From a virus, in IMG/VR virus record IMGVR_UViG_3300012920_000023, positions 49,464-113,463 of that record: 64,000 nucleotides of DNA. One strand, 5' to 3'. A program made the position numbers and the translations under genes. The stretch's first letter is position 1; every line of letters begins with the position of its first letter. Positions 1 to 64,000 of the stretch are shown piece after piece. The notes under the pieces were generated by a model that had not been told where the DNA came from, did not search any database, and worked only from the letters and a program-made list of their open reading frames with translations.

Positions 1-3000
1 CATACCACCCGTAGTGATCTTTGCGGTTGTAGTGCCGGCACTCGTTGTGTCTCCGATAGTAAGAGCATTTCCACTTACTCCGGCTTTACCTTGAATGTGC
101 AGACTACCCTGTGGATTGAGGTTAAACTCGCCGGGATCTTCATCCCATGAAATGATCGCATTTGTGTCTGTACCACGCTCCACAGTTAGCAGAGTTGCGT
201 CGGCATTATCACCGGCGTTCGTATCATTTGAGTTGAACACGATACCGCCACAAGTATCATCTAGGTTAAGAGTGTCGCCTAAAGTTGTAACGCCGGTTAC
301 GGCAAGTGTGCTCGTGACTGCGAGAGTACCTGCGATGGCAGTGTTGCCACTTGAAGCGGTGACATTGAACTTGTTCGCTCCAACAATAAAGTTTCCGGTA
401 GACTTAAGTGCATTAGACAACGCCCAATGGCCATTAGTCTCGTCCCACTTGATGCTTGCGTTAGTCTCATCGCCACGCTCTACCTCAATGATTGCGTCTC
501 GCTCTTGGCTTGTGCCTACATCACTGTTGAGCACAAGCATTGCACTCTGAGAGGCATTACTTAAGTCGCTCGCTTGAATGTTAAGACGGCCTGCCTGCGT
601 AGTCGCACCTGTGGAAGAAACGACAGTGTACTTAGTTGATCCAACAGCACCTACAGTGAGATTCCCGGTTGAGTTAAGTGCATGACTGAAATCAAACACA
701 CCGGGATTAGTGTCCCACTTAATGGTTTTATAAGCCGGGCCTGCACCGCCGTCATTGACACGGATAAGTGTTGCGTCTCCGGCACTTCCATTTGAAGCGA
801 TATCAGAACGGAAGGTGATACCGTCGGATATGCCGTCCTTGATGTTCAACGCATCTGCAAACGTTGTTGCTCCTGCAATCGAGACAACGCCTGCTGTGCT
901 GACGGTAAACTTGTCGGTGTTGACAGCAAATGTGCCGTTAGTTGCGATGTTACCGCTAGTGTGTGCGACTGTGAAAGCACCACTGCTCACATTGATTCCA
1001 CCGTTAGGACTGAGTAGTCCGGAGAAAGACCCGACTCCAAAACTGCTTGTGGATGTAGATGATGCTGTGAAACCGCCCGATGAACCTGTGCAGGTCATAG
1101 AGTCGGCCTTTAACTCATTCCCTCCGAAACTCGTCTCACCACTTGCCGAGGTAATCTGTCCGCTTGCGAATGTTAGGTTGGCGATCTTTGACGATGCCGG
1201 TAATTCGGTAATCTCATGGAACTGAATCTTGTGTGCACTCGTCGTTGTCACAAAAGTGGCGAACCCGTCGGTGTCTGCGGAGGTTCCAATCGTTAAGGCA
1301 GAGGGCTTGTTGGCATCTAGGAGAATGTTGAGGTTTGACCCATCATCACTCTTCAAAATGTCTGCGGAGAGTGAGCCTACATTAACAATGTTGAAATCAC
1401 CAACGTCTAGGTTTGCTCCGAGGGTAGTAACTCCCGTTACTGCTAGTGTACCGGCGATGGCCGTATTACCACTCGCCTGTGCGACTGTAAACTTATTCGT
1501 ACCGACTGCTGTACCGACTGAGAAGTCTGTGTTTGAGTGAAGTTTCCCACCGTTTACTGCAAACGTGCTATTGACATCATCCCAAAAAATATAGCCCTCA
1601 TCGGCATTGCCCGATCCGGCTTCTACAGTGATCAATTTCACATCGAAGTCAGAACTTTTATTTTGTGCACCACGATCTGAGTTAAAGACGATTCCGAAAT
1701 CATCGTCCGGTTGGCTTTGAATGAACAGGGTGTCTTTTACGGTCAACTCTGCGTTTACAAACCCGTTCCTTGTGATGATCAAGTCTTGGCCTACAGTTAC
1801 ATCGGTTGAAACTGAGAGGTTGTGGCTAAACGCCCAAGTTGTCTCATCATGTTGCCAAGTAATCGTTGAATAAGTATCGCCCATGTCAACGGCAATCACT
1901 GCGTTCTGACCCTGCCCTGTGCCTGTATCGGCATTAAGGATGATCAACTTATCGGATTCAGTAGACTTCTTATTTATACTTAGTGTGGAGTCTGCTCCAA
2001 GCGTAGCACCGCCCGTTAGAGTTGACAGTCCGGCTACTGAGAGAGTACCGGTTCCTGTCGCACTAATGTTGCCGGAGGTGGTAAGGTTCTCGCTTCCAAA
2101 ACTAATTTGAGCACCACCGCAGACAATACTTCCATCTGAGATTGTGATGTCGCCAATGCTTGATCCGGACTTAAAACTAGATACGTCGTTTGTAGCGGTA
2201 ATCCCACCGTCTGTGTTTACCACGAAGTCATCATTTACGTTGATTCCCCCGTCTAGTGAAGCCAAGCCCGTTACGTTGACTTCTCCGGATGCGGTCAAAT
2301 CTTTAAGAGACAGGTCTGCGTCCGTTGTGTTACCGGTGGTGAAGTCGGATGCTGTGTGTGCTTCTGTGGTTAGCCCGAATCTAAATGCACTTGCGGAGTC
2401 GTCAAAGTACAAGATAGCGTCGTTCCCACTGTTACCACGCTCCATCAGAATACCGATATCGTTTGAGTTAGCACCTCCTGCCACCGAGTGGTTCAAGCGA
2501 ATAACCGGATCTTTAACCTCTAGGGTTGTTGTGTTAACCGTTGTGGCAGTTCCGCTAATCAACAGGTCGCCGGTTATTACAACCTTACTGCCTGTACCAC
2601 CAAGAGTAATGGTGTGTGGGTTATTGCTTCCGTCTTTAGTAACGGTCGCTCCGATAGAGACATTTCCGTTAGTGAAGTCTAAGCCTGTAAGCCCGGTAAA
2701 TGCAGTTTCTGTGGCTCCGAGGGCTACAGAAGTCGCCCCGATAGTCACTGTACTGTTAGTCAGTTTGGCATTTGAGATTGCACTATTATTAATAATGTCG
2801 ATTTTAGCCGATGTGATAGCACCGCTTTGAAGCGTCGCCACACCCTCGTTATTGATGTTTAAGTCGCCGGAGATGGGCTTATTTCTAAACTGATTTGCCC
2901 CGGTACTCCCGTCGGAGTCAGTATTAAAGATAAGAAAATCTGCGTCTGAGAGTGCGTCCTCAGTGCCACCGTCTACTCCTAGGGTGACGTTTGACAGTGA

Positions 3001-3327
3001 GCCGATCTCAATCGATGAAGCACCACCGGAGTCAACGTATCCTTTAGTCGCCACGTCGGAGGATTCGGCAGGTTCTTCAACACCTCTTAGCCTAACGGTC
3101 GCATTACCTGCACTATCTAGGAACGAAACAACTTGACCTGCGGAAAGGACGTTAGAACCGAGGTTGTCCAAGTCGGCTCTGAGTGTCTCACGGCCACCGT
3201 TGGTTGTGCCGTCATGGACACGGATAGAACTGTTCGTAGTGTCTACCGTGATTTCACCGATAGCCCCTGCAAAGGCATCATTTTGCGTGTGTGTACCACG
3301 CCTTAGTTTTACTCGTCTTACTGACAT
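1..3327 (-). CDS. Giant repetitive tail-fibre/adhesin protein (partial, continues off the left edge)
   Basis: An open minus-strand frame runs from an ATG at 3327 (good SD, AAGGAG, just upstream) to base 1 without a stop, so at least 1,109 residues are seen and the C-terminus is missing. The N-terminus (about residues 1-50, with RRGT, GEI and IRVHDGTT-type motifs) resembles the N-terminal domain of the phage major tropism determinant and related fibres, a known attachment module. The rest is Gly/Thr/Ser/Asn-rich with degenerate repeats of roughly 80-90 residues built around phrases like GDATLI.VERG, IKWDE and SGNTAIAGTLAVTGVTTLG. It is probably a trimeric beta-rich fibre or adhesin. Fibre function is inferred from composition and the tail-gene context. 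Confidence 0.8.
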   Translation of the reverse strand, partial: MSVRRVKLRRGTHTQNDAFAGAIGEITVDTTNSSIRVHDGTTNGGRETLRADLDNLGSNVLSAGQVVSFLDSAGNATVRLRGVEEPAESSDVATKGYVDSGGASSIEIGSLSNVTLGVDGGTEDALSDADFLIFNTDSDGSTGANQFRNKPISGDLNINNEGVATLQSGAITSAKIDIINNSAISNAKLTNSTVTIGATSVALGATETAFTGLTGLDFTNGNVSIGATVTKDGSNNPHTITLGGTGSKVVITGDLLISGTATTVNTTTLEVKDPVIRLNHSVAGGANSNDIGILMERGNSGNDAILYFDDSASAFRFGLTTEAHTASDFTTGNTTDADLSLKDLTASGEVNVTGLASLDGGINVNDDFVVNTDGGITATNDVSSFKSGSSIGDITISDGSIVCGGAQISFGSENLTTSGNISATGTGTLSVAGLSTLTGGATLGADSTLSINKKSTESDKLIILNADTGTGQGQNAVIAVDMGDTYSTITWQHDETTWAFSHNLSVSTDVTVGQDLIITRNGFVNAELTVKDTLFIQSQPDDDFGIVFNSDRGAQNKSSDFDVKLITVEAGSGNADEGYIFWDDVNSTFAVNGGKLHSNTDFSVGTAVGTNKFTVAQASGNTAIAGTLAVTGVTTLGANLDVGDFNIVNVGSLSADILKSDDGSNLNILLDANKPSALTIGTSADTDGFATFVTTTSAHKIQFHEITELPASSKIANLTFASGQITSASGETSFGGNELKADSMTCTGSSGGFTASSTSTSSFGVGSFSGLLSPNGGINVSSGAFTVAHTSGNIATNGTFAVNTDKFTVSTAGVVSIAGATTFADALNIKDGISDGITFRSDIASNGSAGDATLIRVNDGGAGPAYKTIKWDTNPGVFDFSHALNSTGNLTVGAVGSTKYTVVSSTGATTQAGRLNIQASDLSNASQSAMLVLNSDVGTSQERDAIIEVERGDETNASIKWDETNGHWALSNALKSTGNFIVGANKFNVTASSGNTAIAGTLAVTSTLAVTGVTTLGDTLNLDDTCGGIVFNSNDTNAGDNADATLLTVERGTDTNAIISWDEDPGEFNLNPQGSLHIQGKAGVSGNALTIGDTTSAGTTTAKITTGGM

Positions 3328-3354
3328 TTAAGTCTCCTTAAAATTAAATAGAAA

Positions 3355-5733
3355 TTAAACAACTAGGCAACCGTAGTCCTCTTCACAGTATATAAGCGTA
3401 TCTGTAATAGATCCAAAGTCTACTTCAAAATGAGTACCCTCCACAAAGGTTGTGGCCACTGAACCGTAATCTATGGTCTCTAAAACACGTCCAAATATGA
3501 TGAGATCACCGGACTCAATGGCGACTGTGCTTGATAGATAGTGGTCGCTTATAACAGGAACACTTCCGGACGTTGTTCCGGTGTCTTTTGTTGACGCAGT
3601 TCCTAGAGAGACAGGCTTATACTTATTAAGACTTGAGTCTGTAGTAAACTGTAATACCTGCCCGTTAGATGGAGCAGTTGAGTCCACGTCGGTTAGGTTT
3701 GCGGTAGAAACGCTTAGAGAGAGACTGATTTCATTAGCGGTATCATCATGGGCAAATGTAACCGAATCAACCCCTCCACTGCCATCGCTAGTGTTTCCAC
3801 TTATCAAGGCGTTAGCCACGGCATCTCTAGCCTCTTCATCGGTATAACTAGTCACATCTCCGGGTACAAACTTTGAGGTTCCGTCCCACACTAATGACTG
3901 CCCCGATGTAGGTGCAACAGAGGTGATGTCAACGTCAGAGAGTTTATCAATAGAGGGGAGTGCAGTGAGGTTGACTCCGGAAACCGCCGGTAGACCGCTT
4001 GAGACCAATTTGACCACGTTGTCTGTGTTTGTGCCGGTATCGAGTGATGCCGAAGTTCCGAGAGTTGGAAGCCCGGATAAATCACTGTAAGCGAGCGTTG
4101 CGTTTACAAAAGCAGACCCACTATACCGGAGGACTTGCCCTGCATTTGACACGCTAAGTGTTGAAAGCGTTACATCGTTTAACTCGCCGACTGACTCGTT
4201 GCCCAAATTGACCTCAGATGGAGCGTTAACCCAAGTGGCCGTTCCGTTAGAGTTGGCCTGTAGCAGTTGCCCTGCGGAGCCGTTTGAGGATGGGAGTGTC
4301 CATGCGTCGCTAATCTTCACAGCCCCGGAGTAAATCTCAAGTCCGGTTGTTTCTGTGCCATTTACGGGAACTTTAAGTTTGATTGATCCGTCTGTGCTTG
4401 AAGCGGTGGTGTCCGATGCACATGACTCAATAACACCGTATGATACTAACGTGCTCCCTCCGGAGTCCTTTCCGGTGAACTTTATCTGACCTACAACCTC
4501 GTCTGTGGAGACAGTTGCGTCTGTCTGTAGATCAAGGGTTGGCCCCGTTGTGTTTGACGCTTCTGTGCTCTTAAGCGTGAGGGTTGGCTCTGTGTTACCC
4601 TCAGAGGACATATTTAAAACTAAGCCCACTCCTGCCACGCTATCAAGCGAGATATCGGATGCTCCGAAGTATATTTTCCCTCCGGACTTCAAGTAAAGAT
4701 CTTGCCAAACTGAACTTGAAGAACCGAGTGTGTTGGTTCCTGCGTTTGGCAAAAGGTTTCCTGTCGTTAAGGCGTTTGAAGTGCTTGCTCCACGCCCGGT
4801 GACAGAGTCAAGGGTGTCTGAAAGTGCAGTTTTATCTGCCCAAGAAGTTGTGCCACTTCCATTTGTAGTTAATACCTGCCCGTCGCTTCCCGAATCTGTG
4901 GGCAGAGTCCATGTATTGCTAATTTTAACGACTGCATCCGATGACCCTACTGAATAGACAGACAGGGCAACTAGACTGCCTGCTGTACCTAGGACGTTTA
5001 GATCAATTTGACCCGATTCAAGATCTTCACCAACATCTTTTGCTTTGGCAGTTAGGCTTGCAAATGTCTTGGTTGTGCCTCCGTCATTATCTCCCTTAAA
5101 GTTTAAGATACTAACGGAGTCATTGTCGCTTAAAGTAGCAGAGTTATATATCTCAATCGTATGACCGCTAATTTTTATTCGGCCACTTGTATCTGTGTTT
5201 CTAAGCCCTTTATAGAAGTAGACTTCACCGTCACTAAGAGCCACATCTAAAATATTGGTGATGGTCGCACCGTTGCCGGCTTGCAGAAAGAATGAATCGT
5301 TTCTAGGGTTCGCTAGACCGCCCGAAGCGACAGAGTTTGTGTGTGCACTTACTGCACAGAAGCCTAGCCTAAATCCCTCAATGCCGGATTCGCCTATTTG
5401 AGTGTTTGATGTACCGTGATTAAACTGCACGACGCTACTTGTAGGGTCATTTCCCCGGAGGGTTAGGCGATTCCATGTAGAACCACCTGTTCTTGAGACT
5501 CTGATCTCTTGTCCGTCGATAACTGTTGCACCATCGCCTCTAGTGGCGGTGATCTTACCGGCATCTCCATCACTGACTCCGTTTGTATGAATAGAGTCTG
5601 TAACTTTGAGACCGCCCACCTCAGTTGTGGCCTTAAACGTATGTGCAGAGTTCAGAGTATTTACGTCGCCGGAGTTCAAAATGAACCGTCGGCTTTGACT
5701 GCCCTGTAACCCCTTGTCTGTATAATTCGCCAT
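3355..5733 (-). CDS. Repetitive tail-fibre-like structural protein
   Basis: 792 residues starting MANYTDKGLQG. I chose the ATG at 5733 because a strong GGAGG lies 6-7 nt upstream; an in-frame ATG 20 codons earlier has no SD and falls in the divergent promoter region. The body is rich in Thr, Ser, Gly, Val and Asp with recurring phrases (LSDVDIT..PTSGQ.L.WDG, LTDVDSTAPSNGQVLQF, WTLP...GS.GQ.L..N). Such phrases are typical of phage fibre shafts. It lies just upstream of the larger fibre and is probably co-transcribed with it. No enzymatic domain is recognised. Its role as a fibre or whisker is inferred from composition and position. Confidence 0.7.
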   Translation of the reverse strand: MANYTDKGLQGSQSRRFILNSGDVNTLNSAHTFKATTEVGGLKVTDSIHTNGVSDGDAGKITATRGDGATVIDGQEIRVSRTGGSTWNRLTLRGNDPTSSVVQFNHGTSNTQIGESGIEGFRLGFCAVSAHTNSVASGGLANPRNDSFFLQAGNGATITNILDVALSDGEVYFYKGLRNTDTSGRIKISGHTIEIYNSATLSDNDSVSILNFKGDNDGGTTKTFASLTAKAKDVGEDLESGQIDLNVLGTAGSLVALSVYSVGSSDAVVKISNTWTLPTDSGSDGQVLTTNGSGTTSWADKTALSDTLDSVTGRGASTSNALTTGNLLPNAGTNTLGSSSSVWQDLYLKSGGKIYFGASDISLDSVAGVGLVLNMSSEGNTEPTLTLKSTEASNTTGPTLDLQTDATVSTDEVVGQIKFTGKDSGGSTLVSYGVIESCASDTTASSTDGSIKLKVPVNGTETTGLEIYSGAVKISDAWTLPSSNGSAGQLLQANSNGTATWVNAPSEVNLGNESVGELNDVTLSTLSVSNAGQVLRYSGSAFVNATLAYSDLSGLPTLGTSASLDTGTNTDNVVKLVSSGLPAVSGVNLTALPSIDKLSDVDITSVAPTSGQSLVWDGTSKFVPGDVTSYTDEEARDAVANALISGNTSDGSGGVDSVTFAHDDTANEISLSLSVSTANLTDVDSTAPSNGQVLQFTTDSSLNKYKPVSLGTASTKDTGTTSGSVPVISDHYLSSTVAIESGDLIIFGRVLETIDYGSVATTFVEGTHFEVDFGSITDTLIYCEEDYGCLVV

Positions 5734-5832
5734 GACGAACTCCTCCAAAAGACAGTTTAATGGTGTTTGGCTAAAGATTGTACCACTCGGCACATTGAAA
5801 GTTAAACCTATAAAGTTTTATTTTATTTTTAC

Positions 5833-5901
5833 TTGACTATACGAGTGTCTTAATATAGTATAACCAAAGTTGATTGAGATAAAAAATCCAAGGAGGGTTT
5901 T
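5833..5901 (+). promoter_or_regulatory. Sigma70-type promoter and SD-hairpin leader of the 5902 gene
   Basis: TTGACT at 5833-5838, a 17-bp spacer and TAGTAT at 5856-5861, preceded by a T-rich tract. The leader ends in a hairpin: arm AAAATCC (5883-5889), loop AAGGA (5890-5894), arm GGGTTTT (5895-5901). The SD is in the loop and the ATG follows directly. Confidence 0.75.
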
Positions 5902-6699
5902 ATGAGTAAGAGAAAATCACATAACGACGAATGGTATGAAGAGTTTGAGGGCACAGAAGATACCGGATTCGATCCGGATTACTGCTACGAGTGCGACTCA
6001 TTCCGATGCGAATGTTATGAACTTCTTGACGGTGATTACAACCAAAGAGGTCGGCAACAGAACTTGTTTGATGGCCTTTTTGATAGTTATCAAAGTGATG
6101 ATTACAATCAAGATTATGGCTATGATGAAGATGATGAATATGATGAACAGCCGGATAACGACTACAGTCAAGTTGTAGAGTATCAACGCAGACCGTTGAG
6201 TCAACCTTTATGGAGTCAGAACTCATTCAGACGCTATAGCATCAAGCCTTTAAATAGAGTTGATCCTAATGAACGGGTTTTATACTTCGCATTTGGCTCA
6301 AATATGGAAAAGAGCCAAATGTTAAAGCGTTGTCCATCGGCTCAAGAGGTTGAGGGCAAGTATACACTTGATGGTTATCGATTGACTTTCTGCGGTCATT
6401 CAAACAAGTGGGGTGGTGGAGTAGCCACAATCATAAAAGAGCGTTTTGATATAGTCCTAGGTCGGTTATTTAGCCTAACTTGGAGCGATGTATATAAACT
6501 AGATGGCTTTGAGGGTCATCCATACGTTTATAAGCGTCAGTATGTCACTCTTACCGACGGTCAAAGGGCATTAACTTACATCAAGCCGGTTAAGAATAAT
6601 GAGTCTAAACCAAGCCTTTCATATTTCACAACAATCGCAAGGGGCTATCAACAAGTGGGGTATGAGTTAGATAAACTTGTTGACTCATCTAGCAAGTAA
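5902..6699 (+). CDS. Gamma-glutamylcyclotransferase-like protein with acidic N-terminal extension
   Basis: 265 residues. The C-terminal half (about 125-245) fits the gamma-glutamylcyclotransferase/AIG2-like fold: the YFAFGSNM signature near 129-136, then LDGYRLTFCGHSNKWGGGVATI and LDGFEGHPYVYKR-type segments. Such enzymes cleave gamma-glutamyl peptides to 5-oxoproline; the phage role is unknown. The first 110 residues are very acidic and Tyr/Asp-rich, with Cys clusters (CYEC, CEC) that could bind metal. It has its own promoter, diverges from the fibre genes and precedes the ribonucleotide reductase. Family assignment is fairly secure, but substrate and catalytic activity are not shown. Confidence 0.75.
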   Translation: MSKRKSHNDEWYEEFEGTEDTGFDPDYCYECDSFRCECYELLDGDYNQRGRQQNLFDGLFDSYQSDDYNQDYGYDEDDEYDEQPDNDYSQVVEYQRRPLSQPLWSQNSFRRYSIKPLNRVDPNERVLYFAFGSNMEKSQMLKRCPSAQEVEGKYTLDGYRLTFCGHSNKWGGGVATIIKERFDIVLGRLFSLTWSDVYKLDGFEGHPYVYKRQYVTLTDGQRALTYIKPVKNNESKPSLSYFTTIARGYQQVGYELDKLVDSSSK

Positions 6700-6771
6700 G
6701 ACGCATACTCTCTTCTGCTTTTAGATAAAATGCAGTCAATGTTGAAAAGCGAGAGAAAGGTCTAACTTATT

Positions 6772-7038
6772 ATGAGTGCAAGTTTCTACGAAAATGCCGA
6801 TATAACCGTATTTGGAGTACAATTTTCAAACTCCACACCTCTTCAAATAATCCAATACTTTATGGATAAATCGATTTTTAAAAAGTATAACACCATTGAA
6901 GAATATATGGTTCATCTTGAGAGGTTTATGGAAGTTCCGGAGCGAGTAGAGGGCGAATCAGATCGTGATTTTGTGGAGCGACTTTTTGATGAGTTCTACA
7001 GACTTGGCATTCTAAAGATAGACGAAGTAATACATTAA
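6772..7038 (+). CDS. Small hypothetical protein
   Basis: 88 residues, acidic at the C-terminus, no recognised domain. The ATG at 6772 has an AAAGG about 11 nt upstream, a loose SD. It sits between the cyclotransferase-like gene and the ribonucleotide reductase in the same direction and is probably co-transcribed with them. It contains short amphipathic helices (FVERLFDEFYRLGIL). Confidence 0.6.
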   Translation: MSASFYENADITVFGVQFSNSTPLQIIQYFMDKSIFKKYNTIEEYMVHLERFMEVPERVEGESDRDFVERLFDEFYRLGILKIDEVIH

Positions 7039-7041
7039 TCA

Positions 7042-7057
7042 GTGCACACGTGTGCAC
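7042..7057. promoter_or_regulatory. GTGCACACGTGTGCAC palindrome upstream of the RNR gene
   Basis: A perfect 16-bp palindrome lies three bases after the stop codon of the preceding gene and 43 nt before the RNR start. Its core GCACACGTGTGC (7044-7055) is one of seven matches to GCACWCGWGTGC in the window. Confidence 0.55.
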
Positions 7058-7100
7058 ACGTTTAGGGAGTTGGGCAACCACCCATCTCTCCGGAGGCTCT

Positions 7101-9188
7101 ATGATATTTTCCGGCGAAAATGAGGGGCGAAAGGTACGTTCTTTTGTCCTGCCTAGTTCATTTATTGATCAATATAAAGAAAGGCAACCCAAGTGGGGGC
7201 CATTAGGTTACATAACTTATAAGCGAACTTATGCTCGGCCTAAGCCGGATGGAAGTTCAGAAGAGTTCTATGAGACTGCTCAAAGAGTAGTTGAGGGTGT
7301 GTACAATGTCCAAAAGATACACTGTAGAAGACTCGGACTTCCTTGGGATGATCGTAAGGCTCAAAAATCTGCTCAAGAAATGTACCGCCGTATGTGGGAG
7401 TTTAAGTTCCTCCCACCGGGGCGTGGTCTATGGATGATGGGCACAGAGCAGGTTTACAAGAACGGCAGTGCAAGCCTTAATAACTGTGCGTTTGTATCAA
7501 CGAAAGACATAGCCACTGATTTTGCATCTCCGTTCACCTTTTTGATGGATATGTCTATGCTAGGAGTTGGCGTCGGGGGTGACTGTAAAGGTGCAGGATT
7601 AGTACGGATTGTTGAGCCATCCATTGATGAAGAAACTTATAAAGTAGAGGATAGCCGGGAGGGGTGGGTTGGACTTCTGAGGGTTATTTTAAACGCCTAT
7701 GTAGGAAAGGGCAGTCTCCCGGCAGAGGTTGATTACAGTGATGTCCGGCCTTACGGTACACCTATTAAGGGCTTTGGTGGTGTAGCAAGTGGCCCTAAGC
7801 CTTTGATTGAACTTACTGATAAAGTTAAAGAAGTCCTTAATACTCCCGGTGAGTTAATCACGACCTCGCAGATCGTAGACATATTCAACCTTATCGGTGT
7901 GTGTGTTGTAGCAGGCAATGTTCGGCGTACTGCCGAGATTATGTTCGGTGAGCCGGACGACGAGGTTTTCGCAAAACTAAAAGACCCATCTGAACTCAAT
8001 GAACTTTATCGCCGGCAACAAGAACTTGAGAGCGATTATACGTTTCCCGATGAAAGTGTAGAGTCTAAGATCGAAGAGGTTAAGAGACAAATCTCAAATC
8101 ACCCTCTGCGAACTCACCGGTGGGCTTCAAATAACTCAATATTTGCCGAGATAGGAATGGACTACAGCACGATAGCCGAGTCAATAAAGGCGAACGGAGA
8201 ACCGGGCTTGGTTTGGTTAGACACAATGAGAGATTGGGGCCGGCTCATTGATCATAAACCTAACGGTAAAGATTATCGTGCGATGGGTTCAAACCCATGT
8301 GCAGAGCAGACTCTTGAGTCCTTTGAGTTGTGCTGTTTAGTAGAGACATTCCCGGCTCATCATGATGATCTAGATGATTATTTAGACACATTAAAATACG
8401 CATATCTGTATGCAAAAACCGTGACCCTCATTCCGACTCATGACCCCCGGACAAACACTGTTATGAACAGGAATCGTCGTATAGGTTGCAGTCAATCGGG
8501 GATTGTACAAGCGATGAACAAGTTAGGCAGAAGAACTTATCTTAATTGGTGCAACATCGGTTACAATCGCATTAAGACTCTTGATAGGAAATACTCAGAG
8601 TGGCTAGGCATCCCGAAGTCGATTAAGACAACCTCAGTAAAGCCGTCCGGCACTGTCTCACTTCTGTGTGGTGCGACTCCGGGCATCCACTTCCCTCACA
8701 GTGAATACTATATACGTCGCATTCGTATCGCCGAGGGATCACCTTTAGTCGAAATGTGTGCTAATGCCGGTTACCCCGTTGAAACCGATGTTTATGATCA
8801 GACCGGCAAGACTATGGTTGTGTCTTTTCCTGTCAAAGAGGAGCATTACACTAAAGGGAAGAGTGAAGCCACTATATGGGAGCAGGTTGTCAATGCCGTT
8901 GACTTACAGCACTATTGGGCCGATAATCAAGTTAGTGTGACTGTTACTTTTAGCAAAGATGAGGGAAATCAGATTGTGCCGGTGTTAGAGTCATTTGAGA
9001 ACCGACTTAAGAGCATATCATTCCTACCAATATCGGAACACGGATATGCTCAAGCACCTTATGAGACAATCAGTGAGTCGGATTACAACACGCTTATAGA
9101 GAATATAAAGCCCATGTTGTTGACTATTGATGGCCATGATGTAGAAGATAAATTCTGCGACGGTGACAGTTGCGAAATAAACTTTTAA
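7101..9188 (+). CDS. nrdJ: Adenosylcobalamin-dependent ribonucleoside-triphosphate reductase (class II)
   Basis: 695 residues, close to the usual length (about 740) of monomeric class II enzymes such as the Lactobacillus leichmannii enzyme. It reduces ribonucleotides to deoxyribonucleotides using B12. Visible features are an N-terminal disulfide-cysteine region (SLNNCAFVS near 125-133), the NPCAEQTL active-site motif near 396-403, a GTVSLLCGATPGIH loop, and a C-terminal redox pair in CDGDSC at the tail. The ATG at 7101 was chosen because CGGAGG lies six bases upstream; an earlier in-frame ATG at 7050 lies inside the palindrome and lacks an SD. It supplies dNTPs for replication and pairs functionally with ThyX and MazG encoded further on. 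Confidence 0.93.
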   Translation: MIFSGENEGRKVRSFVLPSSFIDQYKERQPKWGPLGYITYKRTYARPKPDGSSEEFYETAQRVVEGVYNVQKIHCRRLGLPWDDRKAQKSAQEMYRRMWEFKFLPPGRGLWMMGTEQVYKNGSASLNNCAFVSTKDIATDFASPFTFLMDMSMLGVGVGGDCKGAGLVRIVEPSIDEETYKVEDSREGWVGLLRVILNAYVGKGSLPAEVDYSDVRPYGTPIKGFGGVASGPKPLIELTDKVKEVLNTPGELITTSQIVDIFNLIGVCVVAGNVRRTAEIMFGEPDDEVFAKLKDPSELNELYRRQQELESDYTFPDESVESKIEEVKRQISNHPLRTHRWASNNSIFAEIGMDYSTIAESIKANGEPGLVWLDTMRDWGRLIDHKPNGKDYRAMGSNPCAEQTLESFELCCLVETFPAHHDDLDDYLDTLKYAYLYAKTVTLIPTHDPRTNTVMNRNRRIGCSQSGIVQAMNKLGRRTYLNWCNIGYNRIKTLDRKYSEWLGIPKSIKTTSVKPSGTVSLLCGATPGIHFPHSEYYIRRIRIAEGSPLVEMCANAGYPVETDVYDQTGKTMVVSFPVKEEHYTKGKSEATIWEQVVNAVDLQHYWADNQVSVTVTFSKDEGNQIVPVLESFENRLKSISFLPISEHGYAQAPYETISESDYNTLIENIKPMLLTIDGHDVEDKFCDGDSCEINF

Positions 9189-9200
9189 GGAGATAAAGAG

Positions 9201-9977
9201 ATGTCCCTAGATATAATGGACGCAAGAAGCGGTACTCTCAGTGGTAACTTGGCAAGTGGAGTTCAACTTGAGGACTCAATGTGCCATGATTATGTTGTTC
9301 AAGAGATGACCGGTGTCGAAGAGGACTTATTGGCCGGAAAAGGCCCGATAATGCCAAGGCTTAATCAAGTGATTCTTAACTGCACAGTTTCTATAGGAGG
9401 TGTTGCAGACAAGAAAACTTTAGCCGGCATGATACGGAAATTAACGTCAGTTGATCGTATGATTATGCTTGTGTCTATTCGGCGAGCATCGCTCGGAGAC
9501 CACTATCGGGTTAAGTATAACTGCCCATCATGCACTTCAAGTAATAATGCGAGCGTTGACCTCAGTCAACTTGAAATCACTAGAGCGAGAAGTGAATCCG
9601 AAACACATGAAGCCCAATTAAGTAGCGGTTGTGTTATCGAATGGCATACTATGACCGGGCTAGACGAAGAGTGGTTGTCCACTCAAACTAAGCGTCAAGA
9701 AAAAACCGGACGGGCAGACATGTTGACCTTGGCCATTTTAACAAGAGTTGACTCGATTGACGGTGAAAAGATTGACCGCCGAAAGGATCTTAACTCTGCT
9801 CTTAAAACCGTTAAAGGGCTTAGACTTTCTGAGAGAAACGAACTCCGGAGTATATTCAAGGAAGAGGAGGGCTCTTATGATACAGAGATTGAATACGAGT
9901 GTGCCCATTGTGGACATGAGTTTAAAGCCGACCTTGATGTAGGCCAAGCAACCTTTTTTTTCCCCTCGGGAATATAG
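9201..9977 (+). CDS. Tail assembly chaperone / gp26-like baseplate protein, short form
   Basis: 258 residues. Residues about 50-110 (MPRLNQVILN... to CPSC) resemble the T4 gp26-type baseplate/tail chaperone family found next to tape-measure genes. Two CxxC pairs (CPSC near 111 and CAHC near 236) look like a split zinc ribbon. The stop at 9975-9977 follows a slippery run of eight T, and a -1 shift yields a longer form (next entry). It lies directly upstream of the tape measure, which is where tail-assembly chaperones sit in tailed phages. The exact counterpart (gp26 or G-like chaperone) is uncertain. Confidence 0.7.
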   Translation: MSLDIMDARSGTLSGNLASGVQLEDSMCHDYVVQEMTGVEEDLLAGKGPIMPRLNQVILNCTVSIGGVADKKTLAGMIRKLTSVDRMIMLVSIRRASLGDHYRVKYNCPSCTSSNNASVDLSQLEITRARSESETHEAQLSSGCVIEWHTMTGLDEEWLSTQTKRQEKTGRADMLTLAILTRVDSIDGEKIDRRKDLNSALKTVKGLRLSERNELRSIFKEEEGSYDTEIEYECAHCGHEFKADLDVGQATFFFPSGI

Positions 9978-10147
9978 TGGCTTATGAGTCTGAGGTTTTC
10001 TATTTATCCGAACTGTGGCATACTAGCCCTTGCGAGATAAGTAAAATCCCCTATTCCCTGCGAAAGCGACTATGTGATCAGAAAGACGACCTCGAGAGGA
10101 GGAGACAGGCACACAATAGAAGCGGAAGCACCCGGAAAGTTCGCTAA
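9201..10147 (+). CDS. Tail assembly chaperone, -1 frameshift-extended form
   Basis: At TTTTTTC (9956-9962) a -1 slip re-enters an open frame that continues from 9962 to a TAA at 10145-10147. This adds 61 residues, beginning PLGNIVAYESEVFYLSEL and ending in a very basic tail, for about 315 residues in total. The extension has no plausible start codon or SD of its own, and it fills the gap before the tape-measure start at 10162. Tail chaperones upstream of tape measures in many tailed phages are made as short and frameshifted forms (the lambda G/GT arrangement). Production of the long form here is inferred. Confidence 0.75.
9954..9965 (+). other. Programmed -1 ribosomal frameshift site
   Basis: Eight T followed by four C. 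In the zero frame this reads ACC TTT TTT TTC CCC, so T|TTT|TTC at 9956-9962 is a classic X XXY YYZ slippery heptamer. The zero-frame stop is 13 bases downstream, and the -1 frame stays open for 61 codons. Confidence 0.78.
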
Positions 10148-10161
10148 ACGGAGAATGCCAA

Positions 10162-12978
10162 ATGTCACTACTAGGTTTTAACTTTTCTTTTGGTGCTAGG
10201 GATGATGGTTTTGCGTCGGCCTTAACAAGAGCCGGTTCCGGCATTCAAAACGTCTCGGCCAAGTTTGATGGTTTAGCCAAGCAGGTGAGCAGTGGAAACT
10301 TCTTCAATGCGATGAACACTCTACAACTTGATCGGATTGGCGATCAGTTAGCAGGATTGAAAGGTCAAAGCACTCAACTAGAGACAAGTCTAGAGGGTAC
10401 GTTCAGAGGTATGTCTGCCGAAATAAGGCCGGCATTGGCTCAAATGAATCTGACTCAAAAAGAGTTCAGTAGAGCCAACTCTCAAATTGTGTCTACAGCA
10501 GACGCTTTAAATGTGGGTGCAGGGGAAGTTGCTTCGTCATTTCGGGCGATAAGTCGTACCGGAGAAAGCACTAAAAAAGTGCTGAAAAGCATGGGCATCG
10601 GGATGAAAGAGTTGACCTTAATCCAAAAGGCAACGGGGATGGAGTCTGAACAGTTCACGGCCTTAGTCACAAACCTTACTGACTCCTATGGCTTCAATAC
10701 AGAAGAGACCAAGAGTTTCCTAAACAACTTTACAAACTTAAGTCAAGGTTTAGGCATTGCAGACATAGCCTTTGGTTCGCTCCAAGAAACAATGGGGACA
10801 CTAGACGAAACTTTATCTTCAAACACACAGTTTATGGCGATGAGTCGTGAAGAGCAGGCGAAGCACGTTGAAGAACAGGTCATGGGCGTGCAGAGGCTAA
10901 CCAAGTCGTTTATGACGCTAGGTAAAACGCCACAAGAGGCTCAAGCGTCGGCACTCCAATTCTTTAAGACGATTAGTCAAGAACGCAAAAGCATTAATGG
11001 TATGACTATTGGTATAGGAGATATGGGGGAGACGTTTAAGTCATTGGCAGAAGAAGCCGGTTTTCAGAACGTGGATAAACTGTTTAGCAATATATCTTCT
11101 GATCCGGTGCAGGCACTCCAACAGATAATGGAGATGCAGGAGGAATTGGCTAAAGCCGGTGATCCTGCGAAACTAGCCCGTTTCAACTCAAAATTGCAGG
11201 ACATGATGGGCGGTTTGGCATTTATGAAAGATGCCGGCAAAGGGTTTAGAGACTCTCTCGGAAAGGTAAATGAAGCCACATCAAAGACGGGCGATGGATT
11301 AGTAGGCATGGCCAAAAGGGCACACACCACGAATCGTGGTCTCGATGAGGTGCTTACTAGGATGGAAGACCGGTTTGAAAGGAACTTGATGAAGTTGACC
11401 GGTAACACCCGTACGATGTTTGTTCGGCAACAGAGAGACATGTATAAGGTTGTTGGTAAAGAAGCGAAGAACCTTGCCGGTAATGAGACTTGGGGGCCAC
11501 TCTTCAAGCAGTTTGTGTCTGCAAGAAAGATTGGAGCATCGGCATTCTTCTTACCAATGCAACGAGATGCCAAGCAGACAAAAAAGGCTCTTGCCGGAAT
11601 TGACGAGGCTGTGGGTCAAGGTGGGCTTTTGGGTCGGTTTAAGGCGATACAGTCGGCAGGTATAGCAGGGTTCTTTATGGACTTAGACGGGGCTTTTAAG
11701 TCAAACGCAGACAGGCTTAAGGACGCAGAGGACAAGGCTTTAAAATACTATGCAAGACTTGAAGCGATTGGGTTGACAACGGAGACATTAAAGCCGGCTC
11801 TCATGGCTCTCGGGACAGCGTTTGCAAGTCTGTTTGTAGTGACTAAGGTTGTCAGTTCTCTTGCTACATTAGTATCTATAGGTGGTTCTGTAGCCGGGGT
11901 GCTTACTTCAATCGCCGGGGGAATAGCGTCGGCAATCGGGGCAATAGCGTCTGCCCCGGCGGTCATTGCGGTGGCACTCGCCGGATTAATATACGGCATC
12001 GGTGAGGGGATAAAGTTTCTCGCAAACGCCCCTCAAGAGTTCTTCGACGGCATAGCAGACACGATTGACAATGCCACAATATATTTAAGTGATGCGTTTG
12101 ATGCGATCATGGACATAGATGTATTTATGATGGTGACAACAATGCTAGATAAACTAGAGGATTGGATATTTTCTGTATTTAAAGGCTTGGCTTCGTTTTT
12201 TAGCAACCCGTCTAAGTTTATGGTTGTTATAAATGCGATAGGTCGTTTCGGCATAAAACTTGGAATGGTTGCTGTCGCAGTTTTAGGAAAACTAGGTGAA
12301 GTGTTCGTTGCTATAGGGCTTAAAGCAGTTTCAAACTTGCAGAGAGGATTTCAATTCGGCATGAATCTTCTTGACGAATATGTGGGGAAGCCTCTCAGAT
12401 CGTTAGGCCGTAAGATTAGTAAGGCATGGAACGAAAGGATAGTCGAGCCGGTAGCCAAGGCAGGCACTTATCTGTACGATGCTTTTACAAAGCCTTTTGA
12501 ATATATCTCCGAATGGTGGGCAGGCTTCTCGTTAGTTGATAAGTTTAAGGAGAACGTGTGGTTCCCATTGGCGAGGTTCATAATAACGATTGGAAAATCG
12601 ATCATGATCTTCTTTAATGATGTACTGATTAAACCGTTTCAAGGTCTTATCAACATGCTCATTAAAGTGTTCAACAGTGTAAATGACCTCTTACCTAAGA
12701 GTCTTCAGTTAGCAAGAAAAGAGTACGTTAATTTCTCACTTACTGATGAAAACATGGGTGATGTCCTCATGGGTCGGGTGACTTCTGATTACGGTAAAGA
12801 GCCGGCAGGAAAAGATGTAAAAGTTGCTGTTGATCAGACTAAGGTCGAGCGTTTACTCGCAGATGGCATCAAGATAAATAAAGAAATGCTTGAAGAGGCG
12901 AAACGATCCCGTGGAACCCCCAAAGGTGGCACATCGCCACATAATACCGGAACCACACAAGTAGCACTTAGGAGATAG
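10162..12978 (+). CDS. Tail tape measure protein
   Basis: 938 residues, the typical scaffold that sets tail length and sits in the tail lumen. Long helical, Gln/Ser/Lys-rich stretches cover about 1-520. A strongly hydrophobic block at about 545-620 (LGTAFASLFVVTK, SIAGGIASAIGAIASAPAVIAVALAGLIYG) is the transmembrane-type segment common in tape measures. More helical and hydrophobic segments follow to about 850, then a basic low-complexity tail. It follows the frameshifted chaperone, as expected for this pair. No muramidase or peptidase domain was noticed. Confidence 0.9.
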   Translation: MSLLGFNFSFGARDDGFASALTRAGSGIQNVSAKFDGLAKQVSSGNFFNAMNTLQLDRIGDQLAGLKGQSTQLETSLEGTFRGMSAEIRPALAQMNLTQKEFSRANSQIVSTADALNVGAGEVASSFRAISRTGESTKKVLKSMGIGMKELTLIQKATGMESEQFTALVTNLTDSYGFNTEETKSFLNNFTNLSQGLGIADIAFGSLQETMGTLDETLSSNTQFMAMSREEQAKHVEEQVMGVQRLTKSFMTLGKTPQEAQASALQFFKTISQERKSINGMTIGIGDMGETFKSLAEEAGFQNVDKLFSNISSDPVQALQQIMEMQEELAKAGDPAKLARFNSKLQDMMGGLAFMKDAGKGFRDSLGKVNEATSKTGDGLVGMAKRAHTTNRGLDEVLTRMEDRFERNLMKLTGNTRTMFVRQQRDMYKVVGKEAKNLAGNETWGPLFKQFVSARKIGASAFFLPMQRDAKQTKKALAGIDEAVGQGGLLGRFKAIQSAGIAGFFMDLDGAFKSNADRLKDAEDKALKYYARLEAIGLTTETLKPALMALGTAFASLFVVTKVVSSLATLVSIGGSVAGVLTSIAGGIASAIGAIASAPAVIAVALAGLIYGIGEGIKFLANAPQEFFDGIADTIDNATIYLSDAFDAIMDIDVFMMVTTMLDKLEDWIFSVFKGLASFFSNPSKFMVVINAIGRFGIKLGMVAVAVLGKLGEVFVAIGLKAVSNLQRGFQFGMNLLDEYVGKPLRSLGRKISKAWNERIVEPVAKAGTYLYDAFTKPFEYISEWWAGFSLVDKFKENVWFPLARFIITIGKSIMIFFNDVLIKPFQGLINMLIKVFNSVNDLLPKSLQLARKEYVNFSLTDENMGDVLMGRVTSDYGKEPAGKDVKVAVDQTKVERLLADGIKINKEMLEEAKRSRGTPKGGTSPHNTGTTQVALRR

Positions 12979-12986
12979 GAGTAAGT

Positions 12987-13334
12987 ATGCCTAAAACTAT
13001 AGGATCAAAACCAAATCGAAACTCTTGGCTAAACTTCTGTGAACCTACCGAAATAAAGTTAATCAAAGGATCATTCAAAAACCCGGAGAGGACGGGGTAT
13101 TTTGAGTTGTTCATCCCCCCCACTATCCCAAGTTCTGAGAATGACATAAGGCATATTGTGTCTGTACATGAACGAGTCGACTTGATTGCACACAAGTATT
13201 ATGGAACGTCAGAACTTTGGTGGGTCATTGCGGAGCGTAACAATATTGATCTCCCCATAGCAGAATTAAGAAGAGGGATGGAGTTGATCATTCCTGCAAG
13301 AAGTGTCGTTGAACTAGTTATTTCAAAGGTGTAA
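12987..13334 (+). CDS. Baseplate wedge protein, gp53/LysM-like
   Basis: 115 residues. The C-terminal half (VHERVDLIAHKYYGTSELWWVIAE, then GMELIIPA) matches the LysM-like core of T4 gp53 and the P2 gpX type, small proteins that connect the tube or baseplate. It lies between the tape measure and the hub gene, a standard position. The gene starts nine bases after the tape-measure stop with an AGGAG SD. Confidence 0.75.
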   Translation: MPKTIGSKPNRNSWLNFCEPTEIKLIKGSFKNPERTGYFELFIPPTIPSSENDIRHIVSVHERVDLIAHKYYGTSELWWVIAERNNIDLPIAELRRGMELIIPARSVVELVISKV

Positions 13335-13339
13335 AAATT

Positions 13340-14602
13340 ATGGCCGGAAGTTCTCATTTTAATGCTCTCTGTCAGATCACGATTCATACCGTTAATGGTC
13401 AAGATGTCGCTATGGGTGTCGGTACTGACTACCCATTTGTTACGTCCGTACAGGTCACTCGTGTCTTTGAGAGGTCGTCGGATATTAGCGTCACGATTGA
13501 AGCACCGTTCAACGAGGGTCGTGAAATGATGAATAGTGATCTGTTTCATAGTGGAAATAAGATCACCATAAGAATGAGTTATCCGGACGATTCAAAGGCT
13601 CAATTTGAAGTGCAGGGCGTTATTCTCAAGGGGGGAGTCGGGTTGTCTGTCACCCCAAATGGGATCAGTGGTTCTCTTTCTGTCCGTGGCACAAGTATAA
13701 CATCGGAGCAGAAGAAGCCTATGGTGCAACCCGGTGAAAACTATGATGCCTTTGTTTGGCTCAAAGCGGTGGTTGTAGAGGCCGGGTATATTGATCTTAT
13801 AGCATCTGAGAGAATAAAGAATGATCTCAGTATCATCGATACGCAGTTTAATGGAGCGAATAGTCTAGAGGGGCATTTAGAGGATTTCTGTATGATGAAC
13901 GGCTTCCGATGGGTTGAGAACTACGATATGGACAGGGGAGGCAACATCATTGAAATCCTAGACGATGAAGAGATCGATATAAAGCCGGTGTCTAGAATAT
14001 TTGTAATGAGAGATTCATTTATGGACACGGCGTATCTTGCTAACAATGAGTTTATCAAGAACGCAGGAGCAGAAAAGGCCACTGCCTATCCAATTATCTC
14101 TTATTCTCCGGAGTTATCCGGGGGATTCTTCGCTAATACAGAGACTATGAAATCAAGTTTAAGAGGTATAGATGGTGATGGTAAAACGGAAGTGAAAGAC
14201 GAGACCGCCAAGTCTGTAAGGTCGGTTAAGCAGGGGATAAAGGGGGGAGACCCGTCAGATGGCACAGAGGATCAACAGGCAGGTGGAACGACAACGGTCA
14301 AGGCGGTAGACGAAAAGACCACCGGCGAGGTCATAAGTCCGCTTTATCCGGAGACTAAAGATAGAGATGTAGACAAAAAGAGACTCGTTAGAGTCATGAG
14401 TAGGAATTTGATATCGTACAATGCGAGCCTTACCACTTTTGGTGTGCCGGATCTCGTACCGTCAGAGAGGATTGCTGTTGTCGGATTAGGTGCTCTCCTT
14501 GATGGAATCTTTACAGTCAAAGAGGTTACTCAAGTTTGGAGTGCCGGCAAAATAGATACGACCATAGGGATATATGGACGAACCAATGGAGTAGATGCAT
14601 GA
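13340..14602 (+). CDS. Baseplate hub protein (gpD/gp27-like)
   Basis: 420 residues. Beta-rich N-terminal half (ISVTIEAPFN..., ITIRMSYPDD, FEVQGVIL, ISGSLSVRGTS) followed by a WLKAVVVEAGY region and a C-terminal ISYNASLTTFGVPDLVPSE segment. This layout is characteristic of phage late-control gene D / gp27-like hubs that hold the central spike. The next gene encodes a gp5/VgrG-like spike and its start overlaps this stop (ATGA), which supports the assignment. A charged linker at about 275-340 is low complexity. Confidence 0.75.
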   Translation: MAGSSHFNALCQITIHTVNGQDVAMGVGTDYPFVTSVQVTRVFERSSDISVTIEAPFNEGREMMNSDLFHSGNKITIRMSYPDDSKAQFEVQGVILKGGVGLSVTPNGISGSLSVRGTSITSEQKKPMVQPGENYDAFVWLKAVVVEAGYIDLIASERIKNDLSIIDTQFNGANSLEGHLEDFCMMNGFRWVENYDMDRGGNIIEILDDEEIDIKPVSRIFVMRDSFMDTAYLANNEFIKNAGAEKATAYPIISYSPELSGGFFANTETMKSSLRGIDGDGKTEVKDETAKSVRSVKQGIKGGDPSDGTEDQQAGGTTTVKAVDEKTTGEVISPLYPETKDRDVDKKRLVRVMSRNLISYNASLTTFGVPDLVPSERIAVVGLGALLDGIFTVKEVTQVWSAGKIDTTIGIYGRTNGVDA

Positions 14603-15516
14603 TTGATCAGAAGTTAAGGGTTCTAGACCCGATAGGTTGGCTAAGAAAATGTATTAAGATGTTCGGTATAGGGAGAGCGTTAGGCAGGTATTATGGGGTT
14701 TATAGAGGGCAGGTCATAGATAATGAAGATGAAGAGAACCGGGGCAGGATAAGGGTTCTTGTGCCGGCAATCGGACACATCGACGAGGCTGATGTACCAA
14801 GCACTATATATGCTCTACCAACCGGCATGACCTCCGGGCTTAAAACGAATCCACATGGGATCTATTTTACGCCCGATGTGGGAGATTTTGTTTGGGTTAT
14901 GTTTGAAGACGGATTGACTCACCTGCCTATTTACTTCACCGGATGGGTTAATCGCAGTGCGGTTGCGTCGGGCAGTAATGTTAAAGGAACGGCAGTCAAA
15001 GGGTTCTTTACCAAGTCGGGGCATGCCGTTGAACTTGATGATGAGAGCGGAAATATTCTTATTCAAAGGGGTGGGAGTAGCACGATGATATCCATGTCGA
15101 CAGATGGGTTTGATGATGAGATTGTGATTTCAAATAACAGTGGAACAAATGTATATTTGACCACAGACAAGGCTACTGTCTTCGCTAAAGACGGCTCTCA
15201 TGTGTCAGTGGGCGGTGATAACGTAAGTATGGTTAATTCGAGTGGCTCATATATGAGCATAAAAGGCGGTAACATCACTCTTGGGGCATCGGGCAGTATC
15301 GTTATATCCGCAGGGGCAAAGATAAGCCTTAAGGGATCTGTGGACTTAGGAAATGGGCCGGTTTATGAACCTGCTGTCTTAGGAACAAAGATGGCGGTCT
15401 CATGGCAGGCACATTCACATGTAAGTGCCGGCCCGGGTAACTTGACCGTTCCCGGAACTAATAATGTTCCTATGACTCCGGGGGCACAGTTAAGCGGTCA
15501 AGTGAGGTTATCATGA
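14599..15516 (+). CDS. Baseplate central spike protein (gp5/gpV-like, no lysozyme domain)
   Basis: 305 residues starting MIDQKLRVLD; the ATG overlaps the upstream stop as ATGA. Residues about 25-120 form an OB-fold-type domain (YRGQVIDNEDEENRGRIRV, VGDFVWVMFEDG, PIYFTGW) as in gp5/VgrG/gpV spikes. Residues about 145-260 are short beta repeats (VYLTTDKATVFAKDGS, GGNITLGASGSIVISAGAKISLKG) typical of the triple-stranded beta-helix needle. No lysozyme domain is present between them, unlike T4 gp5. Confidence 0.85.
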   Translation: MIDQKLRVLDPIGWLRKCIKMFGIGRALGRYYGVYRGQVIDNEDEENRGRIRVLVPAIGHIDEADVPSTIYALPTGMTSGLKTNPHGIYFTPDVGDFVWVMFEDGLTHLPIYFTGWVNRSAVASGSNVKGTAVKGFFTKSGHAVELDDESGNILIQRGGSSTMISMSTDGFDDEIVISNNSGTNVYLTTDKATVFAKDGSHVSVGGDNVSMVNSSGSYMSIKGGNITLGASGSIVISAGAKISLKGSVDLGNGPVYEPAVLGTKMAVSWQAHSHVSAGPGNLTVPGTNNVPMTPGAQLSGQVRLS

Positions 15517-15863
15517 TTTGTAATGAAGACCATTTCCCGGCGTTTAGTCTGCCGGGGTTAAGTTTACCGATACCAACTCTCGATTTTAGTATTCCTCTCC
15601 CGGAACTCCCGGAACTCCCCGACCTGCCAACGATACCGGGTATCTCTCTATCATTACCAACCTTGAGTCTGCCTATCCCGACTCTCGATTTTAGCATCCC
15701 ACTTCCCGAATTGCCGGACTTGCCGGACTTGCCTACAATCCCCGGCATATCTCTCTCGCTTCCGACTGTAAGTCTTCCCATACCAACCCTAGATTTTAGT
15801 ATTCCCCTGCCGGAACTGCCGGAACTGCCAACCATATCACTGTGCCCACTAGATCATCGCTAA
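15513..15863 (+). CDS. Proline/leucine-rich repeat protein next to the spike
   Basis: 116 residues starting at an ATGA overlap with the spike gene. After a short head (MICNEDHFPAFSLPGLS), residues 18-52, 53-87 and 88-116 are 2.8 copies of a 35-residue unit containing LPIPTLDFSIPLPELP, PDLPTIPGIS and LSLPT. The 105-bp DNA repeats have diverged mostly at third positions, so the protein repeat is under selection. It ends in CPLDHR. The function is not known; translational coupling to the spike suggests a spike-tip or baseplate accessory role. Tail position is the only functional evidence. Confidence 0.65.
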   Translation: MICNEDHFPAFSLPGLSLPIPTLDFSIPLPELPELPDLPTIPGISLSLPTLSLPIPTLDFSIPLPELPDLPDLPTIPGISLSLPTVSLPIPTLDFSIPLPELPELPTISLCPLDHR

Positions 15864-15872
15864 GGAGAAATC

Positions 15873-16247
15873 ATGGCAAACCGTGAGATAAGAGGAATCG
15901 GATTTCCGTTTGATAGAGGATCGACTTCGTTCCCCGACACAGCAAATGGAACCAATGCGATAATAGCAAGAGTTAAGTCTCTTCTTACAACCGGGCCGGG
16001 TGAAGTGCCCATGCAACCAAATCAAGGCTCCATTGTTCAAAAGTACGTCTTTGAAAATATGACACCTTTAATGCGTTCCTATCTCTCTGATGAGATTAGA
16101 AATCAGATCAACACATTCATACCTCAGATGAATGTAGTTAGTGTCGCCACTGAGGTGAAAGACAATATAGTAACAACCACGGTTGAGTACGTTCTTGAGG
16201 GTGTAGCCGGAAACTTAGAGGTCGAGTTCGGCCCCGACGGAGGTTGA
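15873..16247 (+). CDS. Baseplate wedge protein gp25-like
   Basis: 124 residues, the length usual for the GPW/gp25 family that forms the inner baseplate wedge with gp6-like proteins. Visible motifs are GIGFPFDRG near the N-terminus, INTFIPQMNVV, and a beta-rich C-terminal half (TTTVEYVLEG). SD AAGGAG precedes the ATG. Its 3' end overlaps the convergent gene at 16215-16544 by 33 bp. The gp6-like partner is encoded beyond the reverse block, at 18159. Confidence 0.85.
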   Translation: MANREIRGIGFPFDRGSTSFPDTANGTNAIIARVKSLLTTGPGEVPMQPNQGSIVQKYVFENMTPLMRSYLSDEIRNQINTFIPQMNVVSVATEVKDNIVTTTVEYVLEGVAGNLEVEFGPDGG

Positions 16248-16544
16248 TTCGGGTAGGATAATGCTCTGCCTAAGTATCTTAGAGACACGGCTTAACGAGA
16301 ATGCTTCCAATGAGGAGGCGATTTCATCATTGCCCTCTTTCTTCATACGAATCATCTCGTCTTCAATCTTTATCCCTTTTCGGTAAAGTAGAGTGACAAT
16401 CTCTAGCATAAAGGCGTTCTCAATTCGTGCACTCGTGTGCGTTGAACAATCCCTAAGTAATTCTAGGGCAACTTTACGAGCAAGATACAACTCATTCAAC
16501 ATTACATGGAACTTATCTTGTTCCTTATCAACCGCTTCACTCAT
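16215..16544 (-). CDS. Hypothetical helical protein in reverse block
   Basis: 109 residues, highly helical and charged (KEQDKFHVMLNELYLARKVALELLRD; IEDEMIRMKKEGNDEIASSLEAF). No family recognised. It is the last gene of a five-gene reverse operon inserted in the tail cluster, its start overlapping the stop of the gene at 16541-16984 by 4 bp. Its coding end overlaps the convergent gp25-like gene. It contains one GCACWCGWGTGC palindrome (16429-16440). Confidence 0.65.
   Translation of the reverse strand: MSEAVDKEQDKFHVMLNELYLARKVALELLRDCSTHTSARIENAFMLEIVTLLYRKGIKIEDEMIRMKKEGNDEIASSLEAFSLSRVSKILRQSIILPESTSVGAELDL
16429..16440. promoter_or_regulatory. GCACTCGTGTGC palindromic element (intragenic)
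   Basis: An exact match to GCACWCGWGTGC inside the gene at 16215-16544; its reverse complement is the commonest form, GCACACGAGTGC. Confidence 0.45.
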
Positions 16545-16984
16545 AATCTATCTGCTATATCCTTATCGTGGTTCAAGTCTCCCATGTCATGGAGATGCTT
16601 CATAATAAAAGCGTAAACTCTGCCCCATCCCCATTGCTGTGGAGATACCCCGGGACGGCGTCCGGCGGTTTTACTCGCCTTTACACCTCTAGCAAATATC
16701 TCTTCAAGGTCTTTTAAGGGAATGCCGGTGGCATCTGAAACCGATTTTAGTCCACCGTCCAAGTCTCCATAGGTTTTTTTGAATGCCTTGGTGTATTGAG
16801 ACGGTTTTGTCTTTGCGTCATCTCCGGGCAAGGGCAGGTCTAAAGTTGGCGAGTCCGGGTCTTTTAAGGCAATCTTTTTACGCCTAGAAATCTCTCGATC
16901 TCGCTTCTGTCGCAACTCTTTATCAAGGCCGGACAGGTATCTTGCAGGATTGTCATCCCCTTTAAACCGATATGCCCTCTTCAT
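16541..16984 (-). CDS. Conserved large-virus protein, DUF5824-like
   Basis: 147 residues. The N-terminus is strongly basic (LRQKRDREISRRKKIA). The C-terminal half contains IPLKDLEEIFARGVKASK, a GRRPGVSPQQWGWGRVYAFI motif and a D-rich end (DLNHDKDIADRL). This matches a conserved domain (DUF5824-like as I recall it) in large DNA viruses and phages whose function is not established. It belongs to the reverse block inside the tail cluster. Confidence 0.65.
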   Translation of the reverse strand: MKRAYRFKGDDNPARYLSGLDKELRQKRDREISRRKKIALKDPDSPTLDLPLPGDDAKTKPSQYTKAFKKTYGDLDGGLKSVSDATGIPLKDLEEIFARGVKASKTAGRRPGVSPQQWGWGRVYAFIMKHLHDMGDLNHDKDIADRL

Positions 16985-16989
16985 AATGA

Positions 16990-17328
16990 CTATTCCACGT
17001 CTTCTGATTCGTCAGAGACATCAGACTCTTCGGAATCTTCGACTTCTTCGGAGTCTGCGGAATCTTCTTCAAACGAAATGTCGATGCCATCTTCCTCAGA
17101 TTCGGCTTGAAGTTCGTCCTCAGAGTTATCGCCGGAGCCTGTGATTCGTGCGTATTCGGCCTGTAGACCTTGAAGCGAAAGTGCACATGCTTGAATAATG
17201 ATCTGTCTCTCATAAGGGTTAAGCAGTACACGCTCTGCCACTGCGGTTACGACTTTTACTGCTTCAAAACGTGCTTCAACAATCTGTTCTTCGGTAGGTT
17301 GCTGTTGAGTGTTTGCTTCACTGCTCAT
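16990..17328 (-). CDS. Hypothetical protein with acidic C-terminal tail
   Basis: 112 residues starting MSSEANTQQQ. I chose the ATG at 17328 because GGAGAG lies just upstream, overlapping an alternative ATG at 17340. Residues 15-65 are helical (VVTAVAERVLLNPYERQIIIQACALSLQ). The last 45 residues are almost entirely Glu, Asp and Ser. No family recognised. Its start overlaps the end of the preceding gene in the reverse operon. Confidence 0.65.
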   Translation of the reverse strand: MSSEANTQQQPTEEQIVEARFEAVKVVTAVAERVLLNPYERQIIIQACALSLQGLQAEYARITGSGDNSEDELQAESEEDGIDISFEEDSADSEEVEDSEESDVSDESEDVE

Positions 17329-17650
17329 AGTTCTCTCCATTAAGGCGTTTTCTTAGGTCTGAGTTTTCTCTTTCAAGAAACTCGAGTTTAACTTTCATTG
17401 CCGACAACTCGGCTGTGAGTTGGCCAATCTGCTGTAGCAGTGTGACTCTCTCGGAGTTTTGACTATCTATCATTGCCTCTAATTTTGCAACCCTTTCTCT
17501 TAGATCATCACGATATTGAACCAACTTGGTTTCGTCGTTTCTCTCACGCTCAAGTTTGAGTTCGGACTTCTTTTGAAGCCAATCCCAAAGTTTTGATCCT
17601 GCAAGAGCGGTCGCAATCGCTCCTATTAATGTGACATAATCAGATTTCAT
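17318..17650 (-). CDS. Membrane-anchored coiled-coil protein (spanin-like architecture)
   Basis: 110 residues: a short N-terminal hydrophobic anchor (about residues 6-25, VTLIGAIATALAGSKLWDWL), then a charged coiled coil with heptads to the C-terminus (LERERNDE..., VAKLEAMIDSQ, LEFLERENSDLRKRL). This is the architecture of an inner-membrane spanin, but no sequence family is recognised and other anchored coiled-coil proteins look alike. It lies next to a multi-pass membrane protein (17652-18044), so a small lysis-type pair is possible. Confidence 0.6.
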   Translation of the reverse strand: MKSDYVTLIGAIATALAGSKLWDWLQKKSELKLERERNDETKLVQYRDDLRERVAKLEAMIDSQNSERVTLLQQIGQLTAELSAMKVKLEFLERENSDLRKRLNGENYEQ

Positions 17651-17651
17651 A

Positions 17652-18044
17652 CTATTTCTCCCGATATATTTTCTCTCGATAGAGTCGCCATTTTAAGTAA
17701 AAAGGTGGCAGTAGAAGTGTTGCAACTAAATAACATATTCTGCCGGCAGGGGAGCCAAGATGTTCAGTTTGAGCATAAATATGACTCGCATAGTAAACCG
17801 CCATGAGACTAAACGCTCGGTGCCTGTGGTTCAGATCCCTAGTTATAGTGCTCGCTAGAGAGTAGAGAGCGATGATCATTCCCGAAGCGATCATAAGTAG
17901 CGGATAACCCCTAAAAGTTGCTCCATAAGTTGACTTTGCTAAAAGAGTCAAACCAAGGCACAGTTCAAGCAGGTGCGTATCACTCCACAGGAGTATATTC
18001 TTGAGCCGGTTAAAGGCTCCATCTTCTTTATTAGTGTAACTCAT
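17652..18044 (-). CDS. Multi-pass membrane protein (possible holin)
   Basis: 130 residues with about three hydrophobic segments (LLELCLGLTLLAK; GYPLLMIASGMIIALYSLAS; ICYLVATLLLPPFYLKW) and a basic C-terminal tail (RLYREKIYREK). Size and topology fit a holin, but no holin family is recognised. It is the first gene of the reverse operon and diverges from the gp6-like gene. Confidence 0.6.
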   Translation of the reverse strand: MSYTNKEDGAFNRLKNILLWSDTHLLELCLGLTLLAKSTYGATFRGYPLLMIASGMIIALYSLASTITRDLNHRHRAFSLMAVYYASHIYAQTEHLGSPAGRICYLVATLLLPPFYLKWRLYREKIYREK

Positions 18045-18117
18045 CTAAACTCTCTACTTTAAGGCTGTTCCAACTTAGGTTATTTTACAATGGTTCAACG
18101 GACTACACAATCATCGA

Positions 18118-18158
18118 TTGTTCAAGTAGAATAATAACAGTATGAGTTAGGAGTGGAA
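18118..18158 (+). promoter_or_regulatory. Possible promoter of the gp6-like gene
   Basis: TTGTTC at 18118-18123, 17-bp spacer, TATGAG at 18141-18146, SD AGGAG at 18149-18153. The boxes are weaker than in the early-gene cassettes. Confidence 0.35.
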
Positions 18159-20327
18159 ATGAGCACCGAATATTTAGAAGACAAACAACCGTTAAATCAA
18201 GTCCAATACTCGGCAAAAGATTACTCAAGTTATTTTGATTCTATACTCACTCGCCTGCGAGAAGAGTATGGGGAGGATTATAACGACTTTGCCTCGTCTA
18301 GTGTAGGAGTCATGTTTGTCAACCTTATGGCCTATGCTATGGGGCAGTTAAGTTGGTACTTAGACCGCCGGTCTAGCGAGTCATATTTAGCAACAGCAAG
18401 GACACTTGATTCGGTCACTAGATTGGCCTCTCAGATAGGATACAAGCCTAAACGTGCTAGTGCGTCAAGTGTGGATCTAACGATTACCTTTCCGGCCTTA
18501 ATCGCAGACACCGTCATGTCTAGCGGATTCAATTTCTCCGGGCCGGGCGGTACAAACTTCCAACTAATGAATGATGTGCTTTTATCGGTAGGACAGACGA
18601 CTGCCGTGATCACGGTGTCTGAGGGTGAGCAAAAGACACAGAGTTTCACTTCCGACGGAGAGCCGGCACAACAGTTTATCCTGCCGGGAGTGTTGGATGG
18701 GGAATACGTTGCCGATCAATCTGTCAGAGTTTTTGTCAACGGTTTAGAGTGGACTGAGAAAGACTTCTTAACATACGACAAGACAAACCACTTTAGTGTC
18801 TCTTATACTACAGATCCCCCGGTTGTTCTTTTTGGCGATGGGAGTGCCGGGAACATTCCCAATCGAGGGGCTGACATTAGAATAGATTATCGGATTATAC
18901 ACGCCGAAGAGGGGAATGTTAGATCAAACACAATAACCTCAACAAGTGACACTCTCGTTGTGGCAGGTGATGTGGTCGATCTTCTCACTATAACTAATCT
19001 TGAGCCTGCCTCCGGTGGGAGTGGCCCTCAAAGTATTACTGAAATCAAGCGTGTAGCACCTATGGCTTTTCAAGCCGGTGGGAGTGCAGTCACTCAACAG
19101 GACTATTATGCTTTGGTGAACTCGTTTTCAGATCCTCTTTATGGCTCTGTCGCTAAAGGTTTTGCCGGTGTAACTCGACAAACATCTGCCGATGAGTTTA
19201 CTCGATCTCGATTGCAGGCTATTTCTAATGCTTTTGTAAATATCTTTGATAGGTCAGTGCTCCTAAACACGGAGACAAGAGCACTTGTGGAAGATATCCG
19301 GAGTTTAAGCAGTAACTCTGCGACGATTGCAGTTGATACTATCCTCGCAGACAATCTTAACTCGATCATAAGTCCGGCACTCACCAATATCGAAAACCTG
19401 TCTGTGCAGGCTAGAAATGAGAGCATACAGGTTCAATCAAGGTCACAACGTATAGTCGAGTTAGGGAATGACATACAGAACCTTGAAATAGAGTTGATCG
19501 GGGTTGCTGATCTCAATCCCGGCCTCCCTTTACCGCCTAACTCTACGTTTAACAGTCTCCAAGAAATTGTGACTGCGATCTCTAACCTCCGCAACGAGAT
19601 TCAACTAATAAGCCAAAACATAGAGACCTCGGCTCAAACAATACAGCCCATAAACGGCAGTGAGATACCGACTCAAGTTAATGCAATCAAAGATAGCGTC
19701 TCAATAGTCGGAACATCACTGCTTTTAGTTAGGGATAATAGCACCGGGGTCGTTAATAACGTAAATGAGATACTGTTGGACTTGACTGAAAACGCCAACT
19801 TGGTGGTTGTTAACAAGGATACAGGAGACACTTCTTTAGTCGAATTGTCTAATCATCTTGATCAACTTTTCGATGATTCTTGTAAAGCGAATGTGGTCAC
19901 CGTACCGATACTCGTTGAGGGTCGAGAGGGCTTTTATCAAGCCCCAAGTCGAGGTCTGATAAGGGCATTGCAGACATATCTTGATGAGGTAAAAGAGGTA
20001 ACTCATCTAGTCCGGGTTGTGGACGGCTCAACGGCACTTGTTCCGGCCAATGTGAACTTAAAGGTAGAGTTTAACACATCTTTTGTTAAGTCTGAGGTTA
20101 GAGCCGAGATAGAGTCCGGCATAGATACTCTCTTAAGACGGAGGGACTTTTCGATTCCGCTTTACCTATCTGATCTCTATAATGTTGTCGAGTTGGTTGA
20201 TGGAGTAGATCATGTTAATATACTGATCGACAGCCCTATTGAACGTATCGATAACGACGGAAACCTTATTGTAGGCGAGTTAGAGGTCGTTACTAAGGGC
20301 ACAATAACTATAGAGGAGGTCGTATGA
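18159..20327 (+). CDS. Baseplate wedge protein gp6/J-like with long helical insert
   Basis: 722 residues. The ATG at 18159 follows AGGAG by five bases. The N-terminus (VQYSAKDYSSYFDSILTRL...) and an early helical domain, then VLFGDGSAGNIPNRGADIRIDYR and the APMAFQAGGSAVTQQDYYALV segment, are hallmarks of baseplate J/gp6 proteins. A Leu/Ile/Asn/Gln-rich helical section at about 355-575 interrupts the domain before the conserved LIRALQTYLDEVKEVTHLVRVVDG end. The protein forms the wedge ring with the gp25-like protein. The insert is unusual in extent. Confidence 0.85.
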   Translation: MSTEYLEDKQPLNQVQYSAKDYSSYFDSILTRLREEYGEDYNDFASSSVGVMFVNLMAYAMGQLSWYLDRRSSESYLATARTLDSVTRLASQIGYKPKRASASSVDLTITFPALIADTVMSSGFNFSGPGGTNFQLMNDVLLSVGQTTAVITVSEGEQKTQSFTSDGEPAQQFILPGVLDGEYVADQSVRVFVNGLEWTEKDFLTYDKTNHFSVSYTTDPPVVLFGDGSAGNIPNRGADIRIDYRIIHAEEGNVRSNTITSTSDTLVVAGDVVDLLTITNLEPASGGSGPQSITEIKRVAPMAFQAGGSAVTQQDYYALVNSFSDPLYGSVAKGFAGVTRQTSADEFTRSRLQAISNAFVNIFDRSVLLNTETRALVEDIRSLSSNSATIAVDTILADNLNSIISPALTNIENLSVQARNESIQVQSRSQRIVELGNDIQNLEIELIGVADLNPGLPLPPNSTFNSLQEIVTAISNLRNEIQLISQNIETSAQTIQPINGSEIPTQVNAIKDSVSIVGTSLLLVRDNSTGVVNNVNEILLDLTENANLVVVNKDTGDTSLVELSNHLDQLFDDSCKANVVTVPILVEGREGFYQAPSRGLIRALQTYLDEVKEVTHLVRVVDGSTALVPANVNLKVEFNTSFVKSEVRAEIESGIDTLLRRRDFSIPLYLSDLYNVVELVDGVDHVNILIDSPIERIDNDGNLIVGELEVVTKGTITIEEVV

Positions 20328-21691
20328 CTCAAGAGACTAGACGCATAAAGATTCCCTATCCATCAGATGGCCAAGACCCCTATTATCCGGCGTTTGAAGC
20401 AATGGTGCAAACCATAGATGCATCCGTCTTTGGGTCAGTAAGCAATCGCAACACGATATTTTTTGGTGGCGGTCGGATCACATGGGTGGGAGGTGTCCTG
20501 TCTTTTAGTGAAAACATAGTCTTTGTAGAGCCCACTTTTGGGCAGAGACAGATTCTCTCTGCTCAAGCAGACATCTTTGTCCCAAAAGGACACTTTGTTT
20601 ATGTTGAACTTAGTAGAGGCAACACTCAAGAGGTTAGTCTATTTGCAAAGGTGGGGTCTAGTATACCGGTAAACTCTAATGCATTCGTTCTTTCTTGGAG
20701 AAATCCTACAACGGGAGTTCTGTATTGGAAAACCGGGGCAAAGCAGGTAGACGGACAGGAGATTACCAATATCGGAGAGGTGTCGAGTGGGTCAAACTCT
20801 TCGTATATTTTAGCGGAAGCAGATCAGAGCCTGCCTAACTCAAGGGTTTTGACTGAGGGAACAACCGGAACAGTGCTCGTTACCGACCAAGGTGCTTTAG
20901 GGGGGCTAAATATAGACTTAGCAACAGTTCCCGGTGTCGCAGGTCAGTACAGTTTGGCTTCACTTACGATTAATGAATACGGTCAAATAACGAGTGCCCA
21001 AACCTATGATCCACAGGTTCTGAATGAGAGAGCCATAGATGTGACAGTGGAGGCAGGTAGCGGTTATTTCAAAGTAATCCAAAATACCACCGGTATTAGA
21101 TTGGGTGGCCCTTTTGAGGACGGTCAGATTGAAGTTGAAACGCCCGATCCCGACGATAGTTCTATAACACACCGGTTCATTGGGCAGACTTGGGTATCAC
21201 TCCCGGTGATGACACAGAAACCCATGAACTTAGCAATGGTCTACCCTTTCCGTATTCCAAGTGATGCTAAAGACCTGTCTATGTCTACACATAGTGCAAG
21301 GTTCCGACACTATATTAAGGTCTCCGGGGAACAGTCGCTCACTGTGGTTAAATATACCATTCGTATAGGCTCTAATACTTATACACACAATCGAGCCGTA
21401 GGAGTGACAGATGTTGTCCAAGATATACCTTTGACAGCATTCAACTCTCTGCCGATAGAGGATCATCAAGGTCTGTCTGCGTTCTGTGAGGTTTCGGCTT
21501 CTAACACTTTAAACGCCGGTGCTAATTTTGAAGTCATTTTCGGGCCTCTGTATCTGACGTTCAAGAATACAGAACCAACCGAAACGACCGGTCAGTTTCA
21601 GTTTGTTAGTGCTCAATCTAGTAATCAAAACGTGATAGAGTCCGGCACAGAGTTATCTCCTAGTGTTTTCTCATCCGCAAACTCTAACTAG
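20324..21691 (+). CDS. Baseplate/tail structural protein
   Basis: 455 residues; the start overlaps the gp6-like stop (ATGA), so translation is coupled. The N-terminus (RIKIPYPSDGQDPYYPAFEAMVQTIDA) looks like a baseplate-binding segment. Beta-rich sequence follows (IFFGGGRITWVGGVLSF, KGHFVYVELSRG). The C-terminal part has a jelly-roll-like feel (LTVVKYTIRIGSNTYTH, NFEVIFGPLYLTF). No named family recognised. Position between gp6-like and the next wedge-type gene suggests a baseplate component or short fibre. Confidence 0.65.
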   Translation: MTQETRRIKIPYPSDGQDPYYPAFEAMVQTIDASVFGSVSNRNTIFFGGGRITWVGGVLSFSENIVFVEPTFGQRQILSAQADIFVPKGHFVYVELSRGNTQEVSLFAKVGSSIPVNSNAFVLSWRNPTTGVLYWKTGAKQVDGQEITNIGEVSSGSNSSYILAEADQSLPNSRVLTEGTTGTVLVTDQGALGGLNIDLATVPGVAGQYSLASLTINEYGQITSAQTYDPQVLNERAIDVTVEAGSGYFKVIQNTTGIRLGGPFEDGQIEVETPDPDDSSITHRFIGQTWVSLPVMTQKPMNLAMVYPFRIPSDAKDLSMSTHSARFRHYIKVSGEQSLTVVKYTIRIGSNTYTHNRAVGVTDVVQDIPLTAFNSLPIEDHQGLSAFCEVSASNTLNAGANFEVIFGPLYLTFKNTEPTETTGQFQFVSAQSSNQNVIESGTELSPSVFSSANSN

Positions 21692-21702
21692 AGGGAGACC
21701 TT

Positions 21703-23853
21703 ATGCCTATCTTTGGATCGAGAGATGCTTTTGGCCGTAGCAGATTTGGTCAAGCAAATTACGGTGAGTTGGTATTGTACAATCTTCTGCCAAGGATTCA
21801 TCGTGCCTTAGACGAGGATAGGGGCTTTCCGGTCAAGAGGTTGTTTAGATCTTTTCAAGAAGAGATGGAAGAACTAAGGCGAGAGATTGACTTACTGCCT
21901 TTTCAACGTGACCCATATCTAGCAAATGGACTTGATTATCCGTCGATTTTGATCATTACCAATGCTGTTGATGATAACGGAAATGTTCAAGTTAGATTTG
22001 ATGTAGAACATCGGATTGTGTCTGTCGATCAAATTGACATATTAGGTACACAGGCCAATGTGATGGACGGGCGTTTTGAGATTGAAGCAGTTATTGATGA
22101 TTTTACCCTTACTTTAAAGAGAGAGAGCAACTTTAACCTCGCCGACGTTTTGACCGCTAAAGCGGTGCGTGTTACATCAAACTGCTGTCTCGTTGAAATA
22201 CTAGATGTCACTCCATACACTGAACCTTGGGGAGACTTAAAGCGACCTTTAGTTAAGTTGACGCTTTCTAATCCCTCAAATGTAGAACTAGGATTGGGCT
22301 TTACTGCTGTGATTGAAGCAGATGAGCCTGTTCCCCCCCCGGAGAACGCATTCCTTGAGCCGGACAGGGCAATCTATAAGGTTGTCTATGTAAGAAAGCG
22401 AGAAAAGGCTTTAGGGTACGATATTGAAGTAATCTGTGATGGAGGGGTGCGTCTTGAGGATTTGACCGGAGACCTCCCCGAGAGGATTATTACTCTTTTT
22501 AAAAGGCCATCATCGCTCGCTCTTTTAGCGAATGATTACGGGTTGGTTAGTGATGATAACCTGCCCGATATTTTCCAAAGGACTGAGATTGCGAATGTCT
22601 TTCAGTTCTTAAAACTCAAGTCTTCTAAAAAAGCGTATGAAGCCCGAAGTGCCGGTGGTGGTTTCAACGTAACAGTAACGCAATTGTATCGAGTGTGTGA
22701 TGAAAGACTCGATGACATACCCGATCACAATCTTTTTGTTGGAACAACCGGAGCCGGCAATACTGCATATTACACAGACATTACTATAGTTAGACCTCGT
22801 TATGATGAGTTAAGTGCGGACGTTGTTCTGCCGTCCGGACGAGCGATAACTGACATTGTTCTGTTCTCAATTCCGGAAACAACTGCATTAAGTCAAGAGG
22901 TCTCAGACTTTTTCGACTGTCTGTTTAATGTACTTATAGAGTCAATAACACTCCTTGATGATCCTGCGGATTTTGAACCACTTGGTTATACCACTCCGGT
23001 TTACGAGATTGGTGTGAACGTCAATGGTTGGCCTAATGAGGGTTGGCAGGTTGCGGATCTAAGCGGAGGGGCGTTCTCTCTCAAAGATGGCGACGAAGAG
23101 TATATTATTGATGGCTCCGATGACAATGATCGAATGAACCGACCTCAAGTGTTTCTGCGTATACAGGTGGAGAACATCAACTTTGAGGTGGGTGATACTC
23201 TGTGTGTGGCTTATAGGCCAACAGCAGATGATTTTGACTGCTGTCCATGTCCTAGTGCAGAGATCATGATAACCATTGAAGCCCTGCCGGCATTCATCAA
23301 TCGAAGCGGTTACTCCGGGGTTGCTCTGTCCGATGCGGTTAAAAGAATCTTAACTCGGCTTAAACGAGAGCAAGTTCCTATTCATGTTCATACTGCAATC
23401 GAAAGGCTTGTTATCAATATCGATGTAGAGGTTCCAAGATTCGACGTAGAAGATGTCGTCGTGGGTGTAGAGATAGAGCCTATTGTTGTCGATTTTGAGC
23501 CGGAGAACAACAGACTGTTTGATTGCCGTTATGATGACATCCCTGCCGATGAGATAATTTTAGATGAGTGTGCTTACGTCCTCTCTTATCCGGGAGTAGA
23601 GGTTGACATTTCAGAGGGGGCTCCACCTCAATCCGGAGAGGTGATAGATATCGTCTTGCCTGCCTTGGACGCACCTACTATCACTGTGCAAGTTCTTGAG
23701 TTTGTGCAAAGAGACATTGTCGTCGATGGTTCATCCTACTATGATGACATTCCTGCCGATGATGAAATCGTAGATAATAGGCGTTCAACCATGATTCCGG
23801 AAGTCAGTGTGGAGGTTACCACAACTCTTGTAAGTGGTGGACAAATACCCTAA
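21703..23853 (+). CDS. Large baseplate wedge-type protein
   Basis: 716 residues. The first 75 residues (LPRIHRALDEDRGFPVKRLFRSFQEEMEELRREIDLLPFQRD) resemble the N-terminal region of P2 gpI/Mu gp48-type tail proteins. A Cys pair in FDCCPCPS near 510 could bind metal. The acidic C-terminus carries a repeated RYDDIPADEIILD / YYDDIPADDEIVD phrase near 608 and 682. I infer a baseplate wedge or fibre-attachment protein, possibly a gp7/gp10 functional analogue. Confidence 0.6.
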   Translation: MPIFGSRDAFGRSRFGQANYGELVLYNLLPRIHRALDEDRGFPVKRLFRSFQEEMEELRREIDLLPFQRDPYLANGLDYPSILIITNAVDDNGNVQVRFDVEHRIVSVDQIDILGTQANVMDGRFEIEAVIDDFTLTLKRESNFNLADVLTAKAVRVTSNCCLVEILDVTPYTEPWGDLKRPLVKLTLSNPSNVELGLGFTAVIEADEPVPPPENAFLEPDRAIYKVVYVRKREKALGYDIEVICDGGVRLEDLTGDLPERIITLFKRPSSLALLANDYGLVSDDNLPDIFQRTEIANVFQFLKLKSSKKAYEARSAGGGFNVTVTQLYRVCDERLDDIPDHNLFVGTTGAGNTAYYTDITIVRPRYDELSADVVLPSGRAITDIVLFSIPETTALSQEVSDFFDCLFNVLIESITLLDDPADFEPLGYTTPVYEIGVNVNGWPNEGWQVADLSGGAFSLKDGDEEYIIDGSDDNDRMNRPQVFLRIQVENINFEVGDTLCVAYRPTADDFDCCPCPSAEIMITIEALPAFINRSGYSGVALSDAVKRILTRLKREQVPIHVHTAIERLVINIDVEVPRFDVEDVVVGVEIEPIVVDFEPENNRLFDCRYDDIPADEIILDECAYVLSYPGVEVDISEGAPPQSGEVIDIVLPALDAPTITVQVLEFVQRDIVVDGSSYYDDIPADDEIVDNRRSTMIPEVSVEVTTTLVSGGQIP

Positions 23854-23882
23854 AATCAGCAATAAAATAAGGAGAAACGATT

Positions 23883-24392
23883 ATGCCTGCAACCGGTGTA
23901 TATACAGATGTTTATAGAGAAAAATTAGCACAGTTAAGTGCCGACGCCTTGGCCGATCAAACTAAACTTGACATGCCGATACTCTTCTTCAAAGTCGGAG
24001 AGGGGGGGTTTGAAACACAACCTAACGGACAGCAGACACCCAAAGTGCCCGATCCTAGTCGTACTGACTTAGAGGCTCCGTCAGAGATGGGTTCAAATGA
24101 TCCCCGTAACCCTTTAGGTGGATTTTTTGTAAAACAACTGACACCGCAACAGGTTTCAATCCAAGGTCGGGACGTAACAATTTCATGTGTTTTGAGTGCC
24201 AACGAGGCTAATCTAGACGGATCAAGTAAACTTCTCGGTAACGTCCAAGGGACTCCGAAACTTTTTGAAGTCGGAATTTTTGACGGTAACCCGGTCACGA
24301 GAGAGGCGACCATGCTTGCGTACTGCACGTTTGATGAGGTCGTTAAGATCCCCGATATTCAAGTCACTATAAATATAACGATCAAATATTAA
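23883..24392 (+). CDS. Tail-collar/fibre-attachment protein (P2 gpH N-terminus-like)
   Basis: 169 residues. The opening (YREKLAQLSADALADQTKLDMPILFFKVGEGG) and the ending (LFEVGIFDGN...TMLAYCTFDEVVKIPDIQVTINITIKY) fit the phage tail-collar fibre domain that attaches fibres to the baseplate in P2-like tails. Being stand-alone, it may connect the large protein encoded next. SD AAGGAG precedes the ATG. Confidence 0.7.
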   Translation: MPATGVYTDVYREKLAQLSADALADQTKLDMPILFFKVGEGGFETQPNGQQTPKVPDPSRTDLEAPSEMGSNDPRNPLGGFFVKQLTPQQVSIQGRDVTISCVLSANEANLDGSSKLLGNVQGTPKLFEVGIFDGNPVTREATMLAYCTFDEVVKIPDIQVTINITIKY

Positions 24393-24403
24393 GGAGGGTT
24401 TCA

Positions 24404-27400
24404 ATGCCTACTCAACTCCCAATAAGTGTGGATGAAATCACGATTAAATGGAGACAACCTTATGTCTCAGAAGCCCTAAACCGTAAAGCCAAAGCGGATG
24501 ATGGCGGTATCATTAGAGGGTATGAACTTAAGATCAATCCGGACGTTAATGCACCGAATACTGTCATTTTAGATGTTGATGCACAGACCGGTGACTCGGC
24601 AATGAACATCATTAATTCGACAGATCCGGAGTATGCTGTTGCTTGGGTGAGGGATACTGCATTAGTGCTTGCAGTTCCGAATGTGGCCGGTTACCAACAC
24701 CTGTTCGCTAACCACGGATATACTGAGGGTTCGGACACAGTTCCTACTTTAACTTGGTATAGTAACGCAGAGATTACAGTCATTGATCCCCCCCCGGGCA
24801 TGTATATCGGATCAGTAAACATTCAAATTGGAAATGTAAAAACTTTTTACTCGATTACCGGTTCGCTCTCCTTTAAGCGATCAACACCTAGTGCTTTCCG
24901 GGGAGCCAAGGGACGTGTCGACACTTATTACGACGAGAATACACTCCTTTACACTGATTTTAGTGACCGCAGATTTGTTCCAATAGACGACAATCCTACG
25001 GTATTAAACCGAGTATCGGCCTCGATTGTTTCAAGAGAAATGTTAGCAGGCAATAACATTACTACCATCTCTCCTTTAACTAACATTCAGACTATCTATC
25101 CCGAGACAAACCGCAGTGTTCTGCTTTTTTGGAGAACAGATGCCGACGTCACAAATCGACCGGCTGTAGGCAACCACGAAAAGCGGTTCATACTTCCTTA
25201 TTTCGTACCTTGTGTGTCTCAATGGGATTCGGATGCCGATCAGAGGATTCTTAGATTCGCAGTAAGGATTGCCGGCTTTAGGAATAGAAACCAACGTCCT
25301 GCCAATCAGTCTGAGACAGACAAATGGCGGTTAGCGGTTAATCTTACGCTCGGGAATGTGCCTTTAGTTACCGGCCCGAACATTGTTCCCGGGCAGACTG
25401 TCACTACAGACACATTCCTATCTCATGAGCAGGTGAATAACTACACGCTTTCTTCTGACGAAATTGACTTTGAGCCTTTAAACAGCACGACGGATGGCTT
25501 TAAGGATTGGGGTTGGCAGACAGGTCAAGTCTACCTCCCAAATAAAGACTCTCAAAACAACCCTATATCTATTCTAGGGTTCAGTGTTTCTATCATTATC
25601 CCGGATATGCGTAACGACGAGTTCTTGGCAATTGATCGCTTAGTTGTAGAGGGTGAAAATATTGCCTTAGTGGATGCTTTTGACTCGGCTCATCACTTAG
25701 GAGGCATGGAGCGTTATGGTTCAATCAGTGCTAGTGAGATTACTCGTTCAACTGAGTTGACTCCAAGCGTGAGGGCACTAAACCTAGTTCCGTCGAATTG
25801 TTGGGGACTAAAGGTTAATGGCAACACGCAGTTCCTCTCTGAGAGAATCAAGCACAATGTAAATATCGGTCTACCTTTGAGAGATAGAGATCACATTGGT
25901 CGATTAGAGGGCTATGCGGACGACACTGTATTCTACGACTCCGAGGGCAGTGCACCTATTCAGTTTAAGGAGATCAGAAACCTCTTTAAACAGTCTAACG
26001 TGAATATCTATGCTCCCGGTCAATACGAAACACGGAGTTTGATCTCGGCTTTAACGGCAACTAATGCTTTAGTCCCGGACTCTCTTAAGGCTCCTTTTAG
26101 AGCAGGCTTGACCATTCACAACGGAAATCTGTTTGCCCTTAAAAGCACTTCTAACCTTAGCACTGAATATGAGTCTCAAAATGGCTCACCCTCTAATCTA
26201 ACAGGTTACCTTGTAGCAGAGGGTGGTATCCTAGCAGATGCTCAGTATATTGAGCGTGGTACTTATGACTTTGACACCGGAGTCGCTACACCTGCTCCAA
26301 GACTTGAAGTAAAGTCGCTAATGAGTGATAACTTTCAATCTCAGATTTCAAACGTATTCGCTTATCTTGCTCGCCATGACACGGTAGGTTATTTTGACGG
26401 TACGTTTAGAGATGGAGAGGGCATACTACTTTTCAAATCGGAACCACTAACTAGCGGACTCTTAAACTTTTATGTGGATGGTCTTAGGTCTGATGGGGCT
26501 ACTCAGACAGGCGTGTCTAATCAGTTGTCGTTCTTTAGATATAACAACATGGTTACTCTTATAGGTGCACCTTTTCAAGCCGACACCGGGCTTGACGAAA
26601 ACGGGAGTCCGGCTATCGACTTTCCCCTCATTGGGATAAGAGTCAATACTCAAAAACAAGTTATCGCTAGTGTGCCAATTGAGAGTTTAACTGCTCAACT
26701 TGATCAACATCTTGCTGTAAACAACGGTTTTACCATTGATTCTAGTGTGAGACACACTGTTAACTTTAGACGGGCGTTAGGCAGTTTATTAAATGGTGCC
26801 GATATTGACATACCCGAGACAGGAAATGTTGCTGACGATGAGGGGGGTGATTTGACGACCGGCGGTGTTCGACCACGGCTTTATTATGGATTAGAGGGAA
26901 TCGGCCCTTTCGGTTTCTCGGTTGATCCCGTCTCCGGGCTACAGAGTTTTGGAAACACGACGAAAGTTTATCGATTCCAAGATGATTCTCTGTCGGGTCA
27001 AGCGGACGGTTCTGATGTTCGCAATAAAGTCACGATTGTAAACACCGTACTGCCCCAAAACTATGGAGACATGACAGTTGAGCCTATGACTGAGAGTAAA
27101 ATCTCTTATCAAAATCCACTTAGTAATCTTGTTGGCAGTGCGGATGATCCCGGTCGATATAAGATAACGAAGTTCCTTGGCAGGTTGTATGATAGCCAAC
27201 TAATAATCCCTGCTAGTGGAGAACTACTAGGGGTTATCGGTAATGATAACGATCTTTTTGGTGGCGAGATTTCCGCAACCTTGGATCACCTCCTTTACAT
27301 GTTTCAACCTCTTGATAAAAATGGTGATGTTGCAGTACATATACAAAACAGGACTGCTGTTGGCTTCCGTTTCCAACAATATTTCCTCGATGCAAATGAC

Positions 27401-28030
27401 TCTAACTATCCATTCACCGGCCTTTCTAATGCAACCAAGACAAGAGACACTTTGTTTGAAAGAAACTTTGTGCGAGATGTGTTTTTGAAATTGCAGTTAT
27501 CTGTCCTGCCCAAAGGTAGACTGAGTACCGGAGGGTTTACCGGTAATCCGAACTCTTTTGAGGCAACGTATGGAGCAATTTGTACAAAGACTTATTTAGT
27601 CAATATGTATCAGTATGTTGCGTCGGTGTTCGGCTTGATTGACGGTACAAGTACATTTAATTGGCCACAGCAGAATGGTAGTGATCTGAGCGACCTAGGC
27701 TTTAGTGCCTATATACGTCAACGACTGATTAGTGGCATTCCTTGGGAGTTGGACGTGGACAACCCTCTTTCTACGGATTGGCTTTCTCTTACAAACACGC
27801 CACTGAACAATGGTGAAGCAACGGATCGAACCATCGGTCAAATACAAACTCAGTTGGAAGCCCTTTCATTCAGTCCGAACATTCTTGATCCTTACGAGTA
27901 TGATCATATATTTAGCATTAGCACTCTATACAGGAGTTCTTACGGATCTATAAATCGAGAATCTCACCCTATAAATCTGTCTCCCGCATATCGTGAGATA
28001 TTCTGCCAATACGAAAACAGTTCACTTTAG
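24404..28030 (+). CDS. Very large tail-fibre/structural protein
   Basis: 1,208 residues, one of the largest gene products here. The N-terminus (MPTQLPISVDEITIKWRQPYVSEALNRKAK) probably attaches to the baseplate. The remainder is beta-rich with many Asn, Asp, Thr and Gly and few Cys, typical of fibres or side-tail adhesins, but the obvious tandem repeats of the 1-5733 proteins are absent. No enzymatic motif recognised. It closes the tail operon. Adhesin role is inferred from size and position. Confidence 0.65.
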   Translation: MPTQLPISVDEITIKWRQPYVSEALNRKAKADDGGIIRGYELKINPDVNAPNTVILDVDAQTGDSAMNIINSTDPEYAVAWVRDTALVLAVPNVAGYQHLFANHGYTEGSDTVPTLTWYSNAEITVIDPPPGMYIGSVNIQIGNVKTFYSITGSLSFKRSTPSAFRGAKGRVDTYYDENTLLYTDFSDRRFVPIDDNPTVLNRVSASIVSREMLAGNNITTISPLTNIQTIYPETNRSVLLFWRTDADVTNRPAVGNHEKRFILPYFVPCVSQWDSDADQRILRFAVRIAGFRNRNQRPANQSETDKWRLAVNLTLGNVPLVTGPNIVPGQTVTTDTFLSHEQVNNYTLSSDEIDFEPLNSTTDGFKDWGWQTGQVYLPNKDSQNNPISILGFSVSIIIPDMRNDEFLAIDRLVVEGENIALVDAFDSAHHLGGMERYGSISASEITRSTELTPSVRALNLVPSNCWGLKVNGNTQFLSERIKHNVNIGLPLRDRDHIGRLEGYADDTVFYDSEGSAPIQFKEIRNLFKQSNVNIYAPGQYETRSLISALTATNALVPDSLKAPFRAGLTIHNGNLFALKSTSNLSTEYESQNGSPSNLTGYLVAEGGILADAQYIERGTYDFDTGVATPAPRLEVKSLMSDNFQSQISNVFAYLARHDTVGYFDGTFRDGEGILLFKSEPLTSGLLNFYVDGLRSDGATQTGVSNQLSFFRYNNMVTLIGAPFQADTGLDENGSPAIDFPLIGIRVNTQKQVIASVPIESLTAQLDQHLAVNNGFTIDSSVRHTVNFRRALGSLLNGADIDIPETGNVADDEGGDLTTGGVRPRLYYGLEGIGPFGFSVDPVSGLQSFGNTTKVYRFQDDSLSGQADGSDVRNKVTIVNTVLPQNYGDMTVEPMTESKISYQNPLSNLVGSADDPGRYKITKFLGRLYDSQLIIPASGELLGVIGNDNDLFGGEISATLDHLLYMFQPLDKNGDVAVHIQNRTAVGFRFQQYFLDANDSNYPFTGLSNATKTRDTLFERNFVRDVFLKLQLSVLPKGRLSTGGFTGNPNSFEATYGAICTKTYLVNMYQYVASVFGLIDGTSTFNWPQQNGSDLSDLGFSAYIRQRLISGIPWELDVDNPLSTDWLSLTNTPLNNGEATDRTIGQIQTQLEALSFSPNILDPYEYDHIFSISTLYRSSYGSINRESHPINLSPAYREIFCQYENSSL

Positions 28031-28040
28031 GAGATTGAAC

Positions 28041-28397
28041 ATGAAAGTATTTAACTCACTCTTAATCTTATTGTTTGTTCTGACATTCACCGGTTGCAAC
28101 CGTGTGATCATTAGAGATTCCAAGGCATATAAATTGGAGGCATTGTACTTCTCAAAGACAATTGCTGAGACCAACAAGATTGTTCTTCATCGCTTAAAGA
28201 CTCAATGTTGTGAGGGTGCTGTGTTTAATAGTGGCGACGAGTCATGCTCTAAAGATGGTGAGACGTTCGCAGTCACGCACGCACGTGCACAACATCATTA
28301 TGATCGCTTGATGTTTCTTGCAGGTTTCACTGAACAAGACCCGGGGAGTGCCCCCGATTTTGAGATTGACGATATCTTGGTGGGGGTGTGCAAATGA
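28041..28397 (+). CDS. Small lipoprotein (possible outer-membrane spanin)
   Basis: 118 residues starting MKVFNSLLILLFVLTFTGC. The signal peptide ends in a lipobox (LTFTGC), so the mature protein begins at Cys19. The ATG at 28041 was chosen because AGGAG lies 7-8 nt upstream and the signal peptide starts there. The mature part is mixed alpha with a CC pair. Phage lipoproteins near muralytic genes are often outer-membrane spanins or superinfection-exclusion proteins; neither is shown. The next gene starts inside its stop codon (ATGA). Confidence 0.7.
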   Translation: MKVFNSLLILLFVLTFTGCNRVIIRDSKAYKLEALYFSKTIAETNKIVLHRLKTQCCEGAVFNSGDESCSKDGETFAVTHARAQHHYDRLMFLAGFTEQDPGSAPDFEIDDILVGVCK

Positions 28398-28774
28398 ATG
28401 ACGCTATTCTAAGCATGGCTAGTAATCTTGCCGGCAAGGCTCTTGATGATTTGATTAAGAGTCTTAAAGAAGAGGTCGGTGAGTCTTATGCGGATAAGAA
28501 TGTGCAGAGAGTTGCTGAAATTGGCTTAAGTCTAGCGTCTACCATTGGTAAATCGGGGCTTGACATCGTGGAAGCGATGATTGAGGGCCGAAACTATGAT
28601 GAACGTGTTCTTGCAGATAATCTATCTCTTCGTGAAATGTCAGACCTCTTGGACATTCTCCAAAACTTGGAAGCCGATCAAAAGGCTTCGATTAACCGGG
28701 TTATCTCAGTCACTAAAGACTCTGCAATTCAAGCGTCATCGATTTTGATTAAGGCTGTTCTTTCAGTTTCTTAA
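28394..28774 (+). CDS. Hypothetical amphipathic helical protein
   Basis: 126 residues; the ATG overlaps the lipoprotein stop (ATGA). Three amphipathic to hydrophobic stretches (ILSMASNLAGKALDDL; IGLSLASTIGKSGLDIVEAM; SAIQASSILIKAVLSVS) are separated by charged segments. The hydrophobicity is too low for confident transmembrane helices. No family recognised. Coupling to the lipoprotein suggests joint function at the envelope. Confidence 0.6.
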   Translation: MNDAILSMASNLAGKALDDLIKSLKEEVGESYADKNVQRVAEIGLSLASTIGKSGLDIVEAMIEGRNYDERVLADNLSLREMSDLLDILQNLEADQKASINRVISVTKDSAIQASSILIKAVLSVS

Positions 28775-28783
28775 GTTTTGGAC

Positions 28784-28890
28784 TTGACTCTCAGTCAAAT
28801 AGATGACAAAAGATATTCTCATACTGATAAACCTCAAGGAGAGGTAAACATTTAACAGGACTCTCCTTGAACAAAAAATAAGGGGATTAC
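28784..28890 (+). promoter_or_regulatory. Promoter-like sequence and long-stem leader hairpin before mazG-like gene
   Basis: TTGACT at 28784-28789 with an inverted repeat over the -35 (TTGACT-CTC-AGTCAA); the -10 at 17 bp is weak. The leader then folds TCAAGGAGAG (28834-28843) with CTCTCCTTGA (28861-28870), a perfect 10-bp stem that hides a decoy AAGGAGAGG. The real SD, AAGGGG, is close to the ATG at 28891. Confidence 0.5.
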
Positions 28891-29535
28891 ATGTTAAGAA
28901 AAAGAAGAATCCTATCACCCGAGGATCTCAAAGTAATGATCGCTCGGCTTGAAGAGCGAGATTGCAATGCGGTGACAATACCGGACGCAGAAGACGCTTT
29001 GGTGGGCTTTGTTGTCAATGATTATGAAACCGGTGAAGCACTTGCCGTTTACGACCTTGATACTCTTACAGAGTCAAAGGCTTATGATTATCAAGTCGAT
29101 AATTCGATAAGCGATGATGATGCTATTATGATGTCTAAGGATGACATCAGTTTTAATCTTTTAAACACTTTGGGTTTTGAGGGGAGTCCCCTGCTTATTG
29201 ATGTATGCGGTGAAAGATCAATCACTCTTGACGAGTACCAAGAGAACGCAAAACGTACCGCCCAAGTGTCAGAAGATCCTAATCTTATGGCCAATTGGGC
29301 TTTAGGTATGGCCGGTGAGGTTGGCGAGTCGGTTGAAATCATTAAAAAACATCTGTTTCATGGTAAACCGCTTGACTTAAAAGAGGTTGAAAATGAACTT
29401 GGTGACGTACTTTGGTATTTAAGCATGTTGGCTACTCAATGCGGTCTTTCCTTAAACGCTATTGCCGACAAGAATCTGAGTAAACTTGAGTCACGCTATC
29501 CAAATGGCTTTGTAAAAGGGGGAGGAAATAGGTGA
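28891..29535 (+). CDS. MazG-like nucleotide pyrophosphohydrolase with N-terminal extension
   Basis: 214 residues. The C-terminal about 100 residues are a MazG-type all-alpha NTP pyrophosphohydrolase: WALGMAGEVGESVEIIKKHL followed by ENELGDVLWYLSMLA, giving the ExxE...ExxD metal-binding pattern, and a typical LESRYPNGF end. The first 100 residues are an unrecognised acidic extension. Phage MazG proteins clear non-canonical or alarmone nucleotides. Its TGA overlaps the GTG start of the next gene. Confidence 0.85.
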   Translation: MLRKRRILSPEDLKVMIARLEERDCNAVTIPDAEDALVGFVVNDYETGEALAVYDLDTLTESKAYDYQVDNSISDDDAIMMSKDDISFNLLNTLGFEGSPLLIDVCGERSITLDEYQENAKRTAQVSEDPNLMANWALGMAGEVGESVEIIKKHLFHGKPLDLKEVENELGDVLWYLSMLATQCGLSLNAIADKNLSKLESRYPNGFVKGGGNR

Positions 29536-29990
29536 TAAATATGAAGTTTGAAGCATTATGTATTATTCTAGCCGGGTGGTCGCACAGTGCCGATCCTGCA
29601 AAAAAGCGAGCAACCGAAGTCTGTACTGCGGTCGCAATCGAAGCGACTAAACAGCAAGTGCCCGTTGACGAAGCCTTGGCTTTGGCGTGGGCAGAGAGCA
29701 GGTTCACGCCTACAGTAAACCGAAGAACGGGAGCGAAAGGCCCAATGCAGGTTTTACCTAAGTGGTGGTGTCCTAAGCCGGCTACTTCATGCGATTATGT
29801 AGAGGCCGGAGTTAGAGCCTTAAAGACTTTTAAGAAGTTGTTTCCGGGCTTTAAGAACGCCGTATGTCACTATAACAGTGGGGTTGATCCGGAGTGCCCT
29901 GCTAGGAGTGAATCTTTTGCAGAGGCGGTTGAAGTGCAGAGGGTGAAGATTAAAAGGCAACTAATGAGATCGAAAAGTGGAGCGAAGTGA
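29532..29990 (+). CDS. Lytic transglycosylase-like muralytic enzyme
   Basis: 152 residues with a GTG start at 29532, six bases after GGAGG and overlapping the previous stop; an ATG at 29541 is possible but badly spaced. The SLT-type core reads LALAWAESRFTPTVN..GAKGPMQVLPKWW, with the catalytic Glu in AESRF, then CHYNSG. The short hydrophobic N-terminus (FEALCIILAGW) could act as a weak signal. It probably cleaves peptidoglycan at lysis. A spread of Cys pairs hints at disulfides. Confidence 0.8.
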   Translation: MINMKFEALCIILAGWSHSADPAKKRATEVCTAVAIEATKQQVPVDEALALAWAESRFTPTVNRRTGAKGPMQVLPKWWCPKPATSCDYVEAGVRALKTFKKLFPGFKNAVCHYNSGVDPECPARSESFAEAVEVQRVKIKRQLMRSKSGAK

Positions 29991-30301
29991 TGGGAACTAG
30001 AACTGTTTTTATACCTACTAAGGCCAAACGTCAGAATCGGGAGTTTGAACCACCTGTTGAGCCGGGAGAGCATACCAAGTATGGTTTCTGTCATTATCTT
30101 CAAAGATGGGTTCGCCGAGATACTATGTTAGGCGTTAATATACGCTTTTATAACGCCGACAATGAGCAGACAACGATTAAACTAAGGTTATCCCCCGAGG
30201 GGTGGCAGGATCTCATCGACAGGGCGACTCCTGCGAATTGGGATAATGAGTTAAAAACTAAAGCCGAGTTGGATGCAGAGGGGATAGAGTATGACTCTTG
30301 A
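29990..30301 (+). CDS. Hypothetical protein
   Basis: 103 residues starting MGTRTVFIPTKAKR at an ATG overlapping the previous TGA. Basic N-terminus, acidic C-terminus, aromatic middle (KYGFCHYLQRWVRRD). No family recognised. Tightly packed between the transglycosylase and ThyX genes. Confidence 0.6.
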   Translation: MGTRTVFIPTKAKRQNREFEPPVEPGEHTKYGFCHYLQRWVRRDTMLGVNIRFYNADNEQTTIKLRLSPEGWQDLIDRATPANWDNELKTKAELDAEGIEYDS

Positions 30302-30977
30302 GCCGGTCTATATAGGCGACGGTTTTGTCAAATTAGTCGACAAGATGATTAGCCCTGCGGATCTAAAGGTCGTGAACTCTGCTAGAATCTCAATGGGTAA
30401 GCAGACCGAGAAAATGAAGCCTAGAGATGATCGGCTTATCGAGTATTTGGCTCGTGAGAACCACACCTCACCTTTTAGGCATACTTACATGACCTTTCAT
30501 ATCAAGGCTCCCATCTTTGTACTTAGGCAATGGCAGAAGCATCAAGTCGGTTGCAGTTTCAACGAGATATCGGGTCGATACGTTGAGTTTAAACTTGAGT
30601 ATTGGAAGCCGACGGAATGGCGAGAGCAGGCAGATAATGTTAAGCAGGGCTCCGGCGGTGATATAGTTGACATGGGCATGAAAAAAATTGTGGAAGACAC
30701 CTATCGAGAGTGCTGTGATTCTGCGTTTGATGCTTATGAGTCTCTCTTAGCATTAGGGGTATGTCGAGAGCAGGCGAGGGCTTGCTTACCCTTAGCCATA
30801 TACTCTGAGTGTTATTGGACTGTAAGTATGCAGGCCGTTGCTCACTTCTTAAAATTGAGGGAGGACTCTCATGCTCAAGCGGAGATAAGAGATTATGCTC
30901 AAGCGGTACGCTATTTAATCGGTGAGGGTATTTATGGCGGTGAAAAGGTATTAGGAGCGTTAAATGGCGAGGGGTAA
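30291..30977 (+). CDS. thyX: Flavin-dependent thymidylate synthase
   Basis: 228 residues. ThyX makes dTMP from dUMP with FAD and methylene-tetrahydrofolate. The ThyX motif region reads LRQWQKHQVGCSFNEISGRY near 82-101: the usual RHRxxSxNExSxRY is altered to KHQxGCSFNEISGRY, so two arginine positions and the first serine differ. The RHTYMTFHIKAP segment and the C-terminal HSQAE-like region (SHAQAEIRDYAQAVR) fit the family. It overlaps the previous gene by 11 bp. Activity with the altered motif is likely but not certain. Confidence 0.88.
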   Translation: MTLEPVYIGDGFVKLVDKMISPADLKVVNSARISMGKQTEKMKPRDDRLIEYLARENHTSPFRHTYMTFHIKAPIFVLRQWQKHQVGCSFNEISGRYVEFKLEYWKPTEWREQADNVKQGSGGDIVDMGMKKIVEDTYRECCDSAFDAYESLLALGVCREQARACLPLAIYSECYWTVSMQAVAHFLKLREDSHAQAEIRDYAQAVRYLIGEGIYGGEKVLGALNGEG

Positions 30978-31329
30978 GAAAGTTTACGGATATCTTAAAA
31001 GGGATATTCGCTTGAATAACCCGAGTTATCTTATTTGGAAAAATAAGCCGGTGGGGGAGAACATATTCCCTCAACACATGAAAGTGGCTCTGTGTAAGCC
31101 TACTAGATACGAGGAGGGTCAACTGAGACGCATGGCCAATCAATATAATGAGCCTTGTTTTGTAGTCAATGTGGAGGGTCACAGAGTATACTTAATGCGT
31201 AGCGTTCTATTGACGGAGGACGAATATGATGAAATCAGACGTGATCAGAATAAGAAACACTCAAAGGCAAAGCAAAAATTGGCTTTACTTAAAAAGCGAG
31301 ATGGGGGTGTGGGTAAGGGGACTCGTTGA
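30964..31329 (+). CDS. Hypothetical basic protein
   Basis: 121 residues, very basic at both ends (MARGKKVYGYLKRDIR; KKHSKAKQKLALLKKR). No family recognised; nucleic-acid binding is plausible from charge only. It overlaps thyX by 14 bp and the next gene by about 104 bp. Confidence 0.6.
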   Translation: MARGKKVYGYLKRDIRLNNPSYLIWKNKPVGENIFPQHMKVALCKPTRYEEGQLRRMANQYNEPCFVVNVEGHRVYLMRSVLLTEDEYDEIRRDQNKKHSKAKQKLALLKKRDGGVGKGTR

Positions 31330-31861
31330 CTACAAAACCGGGGCTATAGTCATTGAGTATCAACCTCAAATAAAGTTCCGGGATAATGGATTTGATGTTC
31401 TTGATCTTAACGGAGATGTCTCTGAGAGATTTGTGTATGGTCGGAGTTTATCAGACGTATCCAATGAAGCATGGAAAGTCGCCGGAAGACTTGAGTTCTC
31501 ATTGATTGAGGGTCTTGAGGTTTATGATGTTAAACGAAAAGTGCGTGCGTTTGATGAGATATTGGACACTAGTTTGATGTTGATCCTCTTAGGGTACGGA
31601 GAAAGCCCTCAAGATGTGCTAGATTGGTTCAAGACTCCCTCTTACGGTCAGTGGGTTCAACCGGGAGTGCCATATATGGTTAGAGTCTCAGAACTAGGGA
31701 GCAGTCGAGTTGAGGTGAATAACGCAGAATGTTCTATAGACGGGCAGGTTGCATTTTCTGTCTTATTTTTAAGAGAGGAGGTTGACTTAACTATGTCATG
31801 GGATAGATTCTTACTAGCATCAAAAATAAATGTTAGGGAGGACTTTTATGAAAGCATCTAA
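31226..31861 (+). CDS. Hypothetical protein
   Basis: 211 residues from the ATG at 31226, which has GGAGG eight bases upstream but overlaps the previous gene by 104 bp. A later in-frame ATG at 31301 would reduce the overlap but lacks an SD. Mixed alpha/beta content with AFDEILDTSLMLILLGYGESPQDVLDWF in the middle. No family recognised. Confidence 0.55.
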   Translation: MMKSDVIRIRNTQRQSKNWLYLKSEMGVWVRGLVDYKTGAIVIEYQPQIKFRDNGFDVLDLNGDVSERFVYGRSLSDVSNEAWKVAGRLEFSLIEGLEVYDVKRKVRAFDEILDTSLMLILLGYGESPQDVLDWFKTPSYGQWVQPGVPYMVRVSELGSSRVEVNNAECSIDGQVAFSVLFLREEVDLTMSWDRFLLASKINVREDFYESI

Positions 31862-32036
31862 AGAAGTTAAGTCGTGGGAGGGAAGCCGTGGGGAGAGCGA
31901 GTTTCGCCTGTTTTATGTTAGCGGTGAACTGTTGAGTCTGTTGAATGACTTAGCCGATGAGAGAGAGCAGGGCGACTTGCTTTATGAGTTAGTAAAACAG
32001 GAGCACGATAAGAGGTTTGGGGGTAGGAATGACTGA
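31848..32036 (+). CDS. Small hypothetical protein
   Basis: 62 residues starting MKASKEVKSWEG. This ATG has GGGAGG at good spacing. A short beta segment (EFRLFYVSGE) precedes a helix (LLSLLNDLADEREQGDLLYEL). No family recognised; it overlaps both neighbours slightly. Confidence 0.6.
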   Translation: MKASKEVKSWEGSRGESEFRLFYVSGELLSLLNDLADEREQGDLLYELVKQEHDKRFGGRND

Positions 32037-32385
32037 TTTTTGGTCGATATCTTATCCTCTAGGATGCGTCGCCAAGTCATTAAAAGAGGGCCGGATATTA
32101 GAGGCCATACGAGGCATTGAAGATGTTATCAAAAGTTATTCAGACACAGTGGCTTCTTGGGAAAAGTCGGATGCTAAATATCTTGATGGGTTGTTCAAGT
32201 TTCAAGTTTATTTGACGCATAGGCAGGGAGTTGTTTTTCCAACCCCGGAGTGCGTTTACCTATGGGTTGCACACATGTCTGCAAGAGAGTTGCACGGCGG
32301 TAAAGTCTTGGGTTACCATGTTCTCAATAAGTTGTTAATGGAGTTAAAAGATGAGAGAGTATTACAGAGGAAACACATCGTTTGA
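32029..32385 (+). CDS. Hypothetical protein
   Basis: 118 residues starting MTDFWSISYPLG at an ATG that overlaps the previous coding end, with GTAGG as SD. Mostly helical (LKEGRILEAIRGIEDVIKSY). No family recognised. Confidence 0.6.
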   Translation: MTDFWSISYPLGCVAKSLKEGRILEAIRGIEDVIKSYSDTVASWEKSDAKYLDGLFKFQVYLTHRQGVVFPTPECVYLWVAHMSARELHGGKVLGYHVLNKLLMELKDERVLQRKHIV

Positions 32386-32794
32386 AGTTATTGATGTGAT
32401 CCACACTGAGTCGATTGGTTTTAGTTTAGGGAACGTTTTAAAGTATATATGTCGGGCAGGTCATAAGCCGGGGAATACGTTAGAGGGTGATCTAAATAAG
32501 GCTTTAGCCTATCTTGATTATGAAATTGACAGGCTTGATCATCTAAAGAAAGGTTTGGCCACTCGGCCTATTGAAACGCTTGGTCAAGTTTATCCGGAGG
32601 GCTTTTCCTGTCAGATTCAAGCCATAGGCGAGGCGTGGGGCTTAAACTCTTGCTTTGAGTCCATACTTGAATGTGTTGTGATGGCAAACAGACATAACCG
32701 ATTAGGACTTTACACACAGGCGATCCGTTATCTTGAAGACGCTAACGTGCTGTTGGTTAGGGTATTAGCCGAGGGAGGTAGAGATCATGCCTAG
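32351..32794 (+). CDS. DUF3310-family protein
   Basis: 147 residues. The N-terminal 55 residues (YYRGNTSFEVIDVIHTES, LGNVLKYICRAGHK, DLNKALAYLDYEID) match the DUF3310 domain common in phages, which is sometimes labelled nucleotide-kinase-like and has no firm function. The C-terminal part is an unrecognised helical domain (FESILECVVMANRHNRLG). Overlaps both neighbours. Confidence 0.75.
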   Translation: MREYYRGNTSFEVIDVIHTESIGFSLGNVLKYICRAGHKPGNTLEGDLNKALAYLDYEIDRLDHLKKGLATRPIETLGQVYPEGFSCQIQAIGEAWGLNSCFESILECVVMANRHNRLGLYTQAIRYLEDANVLLVRVLAEGGRDHA

Positions 32795-33146
32795 GTTTAA
32801 ACCGAGTGTGTTTTCAGATCCCGGCGATACTCCGACTGACCAAGAGAACCGTGTGGCCATGAAGTTAGGTGGACGACGGCAGAGGGGAAGTGGAGCGTCC
32901 GATTATGCTAAAGGTGATGTTAAAACAAGTGATTTTTTGATCGAGTGTAAGCAAACTGAGAAGAAGAGTCTGTCTGTCAAAGGCGAGTGGTTAGGTAAGA
33001 TCACAAGAGAAGCGATGGCGTCCGGGAAAATACCGGCACTATCTATTGAGATCAAAGGTAATCCCGACCGGATTGCAGAGCGAGATTGGATAGCGATCCC
33101 TATGTCCGTGTTCCGGCGATTGACTTCCCCCGATGAAGACTGTTAA
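32787..33146 (+). CDS. PD-(D/E)XK-type endonuclease (resolvase-like)
   Basis: 119 residues. The core reads GSGASDYAKGDV, then DFLIECKQTEKKSLSV, giving a D...ExK catalytic pattern, followed by ITREAMASGKIPALSIEI. This layout is shared by small phage Hjc-like endonucleases. It may process branched DNA or packaging intermediates; the substrate is not known. Confidence 0.7.
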   Translation: MPRFKPSVFSDPGDTPTDQENRVAMKLGGRRQRGSGASDYAKGDVKTSDFLIECKQTEKKSLSVKGEWLGKITREAMASGKIPALSIEIKGNPDRIAERDWIAIPMSVFRRLTSPDEDC

Positions 33147-33195
33147 ACTTAATCTTAATTTTAGCCAAAAACATCCCTTAAGAGAGAAGTGTATA

Positions 33196-33546
33196 ATGAG
33201 ACTAGACGAAGCCATTCAGATCATTGAAAATCATAACCATGACTCTTCTCTTGCAGAGTCAACCCCTGCCCGTATAACCACTCATGACCTCGCCATGCTA
33301 CTAAAGGATGCCGGCAACAAAGTCACTATGGAGCCTTGGAAAGACGGGACTGTAGGTATCTCAATTCGGCATGGTCAAAGGAAGTTCTTGCAGGGTGTAA
33401 AAGCGATTAAAGACCTTAAGAACAACATAACCGGCTTCACAAATAAGCGTGCTAAAGGTTCATTCTCTTACAAGGGCAATGAGTATCTTTTTCAGCCATA
33501 CAAGGGCTATATTTTCATTATGCCTCTTACTGAAAGAAAGTATTGA
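33196..33546 (+). CDS. Hypothetical protein with MxLxEAIxI N-terminal tag
   Basis: 116 residues starting MRLDEAIQIIENHNHD. I prefer the ATG at 33196 to one at 33133 because the N-terminal tag matches those of the genes at 40890 and 41713 and an SD-like AGAGAAG precedes it. The remainder (VTMEPWKDGTVGISIRHGQR, YKGNEYLFQPYKGYIFIMPL) looks like a small alpha/beta domain of unknown family. If the tag directs packaging into the head, this would be an internal head protein. Confidence 0.6.
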   Translation: MRLDEAIQIIENHNHDSSLAESTPARITTHDLAMLLKDAGNKVTMEPWKDGTVGISIRHGQRKFLQGVKAIKDLKNNITGFTNKRAKGSFSYKGNEYLFQPYKGYIFIMPLTERKY

Positions 33547-33572
33547 TCTTTATATAGGCTTAAGGAGGACTC

Positions 33573-34145
33573 ATGTTTAAACCACCTAGAGAAGTGCAGA
33601 AGCAGGCCCGGCTTGGTCTTGAGTTAAGGCGTAAGTACAAGCGTGGAGGGTTGACCAATAAAGAGGCTTCAAAGCATGGCATTGGTTCGGGAGTACAGAG
33701 GGCAGTGAACCTTTCTAATGGCGACGAGTTGTCTTTTGATACAGTAAAGCGTATGAAAGCCTTTTTTGACAGACATCGAATCTACAAGGAGAAAGGCTAT
33801 CATGACACAGGAAACTCTGCTTCTTATATATCTTGGTTGTTATGGGGGGGAGATCCCGGATACAAATGGGCAAAAGAAATCGTATCCAAAAATCAGACGG
33901 AGGGCATGGGCATGGGGCAGTTGGTGAGAGACCTTGAGGGGCTTTTAAAGCGTGATCAGAATGATCGGGTGATGATCAAGAACGCATTGAGTACCGGCAA
34001 AAGAGCCATTCAGCAAATCGAGACTCTACTAGCAAGCGGAGATGCGGACTTGGCTTCTTGGATGGAATATAAGGTGTATCAAGCCACGGACGGGCTAAGG
34101 TCAGTCCGTGATTCGCTTCTTGCCGACCGTAGAGATGAAGATTAG
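33573..34145 (+). CDS. Conserved phage protein with WLLWGGDPG motif
   Basis: 190 residues. Residues 4-105 (PPREVQKQARLGLELRRKYKRGG, AVNLSNGDELSFDTVKRMKAFFDRH, SASYISWLLWGGDPGYKWA) belong to a conserved domain widely seen in phages and large viruses, without an established function. The C-terminal helical part (WMEYKVYQATDGLRSVRDSL) also recurs in phage proteins. SD AAGGAGG precedes the ATG. Confidence 0.7.
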   Translation: MFKPPREVQKQARLGLELRRKYKRGGLTNKEASKHGIGSGVQRAVNLSNGDELSFDTVKRMKAFFDRHRIYKEKGYHDTGNSASYISWLLWGGDPGYKWAKEIVSKNQTEGMGMGQLVRDLEGLLKRDQNDRVMIKNALSTGKRAIQQIETLLASGDADLASWMEYKVYQATDGLRSVRDSLLADRRDED

Positions 34146-34220
34146 AAATATTTCTCTCAAGTTGCTCCGTATTTATGCTCATTTAACCGGTTTTAGATGC
34201 TGACAATCATGAAAGCAGAC

Positions 34221-34281
34221 TTGGGTCAATCGCCGGGCTAATATACTATTGTGTGAACCTTTATTAAGGAGGACTTCATAC
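34221..34281 (+). promoter_or_regulatory. Promoter and leader of the phoH-like gene
   Basis: TTGGGT at 34221-34226, 17-bp spacer, TACTAT at 34244-34249, then AAGGAGG before the ATG at 34282. The -10 and spacing match the early-gene cassettes; the -35 is weaker. Confidence 0.55.
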
Positions 34282-35163
34282 ATGTTAGAAATACAGGAAA
34301 TATCTGTAGAACCAAGTTTCATAAACCGTCTATACAAAAGAAAATCTATTACATCTCAGGAGTTTAGCGAGTCTGAGGGGGTTGAATGGGATTGTCGTGA
34401 GAGCAATTTTTACTTACTTAAAGTAGAGTCGACCGGGCAGAGTGCTTTAGCACTTTGGTGGGGTGAAGACGTACTAGAGTTGGTGGAGACAAAGGGTGTG
34501 TCTTTCAAGGGGATTGTACCTAGAGACGCTCCGCAGTCTTGTATGTTCCACGCACTCCGTAAACGTAGGTTAACTGTGGTTTTAGGTGAAGCCGGAACGG
34601 GCAAGACGACGATTGCATTGGCTTATGCGTTAGAGTGTCTTTTTAAGCGTGAAATGAATGTAGTGCTCTGCAAGCCGACGGTGTTTGTGGGTCAGAGATC
34701 AAATGCTATGGCTCCGATACCGGGAGATCACCGTGAGAAGATGGCCGGTTATATCGATTCCTATTTGACCTCTATGCAACGTATCTTGGGAGACACTTTT
34801 GAGCATCACCTGTACGAGTTGGAAGATGAGGGTCGGATAAAGTTTCAACCTCTTGAGTTGATCAGAGGTCAACACTTTGAAAAGAGCGTTGTAATCATTG
34901 ATGAAGCCCAAAACACTTCACCGCATGAACTTATGTCGGCAATAAGCCGGCTTGATGAAACGAGCGTGTGTATCGTTCTAGGAGATCCATGTCAGATAGA
35001 TTTGAGCAGTGGGTTTTCAGAGACAGGTTTAGGTGTGCTTGTAGAGAGCGAGGCATTTGAGTTCTCAGATATATCTGCCGGGGTTCGGCTCACCACCAAC
35101 TATCGTGGCCCGTTAGCGGTCTTGGCTTCTGAGGTCTTAAAAGAGTTAAGTGAACGCCGGTAA
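34282..35163 (+). CDS. PhoH-like ATPase
   Basis: 293 residues starting MLEIQEISVE; the ATG at 34282 has AAGGAGG upstream, unlike an earlier in-frame ATG at 34249. Walker A GEAGTGKT near 102-109, Walker B VVIIDEAQNTS near 200, and sensor-type GDPCQID further on are the PhoH pattern, a RNA-helicase-like P-loop family often carried by marine phages. An 80-residue N-terminal region precedes the ATPase core, in place of the KH or PIN domains of some relatives. The cellular role of phage PhoH is unclear. Confidence 0.88.
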   Translation: MLEIQEISVEPSFINRLYKRKSITSQEFSESEGVEWDCRESNFYLLKVESTGQSALALWWGEDVLELVETKGVSFKGIVPRDAPQSCMFHALRKRRLTVVLGEAGTGKTTIALAYALECLFKREMNVVLCKPTVFVGQRSNAMAPIPGDHREKMAGYIDSYLTSMQRILGDTFEHHLYELEDEGRIKFQPLELIRGQHFEKSVVIIDEAQNTSPHELMSAISRLDETSVCIVLGDPCQIDLSSGFSETGLGVLVESEAFEFSDISAGVRLTTNYRGPLAVLASEVLKELSERR

Positions 35164-35238
35164 GTTGAAGCATCAACAGTGGCCACCTATGGTGCTCGTA
35201 AACGCCTGTAAGTAAATGAAAATAAGTGTTATTTGTAT

Positions 35239-35320
35239 TTGACATTCAAGGCCACTTGATATAGTATACTTACAACGGTTGATTAAGGCCGGATTAATAC
35301 GACTCTAAAGGAGAGTGAAT
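35239..35320 (+). promoter_or_regulatory. Promoter and SD-hairpin leader of the 35321 gene
   Basis: TTGACA at 35239-35244, 17-bp spacer, TAGTAT at 35262-35267. The SD hairpin pairs ACTCT (35302-35306) with AGAGT (35312-35316) around the loop AAAGG. A degenerate CCACC-TAT-GGTG element lies at about 35183-35194. Confidence 0.72.
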
Positions 35321-35479
35321 ATGCTTAGGTTTAATGATGGCGTGACTATTGATACGAGTGGTGAGTACCGACCGCTTAAACTTAAAGACGGTTGGTACGT
35401 TGTTGGTCAAGGCTCATGTATGCCCGTTGAGTCTCGACAGGAAGCCCTTGAGTTGATTGCGAGGTTGACCAAAAAGTAA
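35321..35479 (+). CDS. Small hypothetical protein (52 aa)
   Basis: 52 residues, MLRFNDGVTI...ARLTKK, short enough to be missed by a size cut-off. It has a complete promoter and SD-hairpin leader, which is the main evidence that it is real. It looks like a small beta-beta-beta-alpha fold (LKLKDGWYVVGQGSCMPV, then QEALELIARLTKK). Confidence 0.65.
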   Translation: MLRFNDGVTIDTSGEYRPLKLKDGWYVVGQGSCMPVESRQEALELIARLTKK

Positions 35480-35528
35480 ACCGCTCCGGGCCAACCTTGA
35501 TTACTCGGGGTTGTTGCCCAACCGGCCT

Positions 35529-35558
35529 AGAGCACCTTATAGGCAATTATGGTGCTCT
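35529..35558 (+). repeat. GCACC/GGTGC stem-loop element
   Basis: AGAGCACC pairs with GGTGCTCT, an 8-bp perfect stem with a 14-nt AT-rich loop, upstream of the promoter at 35648. A tandem AACTTAGGAGC repeat and a partial GCACCTTATAGG follow at 35561-35592. Confidence 0.7.
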
Positions 35559-35647
35559 GCAACTTAGGAGCAACTTAGGAGCACCTTATAGGTAAACCAT
35601 AACGCTTCTAAGTTGTTAAAATAAATCAAAAAAAGATCATTTTTAAC

Positions 35648-35715
35648 TTGACTATAAGGCAGGGCCGAGTTAGTATATTACATCATTAACGATAAACGCT
35701 TAAGGAGAGCGAAAA
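35648..35715 (+). promoter_or_regulatory. Promoter and SD-hairpin leader of the 35716 gene
   Basis: TTGACT at 35648-35653, 17-bp spacer, TAGTAT at 35671-35676. The leader from about 35678 is identical over some 37 nt to the one at 36264. Hairpin: CGCTT (35697-35701), loop AAGGA, GAGCG (35707-35711). Confidence 0.78.
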
Positions 35716-36057
35716 ATGGCAAATATATGTAGTTATGCATTTAAGTGGGAAGATGGACAAGGTCGGCTGTTTAATGACCCCGAGTCTTACGATCAAGAGA
35801 TCGCAGGTGATACAACGATCGGATGCCGAAAGTGGCATCCACCGATCAGTTTATTAAGGGCGATGAAAGCATCGGGCAGGCTTGATTGGGAGGAGCATGG
35901 CTTACTAGGAGTAGGCTATACAATACTCAAAGACGGCGTTATTACTCAACAGGTGGCGGTTGATACACCCAAGAACATTGAAGAGTGTAGGGAGGTAATG
36001 AATACCTATCCAACCCTTGATGTTCAAAACCTTGTTGATCAGTATGAGGACGAGTAA
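35716..36057 (+). CDS. Small early-type hypothetical protein
   Basis: 113 residues, MANICSYAFKWEDGQG..., ending with an acidic helix (LVDQYEDE). No family recognised. It has its own promoter cassette and is flanked by GCACC stem-loops, so it looks like one interchangeable module of the small-gene zone. Confidence 0.65.
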   Translation: MANICSYAFKWEDGQGRLFNDPESYDQEIAGDTTIGCRKWHPPISLLRAMKASGRLDWEEHGLLGVGYTILKDGVITQQVAVDTPKNIEECREVMNTYPTLDVQNLVDQYEDE

Positions 36058-36124
36058 GCAGGCTACTGATCAAGGGGGGGAGTGCTGGGTGCTTAAGGGA
36101 TGGCGGTCATTGGTTGCGGTATGG

Positions 36125-36156
36125 GGAGCACCTTATATATGTGTTATTGGTGCTCC
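36125..36156 (+). repeat. GCACC/GGTGC stem-loop element
   Basis: GGAGCACC pairs with GGTGCTCC (8 bp perfect, 16-nt AT loop). A second inverted repeat, CCGGCT...AGCCGG, follows at about 36161-36191, before the T-rich tract and promoter at 36233. Confidence 0.7.
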
Positions 36157-36232
36157 TTAACCGGCTTACATATATAGAACACCATAGCCGGTAAAAGTGT
36201 GACATTTTTTTTAAAGTTTTTTTATTTTTATA

Positions 36233-36300
36233 TTGACTATCACCTTAAACAGAGTTAATATAGTTACATCATTAACGATAAACGCTTAAGGAGAGCGAAA
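36233..36300 (+). promoter_or_regulatory. Promoter and SD-hairpin leader of the 36301 gene
   Basis: TTGACT at 36233-36238, 17-bp spacer, TAATAT at 36256-36261, preceded by a long T-rich tract. Hairpin: CGCTT (36283-36287), loop AAGGA, GAGCG (36293-36297). The leader is a near-perfect copy of that at 35678-35715. Confidence 0.8.
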
Positions 36301-36597
36301 ATGATCGGACAAACAATCATTCAACAATTAGGCGGAGCCGGTAGGCTTCAAATGTTCATCGGACTAAGACAACTTTTGACCGAGGAGAGCGGAGTGACGC
36401 TCGTATTTCCTAAGCCCAAACACGCCGGTGCGGTCAATAGAGTTCGTATTACCCTTAACCCCAAAGACCTTTATGATATGGAGTTCATTAGATACTCTAA
36501 AAGAGGCGTAAAGGTTGTTAAAGAGTCCAATGACGTTTATGCCGAGGACTTGAGAGATAGATTTGAAGAGGGAACCGGCCTTTATATCCGGTTCTAA
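36301..36597 (+). CDS. Small early-type hypothetical protein
   Basis: 98 residues, MIGQTIIQQLGGAGRLQMFIG..., with beta-rich middle (TLVFPKPKHAGAVNRVRITLNPKDLYDM) and a C-terminal RFEEGTGLYIRF. The opening helix and KxxxAVNRVRITL pattern resemble small phage proteins of unknown role. Own promoter cassette. Confidence 0.65.
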   Translation: MIGQTIIQQLGGAGRLQMFIGLRQLLTEESGVTLVFPKPKHAGAVNRVRITLNPKDLYDMEFIRYSKRGVKVVKESNDVYAEDLRDRFEEGTGLYIRF

Positions 36598-36678
36598 GTT
36601 GAGCCGGAGCGAGGGGTATAGGTTGAGCCGGTAGAGAGAGGGGTTAGGTTGACTTGGTCTTGCTAACCGGCTCATGAC

Positions 36679-36705
36679 AGCACCTTTATTGACCATAATG
36701 GTGCT
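36679..36705 (+). repeat. GCACC/GGTGC stem-loop element
   Basis: AGCACC (36679-36684) pairs with GGTGCT (36700-36705); AT-rich loop. It precedes the promoter at 36748. Confidence 0.68.
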
Positions 36706-36747
36706 CCGTAAGGGCTTAAAACAAATAAACTTTTTTATTATTTTTAC

Positions 36748-36814
36748 TTGACTATTGGGTGTGGATATTGTACTCTATATACATGTTAAAGATAAACGCA
36801 AAGGAGGCGTTAAC
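36748..36814 (+). promoter_or_regulatory. Promoter and SD-hairpin leader of the 36815 gene
   Basis: TTGACT at 36748-36753, 17-bp spacer, TACTCT at 36771-36776. Hairpin: AACGC (36795-36799), loop AAAGGAG, GCGTT (36807-36811). Confidence 0.72.
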
Positions 36815-37033
36815 ATGAAAGAGCAAAAACCCTTTAAAGTACTCGTCAAAGATATGGATTCTCATCATGGCGTCGAGTTCAAAATCAAAGAGAAAGGCGT
36901 GCCAAGCGTGGACGCCAAAATCTACCGAGCAATTGAGCAAATCAAACTGCAACGTAAGGAAGCCAATATGTTTGAAGTCCGTATTACTGCATGTAACGGA
37001 GGCCATGAAGATTACCAACTAGTCTCGCCCTAA
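36815..37033 (+). CDS. Small early-type hypothetical protein
   Basis: 72 residues from MKEQKPFKVLVKD. An in-frame ATG at 36755 lies inside the promoter spacer and is rejected as the start. Basic N-terminal half, then FEVRITACNGGHEDYQL. No family recognised. It is followed by a strong terminator hairpin. Confidence 0.65.
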   Translation: MKEQKPFKVLVKDMDSHHGVEFKIKEKGVPSVDAKIYRAIEQIKLQRKEANMFEVRITACNGGHEDYQLVSP

Positions 37034-37099
37034 AAACAGGGGCTAGGTCGGGCAGGGTAAGACCTTAGCCCTCGACCTCAACCAAGACACCCGGAAAGC

Positions 37100-37126
37100 C
37101 CCCTCGTCAATCGAGGGGCGTTTTAT
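37100..37126 (+). terminator. Rho-independent terminator
   Basis: CCCCTCG (37100-37106), loop TCAAT, CGAGGGG (37112-37118), then CGTTTTAT. This is the clearest intrinsic terminator in the window. A weaker inverted repeat, GGGCTA...TAGCCC, lies just upstream at about 37040-37071. Confidence 0.85.
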
Positions 37127-37138
37127 CGAAATAAAAAT

Positions 37139-37163
37139 GCACCATTATGATCAATAAAGGTGC
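37139..37163 (+). repeat. GCACC/GGTGC stem-loop element
   Basis: GCACC (37139-37143) and GGTGC (37159-37163), AT-rich loop, upstream of the promoter at 37207. Confidence 0.62.
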
Positions 37164-37206
37164 TCTTAAGTACCTGTAATCAAATGAAAATAATTGTTTC
37201 TTTTAC

Positions 37207-37276
37207 TTGACTAACAGTGTCCCTTAGTGTATAACTGTATACATCATTAACCGCTAATCAGTCAAAGGGATTGAAA
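37207..37276 (+). promoter_or_regulatory. Promoter and leader of the 37277 gene
   Basis: TTGACT at 37207-37212, 17-bp spacer, TATAAC at 37230-37235. A weak SD hairpin pairs AATC (37256-37259) with GATT (37269-37272) around AAAGG. Confidence 0.7.
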
Positions 37277-37738
37277 ATGATTGAACAACTAAACGACTTA
37301 TTTAATAAGATTCAAGGCCGGCTCGTCGAAGCCTTTGACCTAGTAGCCGACGAGGCTCTAGGGTTAACTTTACTCATGATGGTTAACCGAAAAAAGGCTT
37401 TAAGCCGGAACGGGTTGACCGCAGAGTGGCGTAAGGATGACGCACGCCGAATGGCACAACATTTCTATTGGCTCGCTAAGACTTACGAGCGTATAGGTGA
37501 GGATGGGCGAGCGATCTGCTTCAAACGAGCGTCAAGCGTCATTTATAAGGCGATCAGAAAAAATGAGGGCTTCACCGGTAAGGACTTTTTAACTCATGAG
37601 CATGTCGGAAAAAAGGTGAGACTTGAAGCGTACCAAGTATGGCTTAAGGATGGGTACACAGAGAGAGTACAAGGATTAATCGACGGTGGTATGATCGACC
37701 CCGATTATCCGGCTCCAATGACAACTTGGGAGGGATAA
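37277..37738 (+). CDS. Hypothetical helical protein
   Basis: 153 residues from MIEQLNDLFNKIQGR, mostly helical and basic (RKDDARRMAQHFYWLAKTYERIG; GRAICFKRASSVIYKAI), with a tetratricopeptide-like feel. No family recognised. The ATG is six bases after AAAGGGA. The downstream sequence repeats GGGCTAGGTCGGGCAGGG, also found at about 37040. Confidence 0.62.
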   Translation: MIEQLNDLFNKIQGRLVEAFDLVADEALGLTLLMMVNRKKALSRNGLTAEWRKDDARRMAQHFYWLAKTYERIGEDGRAICFKRASSVIYKAIRKNEGFTGKDFLTHEHVGKKVRLEAYQVWLKDGYTERVQGLIDGGMIDPDYPAPMTTWEG

Positions 37739-37810
37739 GGGCTAGGTCGGGCAGGGATAGGATGAATGACTTTGACTAAATGACTTTGATATTTTGGCCA
37801 TTGAGGGTTA

Positions 37811-37838
37811 TGGTGCTTAAACCTTTTTAGTTGCACCA
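37811..37838 (-). repeat. Inverted-order stem-loop element
   Basis: TGGTGC (37811-37816) pairs with GCACCA (37833-37838), with arm order opposite to the other elements; it may be a copy in reverse orientation. No TTGACT promoter follows. Confidence 0.5.
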
Positions 37839-37850
37839 AGGATGGTTAGA

Positions 37851-38222
37851 ATGAAAGACATTCTCAAGAAGATTATTTTGCTGATTATCGCTGTTGTCGT
37901 TATTTATTCAGTAGCGTTTCAAGAGCGTCGGGTTTATCCGGTAGATGAATGTTACCGAGTGATTTGGGGCGACCTTAACAGAATGAGAGAGTTAGGGCTT
38001 GAAGACTTATCTGCGATGGATGTGTATGAATACTGCCGTGAGGTCATTATCAATGCCGACCCTATAGTTCACCCTCAAGGTGACGCAAACACTCCTAGAC
38101 GCTTCATTATGGGTGAGCCGGTGATAGAGGTTGTGGGCGGTGAAGAGAGCCACAACCTAGACATCAATCAAGACTCTGAACATGAGTTACTTGATACGCC
38201 TCCGATACTAGAGTCTCCATGA
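37851..38222 (+). CDS. Single-pass membrane protein
   Basis: 123 residues from MKDILKKIILLIIAVVVIYSVAF: a basic start and one strong transmembrane helix (about 6-24), then a soluble acidic domain. An ATG three codons upstream is possible, but its SD is too close. Two Cys in the soluble domain (DECYRVI, YEYCREV). No family recognised. The 3' end overlaps the convergent gene. Confidence 0.62.
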   Translation: MKDILKKIILLIIAVVVIYSVAFQERRVYPVDECYRVIWGDLNRMRELGLEDLSAMDVYEYCREVIINADPIVHPQGDANTPRRFIMGEPVIEVVGGEESHNLDINQDSEHELLDTPPILESP

Positions 38223-38583
38223 GTTCTTGATAATCGACTGTGTCGTATATCACGCCGTCTTTGATCGTGAACACATGCTCCGGCATGACTACTATCCACA
38301 CACCCTCTTGGAGTCTCCACGCTCTTCGCTTTAACCTCAAACGACGGCGAAAGTCTGCACGTTTTAGTTTATAACCGGGTACAGGCTGTCTGTTCCAACT
38401 TGCCCCATGAAGCCAAGCGAGATCAGTACCCTCGCCGGGTTTTCGACCCTGCCGGGCTAGAAACTCAAAGGCTTCCTCATACCCCATACCAAAGGCTATC
38501 TCGCACGCTCTAACACCGCAGTCGTTTTCATCCCGGGAGTGTGGGAGTTCAGAGTACCCTAAGTCTTTAAGAATTACTCTCAT
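38164..38583 (-). CDS. Papain-fold cysteine peptidase-like protein
   Basis: 139 residues starting MRVILKDLGYSEL. Cys in NDCGVRACEIAFG starts a helix, and WIVVMPEHVFTIKDGVIYDT supplies a candidate His and Asp, in the Cys-His-Asp order of papain-like/C39-like folds often found in phages. The ATG at 38583 is preferred because ACGAAG lies upstream and overlap with the previous gene is small. The substrate, if any, is unknown. It is encoded with the probable regulator upstream. Confidence 0.6.
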   Translation of the reverse strand: MRVILKDLGYSELPHSRDENDCGVRACEIAFGMGYEEAFEFLARQGRKPGEGTDLAWLHGASWNRQPVPGYKLKRADFRRRLRLKRRAWRLQEGVWIVVMPEHVFTIKDGVIYDTVDYQELMETLVSEAYQVTHVQSLD

Positions 38584-39322
38584 CTTCGTCCGGGAATAGG
38601 GTATCAAGTGTCTCACTGCCATATACAACTTCATTGCCGGTCATGTCAAAAGCGACAACTTTGAATCCAATAACCTGTTCAATGCGGTCAAGGTATTCAT
38701 TAAGTGTATTAAGCCCGGAGTTTTGGCTTAAGTATTCTGTGCAGATGAGGTCAAGGGCATGACCCTCTTTTTCTGTTCCTGCTAAAGTCATGGCTTTCGC
38801 CAACGCAGTTGAAACATTAGTCATCTGATCTTCAAACAGGGCAAAGTTCTTACGCTTAGGTTTCTCCAAAATTGATGGAGCGTCAGTTTCCATCGACTCC
38901 GACTTGGCTTCTTTTACGGCGGTGGTCAGTTCTCTTAGCGATGAACTTTCTGCCACATCTCGCCATTCCTCTGCATTGGACTCGTCAACGACTCCAACCA
39001 ATTCTCGGGCTTTAGTCCAACCCAACTCTTTAACCCATGCTTGAACACTTTCGCTCTGATCACCAAACCACCCGGCAATAGCGACGAGATATTGGGCTTT
39101 GCGTCGTTGCATTGAGAGTTCGTTATCAACATAGTCCGGGAATGAAGTGTAGCCCCAATCTTCATAAGCGTTTTCATTCCAAACATTAAACAGAGCGGTA
39201 GCAAGACGCCAATAGGCACCCTCTACATTATTCTTTGCTTCGATGACCTCAAGACGTAAGTCATCATGTACGCTCGGCGGTAAGACCTCAATGGTCGCCA
39301 AACTTGTTTCATTTGATCGCAT
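38567..39322 (-). CDS. Probable DNA-binding regulator
   Basis: 251 residues from MRSNETSLATIEV; the ATG at 39322 is six bases after GGAG. The middle (YWRLATALFNVWNENAYEDWGYTSFPDYVDNELSMQRRKAQYLV...LGWTKARELVGVV) has the helical layout of phage regulators and ParB-like helix-turn-helix proteins that detect growth state, but I cannot name the family. The upstream region holds two palindromes (39348-39364 and 39419-39430), consistent with autoregulation. Acidic C-terminus. Confidence 0.6.
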   Translation of the reverse strand: MRSNETSLATIEVLPPSVHDDLRLEVIEAKNNVEGAYWRLATALFNVWNENAYEDWGYTSFPDYVDNELSMQRRKAQYLVAIAGWFGDQSESVQAWVKELGWTKARELVGVVDESNAEEWRDVAESSSLRELTTAVKEAKSESMETDAPSILEKPKRKNFALFEDQMTNVSTALAKAMTLAGTEKEGHALDLICTEYLSQNSGLNTLNEYLDRIEQVIGFKVVAFDMTGNEVVYGSETLDTLFPDEDESNS

Positions 39323-39347
39323 TAGCATCTCCGATATTCAACTTAAA

Positions 39348-39364
39348 ATGTTCACTGTGAACAT
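39348..39364. promoter_or_regulatory. Operator-like palindrome ATGTTCACTGTGAACAT
   Basis: A 17-bp perfect palindrome with an odd centre (arms ATGTTCAC/GTGAACAT), about 25 bp upstream of the start of the minus-strand regulator gene and downstream of a reverse TTGACA at about 39389-39394. Confidence 0.6.
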
Positions 39365-39418
39365 ATAACGGATGATGATTGTCACACGCTAGGTTCAATG
39401 TCAAGTCGAAAAGATTGT

Positions 39419-39430
39419 GCACACGAGTGC
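39419..39430. promoter_or_regulatory. GCACACGAGTGC palindromic element (intergenic)
   Basis: One of seven GCACWCGWGTGC matches, in the divergent region between the regulator gene and the gene at 39545; flanked to give TGCACACGAGTGCA. Confidence 0.55.
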
Positions 39431-39477
39431 ATGATGTGGCCGGCAGATTATCTTCTCAGAAATACTTTCTTTTTTAC

Positions 39478-39544
39478 TTGACTATACAGGTGGGTGCTGA
39501 TATGTTAAGTCCATCATTCATTACAGACGTTTAAGGAGAACGAC
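39478..39544 (+). promoter_or_regulatory. Promoter and SD-hairpin leader of the 39545 gene
   Basis: TTGACT at 39478-39483, 17-bp spacer, TATGTT at 39501-39506. Hairpin: CGTTT (39528-39532), loop AAGGA, GAACG (39538-39542). Confidence 0.75.
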
Positions 39545-39937
39545 ATGAGCGATAGCACTTTTATTAAACTACTCAAGGCGATCAGAATGCCGACTATTGA
39601 TGGCAGTGATCTCTCAAACCAAAATCATGCGATACGTCATATCGCACAGGCGTTCCTAATACATCTCAAGAGTGAAGATGTGGAAGAGATGATCAAGGAC
39701 ATTAAAGAGGTTTATCCGGATATCGTTACTCATGTGACGGTCTATAATGCAGGGAGCACTCTTAGTAAACCGTTCATGACCGGCTCCGAGAGAGATTGGC
39801 TTGCCACGGCCATGACATGCATATTGAGTGGGTGGGAGGTTCCTACAGGGTGTAACAATAAAGATAAAGAAAATAATGTAGAAGAGGAAAGTGATGTTGA
39901 TGGCTTTATGGGCGATTCCCGTATAGGTCGGTGGTAA
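39545..39937 (+). CDS. Early-type hypothetical protein
   Basis: 130 residues, helical N-terminal half (FIKLLKAIRMPTIDG, HLKSEDVEEMIKDIKEVYPDIV) and an acidic C-terminal part. No family recognised. Own promoter cassette, diverging from the regulator gene. Confidence 0.63.
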   Translation: MSDSTFIKLLKAIRMPTIDGSDLSNQNHAIRHIAQAFLIHLKSEDVEEMIKDIKEVYPDIVTHVTVYNAGSTLSKPFMTGSERDWLATAMTCILSGWEVPTGCNNKDKENNVEEESDVDGFMGDSRIGRW

Positions 39938-39982
39938 TCGCCACGGCTAACTTGCATATCTGAGGATATAGTGTAGCCTTTT

Positions 39983-40000
39983 GGTAAAATTACTTTTACC
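39983..40000. promoter_or_regulatory. Hairpin palindrome GGTAAAATTACTTTTACC
   Basis: Arms GGTAAAA/TTTTACC with loop TTAC, 22 bp upstream of the TTG start of the RuvC-like gene. No T-run follows, so an operator or leader hairpin is more likely than a terminator. Confidence 0.5.
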
Positions 40001-40022
40001 GTTTACTTGCCGGGAGGTTACT

Positions 40023-40511
40023 TTGATATATATAGGCTTAGACCTAAGTTTGACCGCATCCGGCATGGTAGCCGTCGAGGATGGCGATGTTATAAAATCC
40101 AAGACATTTGGGTACGGGCTTAAACGGAAAAGCAGTGGAGAAAGAAAAATAAAGCGACTCCTGCATATCGCTTCCGAAGTTTGCTCGTTTATACAGGAGC
40201 ACGTTAAGGGCAAAGATCAAGGTGGCATCAAAGTTGTGATTGAGGGCTATGCGTATTCTGCCCGGGGATCGCAGAATGATCTAGCAGAACTCCAAGGTGC
40301 GATTAAAACACAGATTTACCTTATGTTTAAGATTGTGCCGGTGATCATGCCTGCGTCAAAGGCTAGAAAAAATGTCTTTGGACGTGGCCGGATCAGAAAA
40401 GATGAGATTCTCCTTGAACTTACTGAGCAGGGGCATCCGTTTACCGACCATAATCAAGCCGATGCTTTTGTGGTAGCAAGGGCACAGTATAACCTTGATA
40501 TCTGTTCTTAG
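40023..40511 (+). CDS. RuvC-like Holliday-junction resolvase / RNase H-fold nuclease
   Basis: 162 residues with a TTG start at 40023, placed by GGGAGG six bases upstream and by the fold beginning IYIGLDLSLTASG. Catalytic acids of the RuvC fold are visible: Asp in GLDLS, Glu in VVIEGYA, and the Asp pair in DHNQADAFVVA. Such enzymes cut four-way junctions during recombination or packaging. It heads a cluster with an SNase-like gene and two tag-bearing genes. Confidence 0.8.
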   Translation: MIYIGLDLSLTASGMVAVEDGDVIKSKTFGYGLKRKSSGERKIKRLLHIASEVCSFIQEHVKGKDQGGIKVVIEGYAYSARGSQNDLAELQGAIKTQIYLMFKIVPVIMPASKARKNVFGRGRIRKDEILLELTEQGHPFTDHNQADAFVVARAQYNLDICS

Positions 40512-40520
40512 GAGTAAAGC

Positions 40521-40877
40521 ATGAGAGAACATCTCTATCACTATAAAGCCCGGGTGGTTTCCGTTTATGATGGAGACACAGTCACGGTCTTGATTGACTT
40601 AGGTCTAAACATATTTGCTAAACGTAAGGTGCGACTCATCGGGATAAACACCCCGGAGATACGCACCCGGGATGCCGATGAAAAGAAGCGTGGCTTAGAA
40701 GCAAGAGACTATCTTAGGGAACGAGTTCTTGAGAAAGAAATCATCATACACACAGTGGGCAAGGGGAAGTATGGGAGATGGCTTGGAGAGATATGGACAC
40801 TTGACGATTATGGCGATACAATACTTGAAAGTGTAAACGACGAACTTATTCGCACCGGGCATGCTCAAAAGTATTAA
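40521..40877 (+). CDS. Staphylococcal nuclease-like protein
   Basis: 118 residues. The SNase fold is clear: VVSVYDGDTVTVLIDLG (metal Asp), VRLIGINTPE (Arg and Glu of the active site) and KYGRWLGEIW (second Arg). No signal peptide, so it should act in the cytoplasm. Ten bases downstream of the RuvC-like gene. Confidence 0.85.
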   Translation: MREHLYHYKARVVSVYDGDTVTVLIDLGLNIFAKRKVRLIGINTPEIRTRDADEKKRGLEARDYLRERVLEKEIIIHTVGKGKYGRWLGEIWTLDDYGDTILESVNDELIRTGHAQKY

Positions 40878-40889
40878 AAGGATCAAGCG

Positions 40890-41597
40890 ATGTATCTAAA
40901 TGAAGCGATAACGATATTAGATGGGTTAATGTATGAGTCAGACCTAGATCGGTTAAAGGCTTTACGCCGGATAAAGCGTGTCAGCAAAGCACCAACTGAT
41001 AGGCTTATTGCTCTCTTGAAGAAAAAGGCGGAGAGAGATAGTGCACGCAAACCCAAGTTTATTGGTCAAATCGGCTATTTGAAGTTAGCGTGGTCTTTTG
41101 ATGGGAAGAAAGACACTTATATTCACTACACCACAAGAGAAAACGCTAAAAAGATACTCAAAACCAATATGCTTGACAGCAAGAACAGCGATAACCCTAT
41201 GTTTCGTGAGTCGAATTTTGCCATATCTATGACTTTTGGGGGCAACCATCCGGGTGTTCAACGTGGCACTGTCTGCGGTCTTAGGAATGCAAGAGAGTGC
41301 GACATTGTGGCTATCGTGTTCAAAAGCGATGTGCAACCGAAAGTTGGTTATCAAGATGAAGTTATATTCCGTGGCCGGACTAGGATAAAAAGCCCGGTGA
41401 TGTATGACATAACAAGCCCAAAGTTTAAGTCAATCATATCTAAACTAAATGGCATGCCGGGAGTTACTCAAGACCATGTGGACTCAATGGTGTTCTATAC
41501 GGCGAAAGACATTGAGTCTGCTAAAAAGGAAGCGGAGAACTTTGTCCAAGATCCGGATGATGCTGATATGGATTGGCAGGGCTTCGATAATCAATGA
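40890..41597 (+). CDS. Possible ADP-ribosyltransferase-like protein with MxLxEAIxI tag
   Basis: 235 residues. The N-terminus MYLNEAITILDGLMYESD matches the tag on the products of 33196 and 41713. A basic helical linker follows, then from about residue 70 a domain starting DTYIHYTTRENAKKILKT with later ECDIVAIVFKSDVQPKVGYQDEVIFRGRTR. An early H-Y-T strand-helix, a middle F.SNFAISMTFGG strand and a late DEV(I/L)F strand resemble the ADP-ribosyltransferase/RNA 2'-phosphotransferase fold. This is a pattern judgement, not a proven match. It might be a head-packaged effector. Confidence 0.5.
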   Translation: MYLNEAITILDGLMYESDLDRLKALRRIKRVSKAPTDRLIALLKKKAERDSARKPKFIGQIGYLKLAWSFDGKKDTYIHYTTRENAKKILKTNMLDSKNSDNPMFRESNFAISMTFGGNHPGVQRGTVCGLRNARECDIVAIVFKSDVQPKVGYQDEVIFRGRTRIKSPVMYDITSPKFKSIISKLNGMPGVTQDHVDSMVFYTAKDIESAKKEAENFVQDPDDADMDWQGFDNQ

Positions 41598-41607
41598 TTT
41601 GGTACTT

Positions 41608-41712
41608 TTGGCATCTTTAATCTTATGGTGTTATAGTGCCCCCGTGATTTCTGATAAAATAACTGTATTCGGCATCCCCGGAGCATCAACTTAAGAGTAT
41701 TGGAGTATAACT
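41608..41712 (+). promoter_or_regulatory. Possible promoter and leader of the 41713 gene
   Basis: TTGGCA at 41608-41613, 18-bp spacer, TATAGT at 41632-41637, then a 75-nt leader with GGAG before the ATG. Confidence 0.5.
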
Positions 41713-42102
41713 ATGTTGTTACAAGAAGCGATTTTAATTGTGCAGAGTCTGAGTGAAGCACGTCGATTCAGAAAAGGCGATCCGATTAATAACGAACTAA
41801 AGGACGCCCTTAAGTCTCTGCGTAAGCACTCAGAGGTAATATATGACCTAAACCGGGCACGACAGAGTGGCCGTTTAGACAACTATAAACTCAGTGCCAA
41901 AGAGAAGTTAAGGCTAATGTCTATTGCGGATGCAGTTGAGACTATGGGTAAAAATGGTATTAGTTCCGCTAGAATGATAAGGTCTACTGCATTAAAGGGA
42001 ATGAAGAGTGGCAAGATCTCAAGTGCTTCCGTATTACTCATCTCTAATCTCTTGAACCGCCTAGATATGGGAGATTTCGGAGACGAGTTCTCTAGCCTAT
42101 AA
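41713..42102 (+). CDS. Hypothetical protein with MxLxEAIxI N-terminal tag
   Basis: 129 residues, MLLQEAILIVQSLSEARRFRKGD... The first 12 residues match the tag at 33196 and 40890, and LSEARR resembles the end of T4 capsid-targeting peptides. The rest is helical and basic (LKDALKSLRKHSEVIYDLNRARQSG, KLSAKEKLRLMSIADAVETMG), as in internal head proteins. No family recognised. Its stop abuts a palindrome shared with the convergent nuclease gene. Confidence 0.6.
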   Translation: MLLQEAILIVQSLSEARRFRKGDPINNELKDALKSLRKHSEVIYDLNRARQSGRLDNYKLSAKEKLRLMSIADAVETMGKNGISSARMIRSTALKGMKSGKISSASVLLISNLLNRLDMGDFGDEFSSL

Positions 42103-42114
42103 GCACTCGAGTGC
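42103..42114. promoter_or_regulatory. GCACTCGAGTGC palindrome between convergent stops
   Basis: A perfect 12-bp palindrome fills nearly the whole 14-bp gap between the stop at 42100-42102 and the reverse stop at 42117-42119. It matches GCACWCGWGTGC. Confidence 0.55.
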
Positions 42115-42116
42115 AG

Positions 42117-43022
42117 TTAAGATTTCTTTGATCTCGACTTTCGTGGAAAGCAGTAGTCTCTAACTTTGCAATCTTTCGCCCGGTAGGATGACTTTTTAGG
42201 GCATGAGTCGATCCGGTCATAAAGAGGTACTTCTAAGCCGAGATCAGAAGCGGTGGCACAGTCCTTAAGCATACCTTGAATAAGTTTGATTTGAGCGTCA
42301 TCTCGCTCAACGATATGCTCACAGATCCCCTCCGGGAATAGCATATTCAAGTCTTTATTAATGTAAACAATCCGGGCTCTCTCTAGCCCGGTGAGCCACA
42401 TATAAGCCTGTACTTGAATGACATGCTCTCCTTTCGGTCTACCGCCGAGAGCAGGATCAACATTATCATACCCACGGCTTGAGATCGTTTTCAGTTCAAG
42501 GGCTTCAATGTCATCTTCACCCCATACTAGGACTCCGTCCATGTGGCCGGTGAGCCTATACTCTTGATTTACAAACTCTAACTCTTCATAGACCCAATCG
42601 TCGCCGTCCGGCTTAGGTATCCACTTATGGCTTAATGAATACTCACTCAGTTTAGATCCTTTAGCCAATGTCGAAGCCGAGTGTGATCTTGATGATGTTC
42701 CTCTCTTCCACCACCCTTGAAAAACATCGCCAAGTGTAGGCAGGTAATCCTCTTGAAATTGAGTGTGGATTGCAGTGCCCGACCCAAATATCCATCTAAG
42801 TTTTGAGTCAACTTCAATAGCGAGGTTAACATTATGTTCTTTTCCGAGTTGGAGGGATCTTGGGCATAGCCTATACAGACCGCTTGATCTAAACCACATA
42901 TTCTCATGGGGAGTTTGATCTCTTCTCACCTCCGGCATTGATTCCCAAAGAGCCTCTTGCAAACGCCGGCTTTGAGGTACTGCCTTGGGTTTCATTACAT
43001 CATTGAGGATACTGCCTAACAT
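42117..43022 (-). CDS. Cas4/RecB-like PD-(D/E)XK exonuclease
   Basis: 301 residues. The RecB-type nuclease motifs are visible: His in GTAIHTQFQE, Asp in GHMDGVLVWG, Glu-x-Lys in EALELKTIS, and a QVQAYMW motif. One Cys near the N-terminus (YRLCPRSL) and three near the C-terminus (DSCPKK, AKDCKVRDYC) suggest a Cas4-like Fe-S cluster. It likely processes DNA ends in recombination. The stop lies next to the GCACTCGAGTGC palindrome. Confidence 0.82.
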   Translation of the reverse strand: MLGSILNDVMKPKAVPQSRRLQEALWESMPEVRRDQTPHENMWFRSSGLYRLCPRSLQLGKEHNVNLAIEVDSKLRWIFGSGTAIHTQFQEDYLPTLGDVFQGWWKRGTSSRSHSASTLAKGSKLSEYSLSHKWIPKPDGDDWVYEELEFVNQEYRLTGHMDGVLVWGEDDIEALELKTISSRGYDNVDPALGGRPKGEHVIQVQAYMWLTGLERARIVYINKDLNMLFPEGICEHIVERDDAQIKLIQGMLKDCATASDLGLEVPLYDRIDSCPKKSSYRAKDCKVRDYCFPRKSRSKKS

Positions 43023-43025
43023 GGG

Positions 43026-43370
43026 TTATCCTTGTGGTGTGAGTGAGTAGTCGATTGAGATTCTTGTGATCTTGAAGTCCCCATTTTTAAACGACTGCCA
43101 AAAACCCTCACCGTAAAGGTTTACGAGGTTTGCTTTGACCCCATTCAGTGACTTAAAACCATGACCCTCAAGGAGTTTAGGATTGCTTTCAAAGTCCGAT
43201 AAGGTGATTGGTCTGACAGACTTAATAACGGCCTTAGCGATTACTCGGGTTTTAGATCCCTCATGGCATGAAAGTTCATGCGTACTCATGATGTCCGGGG
43301 CTTTCATACGAAGTAAATGAGAAAGCCTTGAATCTAGGATTCGTCCGGCTTCAATGTTAGTAATGATCAT
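43026..43370 (-). CDS. Hypothetical protein, possibly ASCH/PUA-like
   Basis: 114 residues. ITLSDFESNPKLLEGHGF and the IKSVRPITL / ITRISIDYSL strands resemble ASCH (PUA-fold) domains that bind RNA or nucleosides, but the match is loose. It is encoded just upstream of the Cas4-like gene in the same operon, with a promoter at 43407-43435. Confidence 0.5.
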   Translation of the reverse strand: MIITNIEAGRILDSRLSHLLRMKAPDIMSTHELSCHEGSKTRVIAKAVIKSVRPITLSDFESNPKLLEGHGFKSLNGVKANLVNLYGEGFWQSFKNGDFKITRISIDYSLTPQG

Positions 43371-43406
43371 ATCTTTTCTCCTTGATATGAGGTTGATAAT
43401 AAACTC

Positions 43407-43435
43407 AAGTTAAGTGCATACATACTGAAAGTCAA
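43407..43435 (-). promoter_or_regulatory. Reverse promoter for the 43370-42117 operon
   Basis: On the minus strand, TTGACT (43435-43430), 17-bp spacer, TAACTT (43412-43407), preceded by a T-rich tract; the same design as the early cassettes. Confidence 0.65.
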
Positions 43436-43482
43436 ATAAAAAAGAAAAAAATAAGTTGCAACTTAAAGCACCTTAAGTCCGG

Positions 43483-43547
43483 TTGATTGAAGTTCAAGGT
43501 GTCTATATGCTATTGTAACGACACACACTTAAGGCAAGGATATTATT
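43483..43547 (+). promoter_or_regulatory. Promoter of the 43548 gene
   Basis: TTGATT at 43483-43488, 17-bp spacer, TATGCT at 43506-43511; the leader has AAGGCAAGGA before the ATG. Confidence 0.5.
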
Positions 43548-44333
43548 ATGGCACAATCGTTACCGGTGGCAATAGACCCACAACTAATAGGCTCGGGAGC
43601 GGTTGCAGGAATATATTCAACCTATGCTCTAGCAAAACGTCCTAATCTACCAACCATGTCGATCATGGGAGTTTCGACTGAGGATGGAACGATTGTTCTA
43701 CCGGAGACTGCGTTTCAGTATTGGCCGGAGACGATTCAAGACACTATGGAGATAGGTTGGGAGTTTACTGCTCTCCCGGCAACATCTCATCCGTTGGCTC
43801 ATTGGACACAAAACGGTGGTCGCACTATTAGTTTTGAAGTCACGTTCGCCCGAGATATGCAGTATGACCCTAAAGCGTCGTTTTTAGCACCTCTTATCAA
43901 GGCCGATCCGGACACTGAGGGAGTCAAAGAATACAATGGCAACCCGGACTATATGATAAAATACCTGCGTGCGTTCGCACACCCGGAGACAATGCTTGAT
44001 GGTACGGTTTTGTCTCCACCTATCTGTTACGTTCATCTACAGGGATCTAGTATAGGTGCTGACGGATCAGATGCCTTTGCCGGAGTAATGATAAGTTGTG
44101 ATGTGACTTACAAACGTTTTGGGGTTGATGGAGACGGCAAACAGGGATATACACGACTTGCCTCTGTGTCTCTATCGTTCAAAGAGGTCATCCAAAACCC
44201 AACAACTCCGGGCGAGTATAAATACCACAGTATGGACACGCTCTTTGCAGATGGAGCAATGGCCGTTGCTAGAAATGTAGAAGCAAATACTTCTCTTAGA
44301 CAACCAATGAAACCGCCTTTTCCCACTCCCTAG
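43548..44333 (+). CDS. Tail-tube/baseplate-type structural protein
   Basis: 261 residues. TISFEVTFARDM, YMIKYLRAFAHPE, PPICYVHLQGS and VMISCDVTYKRFG...LASVSLSFKEVIQ are typical of gp48/gp54-type tail-tube initiators or related baseplate proteins, beta-rich with a LysM-like feel. It is a lone tail-type gene far from the main tail operon, flanked by reverse genes, and has its own promoter. The functional call is moderate. Confidence 0.6.
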   Translation: MAQSLPVAIDPQLIGSGAVAGIYSTYALAKRPNLPTMSIMGVSTEDGTIVLPETAFQYWPETIQDTMEIGWEFTALPATSHPLAHWTQNGGRTISFEVTFARDMQYDPKASFLAPLIKADPDTEGVKEYNGNPDYMIKYLRAFAHPETMLDGTVLSPPICYVHLQGSSIGADGSDAFAGVMISCDVTYKRFGVDGDGKQGYTRLASVSLSFKEVIQNPTTPGEYKYHSMDTLFADGAMAVARNVEANTSLRQPMKPPFPTP

Positions 44334-44758
44334 AATGGTGGGCTAACGCATAAACTCCAAAGTAATGCGACCTCTTTAGTTTCGGCAGGATGGGTTAGTT
44401 GACCTTTTATCGGGCTATCGGGTTCACTTGTTTCCGTGTAGATGATTCGCCAACCCTCTTCATTCCATACCGGGCACTTATAATAATCGAACTTAAAATT
44501 CTGTCCCCACACTTCGGTCATAATCATTCTCAAGGTTGGATCATGATTAAGGTCGGGGAGAAATGTTGGTGAGTCGATATGTTCAAGACTATTTAAATAG
44601 TTGACCGGCACATTTGTATCAGTGCCTTTGCCGGGGGCGACTGCCTTATACAGACCCGGAAACTTAACATCAACAGTGATGAGATTCATGCCCTCTTGAT
44701 ACTTAACAAACCGGTGATAGACAGCGTCTGCTAAAGTCCTTTTCTCTGCGTCACGCAT
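44330..44758 (-). CDS. Hypothetical protein
   Basis: 142 residues. TLADAVYHRFVKYQEG starts a helical segment, followed by beta-rich sequence and a C-terminal ETKEVALLWSLCVSPP. No family recognised. It overlaps the convergent gene's end by 4 bp. Confidence 0.6.
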   Translation of the reverse strand: MRDAEKRTLADAVYHRFVKYQEGMNLITVDVKFPGLYKAVAPGKGTDTNVPVNYLNSLEHIDSPTFLPDLNHDPTLRMIMTEVWGQNFKFDYYKCPVWNEEGWRIIYTETSEPDSPIKGQLTHPAETKEVALLWSLCVSPPF

Positions 44759-44770
44759 GATCTGCCTCTC

Positions 44771-45394
44771 TTACCAATCAAGATCAGTATCTTCGACTTC
44801 ACGATACTCATCTTCCCGACTAGGCTTTATGGTAGGTTGTACCACCTGCTGTGCACCGAAAAACCGATCTTGGCATGACCATAGAAAATTGATAGTAGGC
44901 AGACCGCTTAACCGGCCTCGACTGCTCGTAACCATGCCCGGCCATTCCTCCACAAAGTTTTTGATCACGATCTCGACCATCTCTCGGGTGTAGTTTTGGC
45001 ATAGTTTTTTAGCGAGAGTGTTCTCCTTTACTCCCCATCGCTTAGTTATGACCTCTTGGCCATACACCACATTAATCTGTGCTTTGAAATACTTTTCAAG
45101 CCCGGCAGAGATCGACTTCGTTTTCGCAGGCTTTTTTTTAGCAGGCTTGGGTTCTACCGGTGGCTCCATTGCTAACGGTGGGTAGGTTGCCGGTCTGCTT
45201 TTTCTGTTGTACTGTTCAGAGAGGCTCTGAAATACGGTTCTCCGGCGTTGCGGTTGCTCATAAAACTCAGAGAGATTTTGATCTAGTTCTTGATCTGCAA
45301 ATGCATCGTAAATGTCTTTTACTTTTTTAGGCTCAAACGAAACGCTCTCTCTGCGTTTTAAGTTTTTAAGCCTTTTCAACTTATTGATACTCAA
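44771..45394 (-). CDS. Hypothetical basic protein, replication-region
   Basis: 207 residues. A long basic, low-complexity N-terminal half (KLKRLKNLKRRES; KPKPAKKKPAKTK-type) precedes a compact C-terminal domain (LAKKLCQNYTREMVEIVIKNFVEEWP...LPTINFLWSCQDRFFG). The C-terminal helix-rich domain resembles accessory replication or DNA-binding domains, but I recognise no family. Confidence 0.6.
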   Translation of the reverse strand: MSINKLKRLKNLKRRESVSFEPKKVKDIYDAFADQELDQNLSEFYEQPQRRRTVFQSLSEQYNRKSRPATYPPLAMEPPVEPKPAKKKPAKTKSISAGLEKYFKAQINVVYGQEVITKRWGVKENTLAKKLCQNYTREMVEIVIKNFVEEWPGMVTSSRGRLSGLPTINFLWSCQDRFFGAQQVVQPTIKPSREDEYREVEDTDLDW

Positions 45395-45410
45395 CTTTTT
45401 CCTCCTATCT

Positions 45411-45707
45411 TTAGTCTACAGAGGTATCGAGTTCTATTTGGTGGGGTTCGTAAGTCGAAATCAAGTTTTTTATTTGAACAACATAGACGCAATAGTCTTT
45501 TGTGTTATCATATTGAGCACTTATGCGAGACAAAAGAAGTTTCGCTTCTGACGTACTCAAGCCTCCTAGAACCATCTCAAGGCTTCGTCTCTCTAAGATG
45601 ATTCCTCGTTCGTCTCTTTCTGTGCGAACAGAGTCCCCGACCCGGAGTCGCCATATTTTGTTATTGAGTAAGTCTTTAAAATGCGTTCTCTTAAACTCTT
45701 TAAACAT
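45411..45707 (-). CDS. Hypothetical protein
   Basis: 98 residues from MFKEFKRTHFKDLL; the ATG at 45707 has GGAG about nine bases upstream. It overlaps the preceding gene by 115 bp in another frame. IWRLRVGDSVRTERDERG and LGGLSTSEAKLLLSRIS look like a small beta barrel plus helix. No family recognised. Confidence 0.55.
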   Translation of the reverse strand: MFKEFKRTHFKDLLNNKIWRLRVGDSVRTERDERGIILERRSLEMVLGGLSTSEAKLLLSRISAQYDNTKDYCVYVVQIKNLISTYEPHQIELDTSVD

Positions 45708-46006
45708 TTAAGGTACTCCGGAGCACAGTTCCACTTAAAATCGATGCCATCAAGTAACCAAAAAGGACTGCGAATCCTCGTGTCATCTATTTTCCAACCA
45801 TCTGCCAAGAGAATGAGATATAAAAAGCATCTTTGTGCACCATCAAACTTGTTGGCGATGCCTTTAAGTTGGTTGATGCGTTCTCTCGGGTTGATGTTCG
45901 GGCGTCTAGGCAAGGAGATCGACATGATCTCGCCATCAATGATAATCTCATGTCGGTTATTCTTCAACCTATTAACTTGGCTCAGTCGCTTCAACCGGCT
46001 ATCCAT
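45593..46006 (-). CDS. Hypothetical protein
   Basis: 137 residues with a basic N-terminus (DSRLKRLSQVNRLKNNRHEI) and a middle ANKFDGAQRCFLYLILLADGWKIDDTR segment. No family recognised. Part of a reverse operon with the KH protein; its 3' 115 bp are shared with the next gene. Confidence 0.55.
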   Translation of the reverse strand: MDSRLKRLSQVNRLKNNRHEIIIDGEIMSISLPRRPNINPRERINQLKGIANKFDGAQRCFLYLILLADGWKIDDTRIRSPFWLLDGIDFKWNCAPEYLKCLKSLRERILKTYSITKYGDSGSGTLFAQKETNEESS

Positions 46007-46017
46007 TCACGCTACTC

Positions 46018-46296
46018 CTATCTGTTGCGTTCAGTGATGTAATCCATCTCAACTTTGAGTCCCTCTCGACCACCGTGTGCTGTTAAGATACTTCTTATCG
46101 CAGAGACTACATGCCCACTCTTACCGATGACTTGACCCACATCCTTTTTGTCTGTGTGGAGTTCTACTATTAATCTGAACTGCGAGGGGACTATATTCAC
46201 CTCAACAGTCTCCGGACTATCGACTATCCCTTTTATGATAGTAGTGACTAGATTCTTAAGGTTGTCTATATGTTCTCGGGTAATTTGTTTGCTCAT
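46018..46296 (-). CDS. KH-domain RNA-binding protein, KhpA-like
   Basis: 92 residues: almost only a KH domain. IKGIVDSPETVEVNIV, FRLIVELHTDKKDVGQVIGKSGHVVSAIRSILTAHG shows the GxxG RNA-binding loop (IGKSGH) and matches the bacterial KhpA (YlqC) layout. KhpA-type proteins bind many RNAs and modulate translation or sRNA action. A stand-alone copy in a phage is uncommon and could act on the hairpin leaders seen in this genome; that link is a guess. Confidence 0.82.
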   Translation of the reverse strand: MSKQITREHIDNLKNLVTTIIKGIVDSPETVEVNIVPSQFRLIVELHTDKKDVGQVIGKSGHVVSAIRSILTAHGGREGLKVEMDYITERNR

Positions 46297-46299
46297 CTT

Positions 46300-47019
46300 C
46301 TACCACCTTATCATTGGAAAATTGTCGCTCATGTACTCGTCAAACTCTTGACTATTAAGTGCTAAAGTCTCGACTTGATCTATACTGTGTTGAGGTTCAT
46401 AATACAGGTCTCTTACGATATCTGCACCATATTTTAAAAAGGCTCCCGGAGTAATCGAGTAATAGTCGTTAAAAGATTGTTCCTTAGAGACATACTTCCA
46501 TCCACAGTCATTGGATATGGATTCAATAGGAATAAGCCCGGTTACATAAGCCTTTTGAGAGAACGGTCTAGTCACGCAGAGGATGATGTGATTGCAACCA
46601 AAAGACTTAAGTTTGACATTTTTTTGAGCATTTACTTTGATCGTGTCTCTCTGATGAGGACGCATGATCGAGTATGATTTAGAGTCCACCCACTGCTGTT
46701 CACCCTCGTTTAGAAGCAGGAAGTCGGCTTCTCCATCCGGGCGACTCCTAATGTCTGTGTGCAGGAGATTAGACTGTGCATGGGTTACTGCAACCCCGGT
46801 TGCGTTATTCTTCATAAGGTGCAACATGATCAGAACTTCACTGAACACACCAACAAGATCACACCTCATGTCTCTTATTCGTCCCCTTGATTTTCTTGGG
46901 TCAACCTTACCCCGGTTATAACGCTGACGGTTTAGCATTATCCTTAATGATATGGCCCAAGCGATGATCGGCACATCGCAGAACCCGGCAATACTCTCAA
47001 GTATATCAGTGTCACCCAT
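46300..47019 (-). CDS. PD-(D/E)XK-type nuclease-like protein
   Basis: 239 residues. FSEVLIMLHLM (Glu), PDGEADFLLLN (Asp) and QQWVDSKSYSI (Asp-x-Lys) suggest a restriction-endonuclease-like fold, followed by a HIILCVTRPFSQKAYVTGLIPI strand pair. The catalytic assignment is based on motif spacing only. Three bases upstream of the KH gene, so same operon. Confidence 0.55.
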   Translation of the reverse strand: MGDTDILESIAGFCDVPIIAWAISLRIMLNRQRYNRGKVDPRKSRGRIRDMRCDLVGVFSEVLIMLHLMKNNATGVAVTHAQSNLLHTDIRSRPDGEADFLLLNEGEQQWVDSKSYSIMRPHQRDTIKVNAQKNVKLKSFGCNHIILCVTRPFSQKAYVTGLIPIESISNDCGWKYVSKEQSFNDYYSITPGAFLKYGADIVRDLYYEPQHSIDQVETLALNSQEFDEYMSDNFPMIRW

Positions 47020-47123
47020 AGATCAAACTCCGTCGCTTTTAAACGCAGAGCATTATAACGGGTTTCGATTATAATTTGTCTGACTCTATATGAATGTCAA
47101 GTGGAAAACTCTAAACTCTCAAT

Positions 47124-47435
47124 CTAATCCCAAGAGAGCCTTATTTGAGTAGGTACACGATTGACATCATTTGCGAGGATATTGAGTTCGATTAACATGA
47201 CTCTATCTGTGTAATCACGCAGGGTCTTGCCTCCCATCGTGTACCCGGGAGCGTTTTTCAAATGATGAATGAGCACGTCTGTGCCCTTTATAATGCTCGC
47301 TTCTTTTAAGGGTATCTTGTTTGAGGTAAGGCGTGTGTGAACATAGTTTGCACCGGTGGTGAAGACCTCTATGTACTGTATTCCTGTAGGTGTGCACACG
47401 AGTGCGTTCTTAATCATTTTATCTACATTTTTCAT
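47124..47435 (-). CDS. Hypothetical protein
   Basis: 103 residues, MKNVDKMIKNALVCTPTGIQYIEV..., beta-rich then helical (LRDYTDRVMLIELNILANDV). It carries one GCACACGAGTGC element near its start codon (47394-47405), within the first 15 codons. No family recognised. Divergent from the helicase loader. Confidence 0.6.
   Translation of the reverse strand: MKNVDKMIKNALVCTPTGIQYIEVFTTGANYVHTRLTSNKIPLKEASIIKGTDVLIHHLKNAPGYTMGGKTLRDYTDRVMLIELNILANDVNRVPTQIRLSWD
47394..47405. promoter_or_regulatory. GCACACGAGTGC palindromic element
   Basis: Located 30-41 bp inside the start of the gene at 47124-47435 and about 97 bp upstream of the helicase-loader start. Confidence 0.5.
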
Positions 47436-47501
47436 TTGACTTTCCTAAGTCGCAGAGTTAGTCATTCATACGATACCTTTAAATGATGAAAGGATAAGTG
47501 G

Positions 47502-48131
47502 ATGAGAGAGTTAAACAGTGCCGACCTTGAAGCAATGAGACTGCCTAGGCGGTTTTGGTCGGCTTTTTTTGATAAGATCAATGGCCCGAATGGAGATGGT
47601 TCTGAGGTAAGAACGATGATCGCCGGGTACGTTTCAAATATTCATGCTATGCGAAATGCAGGAGCAGGTCTACTAATTTGGGGGCCGAACGGAACAGGTA
47701 AAACCTCTATCGGTTCGGTAATCCTAAAGCACGCAAGAAGAATGGGCTTCACCTGTTTGTTTATTAATACGGCGAGCCTAAAAGATGTCATTGTGAGTCG
47801 TGAGGTCTATGACCAAGAGAGCGGTCTGACTCTTTGGAATAGAGCCAAGATTGTCGACTTTCTTTTGCTAGATGATCTTGGGAAAGGTTCTCAAGATTCT
47901 ACCGGGTTTGGTGAGCGAATGATCGATGAGTTAATCCGGGCAAGATATGCGGACAATAGATGTACTATAATCACGACTAATATCCCAAAATCGAACCTAA
48001 CAGACTTCATCAAACCGTCAACGCTTCATATCCTCAAGGGATCAAGTGCTCAAATCAAAGTTGATTTTTATGATTTCAGAGTTGAAGAGGGTAAGAGGAT
48101 AAGAGACTTGATAAATGGGGGTAAGCAATGA
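47502..48131 (+). CDS. DnaC-like helicase loader (AAA+ ATPase)
   Basis: 209 residues. Walker A GPNGTGKT at 61-68, Walker B VDFLLLDDLGKG near 120, sensor-1 CTIITTNIP near 158. The layout is that of DnaC/DnaI loaders that place the replicative helicase on DNA. Its TGA overlaps the start of the DnaB-like gene (ATGA), so the two are coupled. Confidence 0.9.
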   Translation: MRELNSADLEAMRLPRRFWSAFFDKINGPNGDGSEVRTMIAGYVSNIHAMRNAGAGLLIWGPNGTGKTSIGSVILKHARRMGFTCLFINTASLKDVIVSREVYDQESGLTLWNRAKIVDFLLLDDLGKGSQDSTGFGERMIDELIRARYADNRCTIITTNIPKSNLTDFIKPSTLHILKGSSAQIKVDFYDFRVEEGKRIRDLINGGKQ

Positions 48132-49423
48132 TTGATTCCGGTTTTATTTTTACGCTCTTAAACAGTGAAGATAACACTCAACAGGCTATCCAAACAGGCT
48201 TCGGCAACGAGGACTTCCAAGAGGGCTACCATAGAGCGTTTTCTTTGATCAAAGATCACTTTGAAAGCAGTAAAGGACGTTTACCCACTCTTGATGCAGT
48301 ATCAAGTGCTACAGGTCTTGATATAGAGGATTCGGGTTATGACTTTCAGTTCCTGTTCTCTGAGATGCAGAAGCGAAAACTTTTTCGTAAGGTTCAGAGT
48401 TTGATCGGTAAGGCCGGAGATCAACTTAGGGCGAATGATCCTAGCAAGGCTCTTGAGTTGATAAAAGACCTCGCTAAGAATGAGTTTGGCTCGACCGGTT
48501 CTGTTCAACCTAAGACTGCTCATGATGTAAAGCAACAGGTACTTGATAACCTTAACCGTGTTAGGAACGGCTTTGCCGGCGTCGCTCTGCCTTGGGAAAG
48601 CATTACGAACTTAACGATGGGTATGTGGCCGGAGACCGCCACTTATATAGTTGCAAGACCCGGTGTAGGTAAGACGCAGGTTTCGGTACTAACTGCCCAT
48701 AAGGCTATCAAAGAGGGTAAGAAAGTCCTGTTCATTTCACCGGAGATGTCAAAGGCAGAACTCGCAGAGAGATTCTTCGTTCTTGAGTCCGATGTGAGTG
48801 CTACTAACATGATCCACGGAACGCTATCATCTTTTGAAGAAGAGAAGTTGATGAAATCAATGAATGACCCATCATGCTTGGAGGGTATATTCATGATTGA
48901 TAACGACGATGATTTGACTGCCGGTGGTATGGACTCTGCGATAAGGCTTATAGAGCCGGACTTAGTCATTGTTGACTCTATTTATATGCTCCACTTCAAG
49001 GGCAATAAGAGCGAGAGAACCGAGCGTGCCGTGGACTACATAAGGCAGGCTAGTAAAGTTCATAAAGTGCCTTTTTTGGCGGTGCATCAACTTAACCGGA
49101 TGGCTACTAAAGACGCTAAACATGGCGGTGGTTTTGATACCTCATCGATAGCGTTGAGTGATCAGTTACTTTGGGATGCACATGCAGTATTTCTGCTTGA
49201 GCAGGACGCCGATATGAAAGCAGATAAGAGGTTAAGGATTCATGTAGGTAAGTTAAGGCGTGGAGCCCATCCCGGCAAACCTTTTAATGTAAACTTTGAT
49301 CTCGACAGAATGGACTTTAGTGAGATCGAAGACCTTGATGAATGTTTTGTAGATACCGAAGCGAGTTCAGAGCCTTGGGCAAACTACCATGTAAACCCGT
49401 TCAACGAGGGGGATGTTGAGTAA
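48128..49423 (+). CDS. DnaB-like replicative helicase
   Basis: 431 residues. The RecA-type core has Walker A ARPGVGKT near 176-183, a LFISPEMSKAELAERF H1a-like segment, Walker B LVIVDSIYML and a FLAVHQLNR H3 motif near 315. An N-terminal helical domain of about 120 residues precedes it. It unwinds the fork as a hexamer. Coupled to loader and primase by overlaps. Confidence 0.92.
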   Translation: MIDSGFIFTLLNSEDNTQQAIQTGFGNEDFQEGYHRAFSLIKDHFESSKGRLPTLDAVSSATGLDIEDSGYDFQFLFSEMQKRKLFRKVQSLIGKAGDQLRANDPSKALELIKDLAKNEFGSTGSVQPKTAHDVKQQVLDNLNRVRNGFAGVALPWESITNLTMGMWPETATYIVARPGVGKTQVSVLTAHKAIKEGKKVLFISPEMSKAELAERFFVLESDVSATNMIHGTLSSFEEEKLMKSMNDPSCLEGIFMIDNDDDLTAGGMDSAIRLIEPDLVIVDSIYMLHFKGNKSERTERAVDYIRQASKVHKVPFLAVHQLNRMATKDAKHGGGFDTSSIALSDQLLWDAHAVFLLEQDADMKADKRLRIHVGKLRRGAHPGKPFNVNFDLDRMDFSEIEDLDECFVDTEASSEPWANYHVNPFNEGDVE

Positions 49424-50568
49424 TGCTTACCTCAAGGGAGGTTGCTCTGATCATGTCAGAGATAACCAAGGTTCATTCGGTGGAGTTTGATAAGGTTGTA
49501 TGTCACTGTCCTATGGCCCAATGGGAACACGCCGGTGGTTATGACAATTCGCCCTCATTTGCGGTCATGAGGGGGCGAACAGGTTGGTGGGTAAACTGCC
49601 TAGCCTGTAAGTATAGAAATACGCTTGAGGGTATGATTTGGGACATCATGGGACGCACTAAAAAGCCTTTGACCAAAATCATGGCCCTGCTCTACCACAA
49701 GGATGAATCTACAATAGAGACCCCGGTAAAAGAGATTGCCTACAATCCTATGGGTGCATACTCATCTAAAAATAAACCTGTCTTTAAACGAAGAGAGTAC
49801 GCCGAGTCGGTGGGTGTGCAGACTGATTTGTTCGGCAGAGAGATTCAACCGGTGATTGAAGAGGCGAGGCCATCAGCAATCGAGTTAGATCGATGGGAGT
49901 CGGTGAAACCGCCGATTGATTACTGTGATAGACGTGGCATTACCTATGAAGCCTACAAAGAGTGGCGTTTAGGTCATGACTTTCGGCGTCGGAGATTGGT
50001 CTTTCCTGTGTTCAGTAGAAGTGGCGAATATGTAGGGTACACCGGGCGACTATATGAAGACGGCGACTACTGCTTTTCCTGCGGTACTTATCTAATCGAA
50101 GATAAGATTCATGGCGTGACCGGGGAGTTGATACAGAAAAAAGCGGTGATATGCCCCGGTTGCGGTAGATCACACGCTAAATATAAACACTTCAAAGGCA
50201 AGTGGCGACGGCATGTTGTGTACGGGCTTCATCGTGATGTTAAAGGCCCAATAGTTGTGACTGAGGGAACAACGGATGCCATAAGGCTTTGGATGCTAGG
50301 TATATCAAGGCCGGTCTGTATTTTAGGGGCTAACCTCTCACCAAATCAGATCAACGAGTTGAAAGAAGCCATAGATCCGGACTTGGAGTATCCGATAATT
50401 TTCATGGGTGACGGTGATGATGCAGGCCGGGAAATGGCGGAAAGCGGTGTACAGGCCATGCAAAGAGTTGGAGTTCAATCTTTTTTACTTGACTGTCCGG
50501 CCAAAGATCCCGACAGTATGACCTTAGAGCAGGCGATTGATATATTTCCTGCATATTCATTTAGATAG
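49423..50568 (+). CDS. DnaG-like primase
   Basis: 381 residues, starting at the last base of the helicase stop (TAATG). The N-terminal zinc-binding domain is CHC...WVNCLAC (about 27-60). The TOPRIM core has IVVTEGTTDAI (Glu), CILGANLS and the FMGDGDDAGREMA (DxD) motif near 330. A second Cys4 zinc ribbon (CFSCG...CPGCG near 222-250) is inserted before TOPRIM, which is unusual. It primes lagging-strand synthesis with the upstream helicase. Confidence 0.9.
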   Translation: MLTSREVALIMSEITKVHSVEFDKVVCHCPMAQWEHAGGYDNSPSFAVMRGRTGWWVNCLACKYRNTLEGMIWDIMGRTKKPLTKIMALLYHKDESTIETPVKEIAYNPMGAYSSKNKPVFKRREYAESVGVQTDLFGREIQPVIEEARPSAIELDRWESVKPPIDYCDRRGITYEAYKEWRLGHDFRRRRLVFPVFSRSGEYVGYTGRLYEDGDYCFSCGTYLIEDKIHGVTGELIQKKAVICPGCGRSHAKYKHFKGKWRRHVVYGLHRDVKGPIVVTEGTTDAIRLWMLGISRPVCILGANLSPNQINELKEAIDPDLEYPIIFMGDGDDAGREMAESGVQAMQRVGVQSFLLDCPAKDPDSMTLEQAIDIFPAYSFR

Positions 50569-50577
50569 GAGGGCAAC

Positions 50578-51021
50578 ATGCCTTTAAGTTTGAAAAAGCA
50601 GAGATTGGTATGGGTATATGCAAACCATGCCAAGAGAGAGTATTTAAGCGGTAATTTTTTGATCGCCGGGCATCCCCGGACTGCTCGTTATCCCGGTATC
50701 AAAGAGATGATACAGATGGAGAGTGCAGTCGGGGCAGTTCTTTTAAGCCTGCTCACTCCGGTAAGCCGTAAGATTGATGGCTCCCGGGTCAAGCATGAGT
50801 TTAGAGGTCGGTGGGCAGGAGATACGGTCATCTCACTCAATAATAAAGAAGACTATGGAAAGTTTAGGGAGATCACCGAGAGTTATCACTCCGTAAACTT
50901 AGAGGGTGTGGATTATCTAAGAGAGCAAGACTCTTGGGATAGACCTCTGTATGACACTTTGGTTGAGGACTTTGAGATGCCGATGCCAAGACCCGGCAAC
51001 CTTTTAGAGCAGGCTAAATAA
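50578..51021 (+). CDS. Hypothetical protein after primase
   Basis: 147 residues, basic N-terminus (LSLKKQRLVWVYANHAKREY), mixed alpha/beta, acidic end. No family recognised. It is ten bases after primase with SD AGGAGG and in the same operon. Confidence 0.62.
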   Translation: MPLSLKKQRLVWVYANHAKREYLSGNFLIAGHPRTARYPGIKEMIQMESAVGAVLLSLLTPVSRKIDGSRVKHEFRGRWAGDTVISLNNKEDYGKFREITESYHSVNLEGVDYLREQDSWDRPLYDTLVEDFEMPMPRPGNLLEQAK

Positions 51022-51044
51022 TTTCGATATTATTTTATTTTGAC

Positions 51045-51149
51045 TTGACAAGTCATTTATATATGACTATAACACTCAATAAGCGTTAATAATGATTAAC
51101 GTGATTTCAGTAATCAACCCAAAACATGAACAAAGATCAAGGAGTTCAA
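51045..51149 (+). promoter_or_regulatory. Promoter, operator palindrome and leader of the SSB gene
   Basis: TTGACA (51045-51050), 17-bp spacer, TATAAC (51068-51073). The -35 lies inside a 15-bp palindrome, TGACTTGACAAGTCA (51041-51055). The leader contains CGTTAAT-AATG-ATTAACG (51084-51101) and an SD hairpin TGAAC/GTTCA (51127-51131/51144-51148). Confidence 0.75.
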
Positions 51150-51899
51150 ATGAGTAATTGGGGATCACAAGGATGGGATACCGTAGATGATTACGGCCCA
51201 CAGAAGACAGCAGATACCGGCCCTCGCAAGTTCTATATGCCGGCTAACCTCACAAAACGCATCCTATTTTTAGGCTCTGCCCCGTTCACCTTTTGGGAGC
51301 ACTCGCTCTATGAGATCACTAGATCCGGTAAGGATAAAGAGATCTGCCTTAAGCGTAACCGTATCGCCCAAGAGTGCCCACTCTGTGATAAAGAGATGTG
51401 GCCATCAATGATCGGCTATTTTACGGTGGTTGATATGGGTGATGTGAAGCGTCAACCGGATGGCTCTGTTCGCCTAGAGGGTTGGACAAGTGATAAGGGC
51501 GTTACCTATCAGTTTGGTCGTAAACTCTTAGGGGCAAAGCGTGGCGGTAAAGATAAGCCGGGCATCCTTAAAAAGATTGCTCGACTTGCCGAACGACATG
51601 GCGACTTGAAAGGGTGCGTCTTTGATGTATACCGATCCGGCAATAAAGTTGAAACCTGCGGTGATGAGTGGGACTTCGTTGAGAAGATTCCTGCCGATCA
51701 AATCGGGGCTTATTTGATGAGCAACGGAGCAACAGAAGAACAGATTGAAGACCTGTCGGAAGTAAACTACGCAGAGCATTTCGTACCCAAGACAGTTGAT
51801 GAGTTAAAAGCCCTTGTTAATGGGGGCACAAGCAATGACTTCGGCGGTGGCTTCGGTCAATCACCCTCAAGCGGTGATTCGCCTTGGAAGAAGTGGTGA
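51150..51899 (+). CDS. Single-stranded DNA-binding protein (phage SSB family)
   Basis: 249 residues from MSNWGSQGW; AAGGAG is seven bases before this ATG, so an earlier ATG at 51126 is rejected. KFYMPANLTKRILFLGSAPFTFWEHSL, CPLCDKEMWPSMIGYFTVVD and a flexible Gly/Ser-rich end finishing in DSPWKKW match the phage ssDNA-binding family found next to replication genes. The CLKRNR...CPLC cysteines may bind zinc. It covers ssDNA at the fork. Confidence 0.85.
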   Translation: MSNWGSQGWDTVDDYGPQKTADTGPRKFYMPANLTKRILFLGSAPFTFWEHSLYEITRSGKDKEICLKRNRIAQECPLCDKEMWPSMIGYFTVVDMGDVKRQPDGSVRLEGWTSDKGVTYQFGRKLLGAKRGGKDKPGILKKIARLAERHGDLKGCVFDVYRSGNKVETCGDEWDFVEKIPADQIGAYLMSNGATEEQIEDLSEVNYAEHFVPKTVDELKALVNGGTSNDFGGGFGQSPSSGDSPWKKW

Positions 51900-51967
51900 T
51901 CTAACGACTTGACCGGCAGTATCGCTTAAAGCAGATGCCTTGAGTATCTGCAACTAATCCTAACCAC

Positions 51968-51992
51968 GGCCCTCCGGGGTCTTTCTCGTTTC
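51968..51992 (+). terminator. Possible terminator after the SSB gene
   Basis: GGCCC (51968-51972), tetraloop TCCG, GGGTC (51977-51981), then TTTCTCGTTTCT. A second hairpin, GCAGAT...ATCTGC, lies at about 51932-51952. The T-run is interrupted, so efficiency is uncertain. Confidence 0.5.
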
Positions 51993-52026
51993 TATAGGTT
52001 ATTAAAAATGAACATTAGTAAGCGTC

Positions 52027-53493
52027 ATGAAAGAGCATAAGTACATTGCAAGTGGATGGGTGTGGCTCCGTAAGTCTGATTATGCTCCGTCTTATCTCAA
52101 CCATATAAGGAGGGTGCTAACCTGTTACCCTAAGTCGACTTCTGAACACAGCAAAGCCGAGCCGGCTCCAATAAGATTATATGAGGATAGGCGTGAAGTT
52201 CTAGGCGTGCCTAGAGGTTGGTTTACCGATCAACTAGATTATTCAAGAGAAGCGGTAATAGAGCGAGTTTCAGACGGCTCTCCCATAGATACATCCGTTA
52301 AGTCCTTAATGCGGTTTAAAGGGCCATTTAAAGAGCAGGGAAACGCATTAGAGGTCATGCGTGATTACATGAACCTAAAAGGGTTTGGTGGCTTCTTGCT
52401 TCAAGCCGGTTGTGGTTTTGGTAAAACTAACACTGCACTTGAACTCGCTTATCGCAACGGGCGACGCACACTTATCCTTGTGCATAAGGAGTTCTTTCTC
52501 CGGCAGTGGAGAGAACGTATAGAGACATTCTTTACGGGGGCAAAGATTGGTTATATCCGGCAGGACTCGTGTGATTTTGAGGGCTGTGATTTTGTGATCG
52601 GTATGCTTCAATCGATAGCAAGAGATGATGGGGCAGGGAGTAAGTATAACCCGGCGATGTATGAAGCGTTTGGTATGGTGATCTCTGACGAATGCCATCG
52701 TATAGGTGCTCAAAGTTGGTCATCGATTGTGCCGAGGTTTACTGCACGTTGGCGTGTGGGGTTGACAGCCACTCCCCGGCGTAAAGACGACGCAGAGATG
52801 GTATTCTTCAAACACATTGGCCCGATTATATACCGAGCAAAGACATCTGCTCTAGTCCCGGAGGTGCGTGTCTTAGAGACACAGGCGACTCTTGATGGGA
52901 AGCGTGTCTATGGACGTTTCAAGCCGGCAGATTCACTAGGCCATACTGAGGTTCTGAGTCAGTTGGTTAAAGATGACAAGCGGAACCGCCTTATCGCCGA
53001 GGTCGTATCTCGTGCGGTGGCGAATGGTCGTAAAGTTATGATCATCAGTGAACGTTTGAAGCACCTAGATTCCATAAAAGAACAGTTTTTTGAAGAACTG
53101 CTCCGCTTGGATTATGAACTAGACCCGGACGTTCAAGTTGATTACATGGTAGGCTCTAGGAGTGAAAACGAACTCAAAGAAGCAGAGTCGGCAAACGTAA
53201 TCCTTGCAACAAAGCAGATGGTAGAAGAGGGGCTAGATGTACCGGCGATTGATGTGTTGGTATTGGCCACGCCCATGAGTGATGTGGAGCAGACTGTCGG
53301 ACGTGTTCGCCGACACTGCAAACCGTCAAAAGATAAATGCCCAAAAATGTGTCCTTGGAGAGCACACGAGTGCACCGGGAAACCCCACCCGATAGTGGTA
53401 GACGTTCACGACCCGGGCATACCTCAGTCGATGAGAAAAGTTAAACGTCGAAATGATTTCTATACAAAGATAAAAGGAGGCCATAATGGCTAG
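52027..53493 (+). CDS. SF2 helicase (UvsW/RecG-type DEAD-box family)
   Basis: 488 residues. Motif I AGCGFGKT near 137-144, motif Ia LVHKEFFLRQW, motif II SDECHRIG near 227, motif III GLTATPRRKD near 255, and motif VI-type VEQTVGRVRRH near 424. An unusual Cys cluster (CKPSKDKCPKMCPWRAHEC) follows near 435-455 and could bind zinc or iron-sulfur. It is likely a branch-migration helicase in recombination-dependent replication. The SD before the ATG is weak. Confidence 0.87.
   Translation: MKEHKYIASGWVWLRKSDYAPSYLNHIRRVLTCYPKSTSEHSKAEPAPIRLYEDRREVLGVPRGWFTDQLDYSREAVIERVSDGSPIDTSVKSLMRFKGPFKEQGNALEVMRDYMNLKGFGGFLLQAGCGFGKTNTALELAYRNGRRTLILVHKEFFLRQWRERIETFFTGAKIGYIRQDSCDFEGCDFVIGMLQSIARDDGAGSKYNPAMYEAFGMVISDECHRIGAQSWSSIVPRFTARWRVGLTATPRRKDDAEMVFFKHIGPIIYRAKTSALVPEVRVLETQATLDGKRVYGRFKPADSLGHTEVLSQLVKDDKRNRLIAEVVSRAVANGRKVMIISERLKHLDSIKEQFFEELLRLDYELDPDVQVDYMVGSRSENELKEAESANVILATKQMVEEGLDVPAIDVLVLATPMSDVEQTVGRVRRHCKPSKDKCPKMCPWRAHECTGKPHPIVVDVHDPGIPQSMRKVKRRNDFYTKIKGGHNG
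53362..53373. promoter_or_regulatory. GCACACGAGTGC element (intragenic)
   Basis: Exact GCACWCGWGTGC match inside the SF2 helicase gene, at the Cys cluster codons. Confidence 0.4.
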
Positions 53494-53920
53494 TAAAAAA
53501 AGTGGGACTTACTTTACGGAGTGGTATGCTAAGAACCGAGAAACTTTTCTTGAGAAACGTCGAGCACGTTATCAAGATGATGAGAATTACCGGGAGAGAC
53601 AACAGCGTTACACTAAGGAATCTCGTCAGAGAAAGCGTGACGGTGAAGAGTTGGTTTACAAAAACACTCTTAAAGACCTCGCAGACTCAATGAGTGTTTG
53701 CACAGGGACTGTTCGATATTGGTTCAAGCAGGGTTACATGCCTGTTCCACCCAAAGGCCAATCCGGACGTTATGAGATCACCGATGAGAGTTTATCTATG
53801 ATTTCAAGTGCGTTTAAAGAGTTAGGAGGTCGTTTAAAGCCCTCTAATGTAAAAGAGTTTAAAGACATGACCGGTAAACTCATTGATAGCGGTTGGTGTT
53901 ATGAAGAGGTGGATGCATGA
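53486..53920 (+). CDS. Putative DNA-binding protein with basic and MerR-like segments
   Basis: 144 residues. Residues 15-52 are a basic Arg/Tyr-rich region (KRRARYQDDENYRERQQRY) like those in some phage DNA-binding proteins. Residues about 60-95 resemble a MerR-type winged helix (TLKDLADSMSVCTGTVRYWFKQGYMPVP). Overlaps the helicase end by 8 bp; SD AAGGAGG. It may be a transcription regulator. Confidence 0.6.
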   Translation: MASKKSGTYFTEWYAKNRETFLEKRRARYQDDENYRERQQRYTKESRQRKRDGEELVYKNTLKDLADSMSVCTGTVRYWFKQGYMPVPPKGQSGRYEITDESLSMISSAFKELGGRLKPSNVKEFKDMTGKLIDSGWCYEEVDA

Positions 53921-54099
53921 GAGATATTGTTAGCCGGCTAGGTCGGTTCAAGTTTACGGTTCACAACCTTGTGGCACACCCTCTCATGGAGGTACTTCAC
54001 CTCATCGGATTTTCTGAGTTAGGAGACAAAATCCATGATGCCACACTGCCGTGGGATCGCAGTGAAAGTCATATTGAAAATAATGAAAATAAAACTTGA
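53917..54099 (+). CDS. Small protein of the HNxxxHPLM family
   Basis: 60 residues, MRDIVSRLGRFKFTVHNLVAHPLMEVLHLIGF...IHDATLP. The VHNLVAHPLM...HDATLP core recurs in the product of 62907 (IHDFVSHPLM...VHDLTLP), so the genome holds two members. The function is unknown; the amphipathic helix with His/Asp could be a membrane or metal site. Starts at an ATGA overlap. Confidence 0.65.
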   Translation: MRDIVSRLGRFKFTVHNLVAHPLMEVLHLIGFSELGDKIHDATLPWDRSESHIENNENKT

Positions 54100-54163
54100 C
54101 TATCATGCAAGTCAAAGTTAAAACTTAATCACGGTTCAACATGGATAAAAAAAGGAGTTGAAA
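54096..54163 (+). promoter_or_regulatory. Promoter and SD-hairpin leader of the 54164 gene
   Basis: TTGACT (54096-54101), 17-bp spacer, TAAAAC (54119-54124). The -35 is the left half of TTGACT-N7-AGTCAA. SD hairpin: TTCAAC (54135-54140) with GTTGAA (54157-54162), the AAAGGA SD at the loop's 3' side. Confidence 0.65.
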
Positions 54164-54718
54164 ATGACCGTGTTAAGAAATGATGAAGAACGATTTGACC
54201 CTCAGATCCGGTATTATACCGAAGAGCGTGAGACCACAACGACGATTGTCAGTAAAGGCGATCCAACCCTAACGCAAGTCGGCAATCCGGTTGAGTTTAC
54301 ATGGACAGAGGGCTTGCCTAGAGTCGCTTATTCTGCCGGTAAAACCCTCTCCCTCGGCGATTATCAGTTTGCTAGAGTGGGCGTTACTATTGAGGTTGAG
54401 TATGGGCTTAATGACAACCCCGATCATGCCTATGATACAGTGAAGTATCTCGCTAAAGAGATTGTTGCTCAAGAGTCTGCTTCTATAAAGCGTGAAGAGC
54501 GTGAAAACGGTGAGTTCCTGCCCGGTGACTATGGCAAATATAGGATCACACTAGACTATGGCTTAACTTTGAAAACCGGACGCTTTGATTCGTCAAAGGT
54601 TGATGTTATTTTGACTCGGTACTCGACGCATAAAGACCTGCAAGGCGTGTTGGCAAATATGCGTGGAATCCTCTCCAAGAGAGTTCAAGAAGAGGCCGTA
54701 CAAATCAAATCATCATAA
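54164..54718 (+). CDS. Hypothetical protein, replication region
   Basis: 184 residues from MTVLRNDEERFDPQ; a TTG two codons earlier is less likely given the AAAGGAG spacing. Beta-rich middle (DYQFARVGVTIEVEYGL) and helical end (LQGVLANMRGILSKRVQEEA). This resembles small phage DNA-binding or accessory proteins near RecA, but no family is certain. Confidence 0.6.
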   Translation: MTVLRNDEERFDPQIRYYTEERETTTTIVSKGDPTLTQVGNPVEFTWTEGLPRVAYSAGKTLSLGDYQFARVGVTIEVEYGLNDNPDHAYDTVKYLAKEIVAQESASIKREERENGEFLPGDYGKYRITLDYGLTLKTGRFDSSKVDVILTRYSTHKDLQGVLANMRGILSKRVQEEAVQIKSS

Positions 54719-54728
54719 CGGAGTGAAC

Positions 54729-54983
54729 ATGGATATTGATGTCCTAGTCAAGATGTTTACCGGGGCATCATGGATCATGTATACCTTGCTGATCTTAATA
54801 GGTCTGCCCGGTATGTATAACTCAGTGTGGCAGTTCATAATGGACGATGACATTACAATCGCCATACTTGCCTTTGTCCTGCCGGTGTTTTTCTGTGCCG
54901 GGCTAGGTTTGGCGGTTTATTTCTTCCCGTTATTCTCCGGAGCAGTCATGTCATATTTTATTTACAATACACTTAACAAGTAA
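54729..54983 (+). CDS. Small multi-pass membrane protein
   Basis: 84 residues from MDIDVLVKMFTG. Three hydrophobic segments (ASWIMYTLLILIGLPGM; TIAILAFVLPVFFCAGLGLAVYF; FPLFSGAVMSYFIY) span most of the protein. CGGAGTG lies upstream. No family recognised; a holin or membrane-sensor role is possible. Confidence 0.62.
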   Translation: MDIDVLVKMFTGASWIMYTLLILIGLPGMYNSVWQFIMDDDITIAILAFVLPVFFCAGLGLAVYFFPLFSGAVMSYFIYNTLNK

Positions 54984-54994
54984 GGGCATTAATT

Positions 54995-56188
54995 TTGAGT
55001 AGGAGAGATAAGTTAAAGGCGTTTGCGTCTCAAGTAGAAAAGAAGTATGGAGAGCGTTCATTAGATATCGGTTTACGCACCATTGATATAAAGAGGTTGC
55101 CCACCGGCAGTCTTGGTTTAGACTTGGCTTTAGGTGGTGGAGTTCCTTATGGTCGTGTGACTATGATGTATGGTGCGAAATCTAGCGGAAAGACCACCAC
55201 GGCTTATAGGTTAGCAGGTCAATGTCAAGACTTGTGTGCTAACTGCCTGCGACCTGCACAGTTTGATGATCTTAGCGTAAGGTATGACGAGGATGGTGAA
55301 GTCATTGAACCTCAAGGCCACTGTGATTGCTACAACGAGGGTTTATTTACTCCGGTTCAATACCCGGATGAAAATAAACTCGATTTTAAAGCACGTTTAA
55401 AAGCGTATGAGCAGAACTCTTATGAGAGGTTTTGGATTGCGATCATAGACGTGGAAGCGTCTTACGATCACAAGTGGGCGACGAAAGTAGGCTTAAAGCC
55501 TTATGGAGTTGTCTTTAGCCGTCCGGGGTCAGCAGAAGAGGCAATCGATGTTATTGATCATCTCGTTAGAACCGGGAGCGTGGACATGGTTGTTCTAGAC
55601 AGTATCGCTTCTTTGACTCCCTCTAAGGAGATTGAAGAGAGCGTGGAAAAGTGGCAACAGGGCTTGCAGGCACGCCTAGTCAATAAGTTCTGTCGAAAGA
55701 TAAACTCTACCATAAATGATGTGGGCCGGGAGTATGGTCGTAAACCCACTATGGTGTTCATCAATCAGATACGAGAGAAGATCGGCGTTATGTTTGGCTC
55801 AAATGAAACCGTTCCCGGTGGTAGAGGGCAGGGATTCGTAACATCATGCGAGATCAAGATGTGGGCGAACGATTATCAAAAAGAAAAGATGCCGGGTCTT
55901 GATTTTGAAACGACCACAGGCGTGCGGATTAATTTTAAGGTTGAAAAAAACAAGACTGCTCCACCAAAGCGAACGGGTTCATACTTAATGTCTCTTGAAG
56001 ACGGGTCTGTCGATGACAGTAAACTAATTCTCGATTTCGCCGAGGGGTACGGTGTCTTTGGAAAGAACGGAAAAGTTTGGGAAGTTCTTGGAGTAGAGTT
56101 TAAGACTAAAAAGTCGGCGGTAGAGTTCATTATGAAGCCGGAGAATGTTCAGCACATCAAAGAGTTGATGTTAGAGGCTTATGTGTAA
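54995..56188 (+). CDS. recA: RecA-like recombinase with cysteine-rich insertion
   Basis: 397 residues with a TTG start at 54995. Walker A GAKSSGKT at 60-67, the IIDVEASYD strand near 150-158, Walker B VDMVVLDSIASL near 200, and loop regions INQIREK...GGRGQGF are RecA hallmarks. Between Walker A and IIDVEASYD lies an insert of about 65 residues (77-143) with CQDLCANC and CDC, likely a zinc ribbon, absent from E. coli RecA. It drives strand exchange and repair. Upstream SD is weak. Confidence 0.9.
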   Translation: MSRRDKLKAFASQVEKKYGERSLDIGLRTIDIKRLPTGSLGLDLALGGGVPYGRVTMMYGAKSSGKTTTAYRLAGQCQDLCANCLRPAQFDDLSVRYDEDGEVIEPQGHCDCYNEGLFTPVQYPDENKLDFKARLKAYEQNSYERFWIAIIDVEASYDHKWATKVGLKPYGVVFSRPGSAEEAIDVIDHLVRTGSVDMVVLDSIASLTPSKEIEESVEKWQQGLQARLVNKFCRKINSTINDVGREYGRKPTMVFINQIREKIGVMFGSNETVPGGRGQGFVTSCEIKMWANDYQKEKMPGLDFETTTGVRINFKVEKNKTAPPKRTGSYLMSLEDGSVDDSKLILDFAEGYGVFGKNGKVWEVLGVEFKTKKSAVEFIMKPENVQHIKELMLEAYV

Positions 56189-56475
56189 TGCCGGAGTTAG
56201 TAGCGATGCTCCTGCTGTCCATTCTGTGCTTCCGGAGGCCATCAAAGGGTCAATCGTGTTCATGGCAGGTTGATGGTATAGGTATCGATGGGAGCGTCTT
56301 TGAGGTTTGTACTAAGTGCACACGAGTGCGTGTCTACCTCGTTGACCGAGATGGTGAGCCTTTAAGTATCTATGAGTTTGACAAGTTAGACTCGTCTGAG
56401 TCCACAGAAGACGCCGTATTAAGAGAGTATAAAAATAACGCAGGTTTGATAGAGATTGATAATGAAGACCTCTAA
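56188..56475 (+). CDS. Small cysteine-containing protein
   Basis: 95 residues beginning at the A of the RecA stop (TAATG). Hydrophobic start (LVAMLLLSILCF), then CSWQVDG...FEVCTKCTRVRVYLVDRDG, a CxxC strand hairpin like a small zinc finger. Acidic end. It contains one GCACACGAGTGC element (56318-56329). Confidence 0.58.
   Translation: MPELVAMLLLSILCFRRPSKGQSCSWQVDGIGIDGSVFEVCTKCTRVRVYLVDRDGEPLSIYEFDKLDSSESTEDAVLREYKNNAGLIEIDNEDL
56318..56329. promoter_or_regulatory. GCACACGAGTGC element (intragenic)
   Basis: Exact GCACWCGWGTGC match at the CTKCTRV codons of the gene at 56188-56475. Confidence 0.4.
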
Positions 56476-56503
56476 GTCTAATATGTAGTCATGGAGGTTG
56501 GTC

Positions 56504-56665
56504 ATGGTTTATATAAAATGTATAAAATGTAATGCAGAGTTTGAAGCCCGGTATACGCCGGAGCGTATTTCATACTGTGGCTTTTGCACTCCAACAGGTA
56601 AGTCCTGCTGTCGCAAGAAAGCAAGACCACCAAAAGATAAAAAACCAACTAGTAAAATAACTTAG
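56504..56665 (+). CDS. Small zinc-ribbon protein (53 aa)
   Basis: 53 residues, MVYIKCIKCNAEFEARYTPE..., with CIKC and CGFC spaced as a zinc ribbon, a third CC pair and a Lys/Pro-rich tail. GGAGG lies seven bases before the ATG. Short enough to be missed by a size cut-off. Likely nucleic-acid binding. Confidence 0.68.
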   Translation: MVYIKCIKCNAEFEARYTPERISYCGFCTPTGKSCCRKKARPPKDKKPTSKIT

Positions 56666-56673
56666 GAGTTTTC

Positions 56674-57489
56674 ATGTATTCAAAGCGTATCTCAGACCTT
56701 TTAGAGTCAAGAAAAAATGAGCCGGGCGACTTTGACAAGTCGATTGATGGCATTGACTATGAAGATATTTTCGATGATGAGTGGGAGGACGACGATGATG
56801 AGACCATTGATCCCATTGATTTGGAAGATCAACCAAATACAGTAGTTAATGAAGCACACGGTTTATCACAGGCCGACGCAGACATTCTAAAGAATCATCT
56901 TAACACTGTTCAAGATCCGGAAGTCATAAGAATACTTAACTTTATTATAAAGAGTAATGTATTAGTGCCGTATACTCAAGATGTCACCAAGATGAAGAAG
57001 AAGATGAAGAATGAGTCTGTCTCTCATCAACGTATGCTCGCTAAGTACGGTGAGTATTTTGCCAACTACAAAAGACCTGCGGACGTTAGTTCTAGGATAA
57101 GGAATAACCCGGATTATGACATAGACGCTCTAGTTAAGCGTAGAACAAAGGACATACCGCCGGACGTGCCGTTTGGGGTTGACGATATCTTAAGTGGCAA
57201 AGAACTCAACGCTATTATGAACCATCCGGGCTTCAAGTCAATGGACGCAAGTGTGAGAGACTCAATCATAGATTGGGCAAGCCTTGCGGAGACTAGGGTA
57301 GGCGAAGCGATTGATCAAGTGCTTATCGATGCATTCCTATCGAATGATAAGGTGCTTAAGCGAGGTCTTCCTGCCGAGAGTGCATATCGAGCCGGCATGG
57401 CTACACACGCAGAGGGTCATTTCCGACTTAGTGAGTTAGGTGAAAGACACGCTAAAGATTTGCTCAATAAGTTGATTACAGGAAACTAA
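56674..57489 (+). CDS. Hypothetical protein with very acidic N-terminus
   Basis: 271 residues, MYSKRISDLLESRKNEPG... then residues 20-65 almost all Asp, Glu, Ile and Trp. The rest is helical (LSQADADILKNHLNTVQD; MKKKMKNESVSHQRMLAKYG). No family recognised. The opening ISDLLESR resembles a short targeting tag, but it does not match the MxLxEAIxI form. It precedes a convergent basic protein that could be an internal head protein. Confidence 0.62.
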   Translation: MYSKRISDLLESRKNEPGDFDKSIDGIDYEDIFDDEWEDDDDETIDPIDLEDQPNTVVNEAHGLSQADADILKNHLNTVQDPEVIRILNFIIKSNVLVPYTQDVTKMKKKMKNESVSHQRMLAKYGEYFANYKRPADVSSRIRNNPDYDIDALVKRRTKDIPPDVPFGVDDILSGKELNAIMNHPGFKSMDASVRDSIIDWASLAETRVGEAIDQVLIDAFLSNDKVLKRGLPAESAYRAGMATHAEGHFRLSELGERHAKDLLNKLITGN

Positions 57490-57495
57490 GAGAAG

Positions 57496-57894
57496 TTAGA
57501 TAACACCGGACATTGCTGATATATTATCAAGAGCAGTCATAGCGATCTTCTTCGCTCTTTGACCTGCTCTGCCAAGACCGGACAAGGCGGTAGAGATCTT
57601 ATTGCGTGCATCACCGACTGCTTTCTTTGCGTTTTTAACTTTATCAGTAAGACCTTTTAAGATTTTCTTCTTACCCTGTAGTGCGAGTCGGATTTGCCTA
57701 CTCCCCCCTTTAATAATGGAGTCCGGTTTACCGTCGTCCGGGACGCCATAAAATCCTACCTTTTGACCTCGTACTGTACGCCAAAACTCTTTTGCTTTAG
57801 CCTCGTCAAGATTCATGACGATTCCAAGATCCTCGGCTATAGATTGCTTTAGAGCACTTACTTCTTCTTCTGTTAGTAGTCCTTTAAGAGACAT
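57496..57894 (-). CDS. Basic helical protein (possible internal head protein)
   Basis: 132 residues. Amphipathic helical N-terminus (LTEEEVSALKQSIAEDLGIVMNLDEAKAKEF) followed by a strongly basic Ala/Lys-rich C-terminal half (KKKILKGLTDKVKNAKKAV, AGQRAKKIAMTALD). Composition resembles DNA-associated internal head proteins, but no family is recognised. Convergent with the previous gene; stops are 6 bp apart. Confidence 0.6.
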   Translation of the reverse strand: MSLKGLLTEEEVSALKQSIAEDLGIVMNLDEAKAKEFWRTVRGQKVGFYGVPDDGKPDSIIKGGSRQIRLALQGKKKILKGLTDKVKNAKKAVGDARNKISTALSGLGRAGQRAKKIAMTALDNISAMSGVI

Positions 57895-58106
57895 ATTCTT
57901 ACTCCGTTATATGGGTTCGTTTATCAGTCATCTCTTGGCGGATTAAGTAGCCGACTAATCAGTTCTTTGATCCAATCCATGATGAATCCTGTCTGCGATT
58001 AATTTCAAGTTAAAATTGCTTGATCAATCTTAACAGTTTTTATCTGCCGACTCAACAGAGGGAGATCGCCCCGGCTCTAGTTGTCCAAAGTTTCTTTGTT
58101 TTCCAC

Positions 58107-58168
58107 TTGACTATCATAATGTGAAATGAGACGGTCTATGTATCAATAGCGTTCAGAAAGGAACCGAT
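58107..58168 (+). promoter_or_regulatory. Leader hairpin of the 58169 gene with weak promoter
   Basis: TTGACT at 58107-58112 after a T-rich tract; no good -10 at 17 bp. The SD hairpin GTTC (58151-58154), loop AGAAAG, GAAC (58161-58164) is the same type as at 63461. The 275-bp region before it holds no convincing gene. Confidence 0.5.
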
Positions 58169-58387
58169 ATGACACTCAAACTTGTAACTTTTATTCATGA
58201 TGGGCAGAAAAAGGCAGTACGGACGCCGGAAGAGGCGATGCCGTACCTGCTCTCATCAAATGATGTGATTGATCTAAAGTGGGAAGAGATCACTACTCTT
58301 GCTCAATACGAGAGTTTTAAGCATTCACCGTTGTTAAGTATTGAAGAACTGAAAGGGCTTAAAGGTTATGTACACGGTTCAGATTAA
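58169..58387 (+). CDS. Small early-type hypothetical protein
   Basis: 72 residues, MTLKLVTFIHDGQKKAVRTPEEAM..., a compact alpha/beta protein of unknown family. Overlaps the next gene by 20 bp. Confidence 0.62.
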   Translation: MTLKLVTFIHDGQKKAVRTPEEAMPYLLSSNDVIDLKWEEITTLAQYESFKHSPLLSIEELKGLKGYVHGSD

Positions 58388-58598
58388 ACTCCCTAGCGGA
58401 GAGCGAAAAATTATCGGCCATTATGATTCGGAGACGGTCGCCTATATAGAAGCCCGGGCATATTGGAGAAAATGGCTGTCAAAAAATGTTGACGATGATG
58501 AAGACCGTGAGGAATGGCTTAAAGCCGGTCTTGAGGACTCAGACGTGAGAGTCAATCAAAAGGAACGGGATGTTGAATGGAAGTTATCATACTTATAG
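58368..58598 (+). CDS. Small early-type hypothetical protein
   Basis: 76 residues, MYTVQIKLPSGERKIIGHYDSETVAYIEARAYWRKW..., a beta-hairpin then helix. An acidic segment (VDDDEDREEWLKAGLEDSD) follows. No family recognised. Its 3' end overlaps a tiny hydrophobic frame. Confidence 0.6.
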   Translation: MYTVQIKLPSGERKIIGHYDSETVAYIEARAYWRKWLSKNVDDDEDREEWLKAGLEDSDVRVNQKERDVEWKLSYL

Positions 58599-58701
58599 TA
58601 ATCATTGTAATAGGTTGGAGGGTGGCATGTATGCTTTAATATTTGGCGTTCTAGAGGTGACGATCATTGTATGCTTAGTGGTGTCTTATCGGGTTAAATG
58701 A
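58577..58701 (+). CDS. Two overlapping hydrophobic micropeptide frames
   Basis: 58577-58639 encodes a 20-residue hydrophobic peptide (MEVIILIVIIVIGWRVACML); 58627-58701 encodes 24 residues (MYALIFGVLEVTIIVCLV...), with GGAGGG five bases before its ATG. Either could be a single-pass membrane micropeptide. Only the second has a good SD. Confidence 0.35.
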
Positions 58702-58745
58702 GTTTTGGCTAGACTAGGTTGAGCCGTTAGCCCGGGTTCGGTATT

Positions 58746-58770
58746 GCACCATAGTATAGTCTAATGGTGC
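58746..58770 (+). repeat. GCACC/GGTGC stem-loop element
   Basis: GCACC...GGTGC with ATA...TAA extending the stem; it precedes the T-rich tract and promoter at 58813. Confidence 0.68.
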
Positions 58771-58812
58771 TCCGTAAGTCTCCGGTTTTATTTAAACTTT
58801 TTTTATTTTTAG

Positions 58813-58878
58813 TTGACTTTCAATCGGTAATAGGTTAATATATATACATCATTAAATAACGACTTAAGGAGGTCGAAA
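58813..58878 (+). promoter_or_regulatory. Promoter and SD-hairpin leader of the 58879 gene
   Basis: TTGACT (58813-58818), 17-bp spacer, TAATAT (58836-58841). Hairpin CGACT (58860-58864), loop TAAGGA, GGTCG (58871-58875). Confidence 0.78.
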
Positions 58879-59223
58879 ATGAGTGAATATATTAGAGCCT
58901 TAGTAACGAATATGGATTCTTTAACCGGAGTCATCATTGAGTTCCCTAACGAGCCGGTCTTTACTGAGACCGAAAATATCGTGGATACTCTAGAAGAGTC
59001 TTTTCCTATGATCAACTTTACTCACGTTAATATCTTGACTCATCCGGTCTTTGAGTATACGGCCGTTGATAAAGTCTTGGAGAGCGATGAACTTCAAATC
59101 CTTGGTTCATTTAAGACTATTGAAGAGTATGAAGCCTTTACTCAAGGCGTTCGACTCGGCTTAAGTATTGAGTTCGATAAGATTGAAGTTACACGCTCCG
59201 CTTTACGACTCATTCAAGATTAA
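58879..59223 (+). CDS. Early-type hypothetical protein
   Basis: 114 residues, acidic, alpha/beta (MDSLTGVIIEFPNEPV, LGSFKTIEEYEAFTQGVRLGLS). No family recognised. Own full cassette. Confidence 0.63.
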   Translation: MSEYIRALVTNMDSLTGVIIEFPNEPVFTETENIVDTLEESFPMINFTHVNILTHPVFEYTAVDKVLESDELQILGSFKTIEEYEAFTQGVRLGLSIEFDKIEVTRSALRLIQD

Positions 59224-59276
59224 AGCGAGGTGAGAGCCGGATCGGGTGTACACGCCGGCTCATAAGGCCGGAGCAA

Positions 59277-59304
59277 AGCACCATTAGTATAACCTTATGG
59301 TGCT
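59277..59304 (+). repeat. GCACC/GGTGC stem-loop element
   Basis: AGCACCAT pairs with ATGGTGCT, an 8-bp perfect stem, before the promoter at 59347. Confidence 0.7.
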
Positions 59305-59346
59305 CCGTAAAGCCTTAATATATATTAAACTCTCTTTCTTTTTTAC

Positions 59347-59413
59347 TTGACTATAAAGGCCATACGAGGTAGTGTGTATATATATTAATGATAAAGGCTT
59401 AAGGAGGCCGAAA
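59347..59413 (+). promoter_or_regulatory. Promoter and SD-hairpin leader of the 59414 gene
   Basis: TTGACT (59347-59352), 17-bp spacer, TAGTGT (59370-59375). Hairpin GGCT (59396-59399), loop TAAGGA, GGCC (59406-59409), one G-U pair. Confidence 0.75.
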
Positions 59414-59626
59414 ATGATGGTATCTGATTTTCATAATATACGAATTTGGGTGATTGAGGTATGGAACGTGAACGGCGACTCCGTACTTTTTACCGCTTCA
59501 TCAAAGGCTCGGGCAATCAAGATTGCAGAGGAGGCACTCAAGCCTTATCCCGTTGAGGTTGAGAACGGCGATAGAGGCTTTGAGTTGACGAGTACAACGC
59601 TTGATGAGGTATTTGAGGTTTACTGA
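59414..59626 (+). CDS. Small early protein, paralogue A
   Basis: 70 residues from MMVSDFHNIRIWVIEVW. An in-frame ATG at 59372 lies in the promoter and is rejected. Its core (WVIEVW, VLFTAS, AEEALKPY, EVENGDRGFELTSTTLDEVFEVY) is closely shared with the product of 60608. Unknown family; a beta-beta-alpha-beta fold seems likely. Confidence 0.7.
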   Translation: MMVSDFHNIRIWVIEVWNVNGDSVLFTASSKARAIKIAEEALKPYPVEVENGDRGFELTSTTLDEVFEVY

Positions 59627-59712
59627 ACAAGACGGGCGGTCATAGCCACCCGGAAAATAATATGATTGAGGTTGATTAAGTTGACGGGTAAGTAGTGCTT
59701 GATTAAGCCAAC

Positions 59713-59739
59713 AGCACCTTTATGAGTATCAATGGTGCT
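59713..59739 (+). repeat. GCACC/GGTGC stem-loop element
   Basis: AGCACC...GGTGCT. The flanks (CACCCGGA, ATTGAGGTTGATTAAGTTGAC) recur around the element at 61153. Confidence 0.68.
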
Positions 59740-59781
59740 CCATAAGTGCCGGTATTTATTTAAAGTTTTTTTATTTTTATC

Positions 59782-59850
59782 TTGACTATAAGTGAAAGGT
59801 TAGGTACTATCTGAGTATGTTAAATGATATGAGCCAATAAGGAGGCTTCA
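59782..59850 (+). promoter_or_regulatory. Promoter and SD-hairpin leader of the 59851 gene
   Basis: TTGACT (59782-59787), 17-bp spacer, TACTAT (59805-59810). Hairpin GAGCC (59831-59835), loop AATAAGGA, GGCTT (59844-59848). Confidence 0.75.
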
Positions 59851-60297
59851 ATGACTACTATCACTTTCCGACACTGCCCCGAAATCCTAGAAGACATCGA
59901 GGGTACAATTGAGTCCAATCAAGTATGGGTTGAGTTGTTCGATTCAAGACATTACATTCCAATCAACATCGACAAAACCCCAAACACTGAGGGTCTGAAT
60001 CTTGAGGTATTCGAGGTCTATGCTTATGTACATGGATCAGTCAAACTTTCTCTTACCCCTTTTCATTGTAATTGGGATGCCGGAGTTGCAGGACGTATCT
60101 TCATCGAACAGCAAATTGAGGGCGAGGCAAAGGTTAAGAGAGTTGAAAAGGTAATCAAGTACCTTAACGACTTCCTTAATAATGACGCATTTGAGTATTA
60201 TGATGAGGAGGGGGAGATAGAGGAGTTTAATGGCAACATGGAGGAATGTATGGAATATGCGAGTAAGTTAGGCTTGGAAGCAGAGTTCGTTTACTGA
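59851..60297 (+). CDS. Early-type hypothetical protein, acidic
   Basis: 148 residues, beta-rich N-terminal half (TITFRHCPEILEDIEG) and very acidic C-terminal part (YYDEEGEIEEFNGNMEECM). The end (ECMEYASKLGLEAEFVY) resembles other small phage proteins. No family recognised. Confidence 0.62.
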   Translation: MTTITFRHCPEILEDIEGTIESNQVWVELFDSRHYIPINIDKTPNTEGLNLEVFEVYAYVHGSVKLSLTPFHCNWDAGVAGRIFIEQQIEGEAKVKRVEKVIKYLNDFLNNDAFEYYDEEGEIEEFNGNMEECMEYASKLGLEAEFVY

Positions 60298-60392
60298 ACA
60301 ATCACTTGATGAAGATGAAGTTTAAAGACTAAAAGGCCCGGCGACCTAGGTTTAGGAAGTTGTGCCCGAGTGAATGAACCCGGGGGGATCAC

Positions 60393-60419
60393 AGTACCAT
60401 AAGGCTGTACTATGGTGCT
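60393..60419 (+). repeat. GCACC/GGTGC-type stem-loop element (variant)
   Basis: AGTACCATA pairs with TATGGTGCT with one G-U pair, in the 311-bp gap before the gene at 60608. The gap holds this and the next element and no gene that I can support. Confidence 0.55.
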
Positions 60420-60476
60420 CTCAGTGCGGATCGTTCTGATCTAATGTACACACACGGGTCGTGTCTGTTGCCGGTT

Positions 60477-60501
60477 GCACCATTAATGACACTTATGGTG
60501 C
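60477..60501 (+). repeat. GCACC/GGTGC stem-loop element
   Basis: GCACCAT pairs with ATGGTGC (7 bp perfect), before the promoter at 60545. Confidence 0.68.
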
Positions 60502-60544
60502 TCTGTAAACCCCTAAAAATAAATAAACTTTTACTGTTTTTTAC

Positions 60545-60607
60545 TTGACTATGCTAACGATGCGATGTAGTATGTATATATATTAATAGAGGCTTAAGGA
60601 GGCCATC
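60545..60607 (+). promoter_or_regulatory. Promoter and SD-hairpin leader of the 60608 gene
   Basis: TTGACT (60545-60550), 17-bp spacer, TAGTAT (60568-60573). Hairpin GGCT (60591-60594), loop TAAGGA, GGCC (60601-60604). Confidence 0.76.
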
Positions 60608-60811
60608 ATGACAGTATCAAAAATGACAGTATGGGTGATTGAGATTTGGCAAGTTGGATACGACCCTGTTTTATTCACAGCGTCAACTCGTGAAAAGGCG
60701 ATTGAGATGGCCGAAAAGGCTCTTGAGCCATACTCACTTGAGGTTGAGAATGGCGAACGAGGATACGAGTTGACGAGTACAACGCTCGATGAAGTTTTTG
60801 AAGTTCACTAG
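60608..60811 (+). CDS. Small early protein, paralogue B
   Basis: 67 residues, MTVSKMTVWVIEIWQVGYDPVLFTAS... It shares with the product of 59414 the WVIE(V/I)W, VLFTAS, AE.AL.PY and EVENG.RG.ELTSTTLDEVFEV segments, so the two are recent paralogues. Unknown function. Confidence 0.7.
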   Translation: MTVSKMTVWVIEIWQVGYDPVLFTASTREKAIEMAEKALEPYSLEVENGERGYELTSTTLDEVFEVH

Positions 60812-60828
60812 CAGTTAAGGAGACTGAC

Positions 60829-61095
60829 ATGACAGACCATGAAGCAAAAGAGAAGATTGAAGAGACCCTCGCCCGAGTCAAGGGGGAGGAGAAGTGTGAA
60901 GTTGACATTGATGATGTTGCTCACCTCGGCTCAAGGAGTTTCTATCTCGTTGAGGATGAAGAGGGCGATACTCATATCGTTCGGGTTGGCACCGAGGGAG
61001 TATGCATTTGGGAGAGCCGACCGTCAAACGCATGGGGAGGACGCCTTGATGAACGATGGGACGAGATAAAGGAGATGGAAACCGATTATCTCTAA
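60829..61095 (+). CDS. Small acidic hypothetical protein
   Basis: 88 residues; a helical start (DHEAKEKIEETLARVKGEEK) and a beta segment (RSFYLVEDEEGDTHIVRVGTEGVCIWES). No family recognised. Its ATG has AAGGAG upstream and it shares the promoter of paralogue B. Confidence 0.6.
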   Translation: MTDHEAKEKIEETLARVKGEEKCEVDIDDVAHLGSRSFYLVEDEEGDTHIVRVGTEGVCIWESRPSNAWGGRLDERWDEIKEMETDYL

Positions 61096-61152
61096 GGGGA
61101 TTGGCGTTTAAGCCACCCGGAGAATAATGTGATTGAGATTGATTAAGTTGAC

Positions 61153-61178
61153 AGCACCTTTACGAGTATTAATGGTGC
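61153..61178 (+). repeat. GCACC/GGTGC stem-loop element
   Basis: GCACC (61154-61158) and GGTGC (61174-61178). Flanking sequence duplicates that of 59713, showing cassette copying. Confidence 0.65.
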
Positions 61179-61221
61179 AGTGTAAGTGTCTGTTTTTGTT
61201 TAAAGTTTTTTATTTTTTTAT

Positions 61222-61304
61222 TTGACAAACAAACCTGTGTGGGTTATAACTGTCTTATAGGGTAGGTTAGGATTTAAGGTTAGATAATTTTTAAGGAGAA
61301 AATA
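61222..61304 (+). promoter_or_regulatory. Promoter and SD-hairpin leader of the 61305 gene
   Basis: TTGACA (61222-61227), 17-bp spacer, TATAAC (61245-61250). Hairpin ATTTTT (61287-61292), loop AAGGA, GAAAAT (61298-61303). Confidence 0.76.
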
Positions 61305-61685
61305 ATGGGAACTACAAAGATGAACAAGATTGAAGAAACAACTAGCAACATCAAGGTTGCGTACATGGAGGGCGGTCGTAAGGTTGTTCTTCTAACTCAC
61401 AGAGATGAGGGAGAGAGGCCGATTGAGGGCGAGATGGCTCACATTACAATATACAATAAGATTACAGAGGATTATTGTGACCCGGAAAATGGGGGTTGGT
61501 CAGTAGAGACAATTCATAGCGAGTTGGCTTCTTGCCCTATGGTTCGATATAACGAAAAGTGGGTTAAGTTTTTCATAGAGGGCTTGGCAAGCCAAATTGA
61601 AAAATGGGAGACGGAAGATGGTTATGATTGTTATATCGCCTTTGAGAAGCATAAAGGGCAATTAGAAAATACTTGGAACATCTAA
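61305..61685 (+). CDS. Early-type hypothetical protein
   Basis: 126 residues, mixed alpha/beta, acidic (GGRKVVLLTHRDEGERP, WVKFFIEGLASQIEKWET). No family recognised. Confidence 0.62.
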   Translation: MGTTKMNKIEETTSNIKVAYMEGGRKVVLLTHRDEGERPIEGEMAHITIYNKITEDYCDPENGGWSVETIHSELASCPMVRYNEKWVKFFIEGLASQIEKWETEDGYDCYIAFEKHKGQLENTWNI

Positions 61686-61745
61686 AATACGGGTGAGACT
61701 CATTGAGATCAGAGGGTCGCCCCTCTGTTTGTTGGTAATAGCATT

Positions 61746-61770
61746 GCACCATGTGCCCATACTATGGTGC
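61746..61770 (+). repeat. GCACC/GGTGC stem-loop element
   Basis: GCACCAT pairs with ATGGTGC, before the promoter at 61815. Confidence 0.66.
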
Positions 61771-61814
61771 TCTATAACCGGCCGAAATCATTTTAAGTTT
61801 TCTATCTTTTTTAG

Positions 61815-61881
61815 TTGACTTTCAATATGGGTCGAGTTATGGTCAATCAACATCAACGCTAAGGTCTAAAGGAGGCCCATA
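61815..61881 (+). promoter_or_regulatory. Promoter and SD-hairpin leader of the 61882 gene
   Basis: TTGACT (61815-61820), 17-bp spacer, TATGGT (61838-61843). Hairpin GGTC (61863-61866), loop TAAAGGA, GGCC (61874-61877), one wobble. Confidence 0.7.
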
Positions 61882-62157
61882 ATGATTATCGTATTAAACC
61901 CTAAGAGTCAGATGACAGTTCACCAAAACTTTGACGGAGTGAACGAGGGGACGCTCATAGCACTCGACTGCTTCGATATGCATCACAGGATTAGCAGTGA
62001 GGATTATGACAAAGCCTGTTATTACGTCGGTGAGTTCATTGACGGACGATGGGAATATACCGGGTTCACTGACCAAGAGGAGGCACTCAGATTTCAACTT
62101 GAATGCCTTGGCGATCATCATGCTACACGCATGGGCAAACTCACCTACAACAAGTAA
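61882..62157 (+). CDS. Small early-type hypothetical protein
   Basis: 91 residues, beta-rich then helical (FTDQEEALRFQLECLGDHHATR). No family recognised. Followed closely by the next gene. Confidence 0.62.
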   Translation: MIIVLNPKSQMTVHQNFDGVNEGTLIALDCFDMHHRISSEDYDKACYYVGEFIDGRWEYTGFTDQEEALRFQLECLGDHHATRMGKLTYNK

Positions 62158-62172
62158 TCAAGAGGAGAAATC

Positions 62173-62805
62173 ATGACCTATCAAGATTTAAGCGAGCATT
62201 CGTTCAGTAAAGCAGTCACATCCTATGGCACTCACTTATTATGGGAGTCGGTATCAGATGGCGAGGTTAAGCATCTCGTTGTCCCCCACGAGACCCTGTT
62301 AAGGCATTATAATCAACACAACGTCGAGCCGTTCCTAGATGATCCGGAGTTAGCCTTTAAGAAGCCACTAAAGGGCGTCTCAGACGTATCTTTTGAGTTC
62401 CCTTGGTTCCACTTTAGGTCAGAGGGGTTTGCCCTTGATGTGAGCCTAAAAGACCTATTTGACTATGGCGATATTGAAGCCGAGAATTTCACGGTCAATG
62501 ACGAGGAGTTTGTCCTAAGCAACGGACTGACAATGTTGGGCGAGGTGATCGGCTTTAATGAGAACTTGCTTATCGTTCGACCTAACTTAAAGGGCTTCAA
62601 TAACCTAGTTAAAAAGTTGACATACACGCTAGAAGTGTCGGGTCTGAGTAATGAGTCGATCATGTGGCTTAGTGATCCGGTTCCATACTATGAGACGGTT
62701 TGTATGAAGCGGTTGAGTGCAATCGACCTCAAGCCGGAGGATCATCTGATAACCTGCCGTCCGGTTGAGGGCAAGACGGTGTATTTCGCAGAGCCGGTAG
62801 GTTGA
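62173..62805 (+). CDS. Early-type hypothetical protein
   Basis: 210 residues, acidic, beta-rich (FTVNDEEFVLSNGLTMLGEVIGFNENLLIVRPN). No family recognised. GAGGAG precedes the ATG; same operon as the 91-residue gene. Confidence 0.62.
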   Translation: MTYQDLSEHSFSKAVTSYGTHLLWESVSDGEVKHLVVPHETLLRHYNQHNVEPFLDDPELAFKKPLKGVSDVSFEFPWFHFRSEGFALDVSLKDLFDYGDIEAENFTVNDEEFVLSNGLTMLGEVIGFNENLLIVRPNLKGFNNLVKKLTYTLEVSGLSNESIMWLSDPVPYYETVCMKRLSAIDLKPEDHLITCRPVEGKTVYFAEPVG

Positions 62806-62906
62806 CTTTGAGCGATTTATTTCCTTAAGCCGGAGAGGTTAGTAGACAAGACCTAAGCACGCTCCTACAATGCCGAGGATCAAAACCCTCTCATATAGGA
62901 TTCATT

Positions 62907-63278
62907 ATGCTTAGAGATCTCTTAATGTTTATCCATGACTTTGTCTCTCATCCTCTTATGGCCATTTTTAGGTTAATGGGTCTTAACATAGTAAGCCGGG
63001 TGGTTCACGACTTAACTCTGCCGGCAGATATGAATGGGGCGATAGTTATAAACGGCGATGAGTATATGTTTGAAGAGCGTATGGCTCATGATGATATAGG
63101 TGCCCTGTTAAGTGAGGTGTTTAATAGCACTAATGGACGCATGAAAGCCGGATGCGTTGATCAAGACAAGTGGGCGGTGTCTTTTATTGGTCGGGACGGT
63201 GAGTGGCACACGTTCATTGAAGACACGGCGGTTGATGCGTGTCTCTCTGCCCTAGTCAGTATCAGTGAGGGCACTTAG
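62907..63278 (+). CDS. HNxxxHPLM-family protein with C-terminal extension
   Basis: 123 residues. The first 35 residues (MFIHDFVSHPLMAIFRLMG...VVHDLTLP) match the 60-residue protein at 53917 (VHNLVAHPLMEVLHLIG...IHDATLP). An extra domain of about 80 residues follows (YMFEERMAHDDIGALLSEVFN). Function unknown. Confidence 0.65.
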   Translation: MLRDLLMFIHDFVSHPLMAIFRLMGLNIVSRVVHDLTLPADMNGAIVINGDEYMFEERMAHDDIGALLSEVFNSTNGRMKAGCVDQDKWAVSFIGRDGEWHTFIEDTAVDACLSALVSISEGT

Positions 63279-63297
63279 TGGGTCTATGCACTCGCTT

Positions 63298-63323
63298 GCA
63301 CCATTAGCAGTCACTAAAGGTGC
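63298..63323 (+). repeat. GCACC/GGTGC stem-loop element
   Basis: GCACC (63298-63302) and GGTGC (63319-63323). A direct repeat, ATAGGAAGTCG(G/C)TTCCT, follows at about 63334-63380, each copy with a GGAAGTCGCTTCC-like inverted repeat. Confidence 0.62.
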
Positions 63324-63411
63324 TCCCGTATATAGGAAGTCGGTTCCTGTTTAGCCCGGTAATAGGAAGTCGCTTCCTATTTAAATATTTCAAACTTTCT
63401 TTCTTTTTTAC

Positions 63412-63479
63412 TTGACTAACAGGTGGGTTTAGGGTATTATATATACATCATCAAAGATAGGTTCAGAAAGGAACAAAAG
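63412..63479 (+). promoter_or_regulatory. Promoter and SD-hairpin leader of the 63480 gene
   Basis: TTGACT (63412-63417), 17-bp spacer, TATTAT (63435-63440). Hairpin GTTC (63461-63464), loop AGAAAG, GAAC (63471-63474). Confidence 0.76.
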
Positions 63480-63860
63480 ATGAGAAGATTATATGATCAA
63501 AAAGTAACAATCCGACCCAATCTTCATACGGGTTGGAAGTTGAACAAGACCCCCCTTACGACGGTTCATTCGGGCCGGCTTGGTAAGAGTGAGACTCACG
63601 TCTTCACCTGCTCAATCAAATGCACCGACGCCGTGGTCAGACCTAGCGGTCAACGTAAGGCCGAGAATGAGGGCGAGAAAACGGTACACGCCGGCCTTAT
63701 TGGGGAGTTGATACCCACGGTAGCCATAGACCCGTATTTCGCCCGACAGGTTGAATATGCCCCCCACAAGGGCGACAAGTTTTTTCATATCAATGGGGAG
63801 CGTTATGACGGGGGAGGAATCATCACGGCGATTGGGCACTTGTTTTACCTAGTTGAGTAA
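63480..63860 (+). CDS. Early-type hypothetical protein
   Basis: 126 residues from MRRLYDQKVTIRPNLH; an in-frame ATG at 63423 lies inside the promoter and is rejected. Basic N-terminal half, beta-rich, with KFFHINGERYDGGGIITAIG near the end. No family recognised. Confidence 0.63.
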   Translation: MRRLYDQKVTIRPNLHTGWKLNKTPLTTVHSGRLGKSETHVFTCSIKCTDAVVRPSGQRKAENEGEKTVHAGLIGELIPTVAIDPYFARQVEYAPHKGDKFFHINGERYDGGGIITAIGHLFYLVE

Positions 63861-63909
63861 GATGCCCGGGGCGGTGGGCATGTGGGGCGACGGCGAGAGG
63901 GGGGAGATT

Positions 63910-63933
63910 GCACCTTATAGCGTTTAATGGTGC
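63910..63933 (+). repeat. GCACC/GGTGC stem-loop element
   Basis: GCACC (63910-63914) and GGTGC (63929-63933). A second imperfect copy (GGAGCAC...GGTGC) follows at about 63944-63972, and a T-poor stretch runs to the window end, so the next cassette probably continues outside. Confidence 0.6.
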
Positions 63934-64000
63934 TATCACTTTTGGAGCACGTTAATAACCATTAATGGTGCAATGTAAGTGGTTAAAAATAAATGAAAAC

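Follow-up and report, generated by a model that had tools for sequence, protein, structure and literature searches.

The window, the 64,000-nucleotide stretch of DNA analysed here, is part of a virus record of 113,463 bp that carries genes for a contractile tail and for phage replication, and the window encodes a phage-adapted addition to the known KhpA family. We rate the chances as about even that this protein, P0001, is a phage-dedicated, KhpA-type binder of single-stranded RNA that would depend on its GxxG loop, act either as a homodimer or together with host KhpB, and have no link to the leaders of the same genome in which the SD lies in a hairpin loop (SD-in-loop leaders).

A KhpA-type KH protein encoded by a phage

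The KH gene and its neighbours in the window are as follows.

46018..46296, minus strand: khpA-like gene, encoding a 92-aa protein with a single KH type II domain (PF13083, AlphaFold2 model and Foldseek)
46300..47019, minus strand: upstream operon gene, 239 aa (ORF), with its stop 3 nt ahead of the KH start codon
44330..46006, minus strand: downstream cluster genes of 137, 98, 207 and 142 aa (ORFs)
47502..56188, plus strand: replication/recombination module adjoining the KH gene (Pfam), with its order conserved beside KH in the relatives L031 and L032; AAA loader at 47502, DnaB helicase at 48128, Toprim primase at 49423, ResIII/DEAD helicase at 52027 and RecA at 54995

P0001 (MSKQITREHIDNLKNLVTTIIKGIVDSPETVEVNIVPSQFRLIVELHTDKKDVGQVIGKSGHVVSAIRSILTAHGGREGLKVEMDYITERNR) is read on the minus strand from an ATG at 46296 to a stop at 46018. 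Its sole Pfam domain is PF13083 (KH_KhpA-B; residues 14-83, E=2.7e-15), with a score of 56.5 bits that exceeds the gathering score of 32.1 bits. Among PDB sequences, KhpA matches best (7xqc, E=1e-9), and P0001, with 92 residues and one domain, fits the stand-alone KhpA size class of about 75-90 aa. The AlphaFold model, whose input included an alignment of phage relatives, has a pLDDT of 89.5 and the a-b-b-a-a-b order of KH type II: helix 7-24, strands 32-37 and 41-47, helices 50-57 and 59-78, and strand 81-86. The GxxG motif is intact (G58-K-S-G61, GKSG; DNA about 46114-46125) and lies between alpha-2 and alpha-3. Foldseek matched the model to S3 KH domains and to the T. thermophilus KhpB/EloR-RNA structure 9lri (TM 0.73, rmsd 2.0). 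The first-pass annotation had described a phage-encoded, 92-residue stand-alone KhpA-like KH domain with an intact GxxG loop, and PF13083, 7xqc and the AlphaFold2/Foldseek results bear this description out. P0001 scored 61.1, 60.9 and 45 bits against the NCBIfam KhpA-type equivalogs, under their cut-offs of 106, 85 and 106, and we therefore call it KhpA-type and do not class it as a strict ortholog of KhpA. The KhpA-type KH identity is well above chance and secure; the function we infer.

The KH gene is a genuine phage gene. Its codon usage value of 0.019 falls among those of five close neighbours (-0.013 to 0.027), and the larger phage genes lie at 0.021-0.048. Bacterial contamination of the window was ruled out by the phage operon, the phage codon usage and the phage synteny. 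Translation of KH is probably coupled to that of the 239-aa gene (46300-47019), for which no Pfam, PHROG, phage or IMG/VR relative was found. Read by eye, the 239-aa product carries a motif, PDGEAD...VDSK, that suggests a PD-(D/E)XK nuclease. Elsewhere, the window contains a phage-encoded B12-dependent (class II) ribonucleotide reductase (7050-9188), ThyX (30291-30977) and three tandem 105-nt copies (15558-15872), of which the second and third match the first at 71% and 64% identity.

The nearest IMG/VR phage relatives of P0001 are L031 (56% identity) and L032 (39% identity), which share with it the DVGQVIG signature and the synteny with the replication module. In both, KH sits just upstream of homologues of the window genes at 44771, 47502, 48128, 51126, 52027 and 54995 (36-59% identity); the loader, DnaB and RecA are 41-59% identical to those of the window at the protein level. 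The 207-aa gene (44771-45394) accompanies KH in both contigs by tblastn. The window keeps this gene set, but with KH and 44771 on the opposite strand, and the genes preceding KH in L031 and L032 differ from the 239-aa gene. Bacterial ffh, rpsP, rimM and trmD were not found around KH in either contig.

Spread and neighbourhoods in other phages

With P0001 alone as the query, searches of viral and genome contigs gave no matches, and an alignment was needed to find relatives. Alignment-based scans of IMG/VR returned 18 loci and then 56, and about 48 distinct phage copies are counted there; the DnaB protein of the window, used as a query, found no IMG/VR relative. P0001 matched no PHROG family. 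The GenBank phage collection gave seven matches, and the six examined were all UNVERIFIED scaffolds of bacterial origin, most with ffh/rpsP/khpA/rimM/trmD genes. The UNVERIFIED GenBank "phage" records L002-L007 and L030 are pieces of bacterial chromosome with the order ffh-rpsP-khpA-rimM-trmD-rplS. One true isolate, the phage Tunturi_5 (gp147), was found with phage KH proteins as queries, and a literature search found no paper on phage-encoded KhpA. The view that such proteins are rarely seen in phages thus holds for annotated and GenBank phages and for PHROGs, but not for IMG/VR, with its roughly 48 copies. None of the IMG/VR KH loci was flanked by genes of the bacterial khpA operon, a test limited by reference genes from gut and Bacillota-type scaffolds and by flanks of at most 8 kb.

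A tree of 95 KH domains over 83 columns, which has low resolution, groups P0001 with L031 and L032 (SH-aLRT 89) and contains one phage clade of 16 rows (support 99, starred). About 8 changes of label between phage and bacterium are needed on this tree; starred branches force no fewer than 2 of these, and several separate captures of KH genes by phages are therefore likely. L041 nests within Clostridia and sits at a contig edge; it may be host sequence next to a prophage.

The neighbours of KH bear on what the protein does. The main alternative to an RNA-binding role is that of a replication accessory, in which the KH domain would bind ssDNA, RNA primers or an R-loop and work with the loader, DnaB and RecA. 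KH domains in general are able to bind ssDNA. DnaB lies 2.2-2.8 kb from KH in the three phages of the P0001 clade and 268 bp away in L033, RecA adjoins KH in L063, and a place beside the replication module could just as well reflect a function in replication. However, this proximity is not general: DnaB is within 3 kb of KH in only 4 of the 11 records with a clear DnaB, and other phages have KH 16-157 kb from DnaB, beside ThyX/Hsp20 or GroEL. The 16-row clade has the order ThyX-Hsp20-KH-HU, with a 110-aa gene between ThyX and Hsp20, and another set of phages has GroEL-X-KH. We consider a replication role unlikely. The khpA-like gene lies two genes past GroEL, or directly past Hsp20, in L024, L067, L069, L073, L079 and L082 and in L045, L040, L036, L047 and L058.

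Residues of the binding and dimer faces

Bacterial KhpA is an RNA binder in vivo (PMC12456014). In our alignment, the residue before the loop is Gln in the P0001/L031/L032 clade (Q55) versus Lys in 45 of 45 bacterial rows, and the residue after it is His or Ala (H62 in P0001) versus Arg or Lys in 42 of the 45. The A64 position has become Val or Ile in the clade. P0001 retains Arg68, and both it and L031 keep GxxG; L032 has GRNA and, unlike P0001, has lost the second Gly. The K55 and R62 changes, together with the loop differences, show that the expected nucleic-acid face has been modified in this clade and not merely inherited. With both of these near-invariant basic residues lost, and with GRNA in the loop of L032, binding may be weakened or changed. 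We count the altered loop-flanking residues, as well as the missed equivalog score, against the RNA-binder reading.

The alpha-3 face raises the question of a partner. Ile70 of P0001 aligns with I61 of pneumococcal KhpA, which is required for homodimerisation, and pneumococcal KhpA also uses this alpha-3 face to contact the EloR KH domain (PMC6403258). An R3H domain (PF01424), the mark of KhpB, was found neither in the genome of the window phage nor in 23 other KH-phage records, and controls were positive; with none in 24 of 24 records, any KhpB-like partner would need to come from the host. By analogy, P0001 might serve host takeover, pairing with host KhpB, displacing host KhpA and altering post-transcriptional and cell-elongation control. 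The retained alpha-3 Ile, the KhpA-EloR contact and the lack of a phage R3H/KhpB protein across the 24 records would fit such a role. However, conservation of the alpha-3 surface is partial (the dimer position holds Ile in L031 but Phe in L032), and we regard host takeover as quite unlikely.

Leaders with the SD in a hairpin loop

In the record, the SD lies in a hairpin loop at 31 of 85 SD-start sites, compared to 6.1 expected when flanks were shuffled, and at 23 of the 32 promoter-proximal SDs. The stems of these hairpins vary in sequence between copies yet still pair. This excess and the pairing of differing stems indicate that the leaders are real in the window phage, and the earlier statement that the genome has many structured leaders holds. 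Repeated units occur at 5804-5890, 35190-39540 and 58760-63460 of the window (plus strand) and, on the minus strand, at the left end of the record. Each has an AGCACC...GGTGCT inverted repeat, an AT-rich tract, a TTGACT promoter and, about 54 nt on, a short hairpin that carries the SD (AAGGAG) in its loop. An exact-motif search of IMG/VR for the leaders returned 6 single matches, a number that does not clearly exceed chance, and none when the promoter was included; Rfam had no match in the window.

The first-pass annotation had further proposed, as a speculative link, that the KH protein may partner with these hairpins. Such a dedicated partnership, through which P0001 would control early protein levels, could draw on the reality of the leaders and on the RNA-binder type to which P0001 belongs. 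However, SD-in-loop sites in seven other KH phages numbered 7 vs 4.1 expected, 2 vs 0.7, 5 vs 2.8, 0 vs 0.6, 4 vs 2.0, 1 vs 0.3 and 3 vs 2.2, a comparison that took in mostly partial contigs, in which early regions may be missing, and hosts that vary in SD usage. The seven included the nearest relatives, L031 and L032, and neither of these contigs is enriched in such leaders to the degree of the window phage. The small or absent excess suggests that KH is kept without SD-in-loop leaders, which argues against a dedicated partnership. Moreover, the KH gene lies on the opposite strand in an operon that no SD-in-loop leader heads, and in these hairpins the SD is exposed in the loop without the help of a protein. 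The proposed partnership is thus left unsupported, and we consider it very unlikely.

The leader of the KH operon

The KH operon has a folded leader of its own, preceded by a possible promoter.

47020..47064, minus strand: candidate leader at the 5' end of the operon, with the SD (GGAG) paired in one hairpin and the start codon of the 239-aa gene in a second stem
47071..47100, minus strand: candidate sigma-70-type promoter, TTGACA-18-AATTAT, from a consensus scan (10 of 12 matches; such matches are no commoner than in shuffles)

The leader and first codons (about 47005-47064, minus strand) fold at -18.8 kcal/mol (z -3.3), with 0 of 200 shuffles as stable. This is the second most structured of the 74 start regions in the window, for which the median is -7.7. 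Since KH translation is probably coupled to the 239-aa gene, the folded leader could govern KH as well. As a target for regulation by P0001, it is a better candidate for autoregulation than the SD-in-loop leaders: P0001 would bind the leader, controlling the 239-aa gene and, via coupling across the 3-nt gap that separates the two genes, itself. The pairing of both SD and start codon speaks for this. On the other side, it is a single leader, picked after looking; the promoter is a bare consensus match, and the different upstream genes of L031 and L032 leave no homologous leader in which conservation or covariation could be seen. Autoregulation is for these reasons a lead only, and we judge it highly improbable.

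A model for P0001 and its wider meaning

The kin of P0001 occur in many uncultivated phages without hairpin leaders, which points to a general helper that binds nucleic acids as its probable role. According to the RNA-binder model, an ancestor of the phage group of the window would have captured a khpA gene from bacteria, and the gene would have been retained beside the replication module. P0001 would bind short single-stranded RNA, or possibly ssDNA, across the GxxG loop, and would dimerise via helix alpha-3 or heterodimerise with host KhpB. Its most likely task would be to chaperone or stabilise RNA on behalf of the phage, replacing host KhpA or competing with it on phage and host transcripts.

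A broader proposal is possible but doubtful: tailed phages would have captured KhpA repeatedly and would use it without KhpB as an RNA chaperone, often encoded beside GroEL in one set, Hsp20 in another, or the replisome, amounting to widespread, unrecognised post-transcriptional control, with the binding face reshaped in the clade of the window by the loss of K55 and R62. The interest of phage KhpA-type genes lies mainly in their unexpectedly wide spread, over one isolate and dozens of phages that are uncultivated. Should their products bind RNA, phages would have in them small tools of RNA control that lend themselves to testing, for which gp147 of the culturable phage Tunturi_5 provides a system.

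Comparison with known systems

P0001 resembles bacterial KhpA (YlqC of B. subtilis and pneumococcal KhpA; 31-45% identity) in its single KH-II domain, similar size, GxxG, alpha-3 Ile and Arg68 of alpha-3. It differs by a 12-residue N-terminal extension, by the changes of K55 to Q, R62 to H and A64 to V, by scores under the NCBIfam equivalog cut-offs and by its place in a phage operon instead of rpsP-khpA-rimM-trmD. With the KH-II domain of KhpB/EloR/Jag (9lri), it shares the Pfam family and the fold (TM 0.73, rmsd 2.0); unlike those proteins, P0001 stands alone, with neither Jag_N nor R3H. The protein gp147 of the Tunturiibacter phage Tunturi_5 (XOB77590.1, "hypothetical protein") is likewise a stand-alone KhpA-type KH protein (PF13083, 53.6 bits). 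In contrast to P0001, it comes from an isolated jumbo phage of 309 kb, is distant on the tree and has other neighbours.
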